From Gemmatimonas sp. (GTDB taxonomy: Bacteria; Gemmatimonadota; Gemmatimonadetes; Gemmatimonadales; Gemmatimonadaceae), in the NCBI GenBank assembly GCA_011390935.1, contig JAABRL010000024.1, positions 1 through 64,000 on the forward strand: a DNA stretch of 64,000 bases, in the 5' to 3' direction. Positions within the stretch are counted from its first letter, which is position 1; each line of letters opens with the position of its first letter. The notes under the pieces were generated by a model, which was not told the origin of the DNA, searched no databases, and was given only the letters and a program-made list of their open reading frames with translations. The position numbers were made by a program, and so were the translations under genes. This document shows positions 1 through 64,000 of the stretch, piece by piece.

Positions 1-397
1 ACGTGAGGCCGTACACGCAGCACGCACTGCCGCTGAGAATCGTGGCCGTGCGGCGCATGCGCAGTCCCACGCGCAACGAGCCGAAGGCGGGGCACATGCT
101 CTGCGGCTGATCGTGCGGCCCCTTGGGATAGTCGGCCGCGTACTGATCGAGGGTGTCACTCTTCCCCGCAGCGCGCGCTGCGGCAAGCATCTCGTCGGCG
201 CCGGCGTGACAGCCGAGGCCGTCCTGCTTCGTGGCGTCCACGTTGATGGCGTTCGCATCGACCACGGGGAGCGCCCTGCCGCTCGCACCGCCGGGACCAC
301 ATCCCATGCCGCCGGGCTGGTCCGCGTCGTTCACCATCGGGCTGCTGCCGGCGTCGTCGTACACGACCTCGCCGGCGGCCTTCGCGTCGGAACTCAT
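1..397 (-). CDS. bchY: chlorophyllide a reductase subunit Y, N-terminal part (cut by window edge)
   Basis: BchY is one of the two catalytic subunits (with BchZ) of the nitrogenase-like chlorophyllide a reductase, which reduces ring B of chlorin to bacteriochlorin. The visible 132 residues start MSSDAKAAGE and run off the left edge. They contain GLGCHAG and CPAFGSLRVGLRMRR followed by SGSACCVYG, a segment I recognise from BchY, with cysteines expected to bind the Fe-S cluster and substrate. The ATG lies 11 bases after the bchX stop, and a GAGG Shine-Dalgarno overlaps that stop codon. The gene therefore belongs to the bchC-bchX-bchY transcript, with bchZ expected beyond the edge. The frame is open to the window end. 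Confidence 0.93.
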   Translation of the reverse strand, partial: MSSDAKAAGEVVYDDAGSSPMVNDADQPGGMGCGPGGASGRALPVVDANAINVDATKQDGLGCHAGADEMLAAARAAGKSDTLDQYAADYPKGPHDQPQSMCPAFGSLRVGLRMRRTATILSGSACCVYGLT

Positions 398-408
398 GCG
401 TGCGATCC

Positions 409-1404
409 TCAGACGGTATCGTAGACGACTTCGAGCGTGGGCTTCACCACGTCTTCCGTGCCGCACATGTCGAACATGGTGGCCGGCTCGAGCACGAAAT
501 CGCGACCGGTGGTTTCCGCCGAGAAGAGGTCGAGCAGCGCATCCATGCTGAGCGGCTTCGGGCGCACGGGCGGCGCGTCGGCCACGTTCTGCGCGAGTTC
601 GCCGAACAGCGGACCCCACTGTCCCTCGGGGAAGCCGATGATCTCATAGTTGGCGCTCTTGCGACGGATGTCGTCGTCCTGCGGCACCTTGGCGAGCACG
701 GGAATCGCGGCCTTCTCGGCAAACTTCGCAGCTTCGCCGGTGCCGTCGTCCTTGTTGATCACCATGCCGGCCACACCCACGTTGCCGCCGAGCTTGCGGA
801 AATATTCCACGGCGTTGCAGACGTTGTTGGCCACATACAGCGACTGCATGTCGTTCGACGCCACCACGATCACCTTCTGGCACATGTCGCGCGCGATCGG
901 CAAGCCGAAACCGCCGCACACCACGTCGCCGAGGAAGTCGAGCAGCACGAAGTCGAAGCCCCAGTCATGGAAGCCGAGCTTCTCGAGAATCTCGAAGCCG
1001 TGAATGATGCCGCGGCCACCGCAGCCACGACCCACTTCGGGGCCACCGAGTTCCATGGCGAACACGCCGCCGCGCTTGAAGCACACGTCGCCGATCTTCA
1101 CCTCTTCACCGGCGAGCTTCTTCTTGGAGCTCACTTCGAGAATGGTGGGGCAGGCCTTTCCGCCGAAGAGCAGCGAGGTGGTGTCGCTCTTGGGATCGCA
1201 GCCGATGAGCAGCACCTTCTTGCCCTGCTGCGCCATCATGTACGAGAGATTGGCGAGCGTGAAGCTCTTGCCGATGCCACCCTTGCCGTAGATGGCGATG
1301 ATCTGCGTTTCCTTGGTCACCGGTCCCGTATGCACGGTCTCGGGTTCACTGTTCGCTTCAGCGCGGACGTTGCTGTGCAGCTGATGCAGGGCGTTGTCAC
1401 TCAT
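409..1404 (-). CDS. bchX: chlorophyllide a reductase iron protein X
   Basis: BchX is the NifH-like ATP-dependent reductase that passes electrons to BchYZ in bacteriochlorophyll synthesis. At 331 residues it has the usual family length. The P-loop GKGGIGKS lies at residues 40-47. The two Fe4S4 ligands of the dimer are C128 in EVGRGCGGRG and C163 in DVVCGGFG. The frame is open further upstream, but this ATG overlaps the bchC stop in an ATGA arrangement and gives the expected N-terminus, so translation is probably coupled to bchC. Gene order bchC-bchX-bchY is that of purple bacteria. Confidence 0.96.
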   Translation of the reverse strand: MSDNALHQLHSNVRAEANSEPETVHTGPVTKETQIIAIYGKGGIGKSFTLANLSYMMAQQGKKVLLIGCDPKSDTTSLLFGGKACPTILEVSSKKKLAGEEVKIGDVCFKRGGVFAMELGGPEVGRGCGGRGIIHGFEILEKLGFHDWGFDFVLLDFLGDVVCGGFGLPIARDMCQKVIVVASNDMQSLYVANNVCNAVEYFRKLGGNVGVAGMVINKDDGTGEAAKFAEKAAIPVLAKVPQDDDIRRKSANYEIIGFPEGQWGPLFGELAQNVADAPPVRPKPLSMDALLDLFSAETTGRDFVLEPATMFDMCGTEDVVKPTLEVVYDTV

Positions 1405-2342
1405 GCGGCGGAGCTCCAGTCGAGGATCATCTTGACGCACTCGGGATCGGTAAAGGCAGTGACGTAGGCCGCATCGGCAAGCGACGCGTCCTGGCGGTGG
1501 GTAATCAGTCCGTCGAGGTCGAGCGTGCCGCTGTTGGCGAGCTCGGCCACGGCGACCAGGTCGCCAGGCGCCCACTGCGCCGCCACGGTGAGCGTGGCCT
1601 CGCGCAGGAACGCCGGCGGAAACACAAACGACACGGGCTCATGGTAGAAGCCGGCGAGCACGATCGTGCCCTGCGGCTTGAGTCGACCAATGAGCGTATC
1701 GAGCAGGCCATTGGCGCCGCTCACTTCCTGAATGCAGTGATACGCGGTGCCGACATCCTCATCGGGGTGCACCACGCGATAACCGGTGGCCCCCGTCATG
1801 CGAATCGGATTCACTTCCCACACGGTCGGGGCGGCCCCGCCGAGCACGAGCGTGAGGCGCGCGATGAGGCGGCCGAGCGCGCCGTGTCCGATGATGAGAT
1901 CGGGGAGCGGGCGCTTGCCCACGCCGAGTGCATGGTACGCCGTGGCCGCGAGCGCAAAGAGCACCCCCTTCTCGCCCACGGCATCGGTAATGGGGACGGT
2001 GCGTGCGCCCGGCACCACGACGCGTGCGGCCTGTCCGCCGAAGAGACCGCGCGCCCCTTCGAATCCCTTGGAGCCGGCAATGAAGACGAGCTGGCCTACA
2101 GTGCGACCACTGTCGGGACCGGCCTGAATGATCTCGCCCACGGCCTCGTACCCCGGGACCAGCGGGTAGCCGAGTCCGGGGAAGGGGGGCATGGTGCCGG
2201 TATATAGAAGGCGCTCGGTGCCGGTGCTGATGCCCGACCAGCGAATGGCCACCACGACGTCGTCGTCGGCAGGCGGTACGAGATTGAGTCGTCGGAGCGC
2301 TAGCGTTTCAGGCTGCTCGAACACAACGGCCAACGTGTCCAC
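1401..2342 (-). CDS. bchC: bacteriochlorophyllide a dehydrogenase BchC
   Basis: BchC is a zinc-free member of the medium-chain alcohol dehydrogenase-like group. It oxidises the C3 hydroxyethyl group to the acetyl group of bacteriochlorophyllide a. The frame is open to 2420, but a GTG at 2342 starts VDTLAVVFEQPE, matching the known family N-terminus. This gives 313 residues, the usual length, and GAGG lies five bases upstream. The nucleotide-binding stretch LIIGHGALGRLIARL follows the N-terminal GroES-like part. It is the first gene after the tandem PpsR-type boxes at 2399-2442 and overlaps bchX by four bases. Confidence 0.93.
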   Translation of the reverse strand: MDTLAVVFEQPETLALRRLNLVPPADDDVVVAIRWSGISTGTERLLYTGTMPPFPGLGYPLVPGYEAVGEIIQAGPDSGRTVGQLVFIAGSKGFEGARGLFGGQAARVVVPGARTVPITDAVGEKGVLFALAATAYHALGVGKRPLPDLIIGHGALGRLIARLTLVLGGAAPTVWEVNPIRMTGATGYRVVHPDEDVGTAYHCIQEVSGANGLLDTLIGRLKPQGTIVLAGFYHEPVSFVFPPAFLREATLTVAAQWAPGDLVAVAELANSGTLDLDGLITHRQDASLADAAYVTAFTDPECVKMILDWSSAA

Positions 2343-2398
2343 GGAACCTCGGAACTGGAGGGAGGGCAGGCGGGAGGAGCCCCGTCCGTCAGATGAAG

Positions 2399-2442
2399 TG
2401 TAAACTGAACGTGACACCACGGTCTGTCAATAAATCCCGACA
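2399..2442 (-). promoter_or_regulatory. tandem PpsR/CrtJ-type palindromes upstream of bchC
   Basis: Two exact TGT-N12-ACA motifs occur, at 2399-2416 and 2425-2442, separated by 8 bases. This is the consensus and spacing established for CrtJ/PpsR repression of bchC in Rhodobacter. On the minus strand a TTGACA (plus-strand TGTCAA, 2425-2430) overlaps the outer box and would be the -35 element of bchC. The -10 element is unclear; the inner box occupies its expected place. The repressor itself is not encoded in this window. Confidence 0.85.
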
Positions 2443-2479
2443 AAGTCGTTCGGATCACATTCGAGGCGTGCAGCGGGGC

Positions 2480-2521
2480 TCACCGGTGGCGGTGGCGCGA
2501 ACGCCTTCCGCCCACCGGTGA
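2480..2521 (-). terminator. strong stem-loop between crtF and bchC
   Basis: TCACCGGTGG at 2480-2489 pairs perfectly with CCACCGGTGA at 2512-2521, a 10-bp stem with further CGG/CCG pairing inside the loop. It starts one base after the crtF stop codon. There is no U-run after it on the minus strand, so it could be a Rho-type or processing hairpin that ends or stabilises the crtF message before the bchC promoter, and not a classical intrinsic terminator. Confidence 0.55.
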
Positions 2522-2522
2522 A

Positions 2523-3854
2523 TCAGGCCTCGGCGACGATCAGGCCGGTCTGGATCGGGTAGCGCGTGGGGTACACGCGGGTCTTCCGGAAACCGGCGGC
2601 GTGGATCATGGCGCGCAGTTCGTCGGGCCGGCGGGCGCGTCCCTTGCCCATGGCCAGCAGGTAGAAGTTGAAGTACGCGTCGCCCACGGGCTCGGCCGAG
2701 CGCACCCCCGACATCGCTTCGGCCACGAGCAGCGTGCCGCCGGCGGGCAGGGCGGCGTGCACCTTGCGCAGCAGGCGCTGCACCGACTCGTCGTCGTGGT
2801 CGAGCAGCACGCGCACCAGGGAGATCACATCGGCGCCGATGGGGAGCGGGTCGGCGTGGAAGTTGCCGCCCACGGTAGACGACCGGTGAGCGAGCCCTGC
2901 CTTGGCGAGTCGGGCCTCGGCCCGCGCGGTCACGGCCGGCAGGTCGAACAGCTGCAGGCGGAGGTTGCCGTGACGCTCGCCGGCGTGGCTGAGGAACACG
3001 CCCTCGCCGCCGCCCACGTCGAGCAGACAACGGTGGCGGGACAGGTCGTAGGCGTCGAGCACGTCGCTGGCCAACGGCGGGAGCGTGGCCGCCATCATCT
3101 CGGAGTACGAGGCCACACGGGCGTCGTCGATGGCCTGGGGGCGGGGCGCGTCGGCGTAGGGCCAATAACGCGAAAGCTCCGTCCGGAAGTCGCTACCGGA
3201 GCGGAGCAGGGTGACGGGGTCGGCCAGATCGCCGTACGCCATGGCGTGGTGACGAATCAGCGCCACGAGCCCGGCGTTGCCGACCATGGGGGCGCCGAGC
3301 GGGCCGAGGGCGATGCGGCCGCCACGGCGACGGGCGAACAGCTTGAGCGAGCAGGCGGCGCGGATCAGCCGCTCCGTGGCCACCGGGGGGAGGCCGGTCT
3401 GGGCGCCGATCTGCTCAGCCGTGAGCGGTCCCTTGGCCAGCAGGTCGAAGAGTCCGAGCTCCACGCAGGCGTACAGCGTCTGCGTGTAGACAAAGCCGGC
3501 CATGAGGTCGAAGAGAGCGCGGCTTCGGCGGAGCGCGACGGGGCGCGTGAGCGGGAAGCGGGCGGCCCAGCGCTGGAATCCTTCGGTGGCCACAAAGGCG
3601 TTCCACCGATCGCGCCAGCGCTCCCAGAAGGGGGCGTCTTCGAGCGCCGCACCGCGGCTCTCGCGGGGGCGTGCCTCGTCGGGGGCGGCGGCACGGAGGT
3701 CGCGGGCGCGGGCGTCAGGCGCCACGGCGTCGGGGAGGACGTCGGCCAGCGAGCGGTCTGGGGGCGTCACCGAGGACACCCGGAAGTGGGACGAGCGGGC
3801 AACGGGGAGCCGTGGGGAGCCGCGGACCGGGTCGCTGGATGCGCCCACGATCAC
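2523..3854 (-). CDS. crtF: demethylspheroidene / hydroxyneurosporene O-methyltransferase CrtF
   Basis: CrtF methylates the tertiary hydroxyl at C1 of acyclic carotenoids using S-adenosylmethionine (spheroidene/spirilloxanthin branch). The 443-residue product has an N-terminal dimerisation winged-helix region (about residues 110-200) and a class I methyltransferase fold with the SAM motif LLDVGGGEG at 277-285. The C-terminus DAYFNFYLLAMGKGR is typical of this family. The first 60 or so residues are low-complexity, so the GTG start at 3854 may be too early; GTG codons further in are possible. It is transcribed away from bchI behind a TTGACA-N17-TATCGT promoter and lies upstream of bchC, as in purple-bacterial clusters. 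Confidence 0.92.
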   Translation of the reverse strand: MIVGASSDPVRGSPRLPVARSSHFRVSSVTPPDRSLADVLPDAVAPDARARDLRAAAPDEARPRESRGAALEDAPFWERWRDRWNAFVATEGFQRWAARFPLTRPVALRRSRALFDLMAGFVYTQTLYACVELGLFDLLAKGPLTAEQIGAQTGLPPVATERLIRAACSLKLFARRRGGRIALGPLGAPMVGNAGLVALIRHHAMAYGDLADPVTLLRSGSDFRTELSRYWPYADAPRPQAIDDARVASYSEMMAATLPPLASDVLDAYDLSRHRCLLDVGGGEGVFLSHAGERHGNLRLQLFDLPAVTARAEARLAKAGLAHRSSTVGGNFHADPLPIGADVISLVRVLLDHDDESVQRLLRKVHAALPAGGTLLVAEAMSGVRSAEPVGDAYFNFYLLAMGKGRARRPDELRAMIHAAGFRKTRVYPTRYPIQTGLIVAEA

Positions 3855-3906
3855 GGTGGCGGTGACGGTGATGGAGCCATGATGTCACCATCACGCTCTG
3901 GTGCCG

Positions 3907-3935
3907 ACGATAGTGCGCCCCTCACAGAGTGTCAA
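3907..3935 (-). promoter_or_regulatory. sigma-70-type promoter for crtF
   Basis: On the minus strand a perfect TTGACA (3935-3930) is followed after 17 bases by TATCGT (3912-3907), matching four of six -10 positions. Transcription would start near 3900, about 45 bases before the GTG of crtF. The -35 hexamer overlaps the PpsR-type box at 3930-3947, so repressor binding would block polymerase directly. Confidence 0.7.
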
Positions 3936-3972
3936 GCGAAGTGTACAGTTGGCGTGTGAGGGCTTAATTACA
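3930..3972. promoter_or_regulatory. tandem PpsR/CrtJ-type palindromes in the crtF-bchI divergent promoter
   Basis: Two exact TGT-N12-ACA motifs at 3930-3947 and 3955-3972 are separated by 7 bases. The left one overlaps the crtF -35 box. The right one ends five bases before the bchI ATG, so it covers the place where bchI would need its ribosome-binding site or -10 element (TTAATT at 3964-3969 is a possible -10). Placement suggests shared aerobic/light repression of both divergent units. Confidence 0.83.
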
Positions 3973-3977
3973 CGCCC

Positions 3978-5009
3978 ATGCGCCATGTCTATCCATTCAG
4001 TGCCATCGTTGGGCAGGACGAGATGAAGCTCGCCCTGCTCCTGACCGCCGTTGACCCCTCCATTGGCGGGGTCATGGTGTTCGGAGACCGCGGTACGGGC
4101 AAAAGCACCGCAGTGCGCGGGCTGGCCGGCCTGCTGCCGCCCATGACCGTCGTCGCGGGGTGCCGCTATGGCTGCGCCATCCCGTCGGGGGACAGCGGCT
4201 GCGGCTACTGCGACCGCGGACATGCCGGCCACGAGAAGATTCACAAGGCCAAGGCGCCGGTGCCCGTGGTGGATCTGCCACTCGGCGCCACGGAAGATCG
4301 TGTGGTAGGTGCGCTCGACCTCGAGAAGGCGCTCACGACCGGCGAGAAGGCGTTCGAGCCCGGACTGCTCGCGCGTGCGCACCGCGGCTTCCTGTATGTG
4401 GATGAAGTGAACCTGCTCGAAGACCATCTGGTGGATCTGCTGCTCGACGCGGCGGCCACCGGCGAGAATGTGGTGGAGCGCGAGGGCGTGAGCATTCGGC
4501 ACCCGGCGAAGTTCGTGCTCGTGGGCAGCGGCAATCCGGAAGAGGGGGAGCTGCGTCCGCAGCTGCTCGATCGCTTCGGACTCGCGGTCGATGTGAAGAC
4601 GCCCACCGACCTCAGCATGCGCATCGAGGTGATCCGTCGTCGTGATGCGTTCGATCGCGATCCGGATGCGTTCGTGCAGCATTGGGAGAAAGCGGAGAAG
4701 GTGGTGCGCAAGCGCATCGTGAAGGGACGCGAGCATCTCGCGACGGCCACCGTGCCCGATGCCGTTCTGGAGCGTGCGACGGCGCTGTGCGCGCAGCTCG
4801 GCACGGACGGCTTGCGCGGTGAACTCACGCTGCTGCGCACGGTGCGTGCGTACGCGGCCCTCGAAGGGCACGAGGAAGCCACGCTCGACGATCTGCGACA
4901 CATTGCACCGTTGTGCCTGCGGCATCGTCTGCGTCGCAACGTCCTCGATGAAGCGAGCAGCACCACGCGTGTGCAGCGTGCGCTCGACGAACTCTACGCG
5001 GTGGCGTGA
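3978..5009 (+). CDS. bchI: magnesium chelatase ATPase subunit I
   Basis: BchI is the AAA+ ATPase of magnesium chelatase, which with BchD and BchH inserts Mg2+ into protoporphyrin IX. The 343-residue product has Walker A GDRGTGKS at residues 36-43, Walker [10 protein letters not shown] near 139-147, and the family signature [19 protein letters not shown]. An insertion between about residues 60 and 92 carries four cysteines (C62, C66, C75, C78) that could bind a metal. No Shine-Dalgarno is visible; a PpsR-type box lies just before the ATG, so a leaderless or very short leader message is possible. The GTGA overlap with bchD couples the two subunits. Confidence 0.96.
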
Positions 5010-6877
5010 CCACCGTGACCGTCGCGCCGATGATGGATGCGCTCGAAGCGCCCACCCGCGTGTGGAATGACGCGGAGCTGATCGCGGCGTTGGTCGCGAT
5101 CGATCCGACGTTGCTCGGCGGTGTGGTGCTCGATCATCCGTCGCACGACGCGGCGCGCGAGTGGCTCACGTTGTTGCGCGCGTGTCTGCCCGAGGGCGCG
5201 CCGATGCGCCGACTGCCGGCGAGCGTGACCGACGATCGGCTGTTTGGCGGTGTGGATCTGGCGGCGACGCTCACGACCGGTCGTTTGGTGGTGGAGCCAG
5301 GGGTGCTGGCAGCGAGTGATGGTGGTGTGGTGGTGCTGCCCATGGCCGAGCGTGCATCGGCGAGTGTGCTGGCTGGGCTCGTGGAAGTGCTCGATGCGCA
5401 CGCGGTGCGTGTGGAACGCGAGGGAATTGCGGCGCGGCATCACGCGCGCGTGGCCCTTGTGTGCTACGACGAAAGCGCGGATGACGAAGCGCTGCCGCAG
5501 GCGCTCGTGGACCGGTTGGCGTTTCGTTTGATCGGCCTGCACGTGTTCGCGTGCAGTGCGCGCACGCGTGAGGCGCTGTCGGCCGCCGTTGCTGCCGCAC
5601 GCGCGCGTCATGCGCAGGTCGCCGATGGTGGGGATTGGTTGGGGGCGGTGTGTGAACTGTCGAGTGCCTACGGCATCACGTCATTGCGTGCGCCGCTGCT
5701 GGCGTGGCGCGCGGCCCGTGCCCATGCGGCGCTCGCGGGACGCGATGTGGTGACGGAAGACGACGCCACGGTGGCCTCACGGTTGGTGCTGCTGCCGCGC
5801 GCGGTGACGATGCCGGCACCGCCGCCCGAGGCGCAGGAGGAGTCGCCACCGCCGCCGCCGGATCAGCCACCGCCCGACGAGCCACCACCACCGCCTCCCG
5901 AGGCTGAGCAGGAGGAGCGCCCAGACGAGCAGCCGGACACGCCCCCCGACGAACCGGACACGCCGCCCGACAGCGACGATGCGTCGGACGACGCGCGTCC
6001 ACCGTCGGACATTCTGCGTGATGCGGTCACGTCGTCGCTGCCGCCTGGCATGCTCGAGCAACTGCTCGCGCGCAGCGCGGCGATGCGAGGCGTGCAGGGA
6101 CGCGTGGGCGAGGAGACGGTGAGTCTGCTGCGCGGACGTCCGCGTGGATCGCGCCAGGGAGAGCCGCGAGGTGGTGCGCGCCTGCATCTGCTCGAGACGT
6201 TGCGCACTGCGGCGCCGTGGCAGAAGGTGCGTGGCCGCATGGATCGCACGCAGCGGGTTGCACTACGCAAGGATGATTTTCGGGTGCGGCGCTTCATTGA
6301 GCGCTCGGGGACCACGGTGATCTTCGTGGTGGATGCGAGTGGATCGTCGGCGCTGGCGCGGTTGAGTGAAGCGAAGGGGGCGATCGAGTTGCTGCTCGCG
6401 GAGAGTTATGCCCGGCGTGATCGGGTGAGTCTGATCGCGTTTCGTGGCACCACGGCCGACACGCTGTTGCCGGCGACGCGCGCCCTCGCGCGTGCGAAGA
6501 AGGTGCTGGCCGCGCTGCCGGGTGGTGGTGGGACGCCCATGGCCACGGCGATCGACGCGGCGGCGCTTGCAGGCTTGGCGGCGCAGCGATCGGGGTCGTC
6601 GCCGCTCGTGGTGTTTCTCACGGACGGGCGGGCGAACATTGCGCGCGATGGCACGCCGGGACGAGGCAAGGCCGGCGAAGACGCGTTGGCGAGTGCGCGC
6701 GCGTTTGCGCAGTCGCGGTTGTCGTCGCTCTTCGTGGACACGTCGCTGCGTCCTGATGCGCCCACGCGCGCGCTCGCGGCCGCGATGGGCGCGCGGTATG
6801 TACCGTTGCCAAGCGCCAACAGTTCGGCGTTGAGCGGATTGGTACGCACGGTGCAACAGCAGGCGGCGGGCACATGA
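5006..6877 (+). CDS. bchD: magnesium chelatase subunit D
   Basis: BchD is the non-catalytic AAA+ partner that forms the double hexamer with BchI and contacts BchH. The 623-residue product has an N-terminal AAA+-like part without an intact Walker A, then a Pro/acidic linker (about residues 270-335, many PPPP and PDE repeats). The C-terminal von Willebrand A domain carries the MIDAS motif D443-A-S445-G-S447 and the later TDGRAN. The start is a GTG overlapping the bchI stop by four bases. In Rhodobacter the next gene is bchO; here a puhE-like gene follows instead. Confidence 0.95.
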   Translation: MTTVTVAPMMDALEAPTRVWNDAELIAALVAIDPTLLGGVVLDHPSHDAAREWLTLLRACLPEGAPMRRLPASVTDDRLFGGVDLAATLTTGRLVVEPGVLAASDGGVVVLPMAERASASVLAGLVEVLDAHAVRVEREGIAARHHARVALVCYDESADDEALPQALVDRLAFRLIGLHVFACSARTREALSAAVAAARARHAQVADGGDWLGAVCELSSAYGITSLRAPLLAWRAARAHAALAGRDVVTEDDATVASRLVLLPRAVTMPAPPPEAQEESPPPPPDQPPPDEPPPPPPEAEQEERPDEQPDTPPDEPDTPPDSDDASDDARPPSDILRDAVTSSLPPGMLEQLLARSAAMRGVQGRVGEETVSLLRGRPRGSRQGEPRGGARLHLLETLRTAAPWQKVRGRMDRTQRVALRKDDFRVRRFIERSGTTVIFVVDASGSSALARLSEAKGAIELLLAESYARRDRVSLIAFRGTTADTLLPATRALARAKKVLAALPGGGGTPMATAIDAAALAGLAAQRSGSSPLVVFLTDGRANIARDGTPGRGKAGEDALASARAFAQSRLSSLFVDTSLRPDAPTRALAAAMGARYVPLPSANSSALSGLVRTVQQQAAGT

Positions 6878-6927
6878 AGCAGGATCTGGTCGTGAGCGGA
6901 TTGAATGCGGGGCAGGGCCATGAGTGA
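6874..6927 (+). other. 17-codon mini-ORF bridging bchD and puhE
   Basis: An ATG at 6874 overlaps the bchD stop (ATGA) and opens a frame encoding MKQDLVVSGLNAGQGHE. It stops at 6925-6927, five bases past the puhE ATG at 6920. Such an arrangement could carry terminating ribosomes from bchD to puhE. There is no evidence that the peptide itself has a function. Confidence 0.3.
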
Positions 6928-7810
6928 CGCCACCGCTGCCGGTCGCGAGTCGCTCGACGCGGTCGTTACGCCTGCGCGCCCGTCGCTGCTGGATCGCGTG
7001 CTGCTGCGCGCCTCGACGCAGCAGGTGATTGCGGTGCGCGAGACACCGCTGCGCGTGTTGTTGCGCTCGGTCACCTTCGTGGTGCTGTACTGGTGGTTTG
7101 CGACCGGTGCGATCTTTGCGCTGGAGCGCAGTCCCACGACGCGCGGGGCGGGGCTCATGCTGGCGATTGCGCTAGGTGTGATGGGCGTGGTGTTGCTGGT
7201 GCGCGCGCGCAACGATGCGTCACCGCTGGGTGCGCGGCGCTCGTTTCTCGGGGGCGCGTTCCTGTGGAGTCTGGTGCAGGTGGCGTTCTACGGGGGCTGG
7301 CTGGTGGGCCCGCAGGGGTTCGCCGTGCACGTGCCGGTCCAACCGCCATCGCTGGCATTCGCGACACAAGCGGTGATCAGCATGTTGTGGTACCAGCTGG
7401 CGATGCTCTTCACACTATGGCTGGCGTTCAGCATCACGTGGGACCGCATCAACCGCACGGGATGGTGGGCGCTCGCGGTGTTCTACACCACGCATCAGTT
7501 GGCGTGCATCAGCATCTTCCTCGGCGTCGAGAATCCGGGGCGCGGGTTCTTTCCCACAGATCTCGTGTTCCTCGAGTCCTACTTCGGCCCGGCGCGGAAC
7601 TCGCTCTTCCTGATCTTCTCGGTGGCGGCGCTGCTGGTGCTCACGCTGACGCTCACGATCAAGGCGCTACGTGCCACCATGCCCATGCGTCGGCAGGCGC
7701 TGACGCTGCTCACCGTGCTCGGCACGCTCGGTGTGCTCGAACTGCTGGTGCTGGGGCTCGCGGTGCAGCTGAACTTGTGGGACACGTTCCTGGAGTTCCG
7801 CGGGTACTGA
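6920..7810 (+). CDS. puhE: photosynthetic complex assembly protein PuhE (DUF3623-like)
   Basis: This 296-residue membrane protein resembles PuhE, a factor for assembly and bacteriochlorophyll supply of the photosynthetic reaction centre in purple bacteria. Landmarks are YWWFATGAIFALER in the first membrane segment, the central MLWYQLAMLF, and a C-terminal part with SIFLGVENPGRGFFP, LVFLESYFGPARNSLFLIFS, matching the order of the DUF3623 family. About seven hydrophobic helices are visible. The frame also opens at 6905, but the ATG at 6920 has GGGGCAGGG just upstream. It is not next to puhA here, unlike most clusters, and it is the last photosynthesis gene on this side. Confidence 0.82.
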   Translation: MSDATAAGRESLDAVVTPARPSLLDRVLLRASTQQVIAVRETPLRVLLRSVTFVVLYWWFATGAIFALERSPTTRGAGLMLAIALGVMGVVLLVRARNDASPLGARRSFLGGAFLWSLVQVAFYGGWLVGPQGFAVHVPVQPPSLAFATQAVISMLWYQLAMLFTLWLAFSITWDRINRTGWWALAVFYTTHQLACISIFLGVENPGRGFFPTDLVFLESYFGPARNSLFLIFSVAALLVLTLTLTIKALRATMPMRRQALTLLTVLGTLGVLELLVLGLAVQLNLWDTFLEFRGY

Positions 7811-7841
7811 CTTGCGCGGGGGCGGTTCCGGAACGGCGACA

Positions 7842-7960
7842 GCAACCGAGTTGACCAAGACGGGAAGAATGGATCAAGGATGAACAAGGCGTCGCGGCTC
7901 GGATGTCTTGTTCGGCTTGATCTCTTCTTTCCTGCTTCCCCGGCTCAGTTGCGGTTGCGG
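7842..7960. repeat. dispersed intergenic hairpin repeat, copy 1
   Basis: An imperfect inverted repeat has a left arm running GCAACCGAG..GGGAAGAATGGATCAAGG..GAACAAGG and a right arm that is its near-complement, TTGTTC..CTTGATCTCTTCTTT..CAGTTGCGGTTGC. The arms are about 50 bases with a loop of about 20. It is nearly identical to copy 2 over more than 100 bases, indicating recent tandem duplication. It could also serve as a bidirectional terminator between the convergent puhE and permease genes. Confidence 0.8.
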
Positions 7961-7975
7961 TTTTCGCGGGTCACT

Positions 7976-8140
7976 GCAACGGCAACGGCAACGGCAACGG
8001 CAACCGAGTTGACCAAGGCGGGAAGAATGGATCAAGGATGAACAAGGCGTCGCGGCTCGGATGTCTTGTTCGGCTTGATCTCTTCTTCCCTGCTTCCCCG
8101 GCTCAGTTGCGGTTGCGGTTGCGGTCGCGGTTGCGGTCGT
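7976..8140. repeat. dispersed intergenic hairpin repeat, copy 2, with flanking hexamer runs
   Basis: This is the second tandem copy, with the same core as copy 1. The left end is extended by several GCAACG units (7976-8004) and the right end by the complementary GGTTGC/GGTCGC units (8105-8140), so the hexamer runs add to the stem. The last bases are 13 before the stop codon of the permease at 8154-9461. Confidence 0.8.
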
Positions 8141-8153
8141 GGGTGCACAGCCG

Positions 8154-9461
8154 CTACTCGTGCCGCAGCGCCTCGATCGGATCGAGCCGTGCCGCGCGCG
8201 TCGCGGGCACCATGCCGAAGATGATGCCGATCGCCACGGAGACCGCGACGGCGATTCCGGTGAGCGTATACGGCACGCCCGTGTCCACGTTGAGCAGCAG
8301 CGTGACCACCTTGCCGGTGACCAGGCCGAGCAGGATGCCAACAACGCCGCCGATCCCCGTGAGCGTGGCCGCTTCGACCAGGAACTGCGACAGGATGTCG
8401 CGCTTCGTGGCGCCCACCGCCTTGCGCAGCCCGATCTCGCGCGTGCGACTCGTCACCGAGACCATCATGATCGCCATCACCCCGATGCCGCCTACCAGCA
8501 GCGCCACCCCCGACAGCACGATCATCACCACGAAAAAGACGCCGGTGATGTTGTTGAACGTGTCGAGGATCTGGTCCTGCGTCACCAGATCGAAGGAGTT
8601 GCGGTCGGCCGGGCGCAGACCGCGCGAGGCACGCAGTTCGATCGTGACGGCCTCCTGTGCCGCGGCCACCGTGGTGCCCTCGCGCGGTTTCACCGGAATC
8701 CACAGCGCGCTCGTTTTGTCGACCGTGAACGAACGATCGAGAAACCGGAACGGCACGACACCACCCGTTTCCTGACCGGGCGGTGCGAAGATATTCGCCG
8801 GCTCCTGCCACACCCCGATCACCTGCGCGGGGCGCCCGCCGAGCCGGATCCAGCGGTCGACCGGGTTGATCTCGCCGAAGACACGACGCGCCACATTCTC
8901 CTGCAGGATCACCACCGGCGCGCCCGACATGATCTCCGATCGCAGAAACCACCGACCTGCGATCAGCTCGCCGCCCTGAATGATCGGGAACCCCTCGTCC
9001 GCGCCGAAGATCGCGACGCCCTGCGTGCGCGCGCCCTCGTACTCCACGCGCGCAAACGTCTGCCCCCACAACCCCGCGTACCCCACCTCGGGCAGCCGAC
9101 GCAGGCGCACCGCCTCTTCTTCGCGAATGTCCGGACGGATGCGCACATACGCCGGCGGATTTTGCGGGTTGATCGGCGTCTGCGAGAACACCTTGAACAC
9201 ATAGAACGTGCTCGGCCCCGCCACCTCGATCGTGCTCACGATCTGGTCGCGAATGCCCTGCACGATCGACGCCATCGTCATCACGGTGGCCACGCCGATC
9301 ACCACACCGAGAATCGTGAGCGCCGATCGCAGTCGCGCCGACACGATCGCACGCAACGCGATGCCCACGTTGTGGCGGAACGCGCGCGGGTGCCACATCC
9401 CCACGAGCGCCGCGAGCAGGGCGCGACGCTCGTGCTGCCGATCCTCCGGCTGTCGTGCCAT
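8154..9461 (-). CDS. MacB/FtsX-type ABC permease, sixth of six (subtype B)
   Basis: This 435-residue inner-membrane permease has a first helix near residues 35-60, a large periplasmic MacB-PCD-like domain, and three C-terminal helices. The conserved cytoplasmic signature TSRTREIGLRKAVGATK and the end ATRAARLDPIEALRHE are clear. It is the most diverged subtype B member: it lacks the CDGxxDTC pair seen in permeases two and four. Its ATG overlaps the previous stop by one base (TGATG), so the two probably form a heterodimer. With permease five it lies beyond an intrinsic terminator and may be expressed at a lower level than the upstream genes. The substrate is unknown. Confidence 0.88.
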   Translation of the reverse strand: MARQPEDRQHERRALLAALVGMWHPRAFRHNVGIALRAIVSARLRSALTILGVVIGVATVMTMASIVQGIRDQIVSTIEVAGPSTFYVFKVFSQTPINPQNPPAYVRIRPDIREEEAVRLRRLPEVGYAGLWGQTFARVEYEGARTQGVAIFGADEGFPIIQGGELIAGRWFLRSEIMSGAPVVILQENVARRVFGEINPVDRWIRLGGRPAQVIGVWQEPANIFAPPGQETGGVVPFRFLDRSFTVDKTSALWIPVKPREGTTVAAAQEAVTIELRASRGLRPADRNSFDLVTQDQILDTFNNITGVFFVVMIVLSGVALLVGGIGVMAIMMVSVTSRTREIGLRKAVGATKRDILSQFLVEAATLTGIGGVVGILLGLVTGKVVTLLLNVDTGVPYTLTGIAVAVSVAIGIIFGMVPATRAARLDPIEALRHE

Positions 9462-10705
9462 CAGTCGGGACGCATGGCGGCGATCGGATCGAGCTTCGCG
9501 GCGCGCGATGCGGGATACACCCCGAACAGCACGCCCACGCCCGCGCCGAGCCCGAGCGCCAGCGCGACCGACCAGCCACTCACACGTGCCGGGAGCGGCG
9601 ACACGGCCGAAATGACCTCGGCCAGCAGCCAGCCGCCCAGCACGCCCAGCACGCCGCCTGCAAGCGCCAGCATCACCGACTCGGCGAGAAACTGCTTGCG
9701 CACGTCGGCGGCCGTGGCGCCGAGCGCTTTGCGAATGCCGATCTCGTGCGTGCGCTCGCTCACCGACATGAGCATGATGTTCATGATCACGATGCCCCCC
9801 ACCACGATGCCGATGCCGACCACGGCCGGGATCACGGCGAAGAGCACCTGCGTGAGCTGACGCCAGAAGTCCACCAGCGCGTCCGATGTGGAGAGCGAGA
9901 AGTTGTTCTCCTCGGCAGGACGCAGTCCGCGCGACAGACGCATCGCCTCTTCGGCGCGCAGCATGGCGGGACCAACCTCCTCCGCTTCCGCGAGCTTGAC
10001 CGAAATGGTGGTCGTCGCACGTCGTCCCCAAATGGTTTCGAACGCCGAGATCGGCATGAGCATGAAGGCATCGAACGACTGCCCGAGCACACGCCCCTTT
10101 CGCCCCGTGACCCCGACGACCTCGAAGCGGCGCCCTTGCACACGCACCTCTCGGCCGATCGGGTCCACGTCTTCGAAGAGCTGCTCCGCCACATCCGGGC
10201 CGATGACGATGACGCTGCGGCGTTCGCGCACATCGAGCTCGGAGAGCGGGCGACCCTTCTCGAAACGGTAGTCCTGCACCGTCTGATACTCCGACGTCAC
10301 GCCGAACACGAAGACATCGCCGACGGTGCGATTGCGCCACACCACGTCGGAGGATGGCGTCGGCCAGCCGCTCTGCAGCGAGATCGCTTGCGCGTCCGGG
10401 AGTGCGGCACGCACGGCGGCCACATCGGCCTCACCCACCTTCGGCCATCGCTGGGTGCGACGCACTTCCTCGTCATCGAACAGACCGAGCGAGACCGGCG
10501 AGCGACGCACCTGGAACGTGTTCATGCCCACCATCGCGTCGGCGATGTTCTCCTTCACGTACGCGTTCATGCCGGTGATGATGGCCACGACGGCCACCAG
10601 GAACCCCACGGACACGATGATGCCGAGCAGCGTGAAGAACGACCGCAGCAGGTTGGCGCGCAGTTGCCCGAAGGCGAAGCGCAGCACGTCATCGGAGCGC
10701 ATCAT
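9461..10705 (-). CDS. MacB/FtsX-type ABC permease, fifth of six (subtype A)
   Basis: A 414-residue permease begins MMRSDDVLRFAFGQLRANLL. The first helix (about 25-48, TLLGIIVSVGFLVAVVAIITGM) is followed by VKENIADAMVGMNTFQVRR, the subtype A signature shared with permeases one and three. The C-terminal half has SERTHEIGIRKALGATA and ends SRAAKLDPIAAMRPD. A 109-base gap with a terminator hairpin separates it from permease four, the only long gap among the permeases. The role is inferred to be half of a heterodimeric exporter channel driven by the ATPase at 15870-16694. Confidence 0.88.
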   Translation of the reverse strand: MMRSDDVLRFAFGQLRANLLRSFFTLLGIIVSVGFLVAVVAIITGMNAYVKENIADAMVGMNTFQVRRSPVSLGLFDDEEVRRTQRWPKVGEADVAAVRAALPDAQAISLQSGWPTPSSDVVWRNRTVGDVFVFGVTSEYQTVQDYRFEKGRPLSELDVRERRSVIVIGPDVAEQLFEDVDPIGREVRVQGRRFEVVGVTGRKGRVLGQSFDAFMLMPISAFETIWGRRATTTISVKLAEAEEVGPAMLRAEEAMRLSRGLRPAEENNFSLSTSDALVDFWRQLTQVLFAVIPAVVGIGIVVGGIVIMNIMLMSVSERTHEIGIRKALGATAADVRKQFLAESVMLALAGGVLGVLGGWLLAEVISAVSPLPARVSGWSVALALGLGAGVGVLFGVYPASRAAKLDPIAAMRPD

Positions 10706-10731
10706 TCCCGGAATTTAGCGAACACCGGGAT

Positions 10732-10784
10732 GCGAAAGAAACGAGGCGGCGAGTGGCGCGGTGGTGCGCGGGACTCGCCGCCTC
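10732..10784 (-). terminator. intrinsic terminator inside the exporter operon
   Basis: GAGGCGGCGAGT (10743-10754) and ACTCGCCGCCTC (10773-10784) form a perfect 12-bp stem with an 18-base loop. On the minus strand the stem is followed by GTTTCTTTCG, a T-rich tail. It lies between permease four (ends 10815) and permease five (starts 10705). It should end or attenuate the main exporter transcript. Confidence 0.72.
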
Positions 10785-10809
10785 CCGAGGCGCTCGCCGA
10801 AGGCCTCGG
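10785..10809 (-). other. second hairpin directly before the intrinsic terminator
   Basis: CCGAGGC (10785-10791) pairs with GCCTCGG (10803-10809), a perfect 7-bp stem beginning six bases after the stop codon of permease four. Together with the larger hairpin next to it this makes a double hairpin, which may protect the 3' end of the upstream message. Confidence 0.5.
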
Positions 10810-10814
10810 ACAGC

Positions 10815-12080
10815 CTACTCGTGCCGAAGCGCTTCCACCGGATCGAGCCGTGACGCACGCAGCGCGGGCAGCATGCCGAACGCCACACCAGTCACCGCCG
10901 CGGCCACCAGCGAGGCAATCACGGCGCTCATGGGCAGCTCCGCGGGCAACGAGCTGTAGTTGCGAATGAGCGCCGTGAGGCCGGCGCCCACGATCAACCC
11001 CGATGCCGCGCCGATGAGCGTGAGCGTCGCCGCTTCGACCAGGAACTGCCACAGAATCGTGCCGCGCGTGGCGCCGAGGGCCTTGCGGACGCCAATCTCG
11101 CGCGTGCGCTCCGTGACGGAGATCATCATGATCCCCACGACGCCCACGCCGCCCACGAGGAGCGCGACCGCTGACAGGGCCAGCCCGACGGCGAAGACCG
11201 CGCCGAACAGCTGGTCGAACGTTTCGAGCAGACGTTCCTGCGGGACGATCTCGAAGTTGTTCACCTGCGACGGCTTGAGTCCACGCTGCGCGCGCAGCGA
11301 CGCCACGACATCGTCCACCACGATATCGCGCGCCACACCCGGCCGCGGACGGACTGCGAGCGAGAGTCCGTTGCGGAAGAGACTGAGGTTGCGAATGGCG
11401 CTGTTGAGCGGCACGATCGCGCGTGGCGTGTCTGGACCGCGCCCCTCGAGCGATCGGATGAAGCCGGCCTTGAGGTTGTAGATCCCGATCACGGTAAACG
11501 GGGCGCCGTTGATGCGGATCTGCTTGCCGATCGGGTCGAGCCCGCTGAACAGCTGCGCCCGGAGCGTATCGTTGATGAGCACCACCGGCCGACCCGCGTC
11601 ATGCTCGTTGGCCGTGAAGTTGCGCCCGGGGGCAATGTCGGCCGCCGAGATGCTCAGCCAGTCCGGGCTGTACGCATCAAAGCTGATGCCCTGCAGCACC
11701 TGATCGCGATACGTGAACGTGCCACCGCCACTGATGGAGCCGATCACGCTCTCCACGCTCGGCAGCCCCTGCAGCGTCTTCCACTCGTTGAAGCGGATGG
11801 GTGGATTCTTGCGGTCGGGGCACGTGTCGTCGGTGCCGTCGCACGCCTGAAAGCCGATGCTGCGGCGGAACACCTGAAAGGTCTCCGCCCCGATGTTCTC
11901 GAGATCCTGCTCGAACGAACGACGGATGCCATTCACGGCGGCCGCCATCGTGACCACCACGAACACGCCGATGGCCACACCGGCGATCGTGAGGAACGCG
12001 CGCACCTTGTTCGTACGCAGCGATTCGAGCGCGATGCCGACGCCCTCGAACACCAGAAAAAACCGCGTCAGGAAGTTCAC
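10815..12080 (-). CDS. MacB/FtsX-type ABC permease, fourth of six (subtype B)
   Basis: A 421-residue permease. The first helix is at about residues 28-50 (FLTIAGVAIGVFVVVTMAAAVNGI). The periplasmic domain opens with the cysteine pair C80/C87 in CDGTDDTC and then NPPIR, also present in permease two, suggesting a periplasmic disulfide. The C-terminus carries TERTREIGVRKALGATR and SRLDPVEALRHE. It starts three bases after permease three and ends just before the double hairpin. It is likely the heterodimer partner of permease three. Confidence 0.9.
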   Translation of the reverse strand: MNFLTRFFLVFEGVGIALESLRTNKVRAFLTIAGVAIGVFVVVTMAAAVNGIRRSFEQDLENIGAETFQVFRRSIGFQACDGTDDTCPDRKNPPIRFNEWKTLQGLPSVESVIGSISGGGTFTYRDQVLQGISFDAYSPDWLSISAADIAPGRNFTANEHDAGRPVVLINDTLRAQLFSGLDPIGKQIRINGAPFTVIGIYNLKAGFIRSLEGRGPDTPRAIVPLNSAIRNLSLFRNGLSLAVRPRPGVARDIVVDDVVASLRAQRGLKPSQVNNFEIVPQERLLETFDQLFGAVFAVGLALSAVALLVGGVGVVGIMMISVTERTREIGVRKALGATRGTILWQFLVEAATLTLIGAASGLIVGAGLTALIRNYSSLPAELPMSAVIASLVAAAVTGVAFGMLPALRASRLDPVEALRHE

Positions 12081-12083
12081 GGG

Positions 12084-13322
12084 CTACTCCTGGCGCAGGG
12101 CCGTGATCGGATCGAGGCGCGACGCTCGGCTTGCGGGATACGCACCCGCCGCCACGCCCACGCCGGCGCCCATCACCAGGGCCACGCCGATTGCCCACGG
12201 CGCCACGGCTGCCGGAAGCGGCGTGAACGTGGCGACCAGTTGAGCCAGTCCCAGCCCCAGTCCGATTCCGATGGCGGCACCGAACACGCTGAGCGTGGCT
12301 GCTTCGGCGAGAAACTGTGCCATGATGTCACGTCGCCGTGCACCGAGCGCCTTCCGCACGCCGATCTCACGCGTGCGTTCCGCCACGGCCACCAGCATGA
12401 TGTTCATGATCACCATCGCGCCGACCACCAGACTGATGGCGGGCAGGGCGGTGCCAAACAGAATGAGGCGTCCCTTGAGCTGATCGAGAAACGCGAAGGC
12501 GGCGTCCTGGGTGACCAGGCCGAAGTTGTCCGGATCACCGGGACCCAGGCGCCGATGCGGCCGCAGCGCTTCGCGCGCCGTCTCCATGTACTCGGCGATC
12601 TCCTCGGTGGTGCCGGCCTTCACGATGAACGACCCGATATCGCCCCTGGGGCGCAGCACACGCGCCATGGGACTCGTGATCGGTGCGATGGCGAGGCGGT
12701 CGAGCGAGAAACCGAACACGCTACCCTGTTCCTCCATCACGCCGACCACCGTGTAGGGCGTCCCAGCCACACGCAGTTCACGGCCCAGCGGATCGAGCCC
12801 TTCGAAGAAGTGATTGGCCACCTCGGTGCCGATGACCAGCACACGCGCGCCGGCGCGCACCTCCTGCTCCACGAAGGCGCGCCCCTGCTCGATCACATAC
12901 GCCTTGATGTCGAAGTACGACGCGTCCGTGGCCACCGCCTGCACCTGACGCGGACGGGCGCGGGCATTCGAGGCGTACAGGAATGACTCGTTCACCACCG
13001 CCGACTGCACACCGTCGGGCAGCGCCTGTCGCACGACCTGCGCGTCGAGGGGCATGAGCAGCGGACTGCGCAACTGATCCCGCGTATCGCGTCCGCGCCC
13101 CTGCGGACCCACCGACGCGAAGCGTCGCAGCGTGAACGTATTCGTGCCGATCAGCGCGCTCGCGAAGTCCTCCTCGACGTACTTCGCCATCCCTTCCACA
13201 ATCGAGACGACGGCGATGAGGAACATCACGCCGATCATCACTCCGAGCAGCGTAAAGCCGCTCTTGAGCTTCTGAACGCGAATCTGATTGAGGGCGAGCT
13301 TGAAGGCTTCGAGAAAGGACAC
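12084..13322 (-). CDS. MacB/FtsX-type ABC permease, third of six (subtype A)
   Basis: A 412-residue permease begins MSFLEAFKLALNQIRVQKLKS. Its N-terminus is very similar to permease one (IRTQKLKS.FTLMGV), indicating tandem duplication of an A-B pair. The first helix is followed by YVEEDFASALIGTNTFTLRR. The signature AERTREIGVRKALGARR and the end SRLDPITALRQE are present. Gaps to its neighbours are nine and three bases, so it is co-transcribed with permeases two and four. Confidence 0.9.
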   Translation of the reverse strand: MSFLEAFKLALNQIRVQKLKSGFTLLGVMIGVMFLIAVVSIVEGMAKYVEEDFASALIGTNTFTLRRFASVGPQGRGRDTRDQLRSPLLMPLDAQVVRQALPDGVQSAVVNESFLYASNARARPRQVQAVATDASYFDIKAYVIEQGRAFVEQEVRAGARVLVIGTEVANHFFEGLDPLGRELRVAGTPYTVVGVMEEQGSVFGFSLDRLAIAPITSPMARVLRPRGDIGSFIVKAGTTEEIAEYMETAREALRPHRRLGPGDPDNFGLVTQDAAFAFLDQLKGRLILFGTALPAISLVVGAMVIMNIMLVAVAERTREIGVRKALGARRRDIMAQFLAEAATLSVFGAAIGIGLGLGLAQLVATFTPLPAAVAPWAIGVALVMGAGVGVAAGAYPASRASRLDPITALRQE

Positions 13323-13331
13323 GCGGGCGGG

Positions 13332-14567
13332 TTATTCGTGACGGAGTGCAACCACGGGGTCGAGCCGTGAGGCGCGGAGCGCAGGCAGCATACCAAAAAG
13401 CACGCCAGTTATGACGCTCGCCGCAAGGGCTGACACCACGGCCAGCGGCGGCACCGAGGCCGCGATCGGTGTCGCTGAGCGAATCGCGAGGGCGCCAAGC
13501 CACCCGCCAACCAGCCCCACGACCACGCCGATGCCGGTGAGCGTGATCGCCTCCACGAGGAACTGCCACAGAATCGTGGCTCGAGTGGCCCCCAGTGCCT
13601 TGCGCACCCCGATCTCTCGCGTCCGCTCGGTCACCGAAATCATCATGATGGCCACCACACCCACGCCGCCGACCAGCAGGCCCACGGCCGAGAGTGCGAT
13701 CATCACGAGGAAGAACACGCCGAAGATGCTGTTGTACGTCTCGAACAGCTTGTCCTGCGTGATGATGGCGAACGACGACTCTTCCGTGGGACGCTGCCCC
13801 CGAATGCCGCGCAGAGTGGCCGTGACCTGATCCACCATCACGTCACGATCCACGTTCGGGCGCGGCTTCACCGCGAGCCCGATGTTGTTCATGCGGGCTC
13901 CGATGTTGCGAACCGCCGACATGACGGGAATCACGGCCTTGGGTCGCTCCCCGCCGCTCAGGAACGACGCATTGTCTGCATACACGCCGATGACACGAAA
14001 CGGCTTGCCGTTGAGCTGGATCTCGCGATCGATCGGGTCGGTCTGGTCGAACAGTTGCTCGGCCATGATCGTGTTGATCACGGCGACGCGGGCGCCGCTT
14101 TCCGCTTCAGCAGCGGTGAAGGCTCGCCCTGGCCACACATCGGGGGCACCGATCTCGGGCCATTCGGCCGAATACGCCTCGATGGACGACTGCTGCAGGC
14201 GCGTGCCGCGATAGCTCACGTCGGCGCTCCAGTCGAGCCGCACGCCAACGGCAAGCGCCTCGGGCAGCGCCTGCAACGCCTTCACTTCACTCATGCGAAT
14301 GGGCGGATTGGACAACCACTTGCAGGTATCGCCGCTGCCATCGCAGTTCTCGAACGAGATCGGGTAGCGCGAGACGAAGAAGGTGGTCGGACCGGCCGAC
14401 TCGAACTCCTTGGCCACACTCATGTTGATGCCGTGCACGGCCGCGGCGATCATCACGACCACGAACACGCCGATCGCCACGCCCATGATGGTCAGAGCGG
14501 CGCGGACGCGGTTGCCGCGCAGCGAGCCGATGGCAATGACCACACCTTCTGCAATCGTGGAGAACAT
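13332..14567 (-). CDS. MacB/FtsX-type ABC permease, second of six (subtype B)
   Basis: A 411-residue permease. The N-terminal helix spans about residues 23-47. C75 and C82 lie in CDGSGDTC, followed by NPPIRMSE, as in permease four. The C-terminal region has TERTREIGVRKALGATR and SRLDPVVALRHE. Permeases two and four are close over their whole length, while permease six is more distant. It starts six bases after permease one, consistent with stoichiometric A-B pairing. Confidence 0.9.
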   Translation of the reverse strand: MFSTIAEGVVIAIGSLRGNRVRAALTIMGVAIGVFVVVMIAAAVHGINMSVAKEFESAGPTTFFVSRYPISFENCDGSGDTCKWLSNPPIRMSEVKALQALPEALAVGVRLDWSADVSYRGTRLQQSSIEAYSAEWPEIGAPDVWPGRAFTAAEAESGARVAVINTIMAEQLFDQTDPIDREIQLNGKPFRVIGVYADNASFLSGGERPKAVIPVMSAVRNIGARMNNIGLAVKPRPNVDRDVMVDQVTATLRGIRGQRPTEESSFAIITQDKLFETYNSIFGVFFLVMIALSAVGLLVGGVGVVAIMMISVTERTREIGVRKALGATRATILWQFLVEAITLTGIGVVVGLVGGWLGALAIRSATPIAASVPPLAVVSALAASVITGVLFGMLPALRASRLDPVVALRHE

Positions 14568-14573
14568 GTGGTG

Positions 14574-15848
14574 CTATTCCTGCCGAAGGGCGGTGATGGG
14601 ATCGAGGCGCGCCGCGCGACTGGCCGGATACACACCGGAGATGATGCCCACGCCCGCGCCCACGAGGACACCAAGGGCGACGGACCACGGCGCGACTACC
14701 GTGGGGAGTGGCGTGACCTGTCGCATCACGAAGGCGAGGAAGACACCGAGGCCCACGCCGGCAATGGCGCCGACGGCACCAAGCGTGGACGACTCGACGA
14801 GAAACTGCGCGAGTACGTCACGCCGACGTGCGCCCAGCGCCTTGCGCAAGCCGATTTCCGAGGTGCGTTCGGCAACGGCCACCAGCATGATGTTCATGAT
14901 CACGATCGCGCCCACCACCAGGCCGAAGGCGGGCAGCGCCACGCCCGCAAGCACCAGGTAACCTTGGAGTTTGTCCCAGAAGGCGAGGGCGCTGTCGGCG
15001 GTTTGCAGCGCGAAATCATCTTTTTGCGACGGGCGCAGTTGGTGCTGTGTGCGCATGACCTGACGCGTCGCTTCCATCGCTTCCGTCATCTCCGCCTCGG
15101 AGGGCGACTGGATGAGGACGGCATCAATCATGCTGGGCTCGGCGTTGAACAACCGCTTGGCTGGCGCCTGCAACGGCACGTACGCCACGTTGTCGAACGA
15201 CATGCCAAACGCGCTGCCCTGCGATTCCGTGATGCCGATGACGGTGTACGGAAGGCCGGCAATGCGCACCTCGCGCCCGATCGGATTGAGCGACGGGAAG
15301 AGCCGTTCCACAACGTCCGGGCCGATCACGACCACGGGCGTGCCCATCGCGTATTCCTGCGACGTGAACAGGCGGCCATCGGTGACTTCGAGGGATTTGA
15401 TGTCGAAGAAGGCGCCTTCCACGCCCGTGACGCGCACCGTTCGCGGACCGCCGCCGTAGCGCGACATCATGCTGAGCTGGGCATCCGCGATGACCGCGTA
15501 CCGCGTGCCCTCGGGCAATGCCTCGATCACCGCCGGCACCTCGTAGTCACGCAGGCGCTTGCGACGCTGGTACTCGCGCCATGTCGCGGCATCGGTGTCG
15601 CCGATGTTGATGTTCGGGCGATGCCGCAGCTCGAAGCTGTTGATGGCGATCAGCTTGCCGACGAGATCGTTCTGCAGGTACTTGCCCATGCCGTTCACGA
15701 TGGACACGACGGCAATGAGGAACATCACGCCGATGCACACCCCCATGAGCGTGAAGGCGCTCTTGAGTTTCTGCGTGCGGATCGTGCCGAGGGCGAGTCG
15801 GATGGCTTCGAAGAGGTTCACAGCGAGCGGGGGCAGGGGACGGGCCAT
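14574..15848 (-). CDS. MacB/FtsX-type ABC permease, first of six (subtype A)
   Basis: A 424-residue permease immediately follows the ATPase gene (21-base gap). A GTG at 15824 beginning VNLFEAIRLALGTIRTQKLKS would align better with permease three, so the ATG at 15848 may be slightly early. The first helix (TLMGVCIGVMFLIAVVSIVNGMG) is followed by YLQNDLVGKLIAINSFELRH, the subtype A pattern. The C-terminal half has AERTSEIGLRKALGARR and ends SRAARLDPITALRQE. Confidence 0.9.
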   Translation of the reverse strand: MARPLPPLAVNLFEAIRLALGTIRTQKLKSAFTLMGVCIGVMFLIAVVSIVNGMGKYLQNDLVGKLIAINSFELRHRPNINIGDTDAATWREYQRRKRLRDYEVPAVIEALPEGTRYAVIADAQLSMMSRYGGGPRTVRVTGVEGAFFDIKSLEVTDGRLFTSQEYAMGTPVVVIGPDVVERLFPSLNPIGREVRIAGLPYTVIGITESQGSAFGMSFDNVAYVPLQAPAKRLFNAEPSMIDAVLIQSPSEAEMTEAMEATRQVMRTQHQLRPSQKDDFALQTADSALAFWDKLQGYLVLAGVALPAFGLVVGAIVIMNIMLVAVAERTSEIGLRKALGARRRDVLAQFLVESSTLGAVGAIAGVGLGVFLAFVMRQVTPLPTVVAPWSVALGVLVGAGVGIISGVYPASRAARLDPITALRQE

Positions 15849-15869
15849 GCGGCCCGCCCGAGTGAACGA

Positions 15870-16694
15870 TCAGTCGTGCGCGACTTTCGTGGTGGCGTGG
15901 GCAATGCCCACCCGATCCACAAACTTCTCGCGACGCTCATCGCTTTCCACGATGCCGTCTCGCAACACCACCACGCGTCGTGCGTGGGCCGCGATGTCGG
16001 GCTCGTGGGTGACCATGACAACCGTCTGGCCCTGGCGGGACAACTCCTCGAACACCTTCATGATTTCCTGCGAGGTGCTCGAGTCGAGGTTACCCGTGGG
16101 TTCGTCGGCCAGCAGAATGGACGGACGGTTCACGAGCGCGCGGGCAATCGCCACACGCTGGCGCTGACCGCCGGACAGTTCGTTCGGGCGGTGATGCAGA
16201 CGGGGGCCGAGCGCCACCGAGTCGAGCGCTTCCGTGGCGCGACGCTTGCGCTCATCGGCCGGAATGCCGGCGTACACAAGCGGCAGCTCCACGTTCTGCA
16301 GGGCCGTGGCGCGGGGCAGCAGGTTGAACGTCTGGAACACGAACCCGATTTCCTTGTTGCGCACACGCGCCAGCGCGTCGTCGCTCATGGCCGAAACAAG
16401 TTGCCCATTGAGCCAGTACTCGCCGCCGTCGGGCGAATCGAGACAGCCGATGAGATTCATGAGCGTGGACTTGCCCGAGCCGGATGGTCCCATGATGGCC
16501 ACGTACTCGTTGCGCCCGATCGCGAGATCGACGCCACGCAAGGCGCGCACGATTTCACCGCCCATGTCGTATTCGCGCTTGAGGCCGCGCGCTACGATGA
16601 CCCAGTCCGCGCCAGGGGCGGTGCCAGGAGCGGTGACCACCGCGCGGCGTTCGCCGGTGGTGCTGATGCCGATGTCGTCGACGGTGTGGCTCAC
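15870..16694 (-). CDS. MacB-type ABC transporter ATPase (the only ATPase of the operon)
   Basis: A 274-residue nucleotide-binding protein of the LolD/MacB group. Walker [10 protein letters not shown] is at residues 69-77, Q-loop at [14 protein letters not shown] signature LSGGQ at 173-177, Walker [13 protein letters not shown] from 193, and the H-loop in VTHEPD. It has an extended N-terminus of about 30 residues. It sits four bases after the adaptor gene and before six permease genes, none of which carries its own ATPase domain, so it probably powers all the pairs. Confidence 0.93.
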
Positions 16695-16697
16695 AGG

Positions 16698-17975
16698 TCA
16701 GCTCTTGGGCTTGGTGTCGATGGGTACGGCAGTCTTCACCAACGCGCCGTCCCGGAGATCGCGGATCGCCTGATAGGTGCCCGCCACGATGTTCTCGCCA
16801 GCCTGCAAACCGGTCAGCACTTCGAAGTGCCGCTCACCGGCGATCCCGACCTTTACGGGGCGGAAGGTGACCGTGTTGTCCGTGCCCACCACGAACACGC
16901 CCTCGATATCCGTCCGGCCGATCTGCTTGACCGGTGCAGCACGTCCCGCCGGCAAGGCGGTGTCCCCACTGGCCAGCGCGGAATCCTCGCGCACCGTGAG
17001 CGCGATGATCGGAATGCTGATCACTCGGGTCCGCGTGTCCGTCACGATCTTGGCCGTGGCCGAAAAATCCGGGCGCGTTTCCGCCGGCGGGTTGAGCAGT
17101 TCGATCTTCACTTCGAAGTCGACCGCCTGATCGGTGGCCGCCGAGGTGGCGGCAGCCCCCGCCGTGGAGCTGAGTGAGATCTCGACCACACGACCCACGA
17201 AGGTGGTGTCGCTGAAGGCATCGATCTGCACCACGGCCGAGTCGCCGACCTTCACGCGCGCCACATCGGTCTCGTCCACCTTCACCTTGGTCTCGAGCAC
17301 GCTCATGTCGGCCACCGTGAGCAGGGTGGCGGCGTCACGATTGAGCGTGCCCATGATCGCGGTTTCGCCTTCCTGCACGAGCAGTCGTGTGATCTTGCCA
17401 TCCATCGGCGCCACGATCGTCGTGCGATTGAGCGCCTGCCGGGCGTCGCGCAGGTTGGCTTCGGACTGCGCGACGGAGAAGCGCGCGGCCTCGAGCAGCG
17501 CCTCGTTCACTTCCTGCTGCGTCAGCGCCTGTTCCACCTGTTCCACCGACACGAGCGTGGGCGTGGCCTTCTGGATCTGCAGCAGCCGCTCGTAGTTGCG
17601 CTTGGCCTGAATGCTGTTGGCACGCGACTGCGCTTCCTGTGCCTTGGCCGACGCGAGCGCCGCTTCCGACCGCTGCACCTGTGCCTGCGGCTGCTCCGGG
17701 TCGATCTGCAGCAGGAACTGACCGCGCTTGACGATGTCGCCCTCCTTCACGGCGAGGCGCACGATGCGTCCCGTCACGTCGGCGCTGACGTCCACCTTGG
17801 TACGCGGCTGAATCTTGCCACTGGCCGTGACCGAGGCGATGAGGTCACGCGCCTCCACCGCTTCGATGCGCACCTCGGTGGCCTTGGGGCCGCCGCGTTT
17901 GGCGCCGGCCCACGCGAGGCCGGCCACGCCGACGATGGCTACACCGATGATGCCGAACTTCACCGCTTTGGTCAT
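16698..17975 (-). CDS. MacA-like periplasmic adaptor (membrane fusion protein)
   Basis: A 425-residue HlyD/RND-type adaptor with an N-terminal membrane anchor (residues 5-23, FGIIGVAIVGVAGLAWAGA). The barrel-sandwich half SGKIQPRTKVDVSADVTGRI is followed by an alpha-hairpin (about 90-190, Gln/Ala-rich) and the returning half MDGKITRLLVQEGETAIMG. A beta-barrel region continues to the C-terminus. It would bridge the FtsX/MacB-type permeases and the TolC-like outer-membrane channel encoded just upstream. The gene gap to the ATPase is three bases. Confidence 0.92.
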   Translation of the reverse strand: MTKAVKFGIIGVAIVGVAGLAWAGAKRGGPKATEVRIEAVEARDLIASVTASGKIQPRTKVDVSADVTGRIVRLAVKEGDIVKRGQFLLQIDPEQPQAQVQRSEAALASAKAQEAQSRANSIQAKRNYERLLQIQKATPTLVSVEQVEQALTQQEVNEALLEAARFSVAQSEANLRDARQALNRTTIVAPMDGKITRLLVQEGETAIMGTLNRDAATLLTVADMSVLETKVKVDETDVARVKVGDSAVVQIDAFSDTTFVGRVVEISLSSTAGAAATSAATDQAVDFEVKIELLNPPAETRPDFSATAKIVTDTRTRVISIPIIALTVREDSALASGDTALPAGRAAPVKQIGRTDIEGVFVVGTDNTVTFRPVKVGIAGERHFEVLTGLQAGENIVAGTYQAIRDLRDGALVKTAVPIDTKPKS

Positions 17976-17990
17976 GGACAGGTTCCCGGG

Positions 17991-19472
17991 TTATCGGAGC
18001 GGGCGGCCGACCGCTGCTTCCAGCGAGGCGAACGCACGTTGAAAATCAAAGATGGCGTTGATGCGATCGGTCTCGGCGCGCTCGAAATCGGTGCGGGCCT
18101 GAATGAGCTCAACGAGGTTGATGGCGCCGGCGCGGTACCGCTCCTCGGCCAGCAGCAGCGCCGTGCGTGCCGTGGCCGAGTTCTCGATCTGCAGATCCAC
18201 CGCCTGCTTGTTGGCCGTGAGCGTGAGATACGCGGCCGTGACTTCGGTGGAGACGCGGAGCTCTTCCTGACGCAGCGTGTTCTCCGCGTTCCGACGCTGC
18301 ACCGTGGCCTGCTGGACGTCGGACTCGCGACGGAAGCCGTTGAAGAGCGGCAGGGAGAACGAGGCGCTCAAGTTGTACGGCTGACGCGTGAAGTTGAACG
18401 GGTAGCGACCCTGGTCGTCACGCACCGCCTGCTCTGCTTCGGGCGTCCAGGCAATGAGCTGGCATTGCGCGAGGTTGTTCGGCAGGCCGAGCGCATCACG
18501 CACCTCTTCCGACCGAATGCAGCTGCTGCGTCCGGACAGTACGCCCGACTGCTGTTGGGCGATGAACGCGTCGAGGTTGGTGAAGCGCTGCGTGAAACCG
18601 GACACGCCCGCGGAGAGATTGAGCGATGGCAGGTACGCGCTGCGGGCGGTGGATACGCCCCGCTCCGCCTGTCGCTCGCGCTGACGCGCCGCGTCGATGA
18701 TGGGATTGGAGCGTTCCGCCTGATCAAGCAGTGCTTCGACCGAGATGTCCGGCAGCGTGACGTCGAGCTCACCCGTCAGCCGCGTGCTGGCCGCCGGCGG
18801 CACACCCATGATCTGATACAGGCGCAGCAGTTCGATCTCCGCCGTGTTGCGTGCGGTGAGCGCGGCGACACGCTGCTGTCCGTTGGCAACCTCGGCACGC
18901 TGCACGTCGAGCTGCGTGCCCGAGCCCACGGTGAGCCGCGCCTGCGCGAGTTCGAGCTGGGCTCGCGTGGTGGCGACGAGCGTATCCTGCAGAATGGCGC
19001 GCGCTTCGGCTTGCCGCGCGGTAATGAACTGGTTCGTGACCTGTTGGCGCAGGTTCTGTTCCGCGCCTGCGATGTCGGCTTCGACCGCGTCCGCCGCCGC
19101 CCGCTGAGCCCGCAGCGTGTACACGTTGGCCATGGACAGCTGCATGTTGGCGTTGAGGTTGCCGTTCGTGTTCAGCTGGTCATTGGTGGAGCCGAACCCC
19201 TGGCCGCCGAAGAACTGCTGCCGACCCTCTCGGAAGTCGCCCGAGAAGCTGGTGTTCACGTTCGGCAGGAAGGCACCGTACGCGTTGCGCACATTGGCGT
19301 CCGCGGTGCGGCGCGCGTTCTCCGCGATGCGGTAGCCCGGGTTGTTCTGGCGGGCGATGTTGAGCGCGTCGTTGAGCGTCAGCACCTGACCCTGGGCGGG
19401 GGCTACGGTGGTCTGGGCACCGAGGGCCGAGGCCGTGCCGAGGCACGCGAGCACGAGCAGCAGGTTTCGCAT
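17991..19472 (-). CDS. TolC-family outer-membrane efflux channel
   Basis: A 493-residue protein starting MRNLLLVLACLGTASALGAQ, a clear signal peptide with cleavage after ALG. The frame is open upstream to 19715, but this ATG gives the proper signal sequence; an ATG at 19502 would add ten residues. The body contains two TolC repeats rich in Ala/Gln/Arg heptads, with NNPGYRIAENARRTADANVR at the first and NPIIDAARQRERQAERGVS at the second. It is the first gene of the exporter operon and completes an envelope-spanning tripartite machine. Confidence 0.92.
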   Translation of the reverse strand: MRNLLLVLACLGTASALGAQTTVAPAQGQVLTLNDALNIARQNNPGYRIAENARRTADANVRNAYGAFLPNVNTSFSGDFREGRQQFFGGQGFGSTNDQLNTNGNLNANMQLSMANVYTLRAQRAAADAVEADIAGAEQNLRQQVTNQFITARQAEARAILQDTLVATTRAQLELAQARLTVGSGTQLDVQRAEVANGQQRVAALTARNTAEIELLRLYQIMGVPPAASTRLTGELDVTLPDISVEALLDQAERSNPIIDAARQRERQAERGVSTARSAYLPSLNLSAGVSGFTQRFTNLDAFIAQQQSGVLSGRSSCIRSEEVRDALGLPNNLAQCQLIAWTPEAEQAVRDDQGRYPFNFTRQPYNLSASFSLPLFNGFRRESDVQQATVQRRNAENTLRQEELRVSTEVTAAYLTLTANKQAVDLQIENSATARTALLLAEERYRAGAINLVELIQARTDFERAETDRINAIFDFQRAFASLEAAVGRPLR

Positions 19473-19594
19473 GAGCAAGATGGGAGGAAATGAGAGGAAC
19501 ATGGGAGCGTACGGGGGCCGGTCCGGAACGGTTTCAGCGGTGGTCGAAATTCGTGAGAACCCCGAGCACCGCCGCTGCAACCATGGCCGGCCGA

Positions 19595-20311
19595 CTACCG
19601 TGGCACGTCGTCGCGGATCGCTTCGAGGCCGCGCGCCGGTACCGTCACCCGGAGCACCCGCCCGTCCGCGTCCGTCCATAAGACACGCCGAGCGTCCGAA
19701 TCGTCGATCACCCATCGCGAGGCCGTCAGGCGCACCCCCGCCACGGCGATCGTATCGACCGCTGCGTCGAGCGTCACCCGCACGTCCCGCTCCCGGTTTT
19801 CCATAGGGGCCAGTGCCCGCACCGTGAAGTCGGTGCGACGCCCACGGTCGATCAGCAGCAGGGCGGCCTGATGGAAGGACTCCGCTTCCAGCACCACCGA
19901 GCCACTCGGCAGCAGGTACTCGCGCGCGGCCTCGCCCCGGTCGGTGCGCGCCAGCGTCGCAAAGCGACCTCGCGTGCGCTGTCCGCCGAGCCGTAGCACC
20001 AGCGTGGCCCCCGAGCGCACCTCGGCGGAATACCGGAGCGGGGCGCCAGCCGAATCGGTCTCGAGCCGGGTGGCGATGCGCCGATCCCCGATCGCGGACT
20101 CGGCACGCAGCTCGAACGCCACCCCCTCGGCCGACCCAACGCGTCGCAGGCTGAACTGCTCGCGGCCCACACGCTCGCCTTCCCGCAGGATGGAGAAGCT
20201 GCCCACGTCGAGTGGCTCCGGTTGCAGCGGTGCGGTACGGGAACCGGTGATGAGCCCGAGGGCCAGCAGCAGCGGGGGCAGACCGAGGAGGGACAGACGG
20301 GGCAAGGCCAT
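19595..20311 (-). CDS. exported protein of unknown function
   Basis: The 238-residue product starts MALPRLSLLGLPPLLLALGL, a signal peptide or N-terminal anchor. The rest is predicted beta-rich: FSILREGERVGREQFSLRR, then AIGDRRIATRLETDSAGAPLRYSAEVR, resembling proteins that carry a beta-barrel or lipocalin-like fold, but I cannot assign a family. The ATG at 20311 is preferred over the longer frame to 20359 because of the signal peptide. It lies upstream of the TolC gene in the same direction with a 122-base gap, so it may or may not belong to the exporter operon. It is divergent from the sensor kinase gene. Confidence 0.7.
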   Translation of the reverse strand: MALPRLSLLGLPPLLLALGLITGSRTAPLQPEPLDVGSFSILREGERVGREQFSLRRVGSAEGVAFELRAESAIGDRRIATRLETDSAGAPLRYSAEVRSGATLVLRLGGQRTRGRFATLARTDRGEAAREYLLPSGSVVLEAESFHQAALLLIDRGRRTDFTVRALAPMENRERDVRVTLDAAVDTIAVAGVRLTASRWVIDDSDARRVLWTDADGRVLRVTVPARGLEAIRDDVPR

Positions 20312-20398
20312 CCCGTGAAATCTAGCGGCCGCCGGACTCGACTCCGAGAGGCGGGGCATGGGCGGCGCGGTGTCGCGCGGTGGAAGGCGGCGGTCGCG

Positions 20399-23300
20399 AT
20401 GCTAACTTGGGCCTCAGTCTCCCGTCTCCGGTCCGCCGCCTCTCACGCCTCCTTCGTGACGGAATCCGCGCCTCCCACACATCGCCCTCGCCTTCGCTGG
20501 CCACGCCTCTGGGTGGGCGGGGCGCTGATGGCGTTGCTGGCGCTGGTGCGGTGGCTGCGCGCCGAGGATGTCGCGTCGCTGGTGCTCGCCGCGATCGGGC
20601 TGGCGGTCACCATCGTGGCGGTGCGTTCGCTCCGGCAGCCGCGGCACTGGGCGGTGCTCGCCATGGGCGCGCTCTCGGTGGCGCTCGGCGTGGCGGTCGC
20701 CGAGACCCGCGCCTTGCGGGAGCTGGAGCAGGCCGGAGAGGCGTGGGCGCTGGCCGCGCGCAATCGTGATGTTGCCCGGGTTGCGGATGGCATCGAGGAG
20801 GCGGCACAGCGCGCGATGGCGGCGGCGATGGGGGCGGCGCGCACCGGCATTGCGGTCGCGCCGCAGGTCAACGGCGCCGAAACCGGCCTGGTCGTCTTTG
20901 AAGACGGCCGTCCGTCGGCACGTGCGGGGCAGTCGCGCGTGCAGCTGGCGCCCAGCCGCGAGGGGGTGCGGCTGGTGCGATCGCTCTTCTACACGGCGTT
21001 GGTGGCCAGCAGTACCGCACCCGAAACGAGCGGGCGTGGAGACTCGGGGCTGCGCACGGAGCTGCGTCGCACTGCGGTCGCCACCGTGCTGCTTACCGCG
21101 TCGCCACCGGCGGATCGGTTTGCGCGACCACTGGTCCCGTCGCTCGCGCCGGCCGATGTTGCCCCTTCGATCCGCCTCGATCCGTCGCTGGGCTACCCGC
21201 TCGATCCGTCCGATTTCACCCGGCGCGTCGTGCGTGCCGCTCCCGATACCGCCGAGATACTCGTGGTCTCCGCCATACCGCGGTCGCTCGACGAGGCGCG
21301 GCTGTCGGGACTGCAGCGCGCGCGGGTGCGCACGATTGTTCCGTTGGCACTGGCGGCCGTGTTCCTGTTGGTGGTGGGGTGGCGCCGACCGGCGCGTCTG
21401 CTCGAGCGGCTGCTCACGATTGCGGCGCTGCTCATTGCCATCGCCCTCACGCCGTTCGGTGCGCTCTCGAACGTGTCGCCGCTCTTCAACGCGGCCAACT
21501 ACTTCTCGCCCGTGGGCGGGCCGCTCACCGCGAACATCGCCGCCTTCACGTTGACCGGGCTGCTGGCGCTGTTGGCGCTCTTTCGCGTGCTGCGCAGTAC
21601 ACGGCTGGCTGAATCGCATCGCCTTGCGCTCGCACTCGTGGTCGGCATCGCGGCGCTTGGTCCGTTCGCGCTGCGCGACCTGGCGCGAGGCATCGCGTTC
21701 CCGCCGAGTGGATCGAGCGTGGGACTCTGGATTGCGTGGCAGCTCGCCATCGCGCTCGCGGCGGCGGGAATTCTGATCGCGGGCGCCAGCGCCGGACAGG
21801 TGGTGCTGGGTCGGCGTCGCGGTTTGCCCGCGGCGTTCGGTCCCGTACTGGCCGCCGTGGCGGCGCTCGCCGCTCCGCCGCTCTGGCAGGCGCCGGGCGC
21901 GTGGCCCGCGTGGTACCCGGTGCTGTGGATCGCCGCCATCGGCGCACTCGCCTTCGTGCGACGGGGTCGTGCGTTGGTGGCGGCCGTGGCGTTTGTCGCC
22001 GGCTGCGGTGCCGTCACACTCACGTGGGGCGCGACCACGCGCACGCGCATGCAGCTGGCCGAGCGCGATGTGCCGCGACTTGGCGCGACCGACATGAGTG
22101 CGTATCCGCTGCTCGGCCGCTTCACGGACGCGTTGGCGTTGGAGCTGCGCGCTCCCGACCGAGAACGTCTGCTCGAGCGCTACGCAGCGAGCGATCTCGC
22201 GCTGGCCGGCTACCCGGCGCGACTGTCACTGTGGGCAGGGCCGTCGCTGGACACGCCGATCGCCACGATCGCCCTGGCCAACATCGTGGACGCCGATGCG
22301 GTGCAGCGTGGCATGGCGCGACTCGTGCGTGAGTCGGACACCCCCATGATTCGCGCCGCCGACGACGGGCCCTTCACGATGCTGGTGGCAGCCGTCCCAT
22401 TTGGCGGCGACGTCGTGGCAACCATCGCCGTGCCGCCGCGCACCTGGCTGTTGCCACCCGATCCGTTCACTCGCCTGACCGGTATCGCGGCTACGCCCGA
22501 CCGGGCGCCGCCGTATCGGCTCTCGCTCGGCGCCCCGTTGGTCGGAGTGGCCACATCGCTTCCGGAGCGGCTGTCCTGGCGACGCGACGGCACGATCATG
22601 AGTGCCGATGCCGAGGTGGGAAGCGAGGGGATGCGGCGTCGCGCGCACGTCGAGGTGGAGCTGCGCGGCTTCGACGCCCTTGCACCACGCGGCGCGCTGC
22701 TGGTGCTGCTCGACGTGGGCATCGTGCTGCTGATTTGGGGGGCGAGTGCGATGGCGGACGGCGGGTTGTGGCGATGGCTGCGATGGGAGCGCACGCGGTG
22801 GCGGCGTTCCTACCGCTCCCGCCTGTCCGTGGCGCTCCTGACGTTCTTTCTCGCGCCCGCGGCGGCGTTTGCGTTGTGGGAAGCGTATCGCCTACGCGAA
22901 GACGATCGCAACTCGCGCGAACTGCTCGTGCGCGAAGCCCTGCGGGTGCTCGATTTGCCGAACGGGACGCCGAGTGAACAGAGCGCCGGTCTGCTCACGA
23001 CGGCGTCCCTCGCCACGTTGTCGAATGCAGTGGGCGGACCGCTGTTCGCGTACCGTGACGGTGTGCTGTCACAGGCGAGCGATCTGGTGCTCGCCGCACT
23101 CGCGCCGTTCGGCACGCTGCTGCCCGCGGACGTACCCTCAGGTGCGATCGCGGAGCGGCAGCCACTGGATGCCTCCGATGCGCCCGTGTTTGCGCGCTTC
23201 GTGCCGCTGGCCACACGGAGTGGTCTGGTGGGCTTTCGCCCCACCGTGGGGCCGGAAGGCATGCCGCTGGTGCTGGCCACGGCCGCACGCGGCGACGAGT

Positions 23301-24637
23301 TCGCGCTCGATGCCCGTCGGGCCGACCTGGCGGTGCTCGTGCTGCTGGTGTCGGTGAGCGGTGTGTTGGCCGCGTTGTGGCTGAGCGGCGTCGCCGCGCG
23401 ACAGCTCGCGCGCCCGATCGGCTCGCTGCGCGACGCCGCGCTCGCGATTGCCGATGGCCGGCCCCTGCCGCCGCTCGACGCGATGCCGCCGGCGGAGTTC
23501 GTGCCTGTGTTCGGTGCGTTCGCACAAATGGCGACTGATCTCTCCACGAGTCGCGCCGCGCTCGAGGAAGCACAGCGTCGTACCGCGGCCGTGTTGCGCG
23601 AAGTCGCCAGCGGGGTGGTGGCCATTCGACACGACGGCACGGTGCTGCTGGCGAATCCGCGCGCCTCGGAGCTGCTGGGCTTGGCGCTCACGCCGGGACA
23701 GCTGGTGCTGGGCGCGGTCGATGGTGCGCTGCCGCTCGTGGCACCGCGCGTGATCGACTTCCTCGAGCGCCCCGATCGCGCGCTCAGCGACTTCGATCTC
23801 ACACTGCCCGCGAGCGGACGACAGCTGCGCGCGTCGCTCACTCGACTTCCCGGCGGTGCCGTCCTGACGCTTGACGACGTAACCGAGCTCGCGACGGCGC
23901 AGCGCGTGCTTGCGTGGGGCGAAATGGCGCGGCAGGTCGCGCACGAAATCAAGAATCCGCTCACACCCATTCGTCTCGGCGTGCAGCATCTGCGACGCGC
24001 CTGGCGCGATGGCCGCGTCGATTTCGGCGACATCCTCGACACGAACGTCACGCGCATTCTCGCCGAGATCGATCATCTCGATGAAATCGCGAAAGCCTTC
24101 AGTCGCTATGGCAGTGCACCGGCTGAACGTGCACCGGCCGAACCGACGGACATCGCGCGCGCCACACTCGACGTGGTCACACTCGAGCGCATGGGGGAAG
24201 GGGACGTCACGTGGACGCTGGAGGTGCTGTCCCCCGATCAGGTGCACGCTGCCGTGACGTCGGCGTCGGGTCAGGCGCCAGACGCCGCCACTCCGCATGT
24301 GTACGCCTTTGCGCGCGCCGACGAGTTCAAGGAAGTCGTGCTCAATCTGCTCGAAAATGCGCGACTGGCCAACGCGACCGAGGTGCGCTGCACCATCCGC
24401 ACCGAGGGCGAGGCCGTGATCGTGCGCGTGCACGACGATGGCGTGGGCATGGCGCCCGACGTCATGGGGCAGATCTTCCAGCCGCACTTTTCGACCCGCA
24501 CAAGCGGAAGCGGACTGGGGCTGGCCATCACCCGTCGGCTGCTGGAAGGGTGGGGCGGCACGATCACTGTCGAGAGCGCGCCGGGAGCCGGCAGCACCTT
24601 CACGATCACGCTGCGCCACGCCCCGGTTCCGGATTAG
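20399..24637 (+). CDS. very large NtrY-like membrane sensor histidine kinase
   Basis: A 1412-residue histidine kinase, about twice the length of ordinary NtrY. Three N-terminal helices are followed by a periplasmic-type region (about 95-310) and a block of around eight helices. A second extracytoplasmic region, two more helices, a third sensor region and a last helix precede a HAMP-like segment. Then come a PAS domain (LREVASGVVAIRHDGTVLLANPRASELLGL), the HisKA box AHEIKNPLTPI, and the ATPase boxes NLLENAR, DDGVGM and TSGSGLGLAITRRL. No response regulator is adjacent; the NtrX-like regulator at 46307 is the only candidate in the window. The start could instead be the GTG at 20456. Confidence 0.88.
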   Translation: MLTWASVSRLRSAASHASFVTESAPPTHRPRLRWPRLWVGGALMALLALVRWLRAEDVASLVLAAIGLAVTIVAVRSLRQPRHWAVLAMGALSVALGVAVAETRALRELEQAGEAWALAARNRDVARVADGIEEAAQRAMAAAMGAARTGIAVAPQVNGAETGLVVFEDGRPSARAGQSRVQLAPSREGVRLVRSLFYTALVASSTAPETSGRGDSGLRTELRRTAVATVLLTASPPADRFARPLVPSLAPADVAPSIRLDPSLGYPLDPSDFTRRVVRAAPDTAEILVVSAIPRSLDEARLSGLQRARVRTIVPLALAAVFLLVVGWRRPARLLERLLTIAALLIAIALTPFGALSNVSPLFNAANYFSPVGGPLTANIAAFTLTGLLALLALFRVLRSTRLAESHRLALALVVGIAALGPFALRDLARGIAFPPSGSSVGLWIAWQLAIALAAAGILIAGASAGQVVLGRRRGLPAAFGPVLAAVAALAAPPLWQAPGAWPAWYPVLWIAAIGALAFVRRGRALVAAVAFVAGCGAVTLTWGATTRTRMQLAERDVPRLGATDMSAYPLLGRFTDALALELRAPDRERLLERYAASDLALAGYPARLSLWAGPSLDTPIATIALANIVDADAVQRGMARLVRESDTPMIRAADDGPFTMLVAAVPFGGDVVATIAVPPRTWLLPPDPFTRLTGIAATPDRAPPYRLSLGAPLVGVATSLPERLSWRRDGTIMSADAEVGSEGMRRRAHVEVELRGFDALAPRGALLVLLDVGIVLLIWGASAMADGGLWRWLRWERTRWRRSYRSRLSVALLTFFLAPAAAFALWEAYRLREDDRNSRELLVREALRVLDLPNGTPSEQSAGLLTTASLATLSNAVGGPLFAYRDGVLSQASDLVLAALAPFGTLLPADVPSGAIAERQPLDASDAPVFARFVPLATRSGLVGFRPTVGPEGMPLVLATAARGDEFALDARRADLAVLVLLVSVSGVLAALWLSGVAARQLARPIGSLRDAALAIADGRPLPPLDAMPPAEFVPVFGAFAQMATDLSTSRAALEEAQRRTAAVLREVASGVVAIRHDGTVLLANPRASELLGLALTPGQLVLGAVDGALPLVAPRVIDFLERPDRALSDFDLTLPASGRQLRASLTRLPGGAVLTLDDVTELATAQRVLAWGEMARQVAHEIKNPLTPIRLGVQHLRRAWRDGRVDFGDILDTNVTRILAEIDHLDEIAKAFSRYGSAPAERAPAEPTDIARATLDVVTLERMGEGDVTWTLEVLSPDQVHAAVTSASGQAPDAATPHVYAFARADEFKEVVLNLLENARLANATEVRCTIRTEGEAVIVRVHDDGVGMAPDVMGQIFQPHFSTRTSGSGLGLAITRRLLEGWGGTITVESAPGAGSTFTITLRHAPVPD

Positions 24638-24646
24638 CTTATCCGC

Positions 24647-26458
24647 ATGTCTACGTCCGACCCGCTCCTTACCCCCACGCGGCTCAAGGCGACGCTCCCT
24701 CGGCATCTTGCCGACTGGACGTTGCCACCGGAGTGGGCATGGGGGCCGGACAGCGTGTGGGGTGATCGGCGACACTATCAGGAAGTGATCGACGCGCTTG
24801 GCCGCTCGCTCTCGCTGGTGAGCGCGCCCGACGAGACGCACGGCGACTGGTTGCGGGCCGAAGCGCGGGCACTGGCGCACCGCAATCACCCGTCGGTGCC
24901 CACCACGTACCACTACTGGGCCAGCTATGCCCAGAGTCGTCGCGGGCCCGGGTACCTGCGCCGCTGGATCGCGGGCGAAACGGTCGCGCAGCGCGTGAGC
25001 CGCCTTGGGCCGGAGTCGGTGCCCACGGTGCTGCAGGTGCTGCGCGAGGCGGGCAGTACACTCTCATACCTGCACGACGCGGGGGCACTGCATCGTGCGC
25101 TCTCGGCCAACAACGTGTGGCTTACCCCCGGTGGTCGGCTGTGGCTGCTCGGCTGGGAGTGGGTACTGGCCTCGGATCATATTCCGGCTGGTTTGCGCCC
25201 CGATCCCGCGCGCACACCGCAGGCGCCGGAGTGGCACGAGGGCGCGTGGCAGCCCACGGTGTTGAGCGATCAGTGGCAGCTCGCCGCCATGGTGTTCACG
25301 GCGCTGACGGGTGAGACGCCGCCGGAGAACGACGCGCCGCCGATCGCTTTGCTGCGTCCCGACTGCCCCGTGGGGTTGGCACGCGCGCTCGAGCAGGCGC
25401 TGCACGCCGATCCGTCGCGCCGCTTTCCGTCGGTGCGTGCGTTCCTGCGTGAAGTGGATCGCGTCGCGTCCATGCGTGCCGTGATGGTGGAGCCGGCGGG
25501 TGACGAGCTGCCGGCCACGCAGGACACGCCGGAAACCCGCCTGCGCTGGGCCACCTCCGACGACTACGAGATTCTCGCGCCGCTCGGCTCGGGGACGTTC
25601 GGCAGTGTGTGGCGCGCACGCGATCTCACGTTGGCGCGCGAAGTCGCGATCAAGGTGCTGCATCCGCACATCGCCAAGGACGACGTGGCCGTGTCGCGCT
25701 TTCGCCGCGAAGCACGACTCGCGGCACAACTCGCGCATCCGGCGATCGTGCCGATCTACGACAGCGACGAGCGCGGCGGCATTGTGTGGTACACCATGGA
25801 GCTCGCCGAAGGTGGCTCGGTGGCGAGCCTCATCGCACGCCGCGGGCCGCGCGACTTCGAAGAGATCGCTGCGCAGGTGGACGGCGTGCTCGACGGACTC
25901 ATGGCTGCGCATGCGAGCGGCATCATTCACCGTGATCTCAAGCCGGAAAACATTCTCATCGATCGCTACCGTCGGTGGCGCATCGGTGATTTCGGCATCG
26001 CGCAGGCGTGGGGCGAAGATCCGGCTACGAGCTCCTCGGGGACGCCGGCGTTCGCAGCACCCGAACAGCTGCTGGGCGAAGCACAGGGACCGGCCACCGA
26101 CTGCTATGCGTTGGCGGGCATCGTGTATTTCGTGCTCACCGGTCGCCCGCCCTTTGGCGACGCGAGCGTGGAGCAGGTGTTGGCGCAGCAGCTGGGCGAT
26201 CGGCTGCGCGAGCGCCTGCAGCTCGATGCGTTCCCCGATCCGCTCGAAGAGTTCCTGCAGCGTGGGCTCGCGCCCAACGCCGACGAGCGCTTTGCCGACG
26301 CGGCTGAGTTGCGACAGGCGTGGCGTCAGGTCGTGCGACAGATGCGTCGCACCGACGACCCGCGTCCATGGTGGCGTCGTGTCTTCGAAGGACCGATCGA
26401 CGACGATTCGCCGTTCGACGATCCGGTGCTCCTGTCCGATACGCGCGTCACCTCGTAG
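24647..26458 (+). CDS. Ser/Thr protein kinase with N-terminal pseudokinase domain
   Basis: A 603-residue protein with two kinase-like domains. The C-terminal one (about 306-570) is complete: glycine loop LGSGTFGSVW, Lys336 in VAIKVL, HRDLKPEN with Asp430, and GDFG with Asp448. The N-terminal one (about 30-275) keeps the general order (LHDAGALHRALSANNVWL, then GGRLWLLGWEW) but has Ala in place of the HRD aspartate and no DFG, so it should be catalytically dead. No membrane segment is visible. It starts nine bases after the sensor kinase stop and is probably co-transcribed, suggesting a joint signalling role. Confidence 0.9.
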   Translation: MSTSDPLLTPTRLKATLPRHLADWTLPPEWAWGPDSVWGDRRHYQEVIDALGRSLSLVSAPDETHGDWLRAEARALAHRNHPSVPTTYHYWASYAQSRRGPGYLRRWIAGETVAQRVSRLGPESVPTVLQVLREAGSTLSYLHDAGALHRALSANNVWLTPGGRLWLLGWEWVLASDHIPAGLRPDPARTPQAPEWHEGAWQPTVLSDQWQLAAMVFTALTGETPPENDAPPIALLRPDCPVGLARALEQALHADPSRRFPSVRAFLREVDRVASMRAVMVEPAGDELPATQDTPETRLRWATSDDYEILAPLGSGTFGSVWRARDLTLAREVAIKVLHPHIAKDDVAVSRFRREARLAAQLAHPAIVPIYDSDERGGIVWYTMELAEGGSVASLIARRGPRDFEEIAAQVDGVLDGLMAAHASGIIHRDLKPENILIDRYRRWRIGDFGIAQAWGEDPATSSSGTPAFAAPEQLLGEAQGPATDCYALAGIVYFVLTGRPPFGDASVEQVLAQQLGDRLRERLQLDAFPDPLEEFLQRGLAPNADERFADAAELRQAWRQVVRQMRRTDDPRPWWRRVFEGPIDDDSPFDDPVLLSDTRVTS

Positions 26459-26487
26459 CGGCGCGCGTCTCGGCTGTGCAGGCGCCG

Positions 26488-27870
26488 CTATTCGGCCACG
26501 CGCACGGTCTTCACGTTCATGAACTCGCGAAAGCCCGGCGTACCGAGCTCGCGTCCCATCCCCGACTGCTTGATGCCGCCAAAGGGGACCCGTGGTTCGG
26601 ACACCACCATCTCGTTCACGAACACCATGCCGGCATCGAGCTCCGCCACGAAGCGCGCGGCGTGCTGCGGATCACGCGTCCACACGCTGGCGCCCAGCCC
26701 GTAGCGCGTGGCGTTCGCACGCTCGAGCGCTGCATCGGTGTCGGCGACTCGAAACACCGAGGCCACGGGGCCGAAGATCTCGTCGTCCGCTGCGGGTGAT
26801 CCATCGGGGATATCCACCAGCACGGTGGGTGGATAGAAGAAGCCGGGACCTGCGGGTACGGTCGCTTGTGCAACGACACGTGCACCCGCGTCGATCGAAC
26901 GTTGCACCTGCCTGGCAACGTCATCCCGCATGGTGCGCGTCGCCATCGGGCCCACGTCGGTGCGCGGGTCCATCGGGTCGCCCACTCGCAGCGTGCGCAC
27001 GAGCCGCGAGAAGTGCGCAAGGAACTCGTCATACACCGGCTCGCACACGACGAAGCGTTTGGCGGCAATGCACGACTGCCCGTTGTTGAGCATGCGACTG
27101 GTCGCGGCGGCGCGAGCCGCGCGCTCCACATCGGCATCGGCCAGCACGATGAACGGATCGCTGCCGCCGAGTTCGAGCACCACTTTCTTCAGGTGCTTGC
27201 CCGCCGCCTCGGCCACACTCGCGCCAGCGCCTTCGCTGCCGGTGAGCGTGACGCCGGCAATGCGTGGACTCGCGATCACAGCTGCGATCTGTTCGCTGCT
27301 GGCGAGCAGCAGGGGGGTGATCGCCGCTGGCACACCGGTCTCGTGTGCCGCCTGCGCCAGAATCGCATGCAACTGCTGCGCACAGCCCGGCACGGATGAC
27401 GCCGGCTTGTGCACCACGCCGTTGCCCGCGAGCACATTGGGGACGATCACGCGCATCGCTTGCCAATACGGAAAGTTCCACGGCATGACGGCGAGCACGA
27501 GACCAAGCGGCTGGTACTCCACACGCCATGCGCCGAGCGCGTCCTCGGTGATGCGCTCGGGAGCCAGGGCGCGTGCCGCGAGCTGCACGGCGCGTTCGCA
27601 CAGCAGCGCACACTTGTCCACCTCGGCGCGGGACGCGGCAATGGTCTTGCCCATTTCGCGCGTCGCGCACTCCGCGAGCGCGTCGCGCGATTCCGTGAGC
27701 AGGGCGCCAACGCGTTCGATGAACGCCGAGCGCTGCGTCAGGGAACGACGGCGCCACTCGCGTTGCGCGGTGTACGCGTCATCAAGACAGCGTGCGATGC
27801 CGCGTTCGTCGAGTGACTCCACCTCGGCCAACGGGACATCGCGATACGGATCGGTCGCACGGAACGCCAT
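26488..27870 (-). CDS. NAD(P)-dependent aldehyde dehydrogenase, succinate-semialdehyde type
   Basis: A 460-residue member of the ALDH superfamily resembling short SSADH (GabD1/Sad). Visible motifs are MPWNFPYWQA, the catalytic-base region VVLELGGSDPFIVL and the nucleophile NNGQSCIAAKRF, with C-terminal VPFGGIKQSGMGREL. It would oxidise succinate semialdehyde or a similar short aldehyde to the acid. It is convergent with the kinase gene (29-base gap) and follows a diguanylate cyclase gene in the same direction. No GABA aminotransferase is nearby, so the substrate is not fixed by context. Confidence 0.88.
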   Translation of the reverse strand: MAFRATDPYRDVPLAEVESLDERGIARCLDDAYTAQREWRRRSLTQRSAFIERVGALLTESRDALAECATREMGKTIAASRAEVDKCALLCERAVQLAARALAPERITEDALGAWRVEYQPLGLVLAVMPWNFPYWQAMRVIVPNVLAGNGVVHKPASSVPGCAQQLHAILAQAAHETGVPAAITPLLLASSEQIAAVIASPRIAGVTLTGSEGAGASVAEAAGKHLKKVVLELGGSDPFIVLADADVERAARAAATSRMLNNGQSCIAAKRFVVCEPVYDEFLAHFSRLVRTLRVGDPMDPRTDVGPMATRTMRDDVARQVQRSIDAGARVVAQATVPAGPGFFYPPTVLVDIPDGSPAADDEIFGPVASVFRVADTDAALERANATRYGLGASVWTRDPQHAARFVAELDAGMVFVNEMVVSEPRVPFGGIKQSGMGRELGTPGFREFMNVKTVRVAE

Positions 27871-27877
27871 GACGAAC

Positions 27878-27903
27878 TCGGGGAGGAGGGAACCACTCCC
27901 CGA
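27878..27903 (-). terminator. possible hairpin terminator after the diguanylate cyclase
   Basis: TCGGGGAG (27878-27885) and CTCCCCGA (27896-27903) pair perfectly around a 10-base loop, three bases past the cyclase stop and seven bases before the aldehyde dehydrogenase ATG on the same strand. No T-tract follows. It could instead hinder or tune translation of the downstream gene. Confidence 0.4.
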
Positions 27904-27906
27904 ACC

Positions 27907-29181
27907 CTAGGCCACCGAGGGCACTCCGGTCAACACCACCTCTCTCCCGGGGCGCGGCTTGTCACTGCGACCCACGGTCGCGCGTGCCTTGGGGGACCGG
28001 GTCGAGCGCGCGATGGACTCCATGGCGTCACGGGCGGCGCGACGGGCGCGCTTGGCGAGAAACAGGTCGCGGTCGGCTTCCTCGAGCAGTTCGGCGAGCG
28101 GCTGCGTGTTCGATGCGGGTACGTACACGCGTCCCACGCTCACGGCGAGCGAGGCCGGTAGCACGACCGAGTTGTTCACCGCTTCGAGACGTTCGGCGAT
28201 GCGCGTGCGGATGGTGTCTGCGCACTGGCCGATCGCATCGAGTGCGAGAATCGTGAACTCGTCACCACCCAGCCGCGACACGAGATCGGTCTCACGCACG
28301 CTGAGTCGGAGCGCTCGCGACACTTCCTGCAGCGCGCGGTCTCCGACCGCGTGCCCGTGCGTGTCGTTGATGGCCTTGAAGTCATCGCAATCCACGTAGA
28401 AGAGCACGCTGTCCTGCCCCAGTCGACGCGCCGTGTCGAGCTGCGAGGTGGCGTGCTCCAGAAAGCCGCGACGGTTCAGGAGGCCGGTGAGGGCGTCGGT
28501 GCTCGAGACGCGGCTCAGGCGACGCGACTCCTTCTTCCGCTCGCGAATATCGGTGAGCGTGAGGGCGAGGCCGTCGTCCACCTTTACGGCACGCACCAGC
28601 AGCCACGAGGTGGCGACATGTCGGGGATGGGCACGCACTTCGGCGCGGTAGGTCGCACCGCTGCCGAGCGTGTCCACCAGGGCGTGAAAGAGCGCCGTCT
28701 GACTCGCCATGCTCGCCAACTCCGAGGTGCGCATACCGGTGACGGCTGGCACGTCGCGCCGAAACAGGGCGGCCGCGCGCATGTTGGCGTCGCTGACGCG
28801 GAAATCGATCACCTGTCCGTTCTCATCGCGAATCGGGTCGAGGTGCAGCACGCCGTCCTCGCTGTCCTGCACGGCCAGTCGCAGGCGGCGCTCCCGTGCC
28901 TGCAGCGCGATGAGGTCGCGCTCCTGCTGCTGCGTCTGCGAGTGCAGCACGAAGGTGTTGCTGGCCGTGAGTCCAAGCGCCAACGCGCCGGCCGCGACGC
29001 TGATCGCCAGGAAGGCAAGCGGACTGGCCGGCAGCAGGCGCAGTGTAGCCTCTACCACGAGGTCGGGGCGCGCCGAGGTGGACTCGGCGAACGGGACGAC
29101 CGCGTGAGCGCTGACCGGCCAGAGGGCGGCGAGCGTGAGGGCGAGCACGACAAAGGGAGTGCGAGCGAGCAGGGCAGGCAT
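27907..29181 (-). CDS. membrane-anchored diguanylate cyclase
   Basis: The 424-residue product makes the second messenger cyclic di-GMP from GTP. It starts MPALLARTPFVVLALTLAALWPVSAHA, a signal-like helix, and has a second helix near residues 55-80 (FLAISVAAGALALGLTASN). A coiled segment and a PAS-like domain follow, then a GGDEF domain with SSTDALTGLLNRRGF and the intact active site LGGDEF. No RxxD inhibitory site is evident before the GGDEF. The frame is open to 29280, but this ATG gives a clean signal sequence. The 13-base inverted repeat at 29302-29383 lies upstream. Confidence 0.9.
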   Translation of the reverse strand: MPALLARTPFVVLALTLAALWPVSAHAVVPFAESTSARPDLVVEATLRLLPASPLAFLAISVAAGALALGLTASNTFVLHSQTQQQERDLIALQARERRLRLAVQDSEDGVLHLDPIRDENGQVIDFRVSDANMRAAALFRRDVPAVTGMRTSELASMASQTALFHALVDTLGSGATYRAEVRAHPRHVATSWLLVRAVKVDDGLALTLTDIRERKKESRRLSRVSSTDALTGLLNRRGFLEHATSQLDTARRLGQDSVLFYVDCDDFKAINDTHGHAVGDRALQEVSRALRLSVRETDLVSRLGGDEFTILALDAIGQCADTIRTRIAERLEAVNNSVVLPASLAVSVGRVYVPASNTQPLAELLEEADRDLFLAKRARRAARDAMESIARSTRSPKARATVGRSDKPRPGREVVLTGVPSVA

Positions 29182-29301
29182 GGAGACGCGAGCGGAGTGA
29201 TGGTGCCACGACGGGAGGCAATGGGTAGGCGCCTCCGGACACTTCTTCGTATCGCAACGCTCGTGCCAGCCCGAATACACGCCGGAGGCGTTGTGGAAAA
29301 G

Positions 29302-29383
29302 ATCACACTCCGAAACGCAATCGTCAGTCAGACAATAATTTCACTGTTCTGGAACAACGAAAGCGAACACTTCGGAGTGTGAT
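29302..29383 (-). promoter_or_regulatory. paired 13-base inverted repeat upstream of the diguanylate cyclase gene
   Basis: ATCACACTCCGAA at 29302-29314 is repeated as its exact complement TTCGGAGTGTGAT at 29371-29383, with 56 AT-richer bases between. The spacing suits two operator sites for one dimeric regulator or a looping site more than a terminator. The gap lies upstream of the cyclase and downstream of actP. Confidence 0.5.
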
Positions 29384-29427
29384 GTCGCGTGCTGTGCCAA
29401 AGCTGCCGCTCGGCAGCTCTTGCCGTG

Positions 29428-30999
29428 TCAGTGAGCCAGCGGCGCGCGCTCCTCGTCGTCCGCGCCGAGCAACGTCCGGCGCTCGAGTGCCGCATAGCGT
29501 GCCGCCCCGTCCGCGTCCGGGCGAAGCAGCGACACCAGCATGCCCACCGCGAACGAGATCGGCACCGAGAGGAGCGCCGGATTGCGCAGCGGGAAGATGG
29601 CGCGGTCGTGGTGCAGCAGATCCACCTGAATCGCGGGCGAGAGCGTGATCAGCAGGACGGTGGCCAGGGTGCCCACGATCATGCTCGCCGCGGCGCCCGC
29701 GGTACTGGTGCGCCGCCAGAACACGGCCAGCAGCAGGGCGGGGAAGTTGCCGCTCGCCGCGATGGCGAAGGCCAGCCCCACCATGAAGGCCACGTTCTGC
29801 CCCTTGAACACCACGCCCAGCGCGATCGCGATGAGGGCCAGCACGACGGTGGCCACGCGCGCCACGAGCAGCTCCTCGCCCGGACGCGGATTGCCGCGTC
29901 GCACCACGCTCGCCCACAGGTCGTGCGAAATCGCGGCCGCGCCGCTGAGCGCGAGCCCGGCCACGACGGCCAGAATCGTCGCAAACGCGACCGCCGCGAT
30001 GAAACCGAGGAACGGACGTCCGCCGAGCAGCTCGGCCAGCAGCGGGGCCGCCATGTTGCCACCGGCATCCACGCTGCGAATGACATCGGGGCCCACCAGC
30101 ACCATGGCACCGAAGCCGAGAATGAAGGTGAGCAGGTAGAACAATCCGATCAGTCCGGTGGCAAAGAACACCGACCGGCGGGCCGCGCGCGCGTCCGGCA
30201 CGGTGTAGAAGCGCATGAGAATGTGCGGCAGCCCCGCCGTGCCGAACATGAGTGCGATGCCGAGCGAGATGGCATCGAGCGGATTCTGCACGAGCTGTCC
30301 GGGGGCGAGCACGCCGTCGCCGTACTGTTCGGCAGCGGCAGCGAACAGGGCCAGCGGCGAATAGTTGAACTGCGCCAGCACCATGAGCGCGAGCATCGCG
30401 GCGCCGCCCAACAGCAGCACGGCCTTCACGATCTGCACCCATGTGGTGGCGAGCATGCCGCCGAAGAGCACATAGGCCATCATGGCGAAGCCCACGCCCA
30501 CCACGGCGAGTTCGTACGGCACGCCGAGCAGCAGGCGAATGAGTCCGCCTGCGCCCACCATTTGGGCAATCAGATAGAACGTGATCGTGGCCAGCGTGCC
30601 CACCGCGGCCGCGATGCGCACCGGACGCGGGTTCAAGCGAGCCGCGACGACATCGGCGAAAGTGTACCGCCCCAGATTGCGCAGTGGTTCGGCCACGAGG
30701 AACAGCACCACTGGCCACCCCACGAGCCAGCCGGTGGAATACAGCAGCCCATCGAAGCCTGACGTGGCCACCAGCCCGGCGATGCCGAGAAACGACGCGG
30801 CGCTCATGTAGTCGCCGGCCAGCGCGAGGCCGTTCTGTCCCGCGGTCACGGAGCGACCGGCGGCATAGAAATCGTCGGTGGTGCGCGTGCGGCGCGCCGC
30901 CCAATACGTGATGCTCAGTGTGGCGGAAATGAACACCGCGAAAAACGCGATCGCGACGCCGTTCGGTTCGCCAATGCTGGTGGTGGCCTGCGCGATCAT
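29428..30999 (-). CDS. actP: sodium/acetate symporter ActP-like
   Basis: A 523-residue solute:sodium symporter with about 13 membrane helices. Typical of ActP are [64 protein letters not shown] (here split by context) and [26 protein letters not shown]. It imports acetate or related short carboxylates with Na+. Its ATG overlaps the stop of the DUF485 gene (ATGA), the usual yjcH-actP arrangement. No acetyl-CoA synthetase gene is in the window. Confidence 0.9.
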
Positions 31000-31334
31000 G
31001 CGGAACGCCCCGAGCCGGACGTCTTCGCGGCCACGCGCCGCGACTCGTCAAGGTCACGACGCTGTTCAGCGACCATGGGGTCGTACACGGCGTTGGCCCA
31101 GCGCACGTACACCCACGTGAGCAGCCACGCGGCGACGATCACGAGGGCACCGAGCAGCACGCCGAGCGACAGCCCCGGCACAAGGCGTTGCCCGAGGCGC
31201 TCGGGGGCCCACGCCACCAGCGACAGGAAGCCGAAGTACACCACCATCATGGTGGCGGTGAGTGTGCCAGCCAGCCGCCAGCGGGTCCGCGCCACGGCGC
31301 GCATGCGTTCGAGAGACGTCGAGGGGGAAGCCAT
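30996..31334 (-). CDS. DUF485 small membrane protein (YjcH-like)
   Basis: A 112-residue protein with two membrane helices (about 27-50 and 65-90), a basic start [21 protein letters not shown] and a charged C-terminus. Proteins of this family are almost always encoded directly before ActP, as here with a four-base overlap, and are thought to act with the symporter. The longer open frame to 31439 is ignored because the family starts at this Met. It is divergent from the VKOR gene, with a 146-base intergenic region. Confidence 0.86.
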
Positions 31335-31480
31335 GGGGCGGCAAGCTACGGGCCGCACGTCGCGGGGCAAGGCGTTGAGAGTGTCGTGGCCACACGAGAT
31401 GCCCGCCGCTGTTGCGACGGACCTTCTCCACAGTGACAATTCAGGGATTGCCGTGCGCTGGTTTCCCTGTCCCCTCTGTG

Positions 31481-31912
31481 ATGCAACGCATGCTCATTGC
31501 GCTCGCCAGCCTGGTCTCGGGCATGGTGGCGCTCTATCTGCACCTCTGGAAAATCGGCAAGGCCGGCTCGCTGGCCTGCGGCGGCACCGGCGGCTGCGCC
31601 TTTGTGCAGGGGAGCAAATACGGCTGGTTTCTGGGCATCGACGTCGCGCTCATCGGCACGATCGGCTACGCGCTGATCTTCGTGGTGGCCTTCATGGGCA
31701 CCACGTCGCGCTGGGCCGACGACCCGCTCATCACGCGCGCGCTGCAGCTGCTCATCTGGCCCGCGGTGCTGTTCACGCTCCGCCTCAAGTGGGCGGAGTT
31801 CGTGATCCTCAAGTCGTTCTGTCCGTGGTGCGCGGTCTCCGCGGTCACGATCACGCTGTGCGCGATTCTGGTCACGCTCGACGCAAAGCGTCTATCGGTG
31901 GCAGAGTCCTGA
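31481..31912 (+). CDS. vitamin K epoxide reductase-family membrane protein
   Basis: A 143-residue protein with four membrane helices. VKOR homologues in bacteria reoxidise DsbA-like thiol oxidases using quinone. The cysteine pair in the first loop (CGGTGGC) and the CPWC motif in the last part (KSFCPWCAVSAVTITL) are those required for quinone-linked disulfide relay. A TTG start at 31412 is possible, but the ATG gives a normal first helix. It is convergent with a thioredoxin-fold gene eight bases away that is a likely redox partner. Confidence 0.88.
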   Translation: MQRMLIALASLVSGMVALYLHLWKIGKAGSLACGGTGGCAFVQGSKYGWFLGIDVALIGTIGYALIFVVAFMGTTSRWADDPLITRALQLLIWPAVLFTLRLKWAEFVILKSFCPWCAVSAVTITLCAILVTLDAKRLSVAES

Positions 31913-31920
31913 GCGCAGCG

Positions 31921-32658
31921 TCAGTTCGCGAGCACGGGTGCAGCGCGCTCACCGAGCATCACGTCAAACCACGTCGCCAATCGCTCGGCGCCCGGGTAAC
32001 CGGCCATGGTGCCGCGAATGCGCCCCTCGCCGTCGACCGCCACGAATGTCGGCGTGCCGCGATACCGGAAGGTGAGCAGCACCTGTGACTGCGACGTGGC
32101 CGGGCCGAGCGGCACCGCGCCCCGAATGTTGGCGTCGGCGAGCATCGGCAAGCCGTCGTTGGCCCCTTCGAGCGTGAGCATGCGCAGACGCGACGCGCTG
32201 CGCCCGTTGGCGTACTGTCCGAGATCGCGCAGCGCGATCTTGCAGTACCCGCAGGTGCGCGAGTTGATCATGACGATGGCGGGTTCACCATCGTTCACGA
32301 TCGGCACGGTGTTGCCATTGATGTCGCGCACGGGAAACACGCCGAGTCCTTGCCGACTCTTGGCCAATGAACCGGCCGGTGCATCGCTGGCGAGTGCCAC
32401 CACCGTTTCCGCGGCCTCGTTGATCACCGCATCGCCGACCGCCGTGGTGGCGGTCGCCGAGGCCGCTGGCGGGGCAAGCAGTCGGTCGCGCAACCCGAAC
32501 ACCACGGCCAGTACCAACGCGCCGCCGGCGAGCACCATGAGCGCGTCGCGTCCCCACCGGCTGGACGTGCCGCCAGGGGGTGGGGCATCAGCGTCACCCG
32601 GAACGGGCGATGCGTCGTCCCGCGGTGTTCCGCGGTCGAAGGGCTCGGTAGGTTCCAT
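31921..32658 (-). CDS. membrane-anchored thioredoxin-fold protein
   Basis: The 245-residue product has a cytoplasmic Pro/Asp-rich N-terminus, one helix (about 39-60, ALMVLAGGALVLAVVFGL) and a periplasmic thioredoxin-like domain. The CGYC active site is in MINSRTCGYCKIAL and the cis-Pro loop is RYRGTPTFVAVDG. It could be the DsbA-like oxidase or a thiol reductase served by the VKOR protein encoded convergently. The ATG is only three bases from the ATG of the divergent ubiE-like gene, so the promoters must lie inside the opposite coding regions, unless that gene starts later. Confidence 0.85.
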   Translation of the reverse strand: MEPTEPFDRGTPRDDASPVPGDADAPPPGGTSSRWGRDALMVLAGGALVLAVVFGLRDRLLAPPAASATATTAVGDAVINEAAETVVALASDAPAGSLAKSRQGLGVFPVRDINGNTVPIVNDGEPAIVMINSRTCGYCKIALRDLGQYANGRSASRLRMLTLEGANDGLPMLADANIRGAVPLGPATSQSQVLLTFRYRGTPTFVAVDGEGRIRGTMAGYPGAERLATWFDVMLGERAAPVLAN

Positions 32659-32661
32659 GCC

Positions 32662-33528
32662 ATGAAAGATCGCACATCGGCCCCCCGGTCGGCACCCTTC
32701 GGCGGACCGGCGCCCATGGGGCCCGCCGATGCCCGCGCCCTCGCGGCCATGGATGTGGACGCCTACCTCGCCGATCCGTCGCGCAAGCAGGCGTTCGTGA
32801 CGCCCATGTTCGACGTGATCGCGCCGCGGTACGACGATTTCACACGACTCTTCTCCTTCGGCATGGACGCGCGGTGGAAAGCGCAGGCCATTCGCGAGGC
32901 CGCGAGCGCGCTCAATCGGGTGGTGCAGGCGAGTCCGACGGGCCACGCGCCGATCGCCGTTGACCTCGCCTGTGGTACGGGCGACCTGGCCATCGGTGTG
33001 GCCAGGGCTGCGCGGCAGCTCCACCCCACCCTGCACGTGCTCGGCGTGGATGCGGCGGTGGAAATGGTGCGCCATGCGCAGCGGCGTCTCACCGGTGTAG
33101 ACGCCGATGCGGCGAGCATGGTGCACGTTGCGCACGGCGACATGACGTCGATTGCCCTCGCCGATGGTGCCGCGTCGCTCGTCACGGCAGGGTATGCGGT
33201 GCGTAACGCCCCCGACGCCACGCTGGCCATTCGTGAAGCCGCGCGGGTACTACGCCCGGGCGGTACCTACGTCACCCTCGACTTCTATCGACCGGTGTTC
33301 GCACCGTGGCGCATGGCGCTGCTCGCCTATCTGCGTGTGGCTGGCGATGTCGTGGGGTGGACCTGGCACCGTTCCCCGGTGGTATACGGCTACATTGCGC
33401 GTTCGATCGATCATTTCATGTCGTGGCAGGCATTCTCGGCGCAGCTCACGGCGCACGGTTTTCGGGTGCGCACCGTGAACCGTTGGTTGGGCGGTGGTGT
33501 CGCATTGCATGTCGCCGAGCGCCTGTAG
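32662..33528 (+). CDS. ubiE: UbiE/MenG-type quinone C-methyltransferase
   Basis: A class I SAM-dependent methyltransferase of 288 residues. Motif I is AVDLACGTGDLA, then GVDAAVEMV and the UbiE signature region REAARVLRPGGTYVTLDFYRP and GYIARSIDHFMS. It would perform the last C-methylation in menaquinone (or ubiquinone) synthesis. The first 29 residues are low-complexity; an ATG at 32749 (MDVDAYLADPSRKQ) may be the true start and would leave room for divergent promoters. Its place next to VKOR and thioredoxin-fold genes groups quinone and disulfide functions. Confidence 0.85.
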   Translation: MKDRTSAPRSAPFGGPAPMGPADARALAAMDVDAYLADPSRKQAFVTPMFDVIAPRYDDFTRLFSFGMDARWKAQAIREAASALNRVVQASPTGHAPIAVDLACGTGDLAIGVARAARQLHPTLHVLGVDAAVEMVRHAQRRLTGVDADAASMVHVAHGDMTSIALADGAASLVTAGYAVRNAPDATLAIREAARVLRPGGTYVTLDFYRPVFAPWRMALLAYLRVAGDVVGWTWHRSPVVYGYIARSIDHFMSWQAFSAQLTAHGFRVRTVNRWLGGGVALHVAERL

Positions 33529-33579
33529 CAGGCGCAGCCGTTGTCACGACCGACTTTCTTCCCGCTTCCGCGTCTCCTC

Positions 33580-34080
33580 ATGCGTCTTCGCCATGCCCTT
33601 CGTCCTGTCCGACTCGTCGCGTCGTTCGCCGTCGCCCTCGTGGCACTCGGCGCCTGCAGCAACTCCGATGCTGGCAACGTGAGCGGCCCCTCCGATCCGG
33701 CCACCGACGTCTTCGCGTCGTCCCTCGGCGTGAACCTCGCGGAGATGACGCAGGTGGCCGACCGTCTCTACGTGCAGGACCTCGCGGTCGGCTCCGGCGC
33801 CGAAGCCACCTCCGGCAGGCAGCTGCGCATGCGCTACACCGGGTGGCTGCGCACCGGTACGCAGTTCGACAGCAACACGTCGGCCAACGGCTTCGGGTTC
33901 GTGCTCGGCGTGGGGCAGGTGATTCAAGGGTGGGACATTGGCGTGGCCGGGATGAAGGTGGGCGGGCGCCGCCGCCTCGTGTTCGGATCGCAGTACGGCT
34001 ACGGTCCGCGCGGCAGCGGTCCGATCCCGGGCAACGCCACGCTCGTGTTCGACGTGGAGTTGGTGGCGGTCGTCAACTGA
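33580..34080 (+). CDS. FKBP-type peptidyl-prolyl isomerase lipoprotein
   Basis: The 166-residue product begins with a lipoprotein signal: basic start, hydrophobic stretch and lipobox LGAC, giving a lipidated Cys near residue 26. An FKBP domain follows (about 75-166) with RYTGWLRTGTQFDSN, VIQGWDIGVAGMKVGGRRRL, and YGYGPRGSGPIPGNATLVFDVEL, the substrate-pocket residues of active isomerases. It should assist folding of envelope proteins. An upstream TTG at 33541 would lengthen the signal region and is less likely. Confidence 0.92.
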   Translation: MRLRHALRPVRLVASFAVALVALGACSNSDAGNVSGPSDPATDVFASSLGVNLAEMTQVADRLYVQDLAVGSGAEATSGRQLRMRYTGWLRTGTQFDSNTSANGFGFVLGVGQVIQGWDIGVAGMKVGGRRRLVFGSQYGYGPRGSGPIPGNATLVFDVELVAVVN

Positions 34081-34098
34081 CGCCGGCGGCGACGGCGG

Positions 34099-34845
34099 TC
34101 AGGGAGCTGGAATCGACCCGACCGCCGTGGCCACGAGGTGCCCTGCCACGCGCGTCCAATAGCCCTGCACCGTGATGTGCCGGCCGGCGAACTCCGGCAG
34201 GGCGAGCCGCACCGCTACCGCCCCCGCGCCACCAGGAAACACCTCCACCTCCTGAAAGCGCACGTAGCGCTGCACATGCGGATCGATGGCCTTGTACACG
34301 GCCTCCTTCAGCGCAAACCGCAGCCGCACCGCTTCGCGATACGCCAACGCATCCGACGCGGCCAGCGGCTCGAGTTCATGCCGCTCGAGCGGCGTGAGAA
34401 TGCGTGGCGCGAGATCGGGGCGTGCGAGGTCGCGCTCATCGGGCGTCTCCTCCACATCCACGCCGATCGTATGCGCCGACGCTGTGGGTGTGGACACGAG
34501 CGCCACAGCCAGCCGTCGCTTGTGACTGACGCTGCCGATCGTGCCCGTCGGCATGCTCGGTGCACCACGCGGCGTCCGCAGCACGGGCGCATCCGCCTGC
34601 TCGGGGGCCACCGCCGCCAGACCGGCGCGCAGGGCGACGCGTCCGCCCACGAAGCTGAGGCGTCGCGGGCGTGCGAGCCCATCGGCCACCACCCACTCGT
34701 CGGAGCGCAACTGCGCGCGAACGGACGCCAGCGCGGCGTCGATTTCGGCGTCAGTGGACAGCGTTGGCAACGACACGGCCACGAGCGTGCCATGCGGCAG
34801 TGGCTGCTGCGCCACCAGCTGAAGAACTGTGTCGTTCGAATGCAT
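34099..34845 (-). CDS. 4'-phosphopantetheinyl transferase superfamily protein
   Basis: A 248-residue enzyme that would attach phosphopantetheine from CoA to a carrier protein. The Mg-binding motif IGVDVEETPDERD and the downstream FALKEAVYKAIDP are the paired signatures of EntD/Sfp-type transferases; SVSHKRRLAVALV precedes them. It is not next to any polyketide, peptide or fatty-acid synthase gene, so its carrier protein is unknown. It is convergent with the FKBP gene (18 bases) and divergent from the MFS gene. Confidence 0.87.
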   Translation of the reverse strand: MHSNDTVLQLVAQQPLPHGTLVAVSLPTLSTDAEIDAALASVRAQLRSDEWVVADGLARPRRLSFVGGRVALRAGLAAVAPEQADAPVLRTPRGAPSMPTGTIGSVSHKRRLAVALVSTPTASAHTIGVDVEETPDERDLARPDLAPRILTPLERHELEPLAASDALAYREAVRLRFALKEAVYKAIDPHVQRYVRFQEVEVFPGGAGAVAVRLALPEFAGRHITVQGYWTRVAGHLVATAVGSIPAP

Positions 34846-34930
34846 GGCGTAATCTCCCATCCGGGCGTGCACCATGCCAAGCTTCACCCATGATCGAACG
34901 CCGCGGTTCGCCCCCCTTCGGAGTCCCTGC

Positions 34931-36253
34931 GTGACGCCTCCCGTCACCTCCCCGCGTTTACGCGACGCACTCACCGGCGGGCAGGCGTGGTACATCGTGG
35001 CCGTGCTCACGCTCGCCAACGTGAGCGGCTTCGTGGATCGGCAGATTCTGTCGCTGCTGGTGGAACCGATCAAGCGCGATCTCGGCGTGACCGACACGCA
35101 AGTGTCGCTGCTCATGGGGCTGAGTTTTGCGGTGTTCTACTCCGTACTCGGCATTCCGATCGGTCGTCTCGCCGACCGCAGCAGTCGCCGCGCAATCGTG
35201 GCCATCGGCGCCGTGTTGTGGAGCGGCATGACGGCACTGAGCGCCCTCGCACGCACGTTCGGTCAGCTGTTCGCGATGCGCATCGGCGTGGGCGTGGGTG
35301 AAGCCACACTCGGTCCGTCCGCCGTCTCGCTCATTGCCGATGCCTTTCCGCGGGAGCGACGCGGCACCGCCATGAGCGTGTACATGCTCGGCACGTTTCT
35401 CGGGTCCGGCATTGCGTACGCGCTCGGTGCGTGGGTGGTAGGGCTCACGGCGTCGCAGGGCGCGTGGACGTGGCCGATCGTGGGCGAGATTCGTCCCTGG
35501 CAGTCGGTGTTCATCGTGGTGGGTTTGCCGGGGCTGCTCATCGGGGCGCTGGCCATGACCATGCGCGAACCGCCGCGCACCTCGGCGCAGGCGGCGCTGC
35601 CACTTGCCGATGTGCTCGCGTATTTCCGTACGCACGCCCGCACCATGGGCACGCTGTCCTTCGGCTTCGCCTGCTCGGCGGCGGTGAACTACGGCATCGC
35701 GGCGTGGCTCGCCACCTTCTTCGTGCGCACGCACGGCTGGACGGCGTCAGAGGCGGGCGCGCTGCAGGGCGCACTCACCATGACGGTCGGCGTGGCCGGT
35801 ACGCTGGTGGGCGGACGGCTCACCGATCGGTGGGTGCGAGCCGGTCGCGTCGACGCACCGATTCTCGTGGGCATCCTAGCGGCGATCGGTCTCCTGGTCA
35901 CCGCCGGGCTGTATCCGCTCGTTCCCTCCGCCACCTTCGCGGCCGTCCTGCTGGTGCCTGTGAACCTCTTCGCGGCGATGCCGTGGGGCGCGGCCAATGC
36001 AGCAGTGGCCGAGGCGCTGCCTTCACGGATGCGCGGACAGGGGTCCGCGGTGTACTTTCTGGTCGTGAATTTGTTCGCCGGGGCGTTCGGCCCCACCGCA
36101 GTGGCGCTGCTCACCGATCATGTCTTCGGCGATCCGGCGGCGCTCCGGTGGTCGCTCGCGGTGTGCACGATCACGGGAATGTTGCTCACCATCACGCTGC
36201 TGGGTGCCGGACGCGCCGCGTACCGGACCACGGTGGCCACACGGGAGACCTGA
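34931..36253 (+). CDS. MFS transporter, Spinster-like
   Basis: A 440-residue permease with 12 predicted helices. The loop 2-3 motif GRLADRSSRRAIVAIG is the MFS signature A. NVSGFVDRQILSLLVEPIKRDLG and GVGVGEATLGPSAVSLIADAF resemble Spinster-type lipid/sugar/organic-anion carriers, but the substrate cannot be told. The GTG at 34931 has GGAG seven bases upstream, so I prefer it to the ATG at 34874, which has no such site and would add 19 non-conserved residues. The stop overlaps the next start (TGATG). Confidence 0.87.
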   Translation: MTPPVTSPRLRDALTGGQAWYIVAVLTLANVSGFVDRQILSLLVEPIKRDLGVTDTQVSLLMGLSFAVFYSVLGIPIGRLADRSSRRAIVAIGAVLWSGMTALSALARTFGQLFAMRIGVGVGEATLGPSAVSLIADAFPRERRGTAMSVYMLGTFLGSGIAYALGAWVVGLTASQGAWTWPIVGEIRPWQSVFIVVGLPGLLIGALAMTMREPPRTSAQAALPLADVLAYFRTHARTMGTLSFGFACSAAVNYGIAAWLATFFVRTHGWTASEAGALQGALTMTVGVAGTLVGGRLTDRWVRAGRVDAPILVGILAAIGLLVTAGLYPLVPSATFAAVLLVPVNLFAAMPWGAANAAVAEALPSRMRGQGSAVYFLVVNLFAGAFGPTAVALLTDHVFGDPAALRWSLAVCTITGMLLTITLLGAGRAAYRTTVATRET

Positions 36254-36873
36254 TGCGTCTGATGCGTCTGGCAGTGACTGGAGTCGTCGTAGGAACGCTC
36301 GTAGTGTCGGCCAGCGCCGAAGCGCAGCAGACGCGTGGACCGCGCGCGGAAGCGGGCGTCTCGATGATGATGTCGCCGGCCTCAGGCTCGCGCATTCCGG
36401 AGCTCATGGTGGGTCCCATGCTGAACGTGCGCGTTGCGGATGTGGCCGGCGGTGTGCTGGGCGTGGAAGGTGCGATGCGCTTTCGCGCCGACGGGACGCA
36501 GCTGCTCGTGTGCCCGCAGCCGCCCGGCGTGATCTGCGATGCGCGCAACGTACGCACGCTCGGCACCGCCGGTCTCGTGTTCCGTCGCGGCTTCGGTGCC
36601 ATGCCCATGCAGCAGGGGCCGATCATGCGCGCGGGTGTGGGCGGCGCGTTCACGTCACTGGCCGGCACGGCCACGATCTATCCGAACACCGATGGCACGC
36701 GTCCCGCGCTCGACGAAGTCGGCAAGAACGCTGCCGTGCTCGATCTCGGCCTCGGCTGGGTGCAGCGCTACGGCAGCGTGCCATTTCGGGTGGAAGGACG
36801 CGTGAACGGCTTCGCGCCCGAGCTCGCGAACACGCGCTACACCTACGGCGTGCAGTTCGGTATCGGCTACTGA
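36253..36873 (+). CDS. exported, probable outer-membrane beta-barrel protein
   Basis: A 206-residue protein with signal peptide MRLMRLAVTGVVVGTLVVSASAEAQ (shown here in parts: basic start, hydrophobic core, ASAEA cleavage). The rest alternates beta-like strands (LMVGPMLNVRV, GVLGVEGAMRF, AVLDLGLGWVQRY, FRVEGRVNGF) and ends YTYGVQFGIGY with a terminal aromatic, typical of small outer-membrane barrels. Cysteines in LVCPQPPGVICDAR may pair. Translation is coupled to the MFS gene. No specific family is recognised. Confidence 0.72.
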   Translation: MRLMRLAVTGVVVGTLVVSASAEAQQTRGPRAEAGVSMMMSPASGSRIPELMVGPMLNVRVADVAGGVLGVEGAMRFRADGTQLLVCPQPPGVICDARNVRTLGTAGLVFRRGFGAMPMQQGPIMRAGVGGAFTSLAGTATIYPNTDGTRPALDEVGKNAAVLDLGLGWVQRYGSVPFRVEGRVNGFAPELANTRYTYGVQFGIGY

Positions 36874-36921
36874 GGTTGCAACCGGCGCGATCACCTCACG
36901 TCGTCGCGCCGGTCGATCGCG

Positions 36922-37055
36922 AAACAGCAACCGCAACCGATGCGGGAAGAAGGGAAGAAGAGATCAAGGGGGATGAGGCATCGTAGCACTGATGCCTTGT
37001 TGTTCGTGATCTCTTCTTCCCTTCTTTCGTCATGCTCTGCTGTTGTTGCTGTCCA
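36922..37055. repeat. dispersed intergenic hairpin repeat, copy 3
   Basis: The left arm (CAGCAACCGCAACCGATGCGG, then GAAGAAGAGATCAAGG..GATGAGGCATC) faces a right arm (GATGCCTTGTTGTTCGTGATC, then TCTTCTTCCC..GTTGTTGC). It has the same organisation and the same GGGAAGAA..GATCAAG core as copies 1, 2 and 4 but a different loop. It fills the gap between the convergent barrel-protein and ThrE genes and could act as a bidirectional terminator. Confidence 0.78.
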
Positions 37056-37057
37056 CC

Positions 37058-38338
37058 TCACGTCGTCGCGCCGCGATCGCCCTCGGCAAACTCGGGGCGC
37101 GACAGGCCGGTCACCACGTTGCCGGCCAGAATGCCGGCGGCGAGTGAAATCCCCACGATCGCCACGCGAAACGCCGTGTCGATGCCGAGCACCGTTTCGT
37201 TGCCCAGCAGCGACGTGACGGAGCGAAATCCGATGCTCCCCGGCACGAGAATGAGCAGCCCCGGCACCTGCGTCACCATCGCGGTGGCGCGTCGCCACAG
37301 CGCGAGCAGGTTGCTCCCCGCACTCACCACGAGTGCGCCCAGGAATGCGCCGAGCTCCTCACCCATCGCGCGCCCGGCATAACGCGACGTGACGTACGCG
37401 GCAGCGCCCGCGAGAATGATCCACCCCACATCGCGGCGATCGGCGCGCAGCAGCACGGCAAAGCAGAGCGGCGCGAGCACCACGGCAATGATCTCCGTCC
37501 ACCAGGGCACCCGCGGCGATTGCACGAGCCACACCCACTCCTGCGACTGTGCGAGGGAGGCTAGTGCACCGCCCGCCTTCGCACCGAGCGCCACACCAAA
37601 GCCGAGGCCGAGAAAGGTGACGAGCGCGCCCGAAAGACGCGCCGTGCCCGAGGCGAGATGCCGTGTACTGAGTTCCGTGAGACCGATCGTGAACGTGAGG
37701 CCGGGCAGCAGCACGATCAGGCCGGCGAGCGACGTCTGATACGCGTTGCCGCCGCCCGTCATGCCGGCGACGGTAAACGCGATCGTGGCCACGGTGCCAG
37801 CCGTGAACGGTTCGAGCACGGGCGCCAGACTCTGCACGCGCGACGCGGCCAACGCGCACAGCCCGGCCACCAGGCCGAGCACGCCCGCAAGCAACGCGTC
37901 GAACACGCTCACACCAAAGAAGCTCGACACCGAAGCCGACGCGAGCACGAACGCCACGAGCGTCTGCCACCGCGTCCACCGCGGGGGTTCCTGCAGGAGC
38001 TGGCCGATGCGCACCGAGCCCTCGGACGCGGTGATGCGTCCGTCCACGACATCGGTCATGATCGCGTCGAGGCGCGAGAGATGGCCGAGGTTGGGCTCAC
38101 CCGGCTCCACGCGCAGCAGGTGCGTGCGCTGGGCGTCCTGCGCACCGAAGCCCGCGAAGATCGACGTGGGCGTGGTGAAGAACTGCGCTTCGACGCCGAG
38201 TCGCGCGGAGACCTCGCCCAGCACGGATTCGAGGCGATGCGCCGGATACCCGTGCGCGTGCAACGCCCGCGCCAGGTGCAGGATGAAGTGCGACGACAGG
38301 TGCTGGGCGGTATCGACCGGTGGCGGTGTCACAGGCAT
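37058..38338 (-). CDS. ThrE-family threonine/serine exporter
   Basis: A 426-residue protein with a cytoplasmic N-terminal domain (about 1-130) typical of ThrE (HARALHAHGYPAHRLE-type start, FTTPTSIF) followed by about ten membrane helices in two halves. The first half contains TVAGMTGGGNAYQTSLAGLIVLLPGL, the second GLLILVPGSIGFRSVTSLLG. It is a fused DUF1212-DUF3815 form. It would export threonine, serine or related amino acids by proton exchange. It is divergent from the CsoR-type regulator gene across 83 bases. Confidence 0.87.
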   Translation of the reverse strand: MPVTPPPVDTAQHLSSHFILHLARALHAHGYPAHRLESVLGEVSARLGVEAQFFTTPTSIFAGFGAQDAQRTHLLRVEPGEPNLGHLSRLDAIMTDVVDGRITASEGSVRIGQLLQEPPRWTRWQTLVAFVLASASVSSFFGVSVFDALLAGVLGLVAGLCALAASRVQSLAPVLEPFTAGTVATIAFTVAGMTGGGNAYQTSLAGLIVLLPGLTFTIGLTELSTRHLASGTARLSGALVTFLGLGFGVALGAKAGGALASLAQSQEWVWLVQSPRVPWWTEIIAVVLAPLCFAVLLRADRRDVGWIILAGAAAYVTSRYAGRAMGEELGAFLGALVVSAGSNLLALWRRATAMVTQVPGLLILVPGSIGFRSVTSLLGNETVLGIDTAFRVAIVGISLAAGILAGNVVTGLSRPEFAEGDRGATT

Positions 38339-38421
38339 ATGCCACGGAGTCTAGTGGAGCAGGCTATTTTGGAACACGCGCGCATTCGGCGCAGCACCCC
38401 CCGTCTCGTTCAGGATGGCCC

Positions 38422-38781
38422 ATGGCGAAACGCCTGCAAGTGGAGATGGCGCACTGTGGTTGCGCCTCGCCGGACGATGCCTCCGACGCCGAACGGCGTG
38501 CGACGGCCGTGGATCCGGAGATCAAGAAGCGCAATCTCGCGCGGCTGCGCCGTATCGAAGGACAGGTGCGCGGGCTGCAGAAGATGGTGGAGGAGGAGCG
38601 CTGGTGCACCGATGTGCTGACGCAGGTGGCCTCGGTACAGGAAGCGCTGCGCTCCGTCTCGCGTGAACTCATGCGCAACCACCTCAAGCACTGCGCGAGT
38701 GCGGCCGTGCAGCAGGGGCCGGAGGAAGCGGACACCGTGTACGACGAACTCGTGGAGCTGCTGTTCAAGTACGCGCGCTGA
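38422..38781 (+). CDS. CsoR/FrmR-family metal-sensing repressor
   Basis: A 119-residue all-helical regulator of the DUF156 family. The core NLARLRRIEGQVRGLQKMVEEERWC has the DNA-contacting arginines. The metal site of Cu(I)-sensing CsoR is conserved: Cys in ERWCTDVL, then His and Cys four apart in NHLKHC. The N-terminal extension also carries HCGCAS, which could add ligands. No copper ATPase or chaperone gene lies next to it; the divergent neighbour is ThrE. The frame opens earlier at 38320, but this ATG starts a normal-length protein. Confidence 0.87.
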   Translation: MAKRLQVEMAHCGCASPDDASDAERRATAVDPEIKKRNLARLRRIEGQVRGLQKMVEEERWCTDVLTQVASVQEALRSVSRELMRNHLKHCASAAVQQGPEEADTVYDELVELLFKYAR

Positions 38782-38899
38782 GCGTGTCTGCGGCGCGCCT
38801 CGGGCACCGGAGGCCGCCCGCGGTTGCGAGTGCGTGCGCATGATGCCACGGGCGTAGTTTCGGTGATGGGTCGGCGAACCAACGCGTGCACACTGGTGC

Positions 38900-40549
38900 A
38901 TGCTCGCTGCCACCCGCTCCGCCGCCGTCCTCGGTATTGAAGCCCTCGATGTCACGGTCGAGGTGCACGTCGCCAACGGGCTCCCGCAGTGGACGCTCGT
39001 GGGGCTCGCCGCCACCGCCGTCAAGGAAAGTCGCGATCGCGTAAGCGCCGCACTCGCCAACGCGGGCTTCACGGTGCCGCCGCGCCGCATCACGGTGTCG
39101 CTCTCGCCCGGCGACCTGCCCAAAGCGGGCACGGCGTTCGATCTGCCGATCGCCCTCGGCGTGCTGGCGGCCAGCGGCCAGCTCGACGCGACCCAGCTGC
39201 AGGGGCTGCGTGTGGTGGGCGAGTTGGGGCTTGACGGTGCGTTGCGTCCGGTGCGCGGCGTGCTGGCGGTCGCGCGCCTCGCCGCCGCGCAGGACGAGGT
39301 GCTGGTGATCCCGCCCGGCAATGCCGGAGAGGCCGCGTGCGTGCAGCGCGTGCGGGCCGTGGCGCCCGAGTCGCTGGGGGAGCTCGTGACCATGCTGCGC
39401 GCTGGGGGCATGGCGGCACGAGCCCAGTCGGCGTCGGCACTGCTGCAGAGCGGCGCGGGCTCGCTTCAAGCCGCACTGGCCGGCGCGACGTCAGCGATCG
39501 GCGGCAGCGAACGCGGCGGCCCCGACATGTCCGACGTGGTGGGGCAACCCATGGCCATGCGGGCCCTCGAAATCGCCGCCGCCGGCGCGCACAACGTGCT
39601 GCTCGTTGGGCCGCCCGGGGCGGGGAAGACCATGCTCGCGCGTCGGCTCCCCGGCATCCTGCCGCCGCTGCACGACGAAGAAGCGCTCGAAGTGCTCACG
39701 GTACACTCGGTCGCGGGACTGCTGGGCGCCGGACCCGCGCGCCCCGTGCGCCCCTTCCGCGCTCCGCATCACTCGGTGTCGGCGGCCGGCCTCGTGGGTG
39801 GCGGCAGTGTGCCGCGCCCCGGCGAGGTGAGTCTGGCCCACCTCGGCGTGCTCTTTCTCGACGAGCTGTCGCTCTTTCCGCGCCATGTGCTCGAGTCGCT
39901 GCGCCAACCGCTGGAGGACGGGCACGTCACCCTTGCGCGCGCCGCCTCGGCGCTGCGCTTCCCGGCGCGCTTCATGCTCGTGGCCGCCACCAACCCGTGC
40001 CCGTGCGGCTATGCCGGCGACCCGGCACGCGACTGCCGATGCACGGCCGCCGATCTTGACCGGCACCAGGCGCGATTGTCAGGCCCGTTGGCCGATCGCA
40101 TCGATCTGCACGTGCATGTCCGGCGCGTACCCCCTCAAGCGCTCGACGCCCGCGATGGAGGCGTGACGTCCGCGGAGCTGGCGGCGCGCGTGGCGGACGC
40201 CCGGGCTCGACAACGCGCCCGATACGGACGCACGCACCGGTCAGCCGACGAGACCGCGGTGGCCACGAACGCGAGCGTACCAGCGCGCACCCTCGCCACC
40301 TCGGCCCGCCTCGATCGGGACGCGCGCGCCCTGCTGCTCTCGGCCGCCGAACGGCTTCGCCTGAGTGCGCGCAGCTATCACCGCGTACTGCGCGTGGCGC
40401 GCACAATCGCCGACCTTGATGATGCGGCCGAGATCGGCGCGGCCCATGTCGCGGAGTCGTTGCGCTTTCGGCCGCCGGAGCGGTCGGCGGTGCTGGGGGG
40501 TGGAGGGTTACGTGGCGCCGCGGCGCACGATGCGACGTCTGAGCGCTGA
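38900..40549 (+). CDS. comM: ComM/YifB-type Mg-chelatase-like AAA+ ATPase
   Basis: A 549-residue AAA+ protein of the YifB/ComM family. ComM is a branch-migration helicase that helps integrate DNA in natural transformation; it is not a magnesium chelatase despite the homology. The N-terminal Lon-like domain (ANGLPQWTLVGLAATAVKESRDRV) precedes Walker A VGPPGAGKTML, Walker B GVLFLDELSLF and the NPCPCGYAGDPARDCRCT cysteine segment. The C-terminal domain has RLSARSYHRVLRVARTIADL. It is followed by hairpin repeat copy 4. Confidence 0.92.
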   Translation: MLAATRSAAVLGIEALDVTVEVHVANGLPQWTLVGLAATAVKESRDRVSAALANAGFTVPPRRITVSLSPGDLPKAGTAFDLPIALGVLAASGQLDATQLQGLRVVGELGLDGALRPVRGVLAVARLAAAQDEVLVIPPGNAGEAACVQRVRAVAPESLGELVTMLRAGGMAARAQSASALLQSGAGSLQAALAGATSAIGGSERGGPDMSDVVGQPMAMRALEIAAAGAHNVLLVGPPGAGKTMLARRLPGILPPLHDEEALEVLTVHSVAGLLGAGPARPVRPFRAPHHSVSAAGLVGGGSVPRPGEVSLAHLGVLFLDELSLFPRHVLESLRQPLEDGHVTLARAASALRFPARFMLVAATNPCPCGYAGDPARDCRCTAADLDRHQARLSGPLADRIDLHVHVRRVPPQALDARDGGVTSAELAARVADARARQRARYGRTHRSADETAVATNASVPARTLATSARLDRDARALLLSAAERLRLSARSYHRVLRVARTIADLDDAAEIGAAHVAESLRFRPPERSAVLGGGGLRGAAAHDATSER

Positions 40550-40551
40550 CG

Positions 40552-40690
40552 ACGGAACCGCAACGGAGTGGAGGAGGGCGGGAAGAAGCGATCAACATCG
40601 ATAGGTCCGCCGAGCCGCCACGCCTTGTTCCCCCTTGATCCATTCTTGAGTCCTTTCCCAACTCAGTTGCCGTTGTCGAAAGTCGAGGCG
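40552..40690. repeat. dispersed intergenic hairpin repeat, copy 4
   Basis: The left arm (GGAACCGCAACGGAGTGG, then GGGCGGGAAGAAGCGATCAA) faces a right arm (CCTTGTTCCCCCTTGATCC, then ATTCTTGAG..CCAACTCAGTTGCCG). Organisation is as in copies 1-3, with a diverged left arm. It lies between comM and the toxin-antitoxin pair, all on the plus strand, just upstream of the pair's promoter. Confidence 0.72.
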
Positions 40691-40702
40691 CTCGTTAGCC
40701 CG

Positions 40703-40745
40703 TTGTGCTGAGTCTCTAAATGGAGTTATGTTGCTGTACACTCCA
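40703..40745 (+). promoter_or_regulatory. promoter and operator of the Xre-RES pair
   Basis: A TTGTGC (40703-40708) and TATGTT (40727-40732) separated by 18 bases form a weak sigma-70 promoter. An inverted repeat TGGAGT (40721-40726) / ACTCCA (40740-40745) flanks the -10 box. Antitoxin-toxin complexes of this family usually repress their own promoter by binding such repeats. Confidence 0.55.
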
Positions 40746-40760
40746 CAAAAAGATCATCGT

Positions 40761-41168
40761 ATGCCGCGCACGCTACCCAACGTCGCCACTGCCCCCGCTC
40801 CCGATCTCGCCGCCATGGCGCCCGGCGCGCTGCGCACCTTCTTTCGCATCGCCGACGCGTGGGAGTTGAGCGCCACCGACGCGCGCACCCTCTTGGGGGC
40901 GCCGCCCGCGTCCACGTTCTTCAAGTGGAAAGCCGGTCAGGTAGGACAGGTCTCGCGCGATGTCCTCGAGCGCGTCTCGTACGTGCTCGGCATCTACAAG
41001 GCGCTGCAGCTGCTGCTCCCGTCACCCGCGGCGGCCGACGCGTGGGTGAGGCAGCCCAATGAGGCGGCGCCCTTTCATGGCGCGTCGGCGCTCGAGCGCA
41101 TGTGCTCGGGGAACGTGGCCGATCTGTTCGTGGTGCGTCAGTATCTCGACGCGGAGCGCGGCGGGTGA
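40761..41168 (+). CDS. Xre/MbcA/ParS-type antitoxin (DUF2384)
   Basis: A 135-residue antitoxin. The N-terminal part (about 20-60, RIADAWELSATDARTLLGAPPASTFFKWKAG) is the Xre-like helix-turn-helix region, and the C-terminal half contains the toxin-binding DUF2384 part with ALQLLLPSPAAADAWVRQPNEAAPFHGASALERM, shown here in shortened form as its hallmark NEAAPFHG. Its stop overlaps the toxin GTG by four bases. An earlier ATG at 40728 lies inside the promoter-operator region and is unlikely. Confidence 0.88.
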   Translation: MPRTLPNVATAPAPDLAAMAPGALRTFFRIADAWELSATDARTLLGAPPASTFFKWKAGQVGQVSRDVLERVSYVLGIYKALQLLLPSPAAADAWVRQPNEAAPFHGASALERMCSGNVADLFVVRQYLDAERGG

Positions 41169-41869
41169 CACGCGTCGAGTATGCGGCGGTGTCCACCAGC
41201 GCGGTGTGGTGGCGGGCGAGTGTGCGCATCATCCCCAGTCGCTTTCCGCCCATCGACCTCTTCGAGCGGGTCGCCGATCCCGCCGATCTCGAAGCCGTGT
41301 ATGCGGTGGAGGCGCTCACCAATCCGCGCCTTCGCGAGTCGGTGGGTGCGTTGCAGGCGGTACCCGCCGAGGATCGCGTGTCCGGGCCAGGCGCCGGCTT
41401 CATCATGGCGCCCTTCACACACCTCACGCCCGAAGGCGGCCGCTTCTCCACGGGTCACTTCGGCGCGTACTACGCCGCACACACCCGTGCCACGGCGATC
41501 GCCGAAACCGTGTATCATCGTGAACGGTTTCTGCGTGCCACGGCACAGCCGGCGATCGAGCTCACCATGCGCGTGCTGCTCGCCACGGTGCGCGGTGCGC
41601 TGCTCGACCTGCGCGGGGCGCGTGAGACAGCGGCCGCGCTGTACCACGCCACCGACTATGCGGCGTCGCAGGCGTTCGCCGTGACGCAGCGAGCACGCGG
41701 GGCGGCCGGCGTTGTGTACGAGAGCGTGCGTGATCCGTCGGGCGAGTGTGTCGCGGTGTGGCGTCCTCGGCTCGTGACCTCATGTCGACAAAGCGCGCAT
41801 CTTGGCTATGTATGGGACGGCACACGCATCACGGCGGTCTACGAAAAATCGAAGCTGCGCGCGCTGTAG
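41165..41869 (+). CDS. RES-domain toxin
   Basis: A 234-residue RES-family toxin; such proteins degrade or ADP-ribosylate with NAD+ and stop growth. The family order is visible: WWRASV near the start, GGRFSTGHFGAYYAAHTRAT with the first catalytic Arg, AIAETVYH with the Glu, and GVVYESVRDPSG with the Ser. GTGA overlap with the antitoxin gene ensures coupled translation. Together with the upstream antitoxin it forms a complete type II module; nothing suggests it is broken. Confidence 0.88.
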   Translation: MTRVEYAAVSTSAVWWRASVRIIPSRFPPIDLFERVADPADLEAVYAVEALTNPRLRESVGALQAVPAEDRVSGPGAGFIMAPFTHLTPEGGRFSTGHFGAYYAAHTRATAIAETVYHRERFLRATAQPAIELTMRVLLATVRGALLDLRGARETAAALYHATDYAASQAFAVTQRARGAAGVVYESVRDPSGECVAVWRPRLVTSCRQSAHLGYVWDGTRITAVYEKSKLRAL

Positions 41870-41899
41870 CGCGATCTGCCCACCTGTCTCCCTCTCTGC

Positions 41900-44290
41900 A
41901 TGACCGAGCCCCGTGTTCGTGCGCGCGCGCGCGCCATGTTTCGTTGTGCCGTCGTCGCTGGTGCCGTGGTGCTTCACGGGGTGCTCCCGCGAATGGCGCA
42001 CGCCCAACCGACCCCCACGGTTCCGCAAGACAGCGCCGTGGTCACGGTGCGTGTGCGCGCGGAGGCCGACCTGCGCGTGGAATCCGCAATCGTGCGGAGC
42101 GGCGCCGTTGGGGCGCAGACGGACGCCCGTGGTGAGGCCACGCTCCGTCTTTCGGCGGGGCGACGTGTGATCAGCGCGAGCAAGCTGGGCTATCGGACCG
42201 ACTCCGTGGCCGTGCTGCTGCGCGCGAACGGCGACACCACCATCACGATCGCGCTGGTTGCCGAGCGCGTGGAAGTGCAGGGCGTGATCGTCACCGCGAC
42301 GCGCGGCGAGCGTCGTGTGGAGGACACGCCGCTTCGCGTGGAGATCATTGACCAGGAAGAGGTGGCCGAAAAGCTCACGATGTCGCCCGGTGATATCGCG
42401 ATGATGCTCAATGAAACGGGCGGCTTGCGTGTGCAGACCACGAACCCGTCGCTTGGTGGTGCGAATGTTCGCATTCAGGGACTGCGTGGACGGTACTCGC
42501 TGCTGCTGGCCGATGGGTTGCCGCTGTATGGCGGGCAGGCGGGAGGTCTGGGACTGTTGCAGATCCCGCCACTCGATCTCGAGCGGGTCGAGATCATCAA
42601 GGGCACGGCCTCCGCGTTGTACGGCAGCTCCGCTCTAGGCGGCGTGATCGATCTCGTGAGCAAGCGCCCTGGAAACGAAACCGAACGCACCGCACTCATC
42701 AACCAGACATCGCGTGGTGGCACCGATGCGGTGCTCTTTGCCAGTGCTCCGCTGGGCGAGCGCTTCGGGGCGACGGTGCTCGCGGGGGCCCACACGCAGG
42801 GGCAGAACGATCTGGATGCCGACGGATGGACCGATATGCCGGGGTACGCTCGTGCCGTGGTTCGGCCTCGCGTCTTTTTCGACAACGGGAGTGGCCGCTC
42901 TGCCTTCGTCACCGGCGGGTTCACCTCCGAGAATCGCGAAGGGGGTACACTGCCGGGCGCCGTGACGCCGGCTGGCACATCCTTCATCGAATCGTTGCGC
43001 ACGCGCAGAGCCGATCTCGGTGCGCTGGCGCGATTCGTTGGCAGTGAGGCGAAGCCGTTGTTCGGTGCGGATGCATTGCGGAGCGGCATCCTCACCGTGC
43101 GCGGATCGGCGATGGAGCAGCGGCATCAGCATCGTTTCGGCGACGTCGCGGAGCATGATCGGCATCGCACCTGGTTCGGCGAAGCGGCATTGGCCGTGCC
43201 GCAGGGGCCGGCCACGTACCTCGCGGGTGTGGCGCTGCAGCAGGAGACCTACCGCGCATCGAATGTGCGCGGCTTCGACTATGCGTTCACCATTCCGGCG
43301 GTGTTCGCGCAGCTCGACGTGGACGCGCGCTCGTGGCTGTCTCTCTCCACGAGTGTGCGCATGGACGCCCACAGCGACTATGGCACGTTCGTGAACCCGC
43401 GCGTGTCGGTACTCGCGCGTCGGCCTGCCGAGGGGCGTTTCGCCGGCTGGAGCACTCGCCTCTCGGCGGGCACCGGGGCCTTTGCGCCGAACCCCTTTGT
43501 CGAAGAGACCGAAGTCACCGGGCTCACGCCGGTGCTGCCGCTGAACCTGCCGCTGAACGAACTCGTCGCGGAGCGCGCCATGAGCGGATCACTCGATGTC
43601 GGCGGTCCGATCGAGCTGGAGCACGGTCGCCTGCAGGTCAACGCGACGCTGTTCGGTTCGCGCGTGACGGATCCGCTGCAGGTCGCCGGCATTCCGGCAC
43701 CCGCGGCCACGCAGCTGTCGCGCCTGGCGATCGTGAATGGGATGGGCCCAACGCAGACGTGGGGTGGCGAGCTGCTCGCGCGCGTCGATCGCGAACTCGG
43801 GGAGGATGACGGAGACGAGGAGGCCCCGAGGCTGCGCGTGACCGGGACCTATACGTTCCTGCGCTCGACCGAGTGCAATCTGGAGGCGGAACGTCCGGCA
43901 AACTGGCGCGGTCCGATGGGCTGCAACCGGCATGAGGTGGCGCTCACACCGCGGCATGCGATCGCGCTGGTCACCATGATCGAGCAGGAAGGCAGAAGTC
44001 GCCTCGGCCTCGAACTCTATTTCACGGGCCGTCAGCGACTCGAGCAGAACCCGTTTCGTGGCGAGAGCCGCCCGTACCTGATCGTGGGACTCATGGGTGA
44101 ACGCGCCGTTGCGACCCGCGCGGGCACGGCGCGGCTGTTTCTGAACCTCGAGAACCTCACCAACGTGCGGCAGACGCGCTTTGATCCGCTCGTGCTACCC
44201 GAACGCGGGCGCGGCGGACGCTGGACGACCGATGCCTGGACCGAGTTGGTGGGGTTCACGGTGAACGGCGGCGTGCGCTTTCAGTGGTGA
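41900..44290 (+). CDS. TonB-dependent outer-membrane receptor
   Basis: A 796-residue receptor. A signal peptide (best from Met13, MFRCAVVAGAVVLHGVLPRM, cleaved after AHA) is followed by a carboxypeptidase-regulatory-like beta domain (about 45-125). The plug domain has VIVTATRGERRVEDTPLRVEI and GGANVRIQGLRGRYSLLLADG, and a 22-strand barrel ends with aromatic GGVRFQW. It imports a chelate or other large substrate with TonB energy; FepA/CirA-like features do not fix which one. The DUF-type N-terminal domain resembles that of SusC-like and Gemmatimonas receptors. No TonB or periplasmic binding gene is adjacent. Confidence 0.9.
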   Translation: MTEPRVRARARAMFRCAVVAGAVVLHGVLPRMAHAQPTPTVPQDSAVVTVRVRAEADLRVESAIVRSGAVGAQTDARGEATLRLSAGRRVISASKLGYRTDSVAVLLRANGDTTITIALVAERVEVQGVIVTATRGERRVEDTPLRVEIIDQEEVAEKLTMSPGDIAMMLNETGGLRVQTTNPSLGGANVRIQGLRGRYSLLLADGLPLYGGQAGGLGLLQIPPLDLERVEIIKGTASALYGSSALGGVIDLVSKRPGNETERTALINQTSRGGTDAVLFASAPLGERFGATVLAGAHTQGQNDLDADGWTDMPGYARAVVRPRVFFDNGSGRSAFVTGGFTSENREGGTLPGAVTPAGTSFIESLRTRRADLGALARFVGSEAKPLFGADALRSGILTVRGSAMEQRHQHRFGDVAEHDRHRTWFGEAALAVPQGPATYLAGVALQQETYRASNVRGFDYAFTIPAVFAQLDVDARSWLSLSTSVRMDAHSDYGTFVNPRVSVLARRPAEGRFAGWSTRLSAGTGAFAPNPFVEETEVTGLTPVLPLNLPLNELVAERAMSGSLDVGGPIELEHGRLQVNATLFGSRVTDPLQVAGIPAPAATQLSRLAIVNGMGPTQTWGGELLARVDRELGEDDGDEEAPRLRVTGTYTFLRSTECNLEAERPANWRGPMGCNRHEVALTPRHAIALVTMIEQEGRSRLGLELYFTGRQRLEQNPFRGESRPYLIVGLMGERAVATRAGTARLFLNLENLTNVRQTRFDPLVLPERGRGGRWTTDAWTELVGFTVNGGVRFQW

Positions 44291-44320
44291 CACGCGGACT
44301 GCCGTGACGCGCGTCGCCGT

Positions 44321-45361
44321 CTAGATCGCCCGATTCAGTCGCGACAGGCGGAAGGGTCGGCGCACGCCTGACGACGCCTCCGCCGAGTCACTGGCCGATT
44401 CGTGTTGCTCGGCGTCAGCGGGCACAGGGGCGGCCGTCTGCGAAGCAGCGGGCGCGGTCGCGGCGGCCGCCGCCGCGGCGGGTGCCGCCGCGGAGGGTGA
44501 CACCGCGATGGGAGCCGCTGCGACCGGAGCTGCGCCGAAGATGTCGTCCGCGCTCGAGACCGCCGGAATGCTCGGTACGGCGAGCGTTGGTGGGGCGACC
44601 GCCGGCGCTGCGACCGGCGCCGCCGGCGTGACTTCCGGCGTGACCGCCGGCGTGACCGCCGACTCGACAGCGGGCGCTGCCACCGGCGCCGTCTCCGGCG
44701 CACGCTGCCGCGCGGCAGCCCCATGACGCGTCCACGGACGCACCGGCTCCTCGCTTGCCACCTCGCGCTTCACGCCCGCCGATCGCACCGGCTGCTCCGG
44801 CAGGCCGGCGATGCGCGCTTTCGAGAGCGCGATGTCGGCGTCCAGCTCGGCCTCGCGCGTGATCTGGCGGATCTCCAGCTGCGTCACCGTGCTCTCGAGG
44901 CGCGCAATGAGCGTCGAGAGGGCATCGAGTACCGCGCGCAGCGGCAGGTCGTGTGGCGCGGTGCCCACGTCGTAGTCGGCCCATACGCGGGCGCCGCCGT
45001 TCTCGGGGGCGACGCAGCAGCGCAGGCGCGCGTCCGAGCCCACCACCAGAAAGCGCGTGGCGATCGGGGGCCCCACCAGCCGGTCGTGACGGATGACATA
45101 GTGCACCGAGTTGCCACCGGGACTGCCAGCGCCGGCGCGGATCTGCGGCACATCGTGCGACGCGGTGGACTGCAGCAGGCGCGCGGCCTGTCGCACCAGC
45201 GTGCTCACGTACAGGCCCGCCTTGCGGTCGGTGGACTGGTCGAGGTGCTGGACCGTGCGCACACGCTTGCCGAGCCCGATGGCCATGGCCACCAACGCAC
45301 GGGCGTCGGCGATCGGATCGGATTCCGGGGCGGGGGAGCCGGCGGGCGTGGGAGCAGCCAT
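44321..45361 (-). CDS. protein of unknown function with Ala/Pro-rich tail
   Basis: A 346-residue soluble protein. The N-terminal 210 residues look globular (ALVAMAIGLGKRVRTVQHL, TRFLVVGSDARLRCCVAPENGG, LSTLIARLESTVTQLEIRQI with a short coiled coil). From about 215 to 330 it is low-complexity Ala/Pro/Val with imperfect TPxVTP and PAVAP repeats. It ends in a basic RRPFRLSRLNRAI. No signal peptide or membrane segment is visible. The ATG at 45361 is preferred over a longer frame reaching 46114 that would run antisense to the next gene. It is convergent with the receptor gene. I recognise no family. Confidence 0.65.
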   Translation of the reverse strand: MAAPTPAGSPAPESDPIADARALVAMAIGLGKRVRTVQHLDQSTDRKAGLYVSTLVRQAARLLQSTASHDVPQIRAGAGSPGGNSVHYVIRHDRLVGPPIATRFLVVGSDARLRCCVAPENGGARVWADYDVGTAPHDLPLRAVLDALSTLIARLESTVTQLEIRQITREAELDADIALSKARIAGLPEQPVRSAGVKREVASEEPVRPWTRHGAAARQRAPETAPVAAPAVESAVTPAVTPEVTPAAPVAAPAVAPPTLAVPSIPAVSSADDIFGAAPVAAAPIAVSPSAAAPAAAAAAATAPAASQTAAPVPADAEQHESASDSAEASSGVRRPFRLSRLNRAI

Positions 45362-45599
45362 CGAAAGGGTCGGAGAGGGTGGACGTGCCTTGGGGAGTGT
45401 CGGCCACAGACAGCCCCCCTTGAGTCGCCGGCCCCGACTGTTCCCGCGGCGTAACAGCCGTGCCTGTGGTGTATCACGCGCATCGGCCGCAGGGGGGAGG
45501 AGACCGTGCCCTCCACCCGTCGCGCTGGCAAGACTAGCTTTCAGGAATGTCTGCGATTCTCCCTTTTCTGACGCGAGTGTCCGTACGGAGGTCTGGCGT

Positions 45600-46310
45600 A
45601 TGAGCTTTCTGGGTCGGGCCGTGAGTACGGCCGTGCTGGTGGTTGGTGTGGCGGGGGCCTGGTGGTGGTGGAGCGGCGGCAATCTGCCGCTCCCCGAGGC
45701 AATCGCTTCGCGCATTCCCTTCGAGCCGCGTGGTGCCGACAGCATGAGCACGGCGCCGGCTGCGGGCTTGGCAACGGCACGCTGGCTGCCCATCGAAGAC
45801 GCCGGCTTTGCCGAAGCGCTCAAGCGAGTCTCGGTGTTGGCCGTGCGCGGTGGCCCGTCCATGGTCACGCTTGACGCCAACGAACTGCTGTCGTTCCTCG
45901 TGGAGCCGTTCCGTCGACAGCTGCCCACGACCGCCGAAGCGGCCACGGTGGCCGTCGCTGACGGGCTGCTGTACGTCAAGGCCGACGTGCCGCTCGAAGA
46001 CCTCGGGGGCGGCTCCATGCTGACCCCGCTGGTGGGGATGCTCAGTCGGCGCGATACCGTCATCATCGGCGGGTCCTTCGACCTCGTGGACGGACAGCGC
46101 GCGCAGTTCCTCATTCAGGAAGTGATCATCGGCGACTTCAGCGTGCCGCGTCCGCTGGTGCCCACGCTCATCGGCAACATCCGGCGCGGCATCATGCCCG
46201 AGTGGGTGGCCGAAAACGGCTATCCCGTCGAGCTGCCGCCGGCCGTTGGCGACATTCGCATTCGCAAGGACCGCATCACCGTCTACCGCGCTGAAGTGGT
46301 CACGCCGTGA
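45600..46310 (+). CDS. membrane-anchored protein of unknown function
   Basis: A 236-residue protein with one N-terminal helix (residues 5-25, GRAVSTAVLVVGVAGAWWWW) and an extracytoplasmic domain. The domain contains MVTLDANELLSFLVEPFRR, ATVAVADGLLYVKADVPLED and RIRKDRITVYRAEV, a pattern reminiscent of lipid-binding beta-alpha domains, but no family can be named. The ATG has GGAGG eight bases upstream. Its stop overlaps the start of the NtrX-like regulator (GTGA), so the two are co-expressed; it may be an output or accessory of that system. Confidence 0.7.
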   Translation: MSFLGRAVSTAVLVVGVAGAWWWWSGGNLPLPEAIASRIPFEPRGADSMSTAPAAGLATARWLPIEDAGFAEALKRVSVLAVRGGPSMVTLDANELLSFLVEPFRRQLPTTAEAATVAVADGLLYVKADVPLEDLGGGSMLTPLVGMLSRRDTVIIGGSFDLVDGQRAQFLIQEVIIGDFSVPRPLVPTLIGNIRRGIMPEWVAENGYPVELPPAVGDIRIRKDRITVYRAEVVTP

Positions 46311-47695
46311 GTTCGGCCATGGAACCGCGTCGCATTCTCGTGATCGATGACGAGGCCGGCATTCGCCAGGCGCTCGGCCAGCTGCTCGAATACGAAGGCT
46401 ACGCCGTTCAGACGGTCGCGAGCGGTCTCGAGGGGCTCACGGCGTACGACACCTTTCGTCCACATCTCGTCTTCCTCGACGTGAAGATGGCCGGCATTGA
46501 CGGCATCGAAACGCTGCGGCGCATGCGCGCGGCCGATCCGGCCGCGGTGGTCGTGATGATCAGTGGACACGCCACGATTCAGACCGCGGTGGAGGCCACG
46601 CAGCTCGGCGCGTTCGACATTCTCGAAAAACCGCTCGACACCGATCGGGTGCTGCTGTTGCTGCGCAACGCGCTCACACAGGCCGATCTCTCCGAAGAGA
46701 ACTCGCGGTTGCGGCAGACCATCGAGTCGCGCTATGAAATCGTGGGGAACTCGTTCGTCATTCGTGCGCTGCTCGAACGCATCGACAAGGTGGCCGCGAC
46801 ACCGGCGCGTGTGCTGATCACTGGCGAGAATGGCACGGGCAAGGAGCTGGTGGCGCGTGCGATGCACCGTGGCTCACCGCTGTCGCGTAAGCCGTTTGTC
46901 GAAGTGAACTGTGCCGCGATTCCCTCGGAGCTCATCGAGAGCGAACTGTTCGGTCACATCAAAGGCTCGTTCACCGGCGCCGTGGCCGATCGGGCCGGCA
47001 AGTTCGAGCAGGCCGATGGGGGCACGATCTTTCTCGACGAAATCGGCGACATGGCGCTCTCCGCGCAGGCCAAGGTGCTGCGCGTGCTGCAGGACGGTGT
47101 GGTCACGCGCATCGGTGGCAACAAGCCGGTACACGTCAACGTGCGGGTGATCGCCGCGACCAACAAGGATCTCGAGCAGGAGATCGCCGATGGCCGCTTT
47201 CGTGAAGACCTGTTCTATCGGTTGAACGTGGTGCCGATCGTGGTGCCGCCGCTGCGCGAGCGTCGCGAGGATATCGAGCCGCTGGTGGTGCACTTCCTGC
47301 AGCAGTTCGCGCAGCGTGATGGCCTGCCCAGGCGCGGTATCAGCACCGATGCGATCGCGCGGCTGGCCGAACTCGAATGGCCCGGCAACGTGCGCGAGCT
47401 GCGCAATACGGTCGAGCGCCTCGTGATTCTTGCCGCCGGTCCGCACATTGCGGTCACCGACGTGGAGCGTCTGGTGGGGCGACGCGCCGCCGAACCCACC
47501 GGGTTGGGGTCGCTGGCCGACTGCCGCACCTTCGAAGAGTTCAAGGATGCGGCGGAGCGCAGCTTCCTGCTCGCCAAGCTGCGTGCGTTCGATTGGAACG
47601 TGTCGGAGACGGCACGCGTGCTCGAGATGCCGCGCTCCAATCTGTACAAGAAGATCGAGCGATACGCGCTCACGCGTGAATCGTTGCCGACGTGA
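46307..47695 (+). CDS. NtrX-like sigma-54-dependent response regulator
   Basis: A 462-residue transcription activator. The receiver domain (1-120) has the acidic pocket VIDDEAG, the phosphorylated Asp in [10 protein letters not shown] and Lys in EKPLD. The AAA+ domain has [23 protein letters not shown] (a GSFTGA loop for sigma-54 in place of GAFTGA) and [10 protein letters not shown]. The Fis-type helix-turn-helix at the end is [23 protein letters not shown], as in NtrX. The start is the overlapping GTG or the ATG at 46319. The NtrY-like kinase at 20399 is the natural candidate partner though 22 kb away. Confidence 0.9.
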
Positions 47696-47746
47696 TCGCG
47701 CGCCCGCGCACCCGATGAACTCCTTCGTGCCTTCACCGCTGCTGCC

Positions 47747-48313
47747 ATGACCGATCGCGATTGGGACAAGGAACTCGCGAAGATCGACAAGCAACTCGCG
47801 TCGATCTCCGATGAGGCGTTGGCCGCACCCGCGCCCCCCATGCCCACGGGCATGCCGCGAGGTGTTGCGGCACCGTCGCGTGTCGCGCCGGCCGCCGCCG
47901 CGGCCGCATCGCCCGCTGCAGGCGGCAAGGCGCGCTGGTTCACCTATACCAAGGTTGCGCTCGCGGCGACTGGTGCCGTGGGGATCTGGCTGTGGCCGTG
48001 GGCGGCCCGCTGCGGGCTGCCGCTCGCGGGGCTCGTGGGAGCCGCCGGCGTCGTCTCGCTGCTCGGCGTGTGGAGCGCGCGCGGCACGTGGCGCCATCGA
48101 CTCGGCCTCGCGCACGTGATCAGTCTGCTGGCGATCGTGTCGGCCGTCGTGTTGGGTGCCCGGGAAGTGCTGCCCCGTGTGGGCTATGCCGAACCCACCT
48201 TCGATCGCCCGGATCGGTGGAGCTGTCAGGCGGCACCACCAGCGGCAACGTCTCCAGAAGTGTCACCCACGACGCCCGGTACCACACCGCCTCCGTCCTC
48301 ATCGTCGTTGTGA
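47747..48313 (+). CDS. small membrane protein of unknown function
   Basis: A 188-residue protein with a charged start MTDRDWDKELAKIDKQLASI, an Ala/Pro linker, then three helices (about 68-85, 90-107, 120-138) and a Pro/Thr/Ser-rich C-terminal tail after CQAAPPAAT. The N-terminal helix resembles short amphipathic scaffolds, but no family is recognised. It lies 51 bases after the regulator gene and could belong to the same transcript. Confidence 0.65.
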   Translation: MTDRDWDKELAKIDKQLASISDEALAAPAPPMPTGMPRGVAAPSRVAPAAAAAASPAAGGKARWFTYTKVALAATGAVGIWLWPWAARCGLPLAGLVGAAGVVSLLGVWSARGTWRHRLGLAHVISLLAIVSAVVLGAREVLPRVGYAEPTFDRPDRWSCQAAPPAATSPEVSPTTPGTTPPPSSSSL

Positions 48314-48320
48314 GCAAGGG

Positions 48321-48337
48321 CGACTGATCATCAGTCG
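48321..48337. promoter_or_regulatory. 17-base palindrome before the aldehyde dehydrogenase gene
   Basis: CGACTGAT (48321-48328) and ATCAGTCG (48330-48337) are exact complements around one central base. The palindrome lies 33 bases before the ATG at 48371 and eight bases after the previous stop. The one-base centre excludes an RNA hairpin of that size, so a dimeric repressor operator is more likely. Confidence 0.5.
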
Positions 48338-48370
48338 TTACCACTCCGTGTCTCTCTCCATCGCATCGTC

Positions 48371-49855
48371 ATGACCGATTTCAAGAACTTCATCGCCGGC
48401 GAGTGGGTCGCGCCCAGCACCAATGCGTACTTCGAAAACCGCAACCCGGCCGACACGCGTGACCTGATCGGTCGCTTCCCCGCGTCCGGAGTGGACGACG
48501 TGGAGCGCGCGGTCGCGAGTGCGCAGCGGGGCTTCGATCTGTGGAAGCGCACACCGGCGCCGGCACGCGGTGATGTGCTGCGACGTGTGGGCGACATCAT
48601 GGTCACGCGCAAGGAGGAGCTCGCCGATTTGATGACGCGCGAGATGGGCAAGCCGCTCGCCGAAACGCGCGGTGACGTGCAGGAAGGGATTGACACGGCC
48701 TATTACGCCGCCACCGAAGGGCGTCGTCTGTTCGGACACACGGTGCCGAGCGAGCTCAAGAACAAGTGGGCCATGAGCTACCGTCGGCCGATCGGTGTGA
48801 CCGGTCTCATCACGCCGTTCAACTTTCCGCTCGCCATTCCCACCTGGAAGATGTTCCCCGCGCTCGTGTGCGGAAATTCGGTAGTGTTCAAGCCGTCGGA
48901 AGATGTGCCGCACACGGGGCATGTGTTCGTGGAGATCCTGCTCGAGGCCGGTCTGCCGCCCGAGGTGATTCAGCTCGTGCACGGCATGGGCGAGGTGGTG
49001 GGCAAGGCGATCGTGGAGCACGCGCAGGTGCCGGTGCTGTCGTTCACGGGCAGCACGGACACGGGCAGCTTCGTCGGCGAAACGGCGGGGCGCATGCACA
49101 AGCGGCTGTCGCTCGAAATGGGCGGCAAGAACGCGCAGATCGTGTTGAACGATGCCGACCTCGAACTGGCCGTCGATGGCGTGCTGTGGGGGGCCTTCGG
49201 GACCACGGGGCAACGTTGTACGGCCACCAGTCGTCTCATTCTGCAGGAGGGGATCCACGACCGGTTCGTGGCGCGGTTGGTGGAGCGCGCGCGCGCGCTG
49301 CGTCTGGGTGATGGTCGTGTGGCGGGCACCGATGTGGGACCGCTTGTACACGAAGCGTCGCGCGAGAAGGTGGAGAAATACGTGGCGATCGGACGATCCG
49401 AAGGAGCGGAGCTTGCGTGCGGTGGATCACGTCCCACGGACGCGTCGCTGGCTCATGGCTTCTTCTTCGAGCCCACGATCTTCACGGGGGTGAAGGCCGG
49501 ATCACGGCTCGAGCAGGAAGAGATCTTCGGCCCCGTGCTGTCGGTGATCAAGGTGGCGGACGCCGACGAAGCGTTCGCCGTGAACAACGGCGTGAAGTAC
49601 GGGCTCTCGTCGTCGGTGTACACGCGTGACGTCACGGTCGCGTTCCGCGCGCTGCAGGACCTGGACAACGGTATCACCTATGTGAATGCGCCCACGATTG
49701 GCGCCGAGGCGCATCTTCCGTTTGGCGGGGTGAAGCAGACGGGCAACGGGCACCGCGAAGGTGGCTGGGAAGTGTACGAGTTCTATTCGGAAACCAAGGT
49801 GGGCTACGTGGATTTCTCGGGAGCCCTGCAGCGCGCGCAGATCGACAACTACTAG
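48371..49855 (+). CDS. aldehyde dehydrogenase family protein
   Basis: A 494-residue ALDH with FNFPLAIPTWKMFPALVCGNSVVFK (fragment of the NAD-binding region, PFNFPLAIPTWK), the catalytic base in LSLEMGGKNAQIV and the nucleophile in TTGQRCTATSRL. The end GNGHREGGWEVYEFYSETKV then YVDFSGALQRAQID resembles enzymes for semialdehyde or aminoaldehyde substrates such as ketoglutarate semialdehyde. The natural substrate cannot be fixed. It is the second ALDH in the window and not close to the one at 26488. A palindromic operator candidate lies just upstream, and a hairpin terminator just downstream. Confidence 0.88.
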   Translation: MTDFKNFIAGEWVAPSTNAYFENRNPADTRDLIGRFPASGVDDVERAVASAQRGFDLWKRTPAPARGDVLRRVGDIMVTRKEELADLMTREMGKPLAETRGDVQEGIDTAYYAATEGRRLFGHTVPSELKNKWAMSYRRPIGVTGLITPFNFPLAIPTWKMFPALVCGNSVVFKPSEDVPHTGHVFVEILLEAGLPPEVIQLVHGMGEVVGKAIVEHAQVPVLSFTGSTDTGSFVGETAGRMHKRLSLEMGGKNAQIVLNDADLELAVDGVLWGAFGTTGQRCTATSRLILQEGIHDRFVARLVERARALRLGDGRVAGTDVGPLVHEASREKVEKYVAIGRSEGAELACGGSRPTDASLAHGFFFEPTIFTGVKAGSRLEQEEIFGPVLSVIKVADADEAFAVNNGVKYGLSSSVYTRDVTVAFRALQDLDNGITYVNAPTIGAEAHLPFGGVKQTGNGHREGGWEVYEFYSETKVGYVDFSGALQRAQIDNY

Positions 49856-49867
49856 TCAGCGGGATCG

Positions 49868-49891
49868 GGCCGGGGGGATGCACCCTCGGCC
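49868..49891 (+). terminator. hairpin after the aldehyde dehydrogenase gene
   Basis: GGCCGGGGG (49868-49876) pairs with CCCTCGGCC (49883-49891) with one G-T mismatch position and a six-base loop, 12 bases after the stop codon. The following CGCTTGCGTCTCCCTG is only weakly pyrimidine-rich, so terminator function is plausible but not proven. Confidence 0.5.
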
Positions 49892-49957
49892 GCTTGCGTC
49901 TCCCTGTGGGTCGCGCTTGATTCCGGAAGTCGTCCCTACCTCAGTTGGTGGTCCGAG

Positions 49958-50824
49958 ATGGATCCTTCGAGCAGTGTGCGCCCAGAGTCCGAGCCCGTTG
50001 GCGTGTCGTCGAGCGACACGTCCGCCCTCGGCGCAGCTACGGACACGGCCGAGCGCCTTGCGTCAGACGAAATGCTCCGCCTGGCGGCGCTGCGTGCGGC
50101 CAACAAGCGGACGTCGCGCATTCGGCTCGGCTGGTTCTTCGAGTGGATGCGGGTGTTTCCCGCCGCGGTCGCGCTGTTCCTCGTGCTGCGCGCCGTGCTC
50201 GTGGAGGCGTACAAGATTCCGTCGGGCAGCATGGAGGGTACGCTGCTCGTGGGTGACTTCCTGCTCGTGAACAAGCTGCTGTACGGCGCCACGATTCCGC
50301 TCACCAACGTGAAGCTGCCGGCGGTGCGCGAGCCGCGCCGCGGTGATGTGGTGGTGTTCGAGTGGCCGGTCGATCCGTCCAAGAACTTCGTGAAGCGCCT
50401 CGTGGCGCTGCCCGGCGATACTGTGTCCATGCAGCAAGGCGTGCTGCTGCTCAACGGACTCGAACAGGACGAGCGCTACGTGGTGCACACCGATCCCGGG
50501 GTCGATCCCACCGCCGAGGATTTCCGCTGGCAGCGCAGCTATCTGGTGCGCACCGCCACGGCCGCGCAGGTGCCCGCGCCACGCGGTGGCTATCGTCCCT
50601 CGCGCAACAACTGGGGACCGTTGGTGGTCCCGCAGGACCACTTCTTCGTGTTGGGTGACAACCGCGACAACTCGCTCGACAGTCGGTACTGGGGCTTCGT
50701 GCCCGACAGTCTGATGCGAGGGTCGCCTATGGTCGTGTACTACAGCTACTCGCCGGACTCGATGTCCACGGCGCCTTGGATCACCAATATTCGATGGAGG
50801 CGGCTTGGAGAGCGCATCCGCTGA
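49958..50824 (+). CDS. lepB: signal peptidase I
   Basis: LepB removes signal peptides from exported proteins. This 288-residue form has a Ser/Asp-rich N-terminal extension of about 55 residues, one membrane helix (about 66-85, RVFPAAVALFLVLRAVLVEAY) and the catalytic Ser in KIPSGSMEGTLL. The catalytic Lys lies in DPSKNFVKRLVALPGD. The box E region VLGDNRDNSLDSRYWGFVP is intact. It is followed by a sigma factor gene starting about ten bases after its stop and thus heads a housekeeping run. Confidence 0.95.
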   Translation: MDPSSSVRPESEPVGVSSSDTSALGAATDTAERLASDEMLRLAALRAANKRTSRIRLGWFFEWMRVFPAAVALFLVLRAVLVEAYKIPSGSMEGTLLVGDFLLVNKLLYGATIPLTNVKLPAVREPRRGDVVVFEWPVDPSKNFVKRLVALPGDTVSMQQGVLLLNGLEQDERYVVHTDPGVDPTAEDFRWQRSYLVRTATAAQVPAPRGGYRPSRNNWGPLVVPQDHFFVLGDNRDNSLDSRYWGFVPDSLMRGSPMVVYYSYSPDSMSTAPWITNIRWRRLGERIR

Positions 50825-50834
50825 GGTGCCCTCG

Positions 50835-51809
50835 ATGGGACGCGCCGAGTCCGCGCCAGCCCGTTCGATCAGCACCGCACGCAAGACTCCCGTCTCGCTA
50901 CGTCACGTCGATCGAGACGACGACACGACCGCGGACCGTCCGCGCTCTGCCAACGGGGCGGTGCCGCGCAAACGGCCCTCGCTCGACGATGGCTCGCTCG
51001 ATCAGTACCTGCGCGAGATCGCCAAGTATCCGCTCATCTCGCGAGAGGACGAAGCAGAGTTGGCGCGGCGCATTCGCGTGGGGGATCAGGACGCGCTCGA
51101 CAAGCTGGTGAGCTCCAACCTGCGCTTCGTCGTTTCGGTGGCCAAAAAGTACCAGAATCAGGGGGTCTCGCTGTCCGACCTCATCAACGAGGGCAACCTC
51201 GGCCTGATTCGCGCCGGTCACAAGTTCGACGAGACCAAGGGCATCAAGTTCATTTCGTACGCCGTGTGGTGGATTCGACAGAGCATTCTGCAGGCGCTCG
51301 CGGAGCAGTCGCGCATTGTGCGCGTGCCGCTCAACCGCGCGGGAGCGCTGCATCGCATCGGCAAGCGCGCCAGTGCGCTGCTGCAGGAGCTGGGGCGCGA
51401 AGCCACGCACGCCGAGATCGCCGAAGGGATGGACATCTCCGAGGAAGAGGTGGCCAAGACCATGTCGATCTCGCAGGTGCACCTCTCGCTCGACGCGCCG
51501 CTCACCCCTGGCGAAGACAATCGGCTGCTCGACTATCTCGCCGATACCGTCAGCTCTGCGCCGGACGAGCAGACGATCGAGAAGGCGCTCACCCAGGCGA
51601 TCGAAGAGTCACTCGGTTCGCTCAAGGAACGTGAGGCGAACATTCTGCGCCTCTACTTCGGGCTCGAAGACCACGAGCCCATGACCCTCGAGGAAATCGG
51701 CGTCCAGATGGGCATCACGCGCGAGCGTGTGCGCCAGATCAAGGAAAAGGCGCTCTCGCGCCTGCGCCATGTGAGCCGCGCGAAGGCGCTCCAGAGCTTC
51801 CTCGGCTGA
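50835..51809 (+). CDS. RNA polymerase sigma factor, RpoD/SigA type
   Basis: A 324-residue sigma-70 family factor with regions 1.2, 2, 3 and 4. Region 1.2 is SLDQYLREIAKYPLISREDE, region 2 has NLRFVVSVAKKYQNQGVSLSDLINEG and YAVWWIRQSILQAL, and region 4 has MTLEEIGVQMGITRERVRQIKE. It lacks a region 1.1 beyond a basic leader. It is either the primary sigma factor (short forms are usual in some phyla) or a close group 2 factor. The ATG at 50835 has GAGG eight bases upstream; a TTG at 50805 overlapping lepB is less likely. Confidence 0.92.
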   Translation: MGRAESAPARSISTARKTPVSLRHVDRDDDTTADRPRSANGAVPRKRPSLDDGSLDQYLREIAKYPLISREDEAELARRIRVGDQDALDKLVSSNLRFVVSVAKKYQNQGVSLSDLINEGNLGLIRAGHKFDETKGIKFISYAVWWIRQSILQALAEQSRIVRVPLNRAGALHRIGKRASALLQELGREATHAEIAEGMDISEEEVAKTMSISQVHLSLDAPLTPGEDNRLLDYLADTVSSAPDEQTIEKALTQAIEESLGSLKEREANILRLYFGLEDHEPMTLEEIGVQMGITRERVRQIKEKALSRLRHVSRAKALQSFLG

Positions 51810-51825
51810 TCCCAATACCCCGTTC

Positions 51826-52326
51826 ATGGCATCCACGTATTCCTTCGACGTCACCACTGGCGTCGATATGCAAGAAGTCGACAACGCGATCAATCAGGCC
51901 CAGAAGGAGGTCGCGCAACGCTACGACTTCAAGGGCTCGCAGGCCGCGGTGGAGTTCAAGCGCGCCGAAGCCGTGCTCGAGATGGTGGCCGACAGCGAGT
52001 TCCAGATGGAGCAGCTGTTCGACGTCGTGCAGAGCAAACTCATCAAGCGCGGCATTCCGGTGAAGAATCTCGACATCGGCGAGATCAAGCAGGCCGGCGG
52101 CAACACCGTCAAGCGCGAGGTCAAGCTCAAGACCGAGCTCGATGGCGAAACCGCGAAGAAGGTCAGCGCGTCGCTCAAGGCGGCGAAGATCAAGAAGGTG
52201 CAGGCCTCGATTCAGGGCGAGCAGGTGCGCGTGACATCGCCGTCCAAGGACGATCTGCAGGAAGCCATTCAGCACCTGCGCTCCGAAGACTTCGGCGTCG
52301 AGTTGCAGTTCGGCAACTTCCGCTGA
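51826..52326 (+). CDS. yajQ: YajQ-family cyclic-di-GMP/nucleotide-binding protein
   Basis: A 166-residue cytoplasmic protein with the full YajQ signature: SFDVTTGVDMQEVDNAINQA, KEVAQRYDFKGS and the C-terminal IQGEQVRVTSPSKDDLQ, followed by GVELQFGNFR. In other bacteria members bind cyclic di-GMP or nucleotides and act with transcription regulators. A diguanylate cyclase is present in the window at 27907, but no functional link can be shown. The gene lies between the sigma factor and rimO with gaps of 16 and 8 bases. Confidence 0.94.
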   Translation: MASTYSFDVTTGVDMQEVDNAINQAQKEVAQRYDFKGSQAAVEFKRAEAVLEMVADSEFQMEQLFDVVQSKLIKRGIPVKNLDIGEIKQAGGNTVKREVKLKTELDGETAKKVSASLKAAKIKKVQASIQGEQVRVTSPSKDDLQEAIQHLRSEDFGVELQFGNFR

Positions 52327-52334
52327 GCGCCCGG

Positions 52335-53747
52335 ATGCGGTTCTCCGTTCTCACGCTCGGCTGTGACAAGAACACGGTCGACTCCGAGCGCTATCGCGCC
52401 GATCTGGTGGCGCATGGCGCCGACAGCGTTGAGGACCCGGCCGAGGCCGACGTCATCATCGTGAATACGTGCGGCTTCATCGATGCCGCCAAGAAGGAAT
52501 CCCTCGACACGATCCTCGAAGCCGCGCGCCTGAAGGACGACGGGGGCGTGCAGGCCGTCTTCGCCGTGGGGTGCATGGTGGAGCGGCACAAGGCGGAGCT
52601 CGAGGAGGCGCTGCCCGAAGTCGATCTGTTTCTCGGCACCAGTGAATCCGATCGGCTCGTGCCCGAACTCGTGGCGCGTGGCCTCATCGGTGGCTCGCTC
52701 GTGGAGCATCCGGGCGTGCGCCTGTTCAGCGGCGATCAGCCGGCGGTGCGGTATCTCAAGGTGAGCGAAGGGTGCGATCACGGGTGCGCGTTCTGCGCGA
52801 TTCCGCTCATGCGTGGCAAGCACCGTTCATTCGCACTCGATGATGTGATTCGCGAAGCGCAGCTGCTCGAGATGCAGGGCGCGCGCGAGGTCAATCTCGT
52901 GGCGCAGGATCTGGCGCACTACGGGCGTGATCGCCGCGACGGCAACGCGCTCCCCGAGCTGCTCGAAGCGCTGCTGCGCGATACCGACATTCCGTGGTAC
53001 CGGCTGCTGTATCTGTACAGCGCTGGCATCACACCGCGCCTGCTCGACGTGATCGCGAACAATCCGCGTATCGTGCGCTACCTCGACATGCCCATGCAGC
53101 ACGGGCACGACGCGGTGCTCGCGCGCATGCGCCGCCCGGAACGCGCGCGCACCATTCGCGACAAGGTGGCGCTCTACCGGCAGTCGGTCCCTGATCTGGC
53201 CATTCGCACCACGGTGATCGTGGGCTTTCCGGGAGAGACCGACGAAGAGTTCGAGGCGCTGTTCGAGCTGCTCGAAGAGCTGCGCCTCGACCGGCTCGGG
53301 GTGTTCACGTATTCGCCGCAGGAAGGCACACGCGGCGCCGAACTCGACGACAACGTGCCCGAGTCGCTCAAGCGTGAGCGGCAGGAGCGGTTGTACGAAC
53401 TGCAGCGCGGCATCACCGCGTCGCAGTACGAGCGCTTTCTCGGTCGCGAAACGCGCGTGCTCGTGCAGCGTGTGGACGCCGTGGCCGGTTATGTGGAGGC
53501 GCGTGCGCCGTGGCAGGCCGATGATGTGGACGGGGTGGTGCACATCGAGACTGCCCGCGAACATGTCGCCGACCTCCCCGTGGGCAGCTTCCTCGATGTC
53601 ACGATCGACGATGTCGTCGATGACTACGATTTCAGCGCCACGTTTCGTGCCGTGGCGGCTCGCCCTCAGGTGGCGACCGCATCACGTGCCGGCCGTGTGC
53701 TGCCTGTGACCTTTCTTCCTACTTCGGTTGGGAGCTTCGGACGATGA
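52335..53747 (+). CDS. rimO: ribosomal protein uS12 methylthiotransferase RimO
   Basis: RimO adds a methylthio group to an aspartate of ribosomal protein S12. The 470-residue enzyme has the N-terminal MTTase domain with the cluster cysteines in LTLGCDKNTVDSE, NTCGFIDAAK and AVGCMVE. The radical-SAM motif CDHGCAFC is next, and a TRAM domain (about 365-435) follows. The C-terminal 30 residues after the TRAM domain are an extension without recognisable motif. Its stop overlaps hemL (ATGA), which couples translation. Confidence 0.95.
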   Translation: MRFSVLTLGCDKNTVDSERYRADLVAHGADSVEDPAEADVIIVNTCGFIDAAKKESLDTILEAARLKDDGGVQAVFAVGCMVERHKAELEEALPEVDLFLGTSESDRLVPELVARGLIGGSLVEHPGVRLFSGDQPAVRYLKVSEGCDHGCAFCAIPLMRGKHRSFALDDVIREAQLLEMQGAREVNLVAQDLAHYGRDRRDGNALPELLEALLRDTDIPWYRLLYLYSAGITPRLLDVIANNPRIVRYLDMPMQHGHDAVLARMRRPERARTIRDKVALYRQSVPDLAIRTTVIVGFPGETDEEFEALFELLEELRLDRLGVFTYSPQEGTRGAELDDNVPESLKRERQERLYELQRGITASQYERFLGRETRVLVQRVDAVAGYVEARAPWQADDVDGVVHIETAREHVADLPVGSFLDVTIDDVVDDYDFSATFRAVAARPQVATASRAGRVLPVTFLPTSVGSFGR

Positions 53748-55063
53748 CGGCTGTGACTGCTGCAACGATGTTCGATACCACGCGCTCGCAGGCGCTCATG
53801 GCGCGGGCGCGTGACCGTTTCCCGGGCGGCGTGAACTCGCCGGTGCGTGCCTTCGGCGGCGTGGGTGGTGAGCCGTTCGTCGTGGCGCGTGGCGCCGGTT
53901 CGCGCATCTGGGATGTGGATGGCAACGAGTACATCGACTATGTGCTGTCGTGGGGCCCGCTCGTGCTTGGCCATGCGCCACCGGCGGTGCTCGAGGCAGT
54001 GCAGCGCGTGATGCAGAACGGCACGAGCTTCGGCATTCCGACCGGGCTCGAGCTGGAGCTCGCCGATGTGATCGCCGAACGCATGCCGCATCTGGAGATG
54101 ATGCGGTTCGTCTCGAGCGGCACCGAGGCCGCCATGAGCGTCGCACGGCTGGCCCGTGCCATCACGGGGCGCGATCACCTGCTCAAGTTCGAAGGGTGCT
54201 ATCACGGGCACGCCGACAGCTTTCTCGTGAAGGCAGGCTCCGGGGTGGCCACGCTCGGCCTCCCCAACTCGCCCGGCGTGCCGTCGGCGCTGGCCGAGCT
54301 CACGCTCACCTGTGCCTACAACGATCTCGAGGCGGTGGAGAAGATCGCCCGCTCCGTGCCGCTGGCGGCCATTCTGCTCGAGCCGATCGTGGGCAATGGC
54401 GGCTACATCGAGCCGGTGCCCGGGTTCATCGAGGGGCTGCGCCGCATCGCTGACGAAACGGGCGCCCTGCTCGTCTTTGATGAAGTCATGACCGGATTCC
54501 GCATCGCCTTCGGCGGAGCGCGCGAGCGCTTCGGTGTCACCCCCGACCTCACCGCCCTCGGCAAGGTCATCGGGGGCGGCTTGCCCGTGGCCGTGTACGG
54601 TGGCAAGCGCGAGTACATGTCGCGCGTGGCGCCCACTGGTCCCGTGTATCAGGCCGGCACGCTGTCGGGCAATCCGCTGGCCATGGCCGGCGGTCTGGCC
54701 ACGCTCGCCGCCCTCACGCGCGAAGTGCACGACAGCATCACCGCGCGCACGGCGCGTCTGGTGCATGGCATGCGCACCATGGCTGCGCGCCACGGCGTGC
54801 CATTCAACGCGTCGCACAGCGGCTCCATGTGGGGCTTCTTCTTCCGCGAGCAGACGGTCACCAACTTCGACGAAGCCAAGACGTCGGACACCGAACTGTT
54901 CAAGCGCTTTTTTCACGCCGCGCGCGTGCGAGGTGTGTATCTCGCGCCGTCGGCGTTCGAGGCGGGGTTCATGTCGTCGGCGCACAGCGAGGCCGACATC
55001 GACCTCACGCTGAGCAAGCTCGATGACGCGCTCGGCGCCGCGCTGTCGGGCGCGAAGGGGTGA
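53744..55063 (+). CDS. hemL: glutamate-1-semialdehyde 2,1-aminomutase
   Basis: HemL makes 5-aminolevulinate from glutamate-1-semialdehyde (C5 pathway), the common precursor of haem and bacteriochlorophyll. The 439-residue PLP enzyme has PGGVNSPVRAFGGVGGEP near the start, RFVSSGTEAAMSVARLAR, and the PLP lysine in LTALGKVIGGGLPVAVYGG. LLVFDEVMTGFRIAFG contains the cofactor-binding Asp. Use of HemL means the organism has the tRNA-glutamate route and not the HemA (ALA synthase) route of alpha-proteobacteria, even though its bch genes look proteobacterial. It is coupled to rimO by a four-base overlap. Confidence 0.95.
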   Translation: MTAVTAATMFDTTRSQALMARARDRFPGGVNSPVRAFGGVGGEPFVVARGAGSRIWDVDGNEYIDYVLSWGPLVLGHAPPAVLEAVQRVMQNGTSFGIPTGLELELADVIAERMPHLEMMRFVSSGTEAAMSVARLARAITGRDHLLKFEGCYHGHADSFLVKAGSGVATLGLPNSPGVPSALAELTLTCAYNDLEAVEKIARSVPLAAILLEPIVGNGGYIEPVPGFIEGLRRIADETGALLVFDEVMTGFRIAFGGARERFGVTPDLTALGKVIGGGLPVAVYGGKREYMSRVAPTGPVYQAGTLSGNPLAMAGGLATLAALTREVHDSITARTARLVHGMRTMAARHGVPFNASHSGSMWGFFFREQTVTNFDEAKTSDTELFKRFFHAARVRGVYLAPSAFEAGFMSSAHSEADIDLTLSKLDDALGAALSGAKG

Positions 55064-55067
55064 GTCG

Positions 55068-56426
55068 ATGACGAGCGCCCGGTCGCGCGGTTCAGCCGCG
55101 CTCGTGGCGCTCGTGTTGGGCGTGATGGTGGCGATCAGTGGTCCGGGGTGTGCGCCGCTGCGCCCGGCGTCACCGGGCGCTGCGCCGGTGGGGCCCGCAC
55201 CGGCCGCGCGTGCGGTCGCCGTGGCTGACACCGCCGACGGCCTGCTCGACGCCGGCGATCGCATTGCCTGGATCGCGCTGCAGGCGCGTGTGCAGAGCGC
55301 CCCCATTTCGGCGACGGGGGCGTTTCAGGTGCTGGAGCAGGGGGGGCGTGTGGTACTGGCCCGCGGCACCGGCGGCGAGGCTTGGCGTATCGAGCGTAAC
55401 GGACGGTCGCTCCGTGTGGCCGCGGTCAAAGGCAACGACGCCACCCCGTGGCGCGCCGGTCCCTTCGTGGTGCGCAGCGGCGCCGCACAGCATGTGGTGC
55501 AGCATGGCGAGAAGCGCTATCGCGGCGAGCTGTGGATCAGTGCCACCGACAGCGGTCTGCTCGTGGTGAACCGTGTGCCGGTGGAGGACTATCTGCGTGG
55601 CGTCGTGCCGCTCGAGCTCGGGACACGGGAGGTACGCGACGCGTCGGCGCTGCAGGCTCAGGCCATCGCCGCGCGCAGCTACGCCTACGTGCGCGTACCG
55701 GCCGATGGGCGTGTGCCGATCTCGGGTCATCACATGACCGCTACGGTGCAGCATCAGGTGTACGGCGGTGTGGCGGCCGAACATCCGGTGGTGGATGACG
55801 CGATCGCGTCCACGAGCGGGCTCGTGCTGCGCTTCGACGGCCAGGTGGTGGATGGCCCGTATTCGTCGAGCTGCGGTGGGCAGACCGCGCGGCCGAGCGA
55901 GGTGTGGCAGCACGGGCACGATCACGACTATCTGCAGAGCGTGAGCGACGTGAATCCCGCCACGGGTCGGCCGTACTGTGACATCTCCCCGCGGCATGCG
56001 TGGGTGGCCAGCTTCGACGAGCCGTTGCTGCGACAGGCGGTGGTGCGGCACCTCGGCACGCGTGGCGCCTCGGGCACCACGGCCCCCACCGTGCAGGCTG
56101 TGCAAGTGGGGCAGCGCACGCCGAGCGGCCGCGTGGCCACGCTCGTGGTCCGCACCAACCGTGGCACGGTCACCATGAATGGCCACGCCATTCGTGATGC
56201 GCTGCGCGATGCGCGTGGCGCGATCCTGAACAGTACGTATTTTCAGGTAGACCGCGAAGCACGCAGTGGAAGCCGGGTATCCGGTGTCACGCTGCGTGGG
56301 GCCGGCAACGGACACGGGGTAGGGATGTGCCAGTGGGGAGCGATCGGGCGTGCACGAGCGGGACAGGACGTGCGCGCCATCCTTCGCCACTACTACCCGG
56401 GGACCGTCGTCGGCTTCGCGGATTGA
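55068..56426 (+). CDS. SpoIID/LytB-domain lipoprotein
   Basis: A 452-residue envelope protein. It has a hydrophobic leader ending in VAISGPGCAPL, a possible lipobox with lipidated Cys near residue 27, then a SpoIID domain with VPVEDYLRGVVPLELG, AQAIAARSYAYV and VVDGPYSSSCGG, and the end GNGHGVGMCQWGAIG with HYYPGT. SpoIID proteins cleave peptidoglycan glycan strands as lytic transglycosylases. No sporulation context is visible, so the function is probably cell-wall remodelling in a non-sporulating cell. The ATG five bases after hemL is used. Confidence 0.9.
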   Translation: MTSARSRGSAALVALVLGVMVAISGPGCAPLRPASPGAAPVGPAPAARAVAVADTADGLLDAGDRIAWIALQARVQSAPISATGAFQVLEQGGRVVLARGTGGEAWRIERNGRSLRVAAVKGNDATPWRAGPFVVRSGAAQHVVQHGEKRYRGELWISATDSGLLVVNRVPVEDYLRGVVPLELGTREVRDASALQAQAIAARSYAYVRVPADGRVPISGHHMTATVQHQVYGGVAAEHPVVDDAIASTSGLVLRFDGQVVDGPYSSSCGGQTARPSEVWQHGHDHDYLQSVSDVNPATGRPYCDISPRHAWVASFDEPLLRQAVVRHLGTRGASGTTAPTVQAVQVGQRTPSGRVATLVVRTNRGTVTMNGHAIRDALRDARGAILNSTYFQVDREARSGSRVSGVTLRGAGNGHGVGMCQWGAIGRARAGQDVRAILRHYYPGTVVGFAD

Positions 56427-56474
56427 TCGGCCGGCGAATGCCGGTCATCGCGTGAAGAGACTCCCGGAGGCTGC

Positions 56475-57479
56475 ATGAAGGATGGCGTGCGTATCGCCGT
56501 CGTAGGAACCGGCGCGATCGCCCAGGTCACGCACATCCCCGTGCTCGCGAAGATGCGCGGCGCGCATCTCGTGGCGCTGTGTGACAACGATGGGCCCAAG
56601 GCCCGTGCCCTGGCCGATCGATTCGATGTGCCCGATGTGTTCACCGATCTCGAAGAAATGCTCGAGCTCGACGAACTCGATGCCGTCGTGGTGGCCACTC
56701 CCAATCATCTGCACGAACCGCACGTGCTCAGTGCGCTGCGTCGCAAGCTGCACGTGCTGTGCGAACGGCCGCTTGGTCTCACCGTGCGCGGCGTGGAACG
56801 GTGCATCGCGGCGGCGCAGAAGAACGATCTCGTGCTGCAGGTGGCGCACAACAGTCGCTTCCGTTCCGATGTGCAGGCGCTGTCGCAGTTCCTCAAGAAC
56901 GGGGAACTCGGCGCACTCACCTCGGTGCGCACCGGTGCGCTGCTCGTGGATCGTCCCGGCGATGGCTGGCGCGGGCGCAAGTCGGAGGCGGGCGGTGGCG
57001 TATTCCTCGATCAGGGGTTCCCGCTGCTCGATCTCGCGATGTGGCTGGCCGACTTCCCCGATCCCGTGCGCATCAGTGCGCAGTCGCGCAAGGGCAAGGG
57101 CGCCAACGCCACTGAAGTGTCGATGCAGCTGTTCCTCGAATGTGCCGGTGGCGTGTCGCTCATTCTCGATGTGTCGTGGGCGTACGTGGGCGAAGAAGAC
57201 CGCTGGTGGTTCGAGGTGCACGGCACGAAGGGATCGGGGCGTCTCTCGCCGCTGCGCGTGGTGAAGGAGATCAATGGTCGGCATGTGAACGTGTCGCCCT
57301 CGGGTGCGGCGGCGCGCGAGAGCCCCTTCCTGCAGAGCTATCGCGCCGAGCTCGCGCACTTCGTCGCGATGGTGCGAGGTGAAGTGCCGGCGAAGCTGCC
57401 CCTCGAGCAGGTGAAGGTGCATCGCATTCTCGATGCGGCCTACAAGTCGGCCGAAGAGGGCCGCGAGGTGCGGTTCTGA
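56475..57479 (+). CDS. Gfo/Idh/MocA-family oxidoreductase
   Basis: A 334-residue NAD(P)-dependent oxidoreductase. The Rossmann motif VVGTGAIAQVTHIP is at residues 9-22, followed by DAVVVATPNHLHEPH and the Lys-Pro-type motif modified to VLCERPLGL (Arg in place of the usual EKP Lys). GGGVFLDQGFPLLDLAMW lies where the substrate His usually sits, here Gln. The altered catalytic residues may mean a different or reduced activity. A GGAGG site lies six bases before the ATG. Substrate unknown, likely a sugar or cyclitol derivative. Confidence 0.85.
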   Translation: MKDGVRIAVVGTGAIAQVTHIPVLAKMRGAHLVALCDNDGPKARALADRFDVPDVFTDLEEMLELDELDAVVVATPNHLHEPHVLSALRRKLHVLCERPLGLTVRGVERCIAAAQKNDLVLQVAHNSRFRSDVQALSQFLKNGELGALTSVRTGALLVDRPGDGWRGRKSEAGGGVFLDQGFPLLDLAMWLADFPDPVRISAQSRKGKGANATEVSMQLFLECAGGVSLILDVSWAYVGEEDRWWFEVHGTKGSGRLSPLRVVKEINGRHVNVSPSGAAARESPFLQSYRAELAHFVAMVRGEVPAKLPLEQVKVHRILDAAYKSAEEGREVRF

Positions 57480-57502
57480 TCGCACGCGTTCGGCGGGCGC
57501 TG

Positions 57503-58753
57503 GTGGTGGCCACGCTGGCGCTCGTCGCGAGTGTGACGGCGCCAGCGCGCGCGGTGGCGCAGCCCCCGGCGCCCGGTGTGGAGCCGGCACTCGATGCCGC
57601 GCGCGCCATTCGTGGCGAGGCGCTCGAGATCAGTGTGCTCACCTTCGCCAATGGCGAGGTGCTCTGGGAGCGATTCGGACACAACGCGCTCGTGGTCACC
57701 GACACCATCACCGGGCTGAGTCTCGCGTACAACTGGGGCATGTTCGACTTCGAGCAGCCCAACTTCCTTGCGCGCTTCCTGACGGGCGATACGCGGTACT
57801 GGCTCGCCGCGTATCCCACGCAGGCCATGCTCGATGTGTACGTGTCGGAGGATCGCAGCGCTCGGCGACAGGTGCTCGCGCTGTCGAACGTGGAGAAGGC
57901 GGCGCTCGCCGAGTTCGTGGGATGGCAGTCGATGGAAGAAAACCGGTACTACCGCTACGACTACTACCTCGACAACTGCTCCACGCGCGTGCGTGACGCG
58001 ATCGATCGCGCGCTCGGTGGCGTGCTCGCGCGTACCCTGGCCAACGTGCCGGACAACCCGCGCACTTGGCGCGGCGAAACGGCGCGCGTGACCGACGGCG
58101 ACTGGCCGCCATTCGCCGGCATTCACGTGGCGCTCGGCCGCAACGCCGACCAGCCGCTCACGCGTTGGAACGAATCGTTCTTGCCCGGGCTGCTGGCCGA
58201 TCATCTGGCCACGGTGATGGTCACGGGCGAGGATGGGGTGCAGCGTCCGCTCGTGGCGCACGACACCGTGCTCTACACCGCGAGGCGCGCGCCGCTCGCC
58301 GATCGTGCGCCCGCGCGGTGGAGCGTGGCCATCGTGATCGGCGCGGTGCTGAGCACGCTGGTGCTGCTGCTGGGACAGAAGCGCGAAACGTCGAGTGGTG
58401 CACGGTTTGCCGTGCTGAGCATCGCGGCGATCTGGTACCTCGTGGGCGGATTGCTGGGCACGGCGCTGCTGCTCGCGGCCACCGTCACCCATCACGCGCC
58501 GTACATGGGCAGCAATGGCTCGCTCTTTCAGGTGCACCCGCTGCTGCTCGTGGGCGCGGTGTGTGCGGTGCTGGCGAGTCGAGCGGGTGCGGCGCGGTTG
58601 CTGTCGCGGTTGAGTGTGCTGTTTGCGGCGCTGTCCGTGCTCGGGCTGGTGCTGCAGGTAGTGGCGTTCGGACAGCAGTCGTGGGTAGTGGTGGCCGTGA
58701 CGGTGCCGGTGCATGTAGCGCTCGCATTGGCGCTGCGCGCACGTCGCGCATGA
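57503..58753 (+). CDS. DUF4105 membrane protein (conventional GTG start; CTG at 57476 likely)
   Basis: A protein of 416 residues with an N-terminal export signal, a DUF4105 domain (about 40-200) with LWERFGHNALVV and YRYDYYLDNCSTRVRDAID, and five C-terminal helices from about 275. The Cys/His residues resemble papain-like amidase sites. The GTG start gives a signal peptide without basic start. A CTG at 57476, overlapping the previous stop as CTGA with GAGG seven bases upstream, would add IARVRRALV and make a proper signal. The stop overlaps hyuA (ATGA). Function unknown. Confidence 0.8.
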   Translation: MVATLALVASVTAPARAVAQPPAPGVEPALDAARAIRGEALEISVLTFANGEVLWERFGHNALVVTDTITGLSLAYNWGMFDFEQPNFLARFLTGDTRYWLAAYPTQAMLDVYVSEDRSARRQVLALSNVEKAALAEFVGWQSMEENRYYRYDYYLDNCSTRVRDAIDRALGGVLARTLANVPDNPRTWRGETARVTDGDWPPFAGIHVALGRNADQPLTRWNESFLPGLLADHLATVMVTGEDGVQRPLVAHDTVLYTARRAPLADRAPARWSVAIVIGAVLSTLVLLLGQKRETSSGARFAVLSIAAIWYLVGGLLGTALLLAATVTHHAPYMGSNGSLFQVHPLLLVGAVCAVLASRAGAARLLSRLSVLFAALSVLGLVLQVVAFGQQSWVVVAVTVPVHVALALALRARRA

Positions 58754-60720
58754 TCAGCGTCGGCGTTGACGTCGGCGGCACGTTCACCGATCTGGTGGCC
58801 GTGGCACACGACGGCGCCGTGCAGGTCTCCAAGGTGCTCACCACACCGCACGATCGGTCGATCGCGGTGCTGCAGGCGCTGCACGAATCGGCCGTGCCGC
58901 CGGATCAGATCACCCGCTTCGTGCATGGCACCACGGTGGTCACCAACCTGCTGCTCGAGCGGGCGGGCACGCGCGTGGTGCTGCTCGCTACCGCCGGCTT
59001 TGCCGATGTGCTGTGGTTGCGCCGCCAGGAACGTGCGTCGTTGTACGATCTCACGCGCGATCATCCGGCGCCGCTGGTGCAGCCGGGTGATGTGATCAGT
59101 GTGCACGAACGTGTGGCGCCGCAGTGGGGCGACCACGGCGAGGCGCCGCAGGGCGTTGCCGTGTTGCACCCGCTCGAACCGGCGGAGATCGAGCGTGTGG
59201 TGCAGGCCGCGATCGCCACCGGCGCGCAGGCGTTTGCCATCGTGCTGCTGCACGGCTACGCGTACGCCGCGCACGAAGCGGCGCTTGCGCACGCCCTGCG
59301 CACCGCCATGCCGCACGCCACCGTGGCCGCCTCGCACGAGGTGCTCCCCGAGATTCGCGAGTACGAACGCACCGCCACCACGGTGGCCGAAGCGTATGCG
59401 CGCCCTGCGGTGCGCCGATACCTGCACACGCTCGCCGATGCGCTCGCCCAACGCGGCGTGACCGCGCCGCGTGTGATGACATCGGCCGGCGGTACGCTGC
59501 GCGCGCGCGATGCCGATCAGCACGCCGCGTCGCTCGCGCTGTCTGGACCGGCGGGTGGTGTGACGGCCGCGGCCGCGCTCTGTCGCGCGCTGGGGCTGCG
59601 TGATGCGCTCACCATCGACATCGGCGGCACGTCGGCCGATGTGGGGCTCGTGATCGACGGCGAGCCACTGGTGGAGCGCGGTGGTGAAGTGGACGGCGTG
59701 CCCATTGCACTGCCGCGTGTGCTCGTGGAAACCGTTGCAGCCGGTGGCGGCAGCATCGGGCGCATCGATTCAGGCGGTGCGCTGCACGCCGGCCCCGAGA
59801 GCGCTGGTGCCGATCCCGGGCCGGCGTGCTACTCGCGCGGCGGCACACGCGCCACCGTCACCGATGCGCATGTGGCGCTGGGGCACATCACCGCCGGCAC
59901 GTGGGGTGGGGCCGTGACCATCAGCGCCGAACGCGCCGAGGCTGCGGTGCGCACACTGGCGACCGCGCTGCAGCGCACGGTGCGCGAGACCGCCGCCGCG
60001 CTCATCGCCACCGCCGATGCGAACATGGCGCGTGCGCTCCGGCGCATCAGCGTGGAGCGCGGGCGTGATCCGCGCGACCTCGTGCTCATGGCCTTCGGCG
60101 GCGGCGGTCCGCTGCACGCCTGTGGCCTGGCCGACATGCTCGGCATGCGACAGGTCTACGTGCCACCCTGGGCCGGCGTGCTCAGTGCGCTGGGACTCGC
60201 GCTCGCCCCCGAGCGTCGCGAAGCGATGGCCAGTCTCATGCAGCGCAGCGATCAGGCGGATGCATCGGGACTGCACGCCCATCGAGCGTCGTTGGCGCAC
60301 ACGCTCATGGCCCCGCACGAGGCGTTCACCGTGCGCGCGTGGGTGCGGGCGCGCTACCTGGGGCAGGGGCATGAGCTCGATGTGCCACTGCATGACGATG
60401 ACACCGTTGATGCGCTGTGCACGCGCTTTGGTGCGGTGCACGCTGCGCGATTCGGTTACGAACTCGATCGCGCGGTGGAGTTGGTGAGCTTGCGCGTGAC
60501 ATGCGAAGGCACCTGGTGGCCGCTCACCTTCACGCGGCCGCCGCGCACGTCGTCTACGCCCTTCGATGGCGTGGACGACGGCAGCATGCTCGAGGCGAGC
60601 GTACCGGGCCCGTGCACCATTCGCTTGCCCGATGCCACGTTGCGTGTGGCTGACGGATGGAGTGCGCGCGCGCTGCCGTCGGGCGGGTGGTGGTTGGAGC
60701 GTGCGGGGGAGGTGCCGTGA
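58750..60720 (+). CDS. hyuA: hydantoinase/oxoprolinase family protein, subunit A
   Basis: The 656-residue ATP-binding subunit of an ATP-dependent 5-oxoprolinase or N-methylhydantoinase type enzyme. The actin-like nucleotide fold is visible as SVGVDVGGTFTDLVAVA at the start, FVHGTTVVTNLLLER, SGPAGGVTAAAAL and TIDIGGTSADVGLV. C-terminal DPRDLVLMAFGGGGPLHA is also typical. Together with HyuB (61343) it would open 5-oxoproline or hydantoin-like rings with ATP. It overlaps both neighbours by four bases. The subunits are separated by a DNA-repair-type gene. Confidence 0.92.
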   Translation: MISVGVDVGGTFTDLVAVAHDGAVQVSKVLTTPHDRSIAVLQALHESAVPPDQITRFVHGTTVVTNLLLERAGTRVVLLATAGFADVLWLRRQERASLYDLTRDHPAPLVQPGDVISVHERVAPQWGDHGEAPQGVAVLHPLEPAEIERVVQAAIATGAQAFAIVLLHGYAYAAHEAALAHALRTAMPHATVAASHEVLPEIREYERTATTVAEAYARPAVRRYLHTLADALAQRGVTAPRVMTSAGGTLRARDADQHAASLALSGPAGGVTAAAALCRALGLRDALTIDIGGTSADVGLVIDGEPLVERGGEVDGVPIALPRVLVETVAAGGGSIGRIDSGGALHAGPESAGADPGPACYSRGGTRATVTDAHVALGHITAGTWGGAVTISAERAEAAVRTLATALQRTVRETAAALIATADANMARALRRISVERGRDPRDLVLMAFGGGGPLHACGLADMLGMRQVYVPPWAGVLSALGLALAPERREAMASLMQRSDQADASGLHAHRASLAHTLMAPHEAFTVRAWVRARYLGQGHELDVPLHDDDTVDALCTRFGAVHAARFGYELDRAVELVSLRVTCEGTWWPLTFTRPPRTSSTPFDGVDDGSMLEASVPGPCTIRLPDATLRVADGWSARALPSGGWWLERAGEVP

Positions 60721-61346
60721 GTCGCATTCTCGGCGAGCCGGTCCCCCCCTGTTTCCCCGAGGCAGGGCACGTGCGTGTGTTGTGCATCGGCGAAGCCCCG
60801 GGCCCTCGTGGTGCGGACAAGAGTGGCGTGCCATTCTTTGGCGATCGCGCCGGCGCGCCGCTGTACCGCGCGCTCGTGGCGGCCGGTGGCTGCACCTTGC
60901 CCGACGCGGTGGCCTTGCTCCCGTGGGACGGCACCGCATTCGCCGCGCAGTCGCTGCGCCCGAGCATGCGCGGCGTCGCACTCGGCAACGCCTTCGATCG
61001 TTGCCCCACCAACGATGGGCAACGGTTTCGTGCACCCTCGCGCGCCGAACTCGAGAGCACCGACAACATGGCGCGGCTCGCGTCGGACATCGACACCGCG
61101 ACTGCGCGCGGATTGCGTCGCATTGTCGCCCTCGGACGCGTGGCCTCACTCACCATGACTCGCGTCCTCGCCGAACACCCCGATCGCTGGCCACATGTGA
61201 CGCTCACCACCGTGCCGCACCCCAGTGCGCAGGGGCTGCTCTCGGCCGCGCCCGATCGTGGTCGTGGACTGCGCCTCGCCGATCTGGCTGCGGCGTGGGA
61301 AGCCGATCTGGCGTCAGTGATTCGCGCCGATCTGGAGCATGGATGA
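60717..61346 (+). CDS. uracil-DNA glycosylase-superfamily protein inside the hyuA-hyuB operon
   Basis: A 209-residue protein of the UDG superfamily. Motif 1 GEAPGPRG is at residues 25-32 with [10 protein letters not shown] following, as in family 4/5 enzymes, and the C-terminal motif is [10 protein letters not shown]. Cysteines are scattered (C12, C23, C58, C94 region) and the CX2C arrangement of Fe-S family 4 enzymes is missing. The first motif has Glu where family 4 also has Glu, so it may be active on uracil or a related lesion. It starts at a GTG overlapping hyuA and its stop overlaps hyuB, so its translation is tied to the hydantoinase subunits. Confidence 0.82.
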
Positions 61347-62932
61347 CCGACACGCAGAACGCCTTCGATCCGCTCGCGATCACCGTGTTCGCACAGGGTG
61401 TGGCCATGATCGCCGAGGAGATGGGGACGCGTCTGGAACGCGCCGCGGTGTCGCCGAACATTCGCGAACGTCGCGACGCCTCATGCGCCGTGTTCGATGC
61501 CGCCGGACGCATGATCGCGCAAGCCGCGCACATTCCCGTGCATCTGGGCGCGATGCCCGAGAGTGTGGCCGTGGTGCGTGCGCGCACACCGGCGGTGGGT
61601 GATGTGTTTCTGCTCAACGATCCCGCGCACGGTGGCTCGCACCTCCCCGATCTCACCATGGTGGAGGTGATCGGGCACCCCGTGGAGGTCGAGCGCATCA
61701 TCGGCTACGTGGCGGTGCGTGCGCACCACGCTGACGTGGGGGGGATGAGTCCGGGCAGCATGCCCTTCGGCGCCACCGAGCTCGTGCAGGAGGGGCTCAT
61801 CATTCCGCCGGTCCGCCTCGAGCGCGCGGGCGAATCACAGACGGATGTGCTCGCGCTCGTACTGGCCAATGTGCGTACTCCCTCCGAGCGATTGGGAGAC
61901 TTGCGTGCACAGCGCGCGGCCTGCGCCGCCGGTCGCGACGCGTGGCGGGCGATGGTGGCGCGTCACGGCGACGATTGGTGCAACGCGGCCACCGATGCAC
62001 TGCTCGACTACACGGAACGACGCGCGCGGGCCCACCTGGCCTCGCTCGACGGAGTGCGCGGCCACTGCGCCGACGTGCTCGAAGGCGATGGGGTGACCGA
62101 TGGTACCATCGCCGTGGTGGCGCACGTGCAGGTGGAGAACGGCACGCTCTTCATCGATCTCACTGGCTCGAGCGGCGCGGTGCGTGGCAATGTGAACGCA
62201 CCGATTGCCGTGGCACGGGCCGCCAGTCTGTTTGCGTTGCGCGTGCTGCTCGATCGCGACGACATTCCGGTGAATGAAGGGCTCGCTCGTGTGATATCAC
62301 TCACGGTGCCCGATGATTGCGTGGCGAACGCCAAACGACCGAGTGCCGTGGCCGCGGGCAACGTCGAGTTGTCGCAGCGACTGACCGATGTGATCTTGCA
62401 AGCATTGGGTGATGGACTCGCGTCCGCCGATCAGGATGCGGCCGCACTCCCTGCACAAGGTCAGGGCACCATGAACAACATCACCATCGGCGCGCCGGGG
62501 TGGACGTTCTACGAGACGCTCGGCGGTGGACAGGGCGCAAGCGCCCGTGCACACGGGCCGAGTGGCGTGCACGTGGGCATGAGCAACACGCGCAACACAC
62601 CAGTCGAAAGTCTGGAGTGGGCGTACCCGCTGCGCGTGCGTGAATACGCGCTGCGTCGTGGCAGTGGCGGTGACGGCGCGCGCCGCGGTGGCGATGGTGT
62701 GGTGCGGCAGTACGAGCCGCTCGTGCCGGTGGTGCTCACGCTGCTCACCGAACGACGCGCGGTGGCGCCACGTGGGGTGCACGGGGGCGACGCAGGTCGC
62801 TGCGGCATCAATCGGCGCGACAACGAAATTCTGCCGGCGAAGGGGCGGTGGCAGGTTTCGAGCGGCGTGCGCATCACCATCGAGACGCCGGGTGGTGGTG
62901 GGCATGGTGCACCCTCGCAGGATTCCGCGTGA
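61343..62932 (+). CDS. hyuB: hydantoinase/oxoprolinase family protein, subunit B
   Basis: The 529-residue catalytic-side subunit. It starts [21 protein letters not shown], and contains [64 protein letters not shown] and [21 protein letters not shown]; these are quoted in part as the usual order of HyuB landmarks. The His and Asp of HLPDLT and the HHADVGG motif are expected metal ligands. It works with HyuA from the same overlapping operon. It is convergent with a small membrane protein gene. Confidence 0.92.
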
Positions 62933-62948
62933 TGCGCGCGCCCTGCGC

Positions 62949-63269
62949 TTACGTGTCGTCGCGTCCGCGCCAGGCGTCGTCGTCTTGCAGGCTCTCGCGC
63001 CACGATTCGCTGGACGACTCGAACTCCGCGTCGTCGGGTGGCGCATGGCGGGCGTCCCACGCGGCGGCCGACTGCTCCACGAGATCGTCGAGTGATGCCT
63101 CTTCCACCGCTCGGGTGCGCCAACGAACGATGGCGCGCCACGCGAGCAGCGTGAAAATCGTGAGCCCGAGCAGTGGCAACGGATGCCGAATGCCCGGCAG
63201 CGTGACCAGCAGCGCTACGAGCAGCAGCAGCCCGAACAGCGGCGCGCGAGAGCGAAAGAATCGAAGCAT
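62949..63269 (-). CDS. small two-helix membrane protein of unknown function
   Basis: A 106-residue protein starting MLRFFRSRAPLFGLLLLVALLV with two adjacent helices (about 11-25 and 30-46), a basic loop WRTRAVEEASLDDLVEQ and an acidic, Ser/Asp-rich tail. No family is recognised. The longer frame to 63776 is rejected because it would lie antisense to the antiporter gene. It lies 36 bases from the divergent antiporter start, which suggests a shared promoter region. Confidence 0.55.
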   Translation of the reverse strand: MLRFFRSRAPLFGLLLLVALLVTLPGIRHPLPLLGLTIFTLLAWRAIVRWRTRAVEEASLDDLVEQSAAAWDARHAPPDDAEFESSSESWRESLQDDDAWRGRDDT

Positions 63270-63305
63270 GCGTACCGGGAAATGTATCGCCGAGAGCGCC
63301 GCCGC

Positions 63306-64000
63306 ATGCTGATCCTCTCCGCCTGGATGGTGCTGGGCCTGACGGCGCTGGTGCTTGGCGCCGAAGGGTTCGTGCGCGGCGCCGCGAGACTGGCCGTGGC
63401 ATTTGGCGTACCTCCGCTCGTGATCGGCCTCACCGTGGTGGCCTACGGTACGTCCATGCCCGAGCTGGTGGTTAGCGCCGTGGCCGCGCTCGAAGGGCGC
63501 AGTGCGATCGCGCTCGGCAACGTGGTGGGCTCCAACATCGCGAACATCGGCCTCATTCTCGGCATCACGGCGCTCATCTCCCCACCGAAGGTGGACGGGT
63601 CGCTCGCGCGTCGCGAAGTGCCGTGGCTGCTGGCGAGTGCGCTCCTGCTGCCGGTCATGCTCATGGACGGGGCGATCAGTCGTGTCGATGCGGTGCTGCT
63701 GCTGCTGGGGGCGATTGCGTTCACGATTTTCACCGTGCGCACCACACGGGAAGCGAGCGGTGATCAGGGCATTCAATCGGCCGACGCCGAGCAGGAAGCG
63801 CGTCGTGGACTGCCGGCGGCGATAGCGTTCACGGTGGTGGGGCTCGCGCTGCTGCTGCTTGGCGGCCGCTGGTTCGTGAGTGCGGCCTCTGACATGGCGA
63901 TGCGTTTCGGAATCAGCGAGCGGGTGGTGGGGCTCACGATTGTCGCGGTGGGCACGTCGTTGCCGGAGCTCGCGGCGTCCGTTGTGGCGGCGGTGCGCGG
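63306..64000 (+). CDS. Na+/Ca2+ antiporter (CaCA family), N-terminal part (cut by window edge)
   Basis: The visible 231 residues contain most of a YrbG-type calcium/sodium antiporter. The two family repeats are clear: GLTVVAYGTSMPELVVS and GNVVGSNIANIGLILG in the first half, GLTIVAVGTSLPELAAS in the second, with the cytoplasmic loop TREASGDQGIQSADAEQEARR between. The frame is open to the window end. It starts with an ATG 36 bases from the divergent small membrane protein gene. Confidence 0.9.
   Translation, partial: MLILSAWMVLGLTALVLGAEGFVRGAARLAVAFGVPPLVIGLTVVAYGTSMPELVVSAVAALEGRSAIALGNVVGSNIANIGLILGITALISPPKVDGSLARREVPWLLASALLLPVMLMDGAISRVDAVLLLLGAIAFTIFTVRTTREASGDQGIQSADAEQEARRGLPAAIAFTVVGLALLLLGGRWFVSAASDMAMRFGISERVVGLTIVAVGTSLPELAASVVAAVR

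Follow-up and report, generated by a model that had tools for sequence, protein, structure and literature searches.

Related transport systems

VarACDEF from Vibrio cholerae features two MacB-like permeases, VarD and VarE, a separate ATPase, VarF, an adaptor, and an outer-membrane channel (PMC5595328). In MacAB-TolC, MacB carries the ATPase in its own chain and works as a homodimer. MacB acts through ATP-driven closure of the ATPase, which moves the periplasmic portion and pushes substrate into the adaptor-TolC duct (PMC5985334, PMC8277102). MacB-type (type VII) proteins have been described as mechanotransmitters on the periplasmic side that push substrate into TolC, and not as inner-membrane channels (PMC5985334). 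Each coupling helix of MacB contacts only its own ATPase subunit (PMC8277102), and therefore one generic motor surface could serve different permeases. The LolCDE complex combines a heterodimer of two four-TM permeases with two copies of a separate ATPase; it extracts lipoproteins and has neither adaptor nor TolC. The ADOP proteins (TIGR03434) feature duplicated MacB-like permeases that are fused in one chain. MsmX and MsmK are multitask ATPases: several permease sets, among them unlinked ones that lack an ATPase, are served by a single ATPase gene. According to a 2020 paper, CUT1 sugar importers were until then the only systems with reported ATPases of this kind (PMC7658222).

Gene organization of the locus

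The window analysed here is a stretch of 64,000 nucleotides from a Gemmatimonas sp. genome (contig JAABRL010000024.1, positions 1 to 64,000), whose nearest match in public collections is Gemmatimonas sp. S07.Bin148. It contains six complete open reading frames for MacB/FtsX-type permeases in strict A-B-A-B-A-B order at 8154-15848 on the minus strand. A first-pass annotation had reported this array, and all six reading frames were found with the order and the domains expected. The features of the locus are as follows.

8154-9398 (-), permease B3, MacB_PCD and FtsX domains, start set by alignment
9461-10705 (-), permease A3, MacB_PCD and FtsX domains
10743-10784 (-), 18-nt inverted repeat within the gap of 109 nt that separates B2 from A3
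10815-12080 (-), permease B2, MacB_PCD and FtsX domains, structure model
12084-13322 (-), permease A2, MacB_PCD and FtsX domains, structure model
13332-14567 (-), permease B1, MacB_PCD and FtsX domains
14574-15848 (-), permease A1, MacB_PCD and FtsX domains
15870-16694 (-), single ABC ATPase resembling the MacB nucleotide-binding domain and LolD, with catalytic motifs
16698-17975 (-), MacA-like periplasmic adaptor (HlyD/RND_mfp)
17991 to about 19640 (-), TolC-like outer-membrane factor
19595-20359 (-), conserved secreted protein, DUF6134-like (27.8 bits against a cut-off of 27.9)
20222-24637 (+), divergent large membrane histidine kinase (HAMP, PAS, HisKA, HATPase), start of the reading frame uncertain

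Ten genes run in one direction on the minus strand from 20359 to 8154, in the order DUF6134-like protein, TolC-like protein, adaptor, ATPase, A1, B1, A2, B2, A3, and B3. The gaps between them are mostly 3-21 bases, with exceptions of 109 bases before A3 and 62 bases before B3, and given these gaps pair 3 may be under separate regulation. The inverted repeat in the larger gap is possibly a REP element or an attenuator. A scan for promoters and terminators gave a site count that was not above that in shuffled sequences. Two gene boundaries differ from the listed reading frames. The listed TolC-like frame reaches 19715 and overlaps the neighbouring gene at 19595-20359, and its real start lies further inside. 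For B3, alignment points to 9398 as the most likely start, and the GTG reading frame at 8154-10340 is most likely merely an open frame.

The gene for the DUF6134-like secreted protein is apparently the first gene of the operon; it is an addition of this analysis to the nine pump genes described earlier. This gene and the divergent histidine kinase are neighbours that are conserved through much of the class. The closest relative from the same genus (L039) has the identical nine pump genes in the identical order.

Features of the permeases and the ATPase

All six permeases match MacB_PCD (PF12704) and FtsX (PF02687) far above the Pfam cut-offs. They feature the layout of type VII ABC (MacB/FtsX) permeases, with a periplasmic core domain between TM1 and TM2 and a C-terminal FtsX domain. 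Pairwise identity is 38-49% among the A proteins, 37-54% among the B proteins, and 27-34% between A and B. The coupling motif RT.EIG.RKA.GA is kept by all six, and the coupling region is the most conserved part of the permeases (54-93% identity), with the periplasmic domain the least conserved (19-44%). This gradient is what would be expected if the contact with the motor is fixed and the choice of substrate is variable, and single transporters often show it as well. The motifs of the ATPase are intact and include the Walker A sequence GPSGSGKS, the signature LSGGQ, the Walker B sequence LLADEPT, and the H-loop.

An AlphaFold2 model of A2 (mean pLDDT 82) features a long stalk helix, a mixed periplasmic domain, and three C-terminal helices, and its best structural matches are MacB (5gko) and the MacB-like permease from pneumococcus (5xu1). 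The predicted fold of B2 resembles that of A2, and the profile of the B family matches MacB 5gko with an E-value of 4.7e-77. The MacB fold is thus assigned to A2 by the model and to the B proteins by sequence profile.

The operon encodes both a MacA-like adaptor and a TolC-family protein and in this respect is a tripartite pump of the MacAB-TolC kind, which also provides the best profile and structure matches for the permease fold. The permeases are not MacB proper, however, because the ATPase is separate and the scores against the PRK10535 equivalog are 142-174 compared with a cut-off of 966. The arrangement shares with LolCDE the predicted permease heterodimer and the separate ATPase, but the match of the permeases to LolCDE covers only the C-terminal part, the scores against the LolC/E equivalog are at most 62 compared with 362, and the array operon has the adaptor and TolC that LolCDE lacks. 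All six permeases also fall far below the ADOP cut-off, and in contrast to ADOP their chains are separate. VarACDEF and one A-B unit of the array are alike in layout: both are tripartite with two separate MacB-like permeases and a separate ATPase. The gene content of the array and the co-duplication of A and B fit a putative split pump of the VarDEF kind. VarACDEF has one permease pair, however, and sharing of its ATPase with other pairs or pumps has not been described (PMC5595328).

Phylogeny of the permease pairs

A maximum-likelihood tree of 48 proteins was rooted on permease C, the single MacB-like permease of a second, unlinked operon in these genomes. The A proteins form one clade with support values of 100/98 (ultrafast bootstrap/SH-aLRT) and the B proteins another with 100/99, and both clades are present in all bootstrap trees examined. 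The branching is ((1,2),3) in A and identical in B, which places pairs 1 and 2 as sisters in the family, with pair 3 as the older branch. A wider tree of 205 proteins is in agreement. Among relatives, whole A-B pairs are gained, lost, and detached jointly; a fourth pair is present at L111, L112, and L081, and an independent duplication in family f2 involved A and B together. The separate clades with mirrored branching and the movement of pairs as units are the reasons why repeated duplication of the A-B pair is well supported by the sequences. The first-pass annotation had explained the array in this way and had named a phylogeny as the check; the A+A+A and B+B+B groups that it called for were recovered with full support.

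Across the family, each of pairs 1, 2, and 3 is kept as an orthologous clade of its own, and the clade of pair 3 extends across two families. Pair 3 is placed outside the single-pair systems of other orders. This position is explained either by an old duplication followed by losses or by faster evolution of pair 3.

Distribution of the arrays

The array is not peculiar to one genome. Loci in the class show the permease orders AB, ABAB, ABABAB, and ABABABAB, and the ATPase-bearing loci hold one to four pairs; these counts are lower bounds, since some contigs end inside the locus. The relatives within Gemmatimonadaceae have one to four pairs per ATPase, and the other orders of the class mostly have a single pair. 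The ancestral unit was therefore probably one A-B pair with an adaptor and TolC, much like VarACDEF. True departures from alternation come from family f7, whose A-B-B loci (L132, L223, and L224) show that the 1:1 rule for A and B is not absolute. An apparent A-A order at L083 was rejected as an artefact of overlapping reading frames.

Additionally, at least six genomes contain detached A-B pairs with about 8 kb around them free of ATPase, adaptor, and TolC genes (L097, L110, L117, L123, L124, and L125), and one of these genomes is assembled as a single contig. The survey covered one phylum in depth and plasmids outside it. The plasmid search returned 36 records, generally with one match apiece and below 38% identity, and arrays of pairs may therefore also occur in other phyla.

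Placement of the ATPase gene

The second operon has the order cOMF-cMFP-C and encodes TolC, an adaptor, and the single permease C. In the window genome it is located on a separate contig (C45) and lacks an ATPase. The placement of the ATPase was compared in 80 genomes, mostly metagenome assemblies, and for many of them the loci themselves were read. All 26 sampled genomes of Gemmatimonadaceae (f1) have exactly one ATPase of the clade, adjoining the array, and the C operon is without an ATPase in all 20 genomes of this family that were read. Three genomes of f7 and one of f4 have the same arrangement. The reverse is seen in f5, a family of another order, where none of the 17 arrays read has an ATPase; in each of the 13 genomes with both loci read, the gene stands between cOMF and cMFP of the C operon.

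The sister family f2 has two copies of the ATPase in 20 of 26 genomes, and many of the loci read show one copy at each site. In five f2 genomes the array copy is lost or broken and the permeases are still complete: G158, G196, and G190 cleanly lack it, in G160 it carries a frameshift, and in G169 a deletion spans the signature region. The C-operon copy is intact in four of these five, and that of G190 lies near a broken C-locus contig. The array losses may be assembly errors, given the metagenome origin of most assemblies; the pattern recurs across families and in single-contig assemblies. A further candidate, G195, was rejected as ATPase-free because it does have an ATPase at the C locus, interrupted by a gap of N.

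Altogether, about 41 genomes have both operons and one intact motor gene, which is found at either operon, and in single-copy genomes the ATPase is always with the array or with the C operon. The ATPase tree roughly tracks the families, and the position at array or C operon switches on it. The ATPase gene has no fixed place beside the array. One reading of this pattern is that the ATPase-free operons and pairs use other, unrelated ATPases and that the movement of the gene reflects mere genome rearrangement. Every genome does contain dozens of ABC ATPase candidates, but in the window genome the other MacB/LolD-type ATPases found adjoin their own permeases, and one ATPase clade accounts for the gene at both operons, in either place or both, without any single-copy genome placing it elsewhere, which makes this reading unlikely. 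An ATPase that acts in trans on several permeases is the best explanation of the sequence data: the motor sits at either operon, detached pairs are ATPase-free, and the other MacB/LolD-type ATPases found have permeases of their own.

The earlier proposal of one motor for three pairs stands in so far as the array has a single ATPase, with no further one at the window locus and one gene of the clade per Gemmatimonadaceae genome; it was too narrow, since sharing seems to reach an unlinked second pump. The putative multitask role is reflected here, at the level of gene content, in one ATPase gene whose presence is reciprocal between two operons. In this role it would resemble MsmX and MsmK, with the differences that those ATPases serve CUT1 sugar importers and that sharing is deduced here from gene losses (PMC7658222).

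Proposed mechanism

The locus is read as a split exporter of the MacAB-TolC type in which three A-B heterodimers and the unlinked C operon would share one ATPase, with a probability of roughly 0.7. The inner-membrane part would be an A-B permease heterodimer with a dimer of the separate ATPase. A1B1, A2B2, and A3B3 would be alternatives that couple to the common ATPase, adaptor, and TolC, and two ATPase copies would bind each permease dimer through the coupling motif. By analogy with MacB, ATP would close the two ATPase subunits under the permease dimer and the movement would reach the periplasmic domains, which in each dimer would work against the common adaptor-TolC duct and push substrate in from the periplasm. 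The array had earlier been pictured as three alternative channels; this is probably the wrong picture, because MacB-type proteins have been described as periplasmic mechanotransmitters (PMC5985334). The related suggestion that the periplasmic domains set the choice of substrate fits their divergence, and the diverged domains may receive different substrates. The array ATPase would also drive, in trans, the permease of the C operon, presumably a homodimer, and the detached A-B pairs that some relatives have elsewhere. That one multitask ATPase serves up to four A-B heterodimers on one duct, an unlinked pump, and detached pairs is favoured somewhat less firmly.

There are alternatives regarding the pairing of the permeases. 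Any A might combine with any B, so that three A and three B proteins would give up to nine dimers. A mirror-tree (distance-correlation) test on 11 genomes only did not favour A_i-B_i over other pairings, and the paralogues share conserved A and B interfaces in the N-terminal/TM1 and TM2-4 regions; mixed pairing or homodimers may therefore occur. Neighbouring pairs are, however, duplicated, lost, and detached as units, a pattern that simple segment duplication also predicts, and unrestricted pairing is considered improbable. It is also quite unlikely that one pair alone is a pump and that the others, like BceAB or FtsEX, use the ATPase for signalling as regulators, sensors, or assembly factors. 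MacB-family proteins play such roles elsewhere (PMC5985334) and the conserved divergent neighbour is a large histidine kinase, but all six permeases share one domain plan and the coupling motif, and the best matches of A2 are MacB and a MacB-like transporter. Ordinary tandem duplication of little function, with redundant or decaying extra pairs, would agree with the variable pair number but is very unlikely given that all reading frames are intact and that the three pairs are kept as orthologous clades.

The shared-ATPase exporter, if correct, would extend the multitask-motor principle beyond sugar importers, to exporters that act by mechanotransmission. One ATPase would be the energy hub of several envelope exporters, and therefore the motor surface would be generic while the periplasmic domains diversify. 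Loss of one small gene should then silence several pumps together, and the recognition of permeases by type VII ABC motors could be tested clearly in this system. The component parts are already known; the array arrangement and the placing of the ATPase are apparently new. A literature search, not exhaustive, returned shared ATPases for importers only and none for MacB-type exporters, and gave no description of a co-duplicated permease-pair array on one ATPase or of one ATPase placed reciprocally at two tripartite pumps. The relatives form a natural series from one pair through two and three to four, some with a local ATPase and some lacking it, for the study of how a pump repertoire may grow without new motors.

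Photosynthesis genes

In the window, photosynthesis genes end adjoining B3, and the same is seen in many Gemmatimonas relatives. A link between the exporter and photosynthesis was considered and rejected, because the array is present across the class and most of the relatives fetched have no photosynthesis genes adjoining it.

Flanks of the permease array

The permease array lies between the following features of the window:

3978-7810, end of a photosynthesis gene cluster (bchI, bchD, DUF3623)
7832-8120, tandem repeat pair in the stretch that separates the DUF3623 gene from B3, the last permease gene
19595-20359, secreted DUF6134-like protein, the apparent first gene of the operon
20222-24637, gene for a large membrane histidine kinase, pointing away from the operon
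24647-26458, protein with two kinase-like domains, next after the histidine kinase

The end of the array adjoins the end of the photosynthesis cluster in many Gemmatimonas relatives (loci L039, L044, L045, L048, L049, L051, L052, L054, L057, and L112), and this shared adjacency suggests a single ancestral insertion site for the horizontally acquired photosynthesis cluster. The repeat at this junction consists of two tandem copies spaced 158 nt apart that are 97% identical over 131 nt. It is a MITE- or REP-like element, imperfectly palindromic and dispersed, with about 20 more sites in the window genome, and two relatives of the genus carry one copy or none.

At the other end, the DUF6134-like secreted protein is the opening gene of the operon class-wide. 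A profile search found it in 79 loci, and it also heads the operon at arrays that have no ATPase. The protein is a putative exporter accessory. The position of the large histidine kinase beside the operon is conserved across families.

Arrangement of the permeases

The only true break in the A/B alternation was found in f7, a family of the class Gemmatimonadetes, where loci L132, L223, and L224 feature A-B-B in place of A-B pairs. Within the array, one gap contains a further element:

10743-10784, strong 18-nt inverted repeat between B2 and A3

Pair 3, which follows this gap, might be regulated separately from pairs 1 and 2. The window genome (G000) has two more MacB-like permease loci, L209 on contig C87 and L210 on contig C81, with no ATPase on the stretch read, and these permeases are possible additional clients of the proposed shared motor, the single ATPase of the array.
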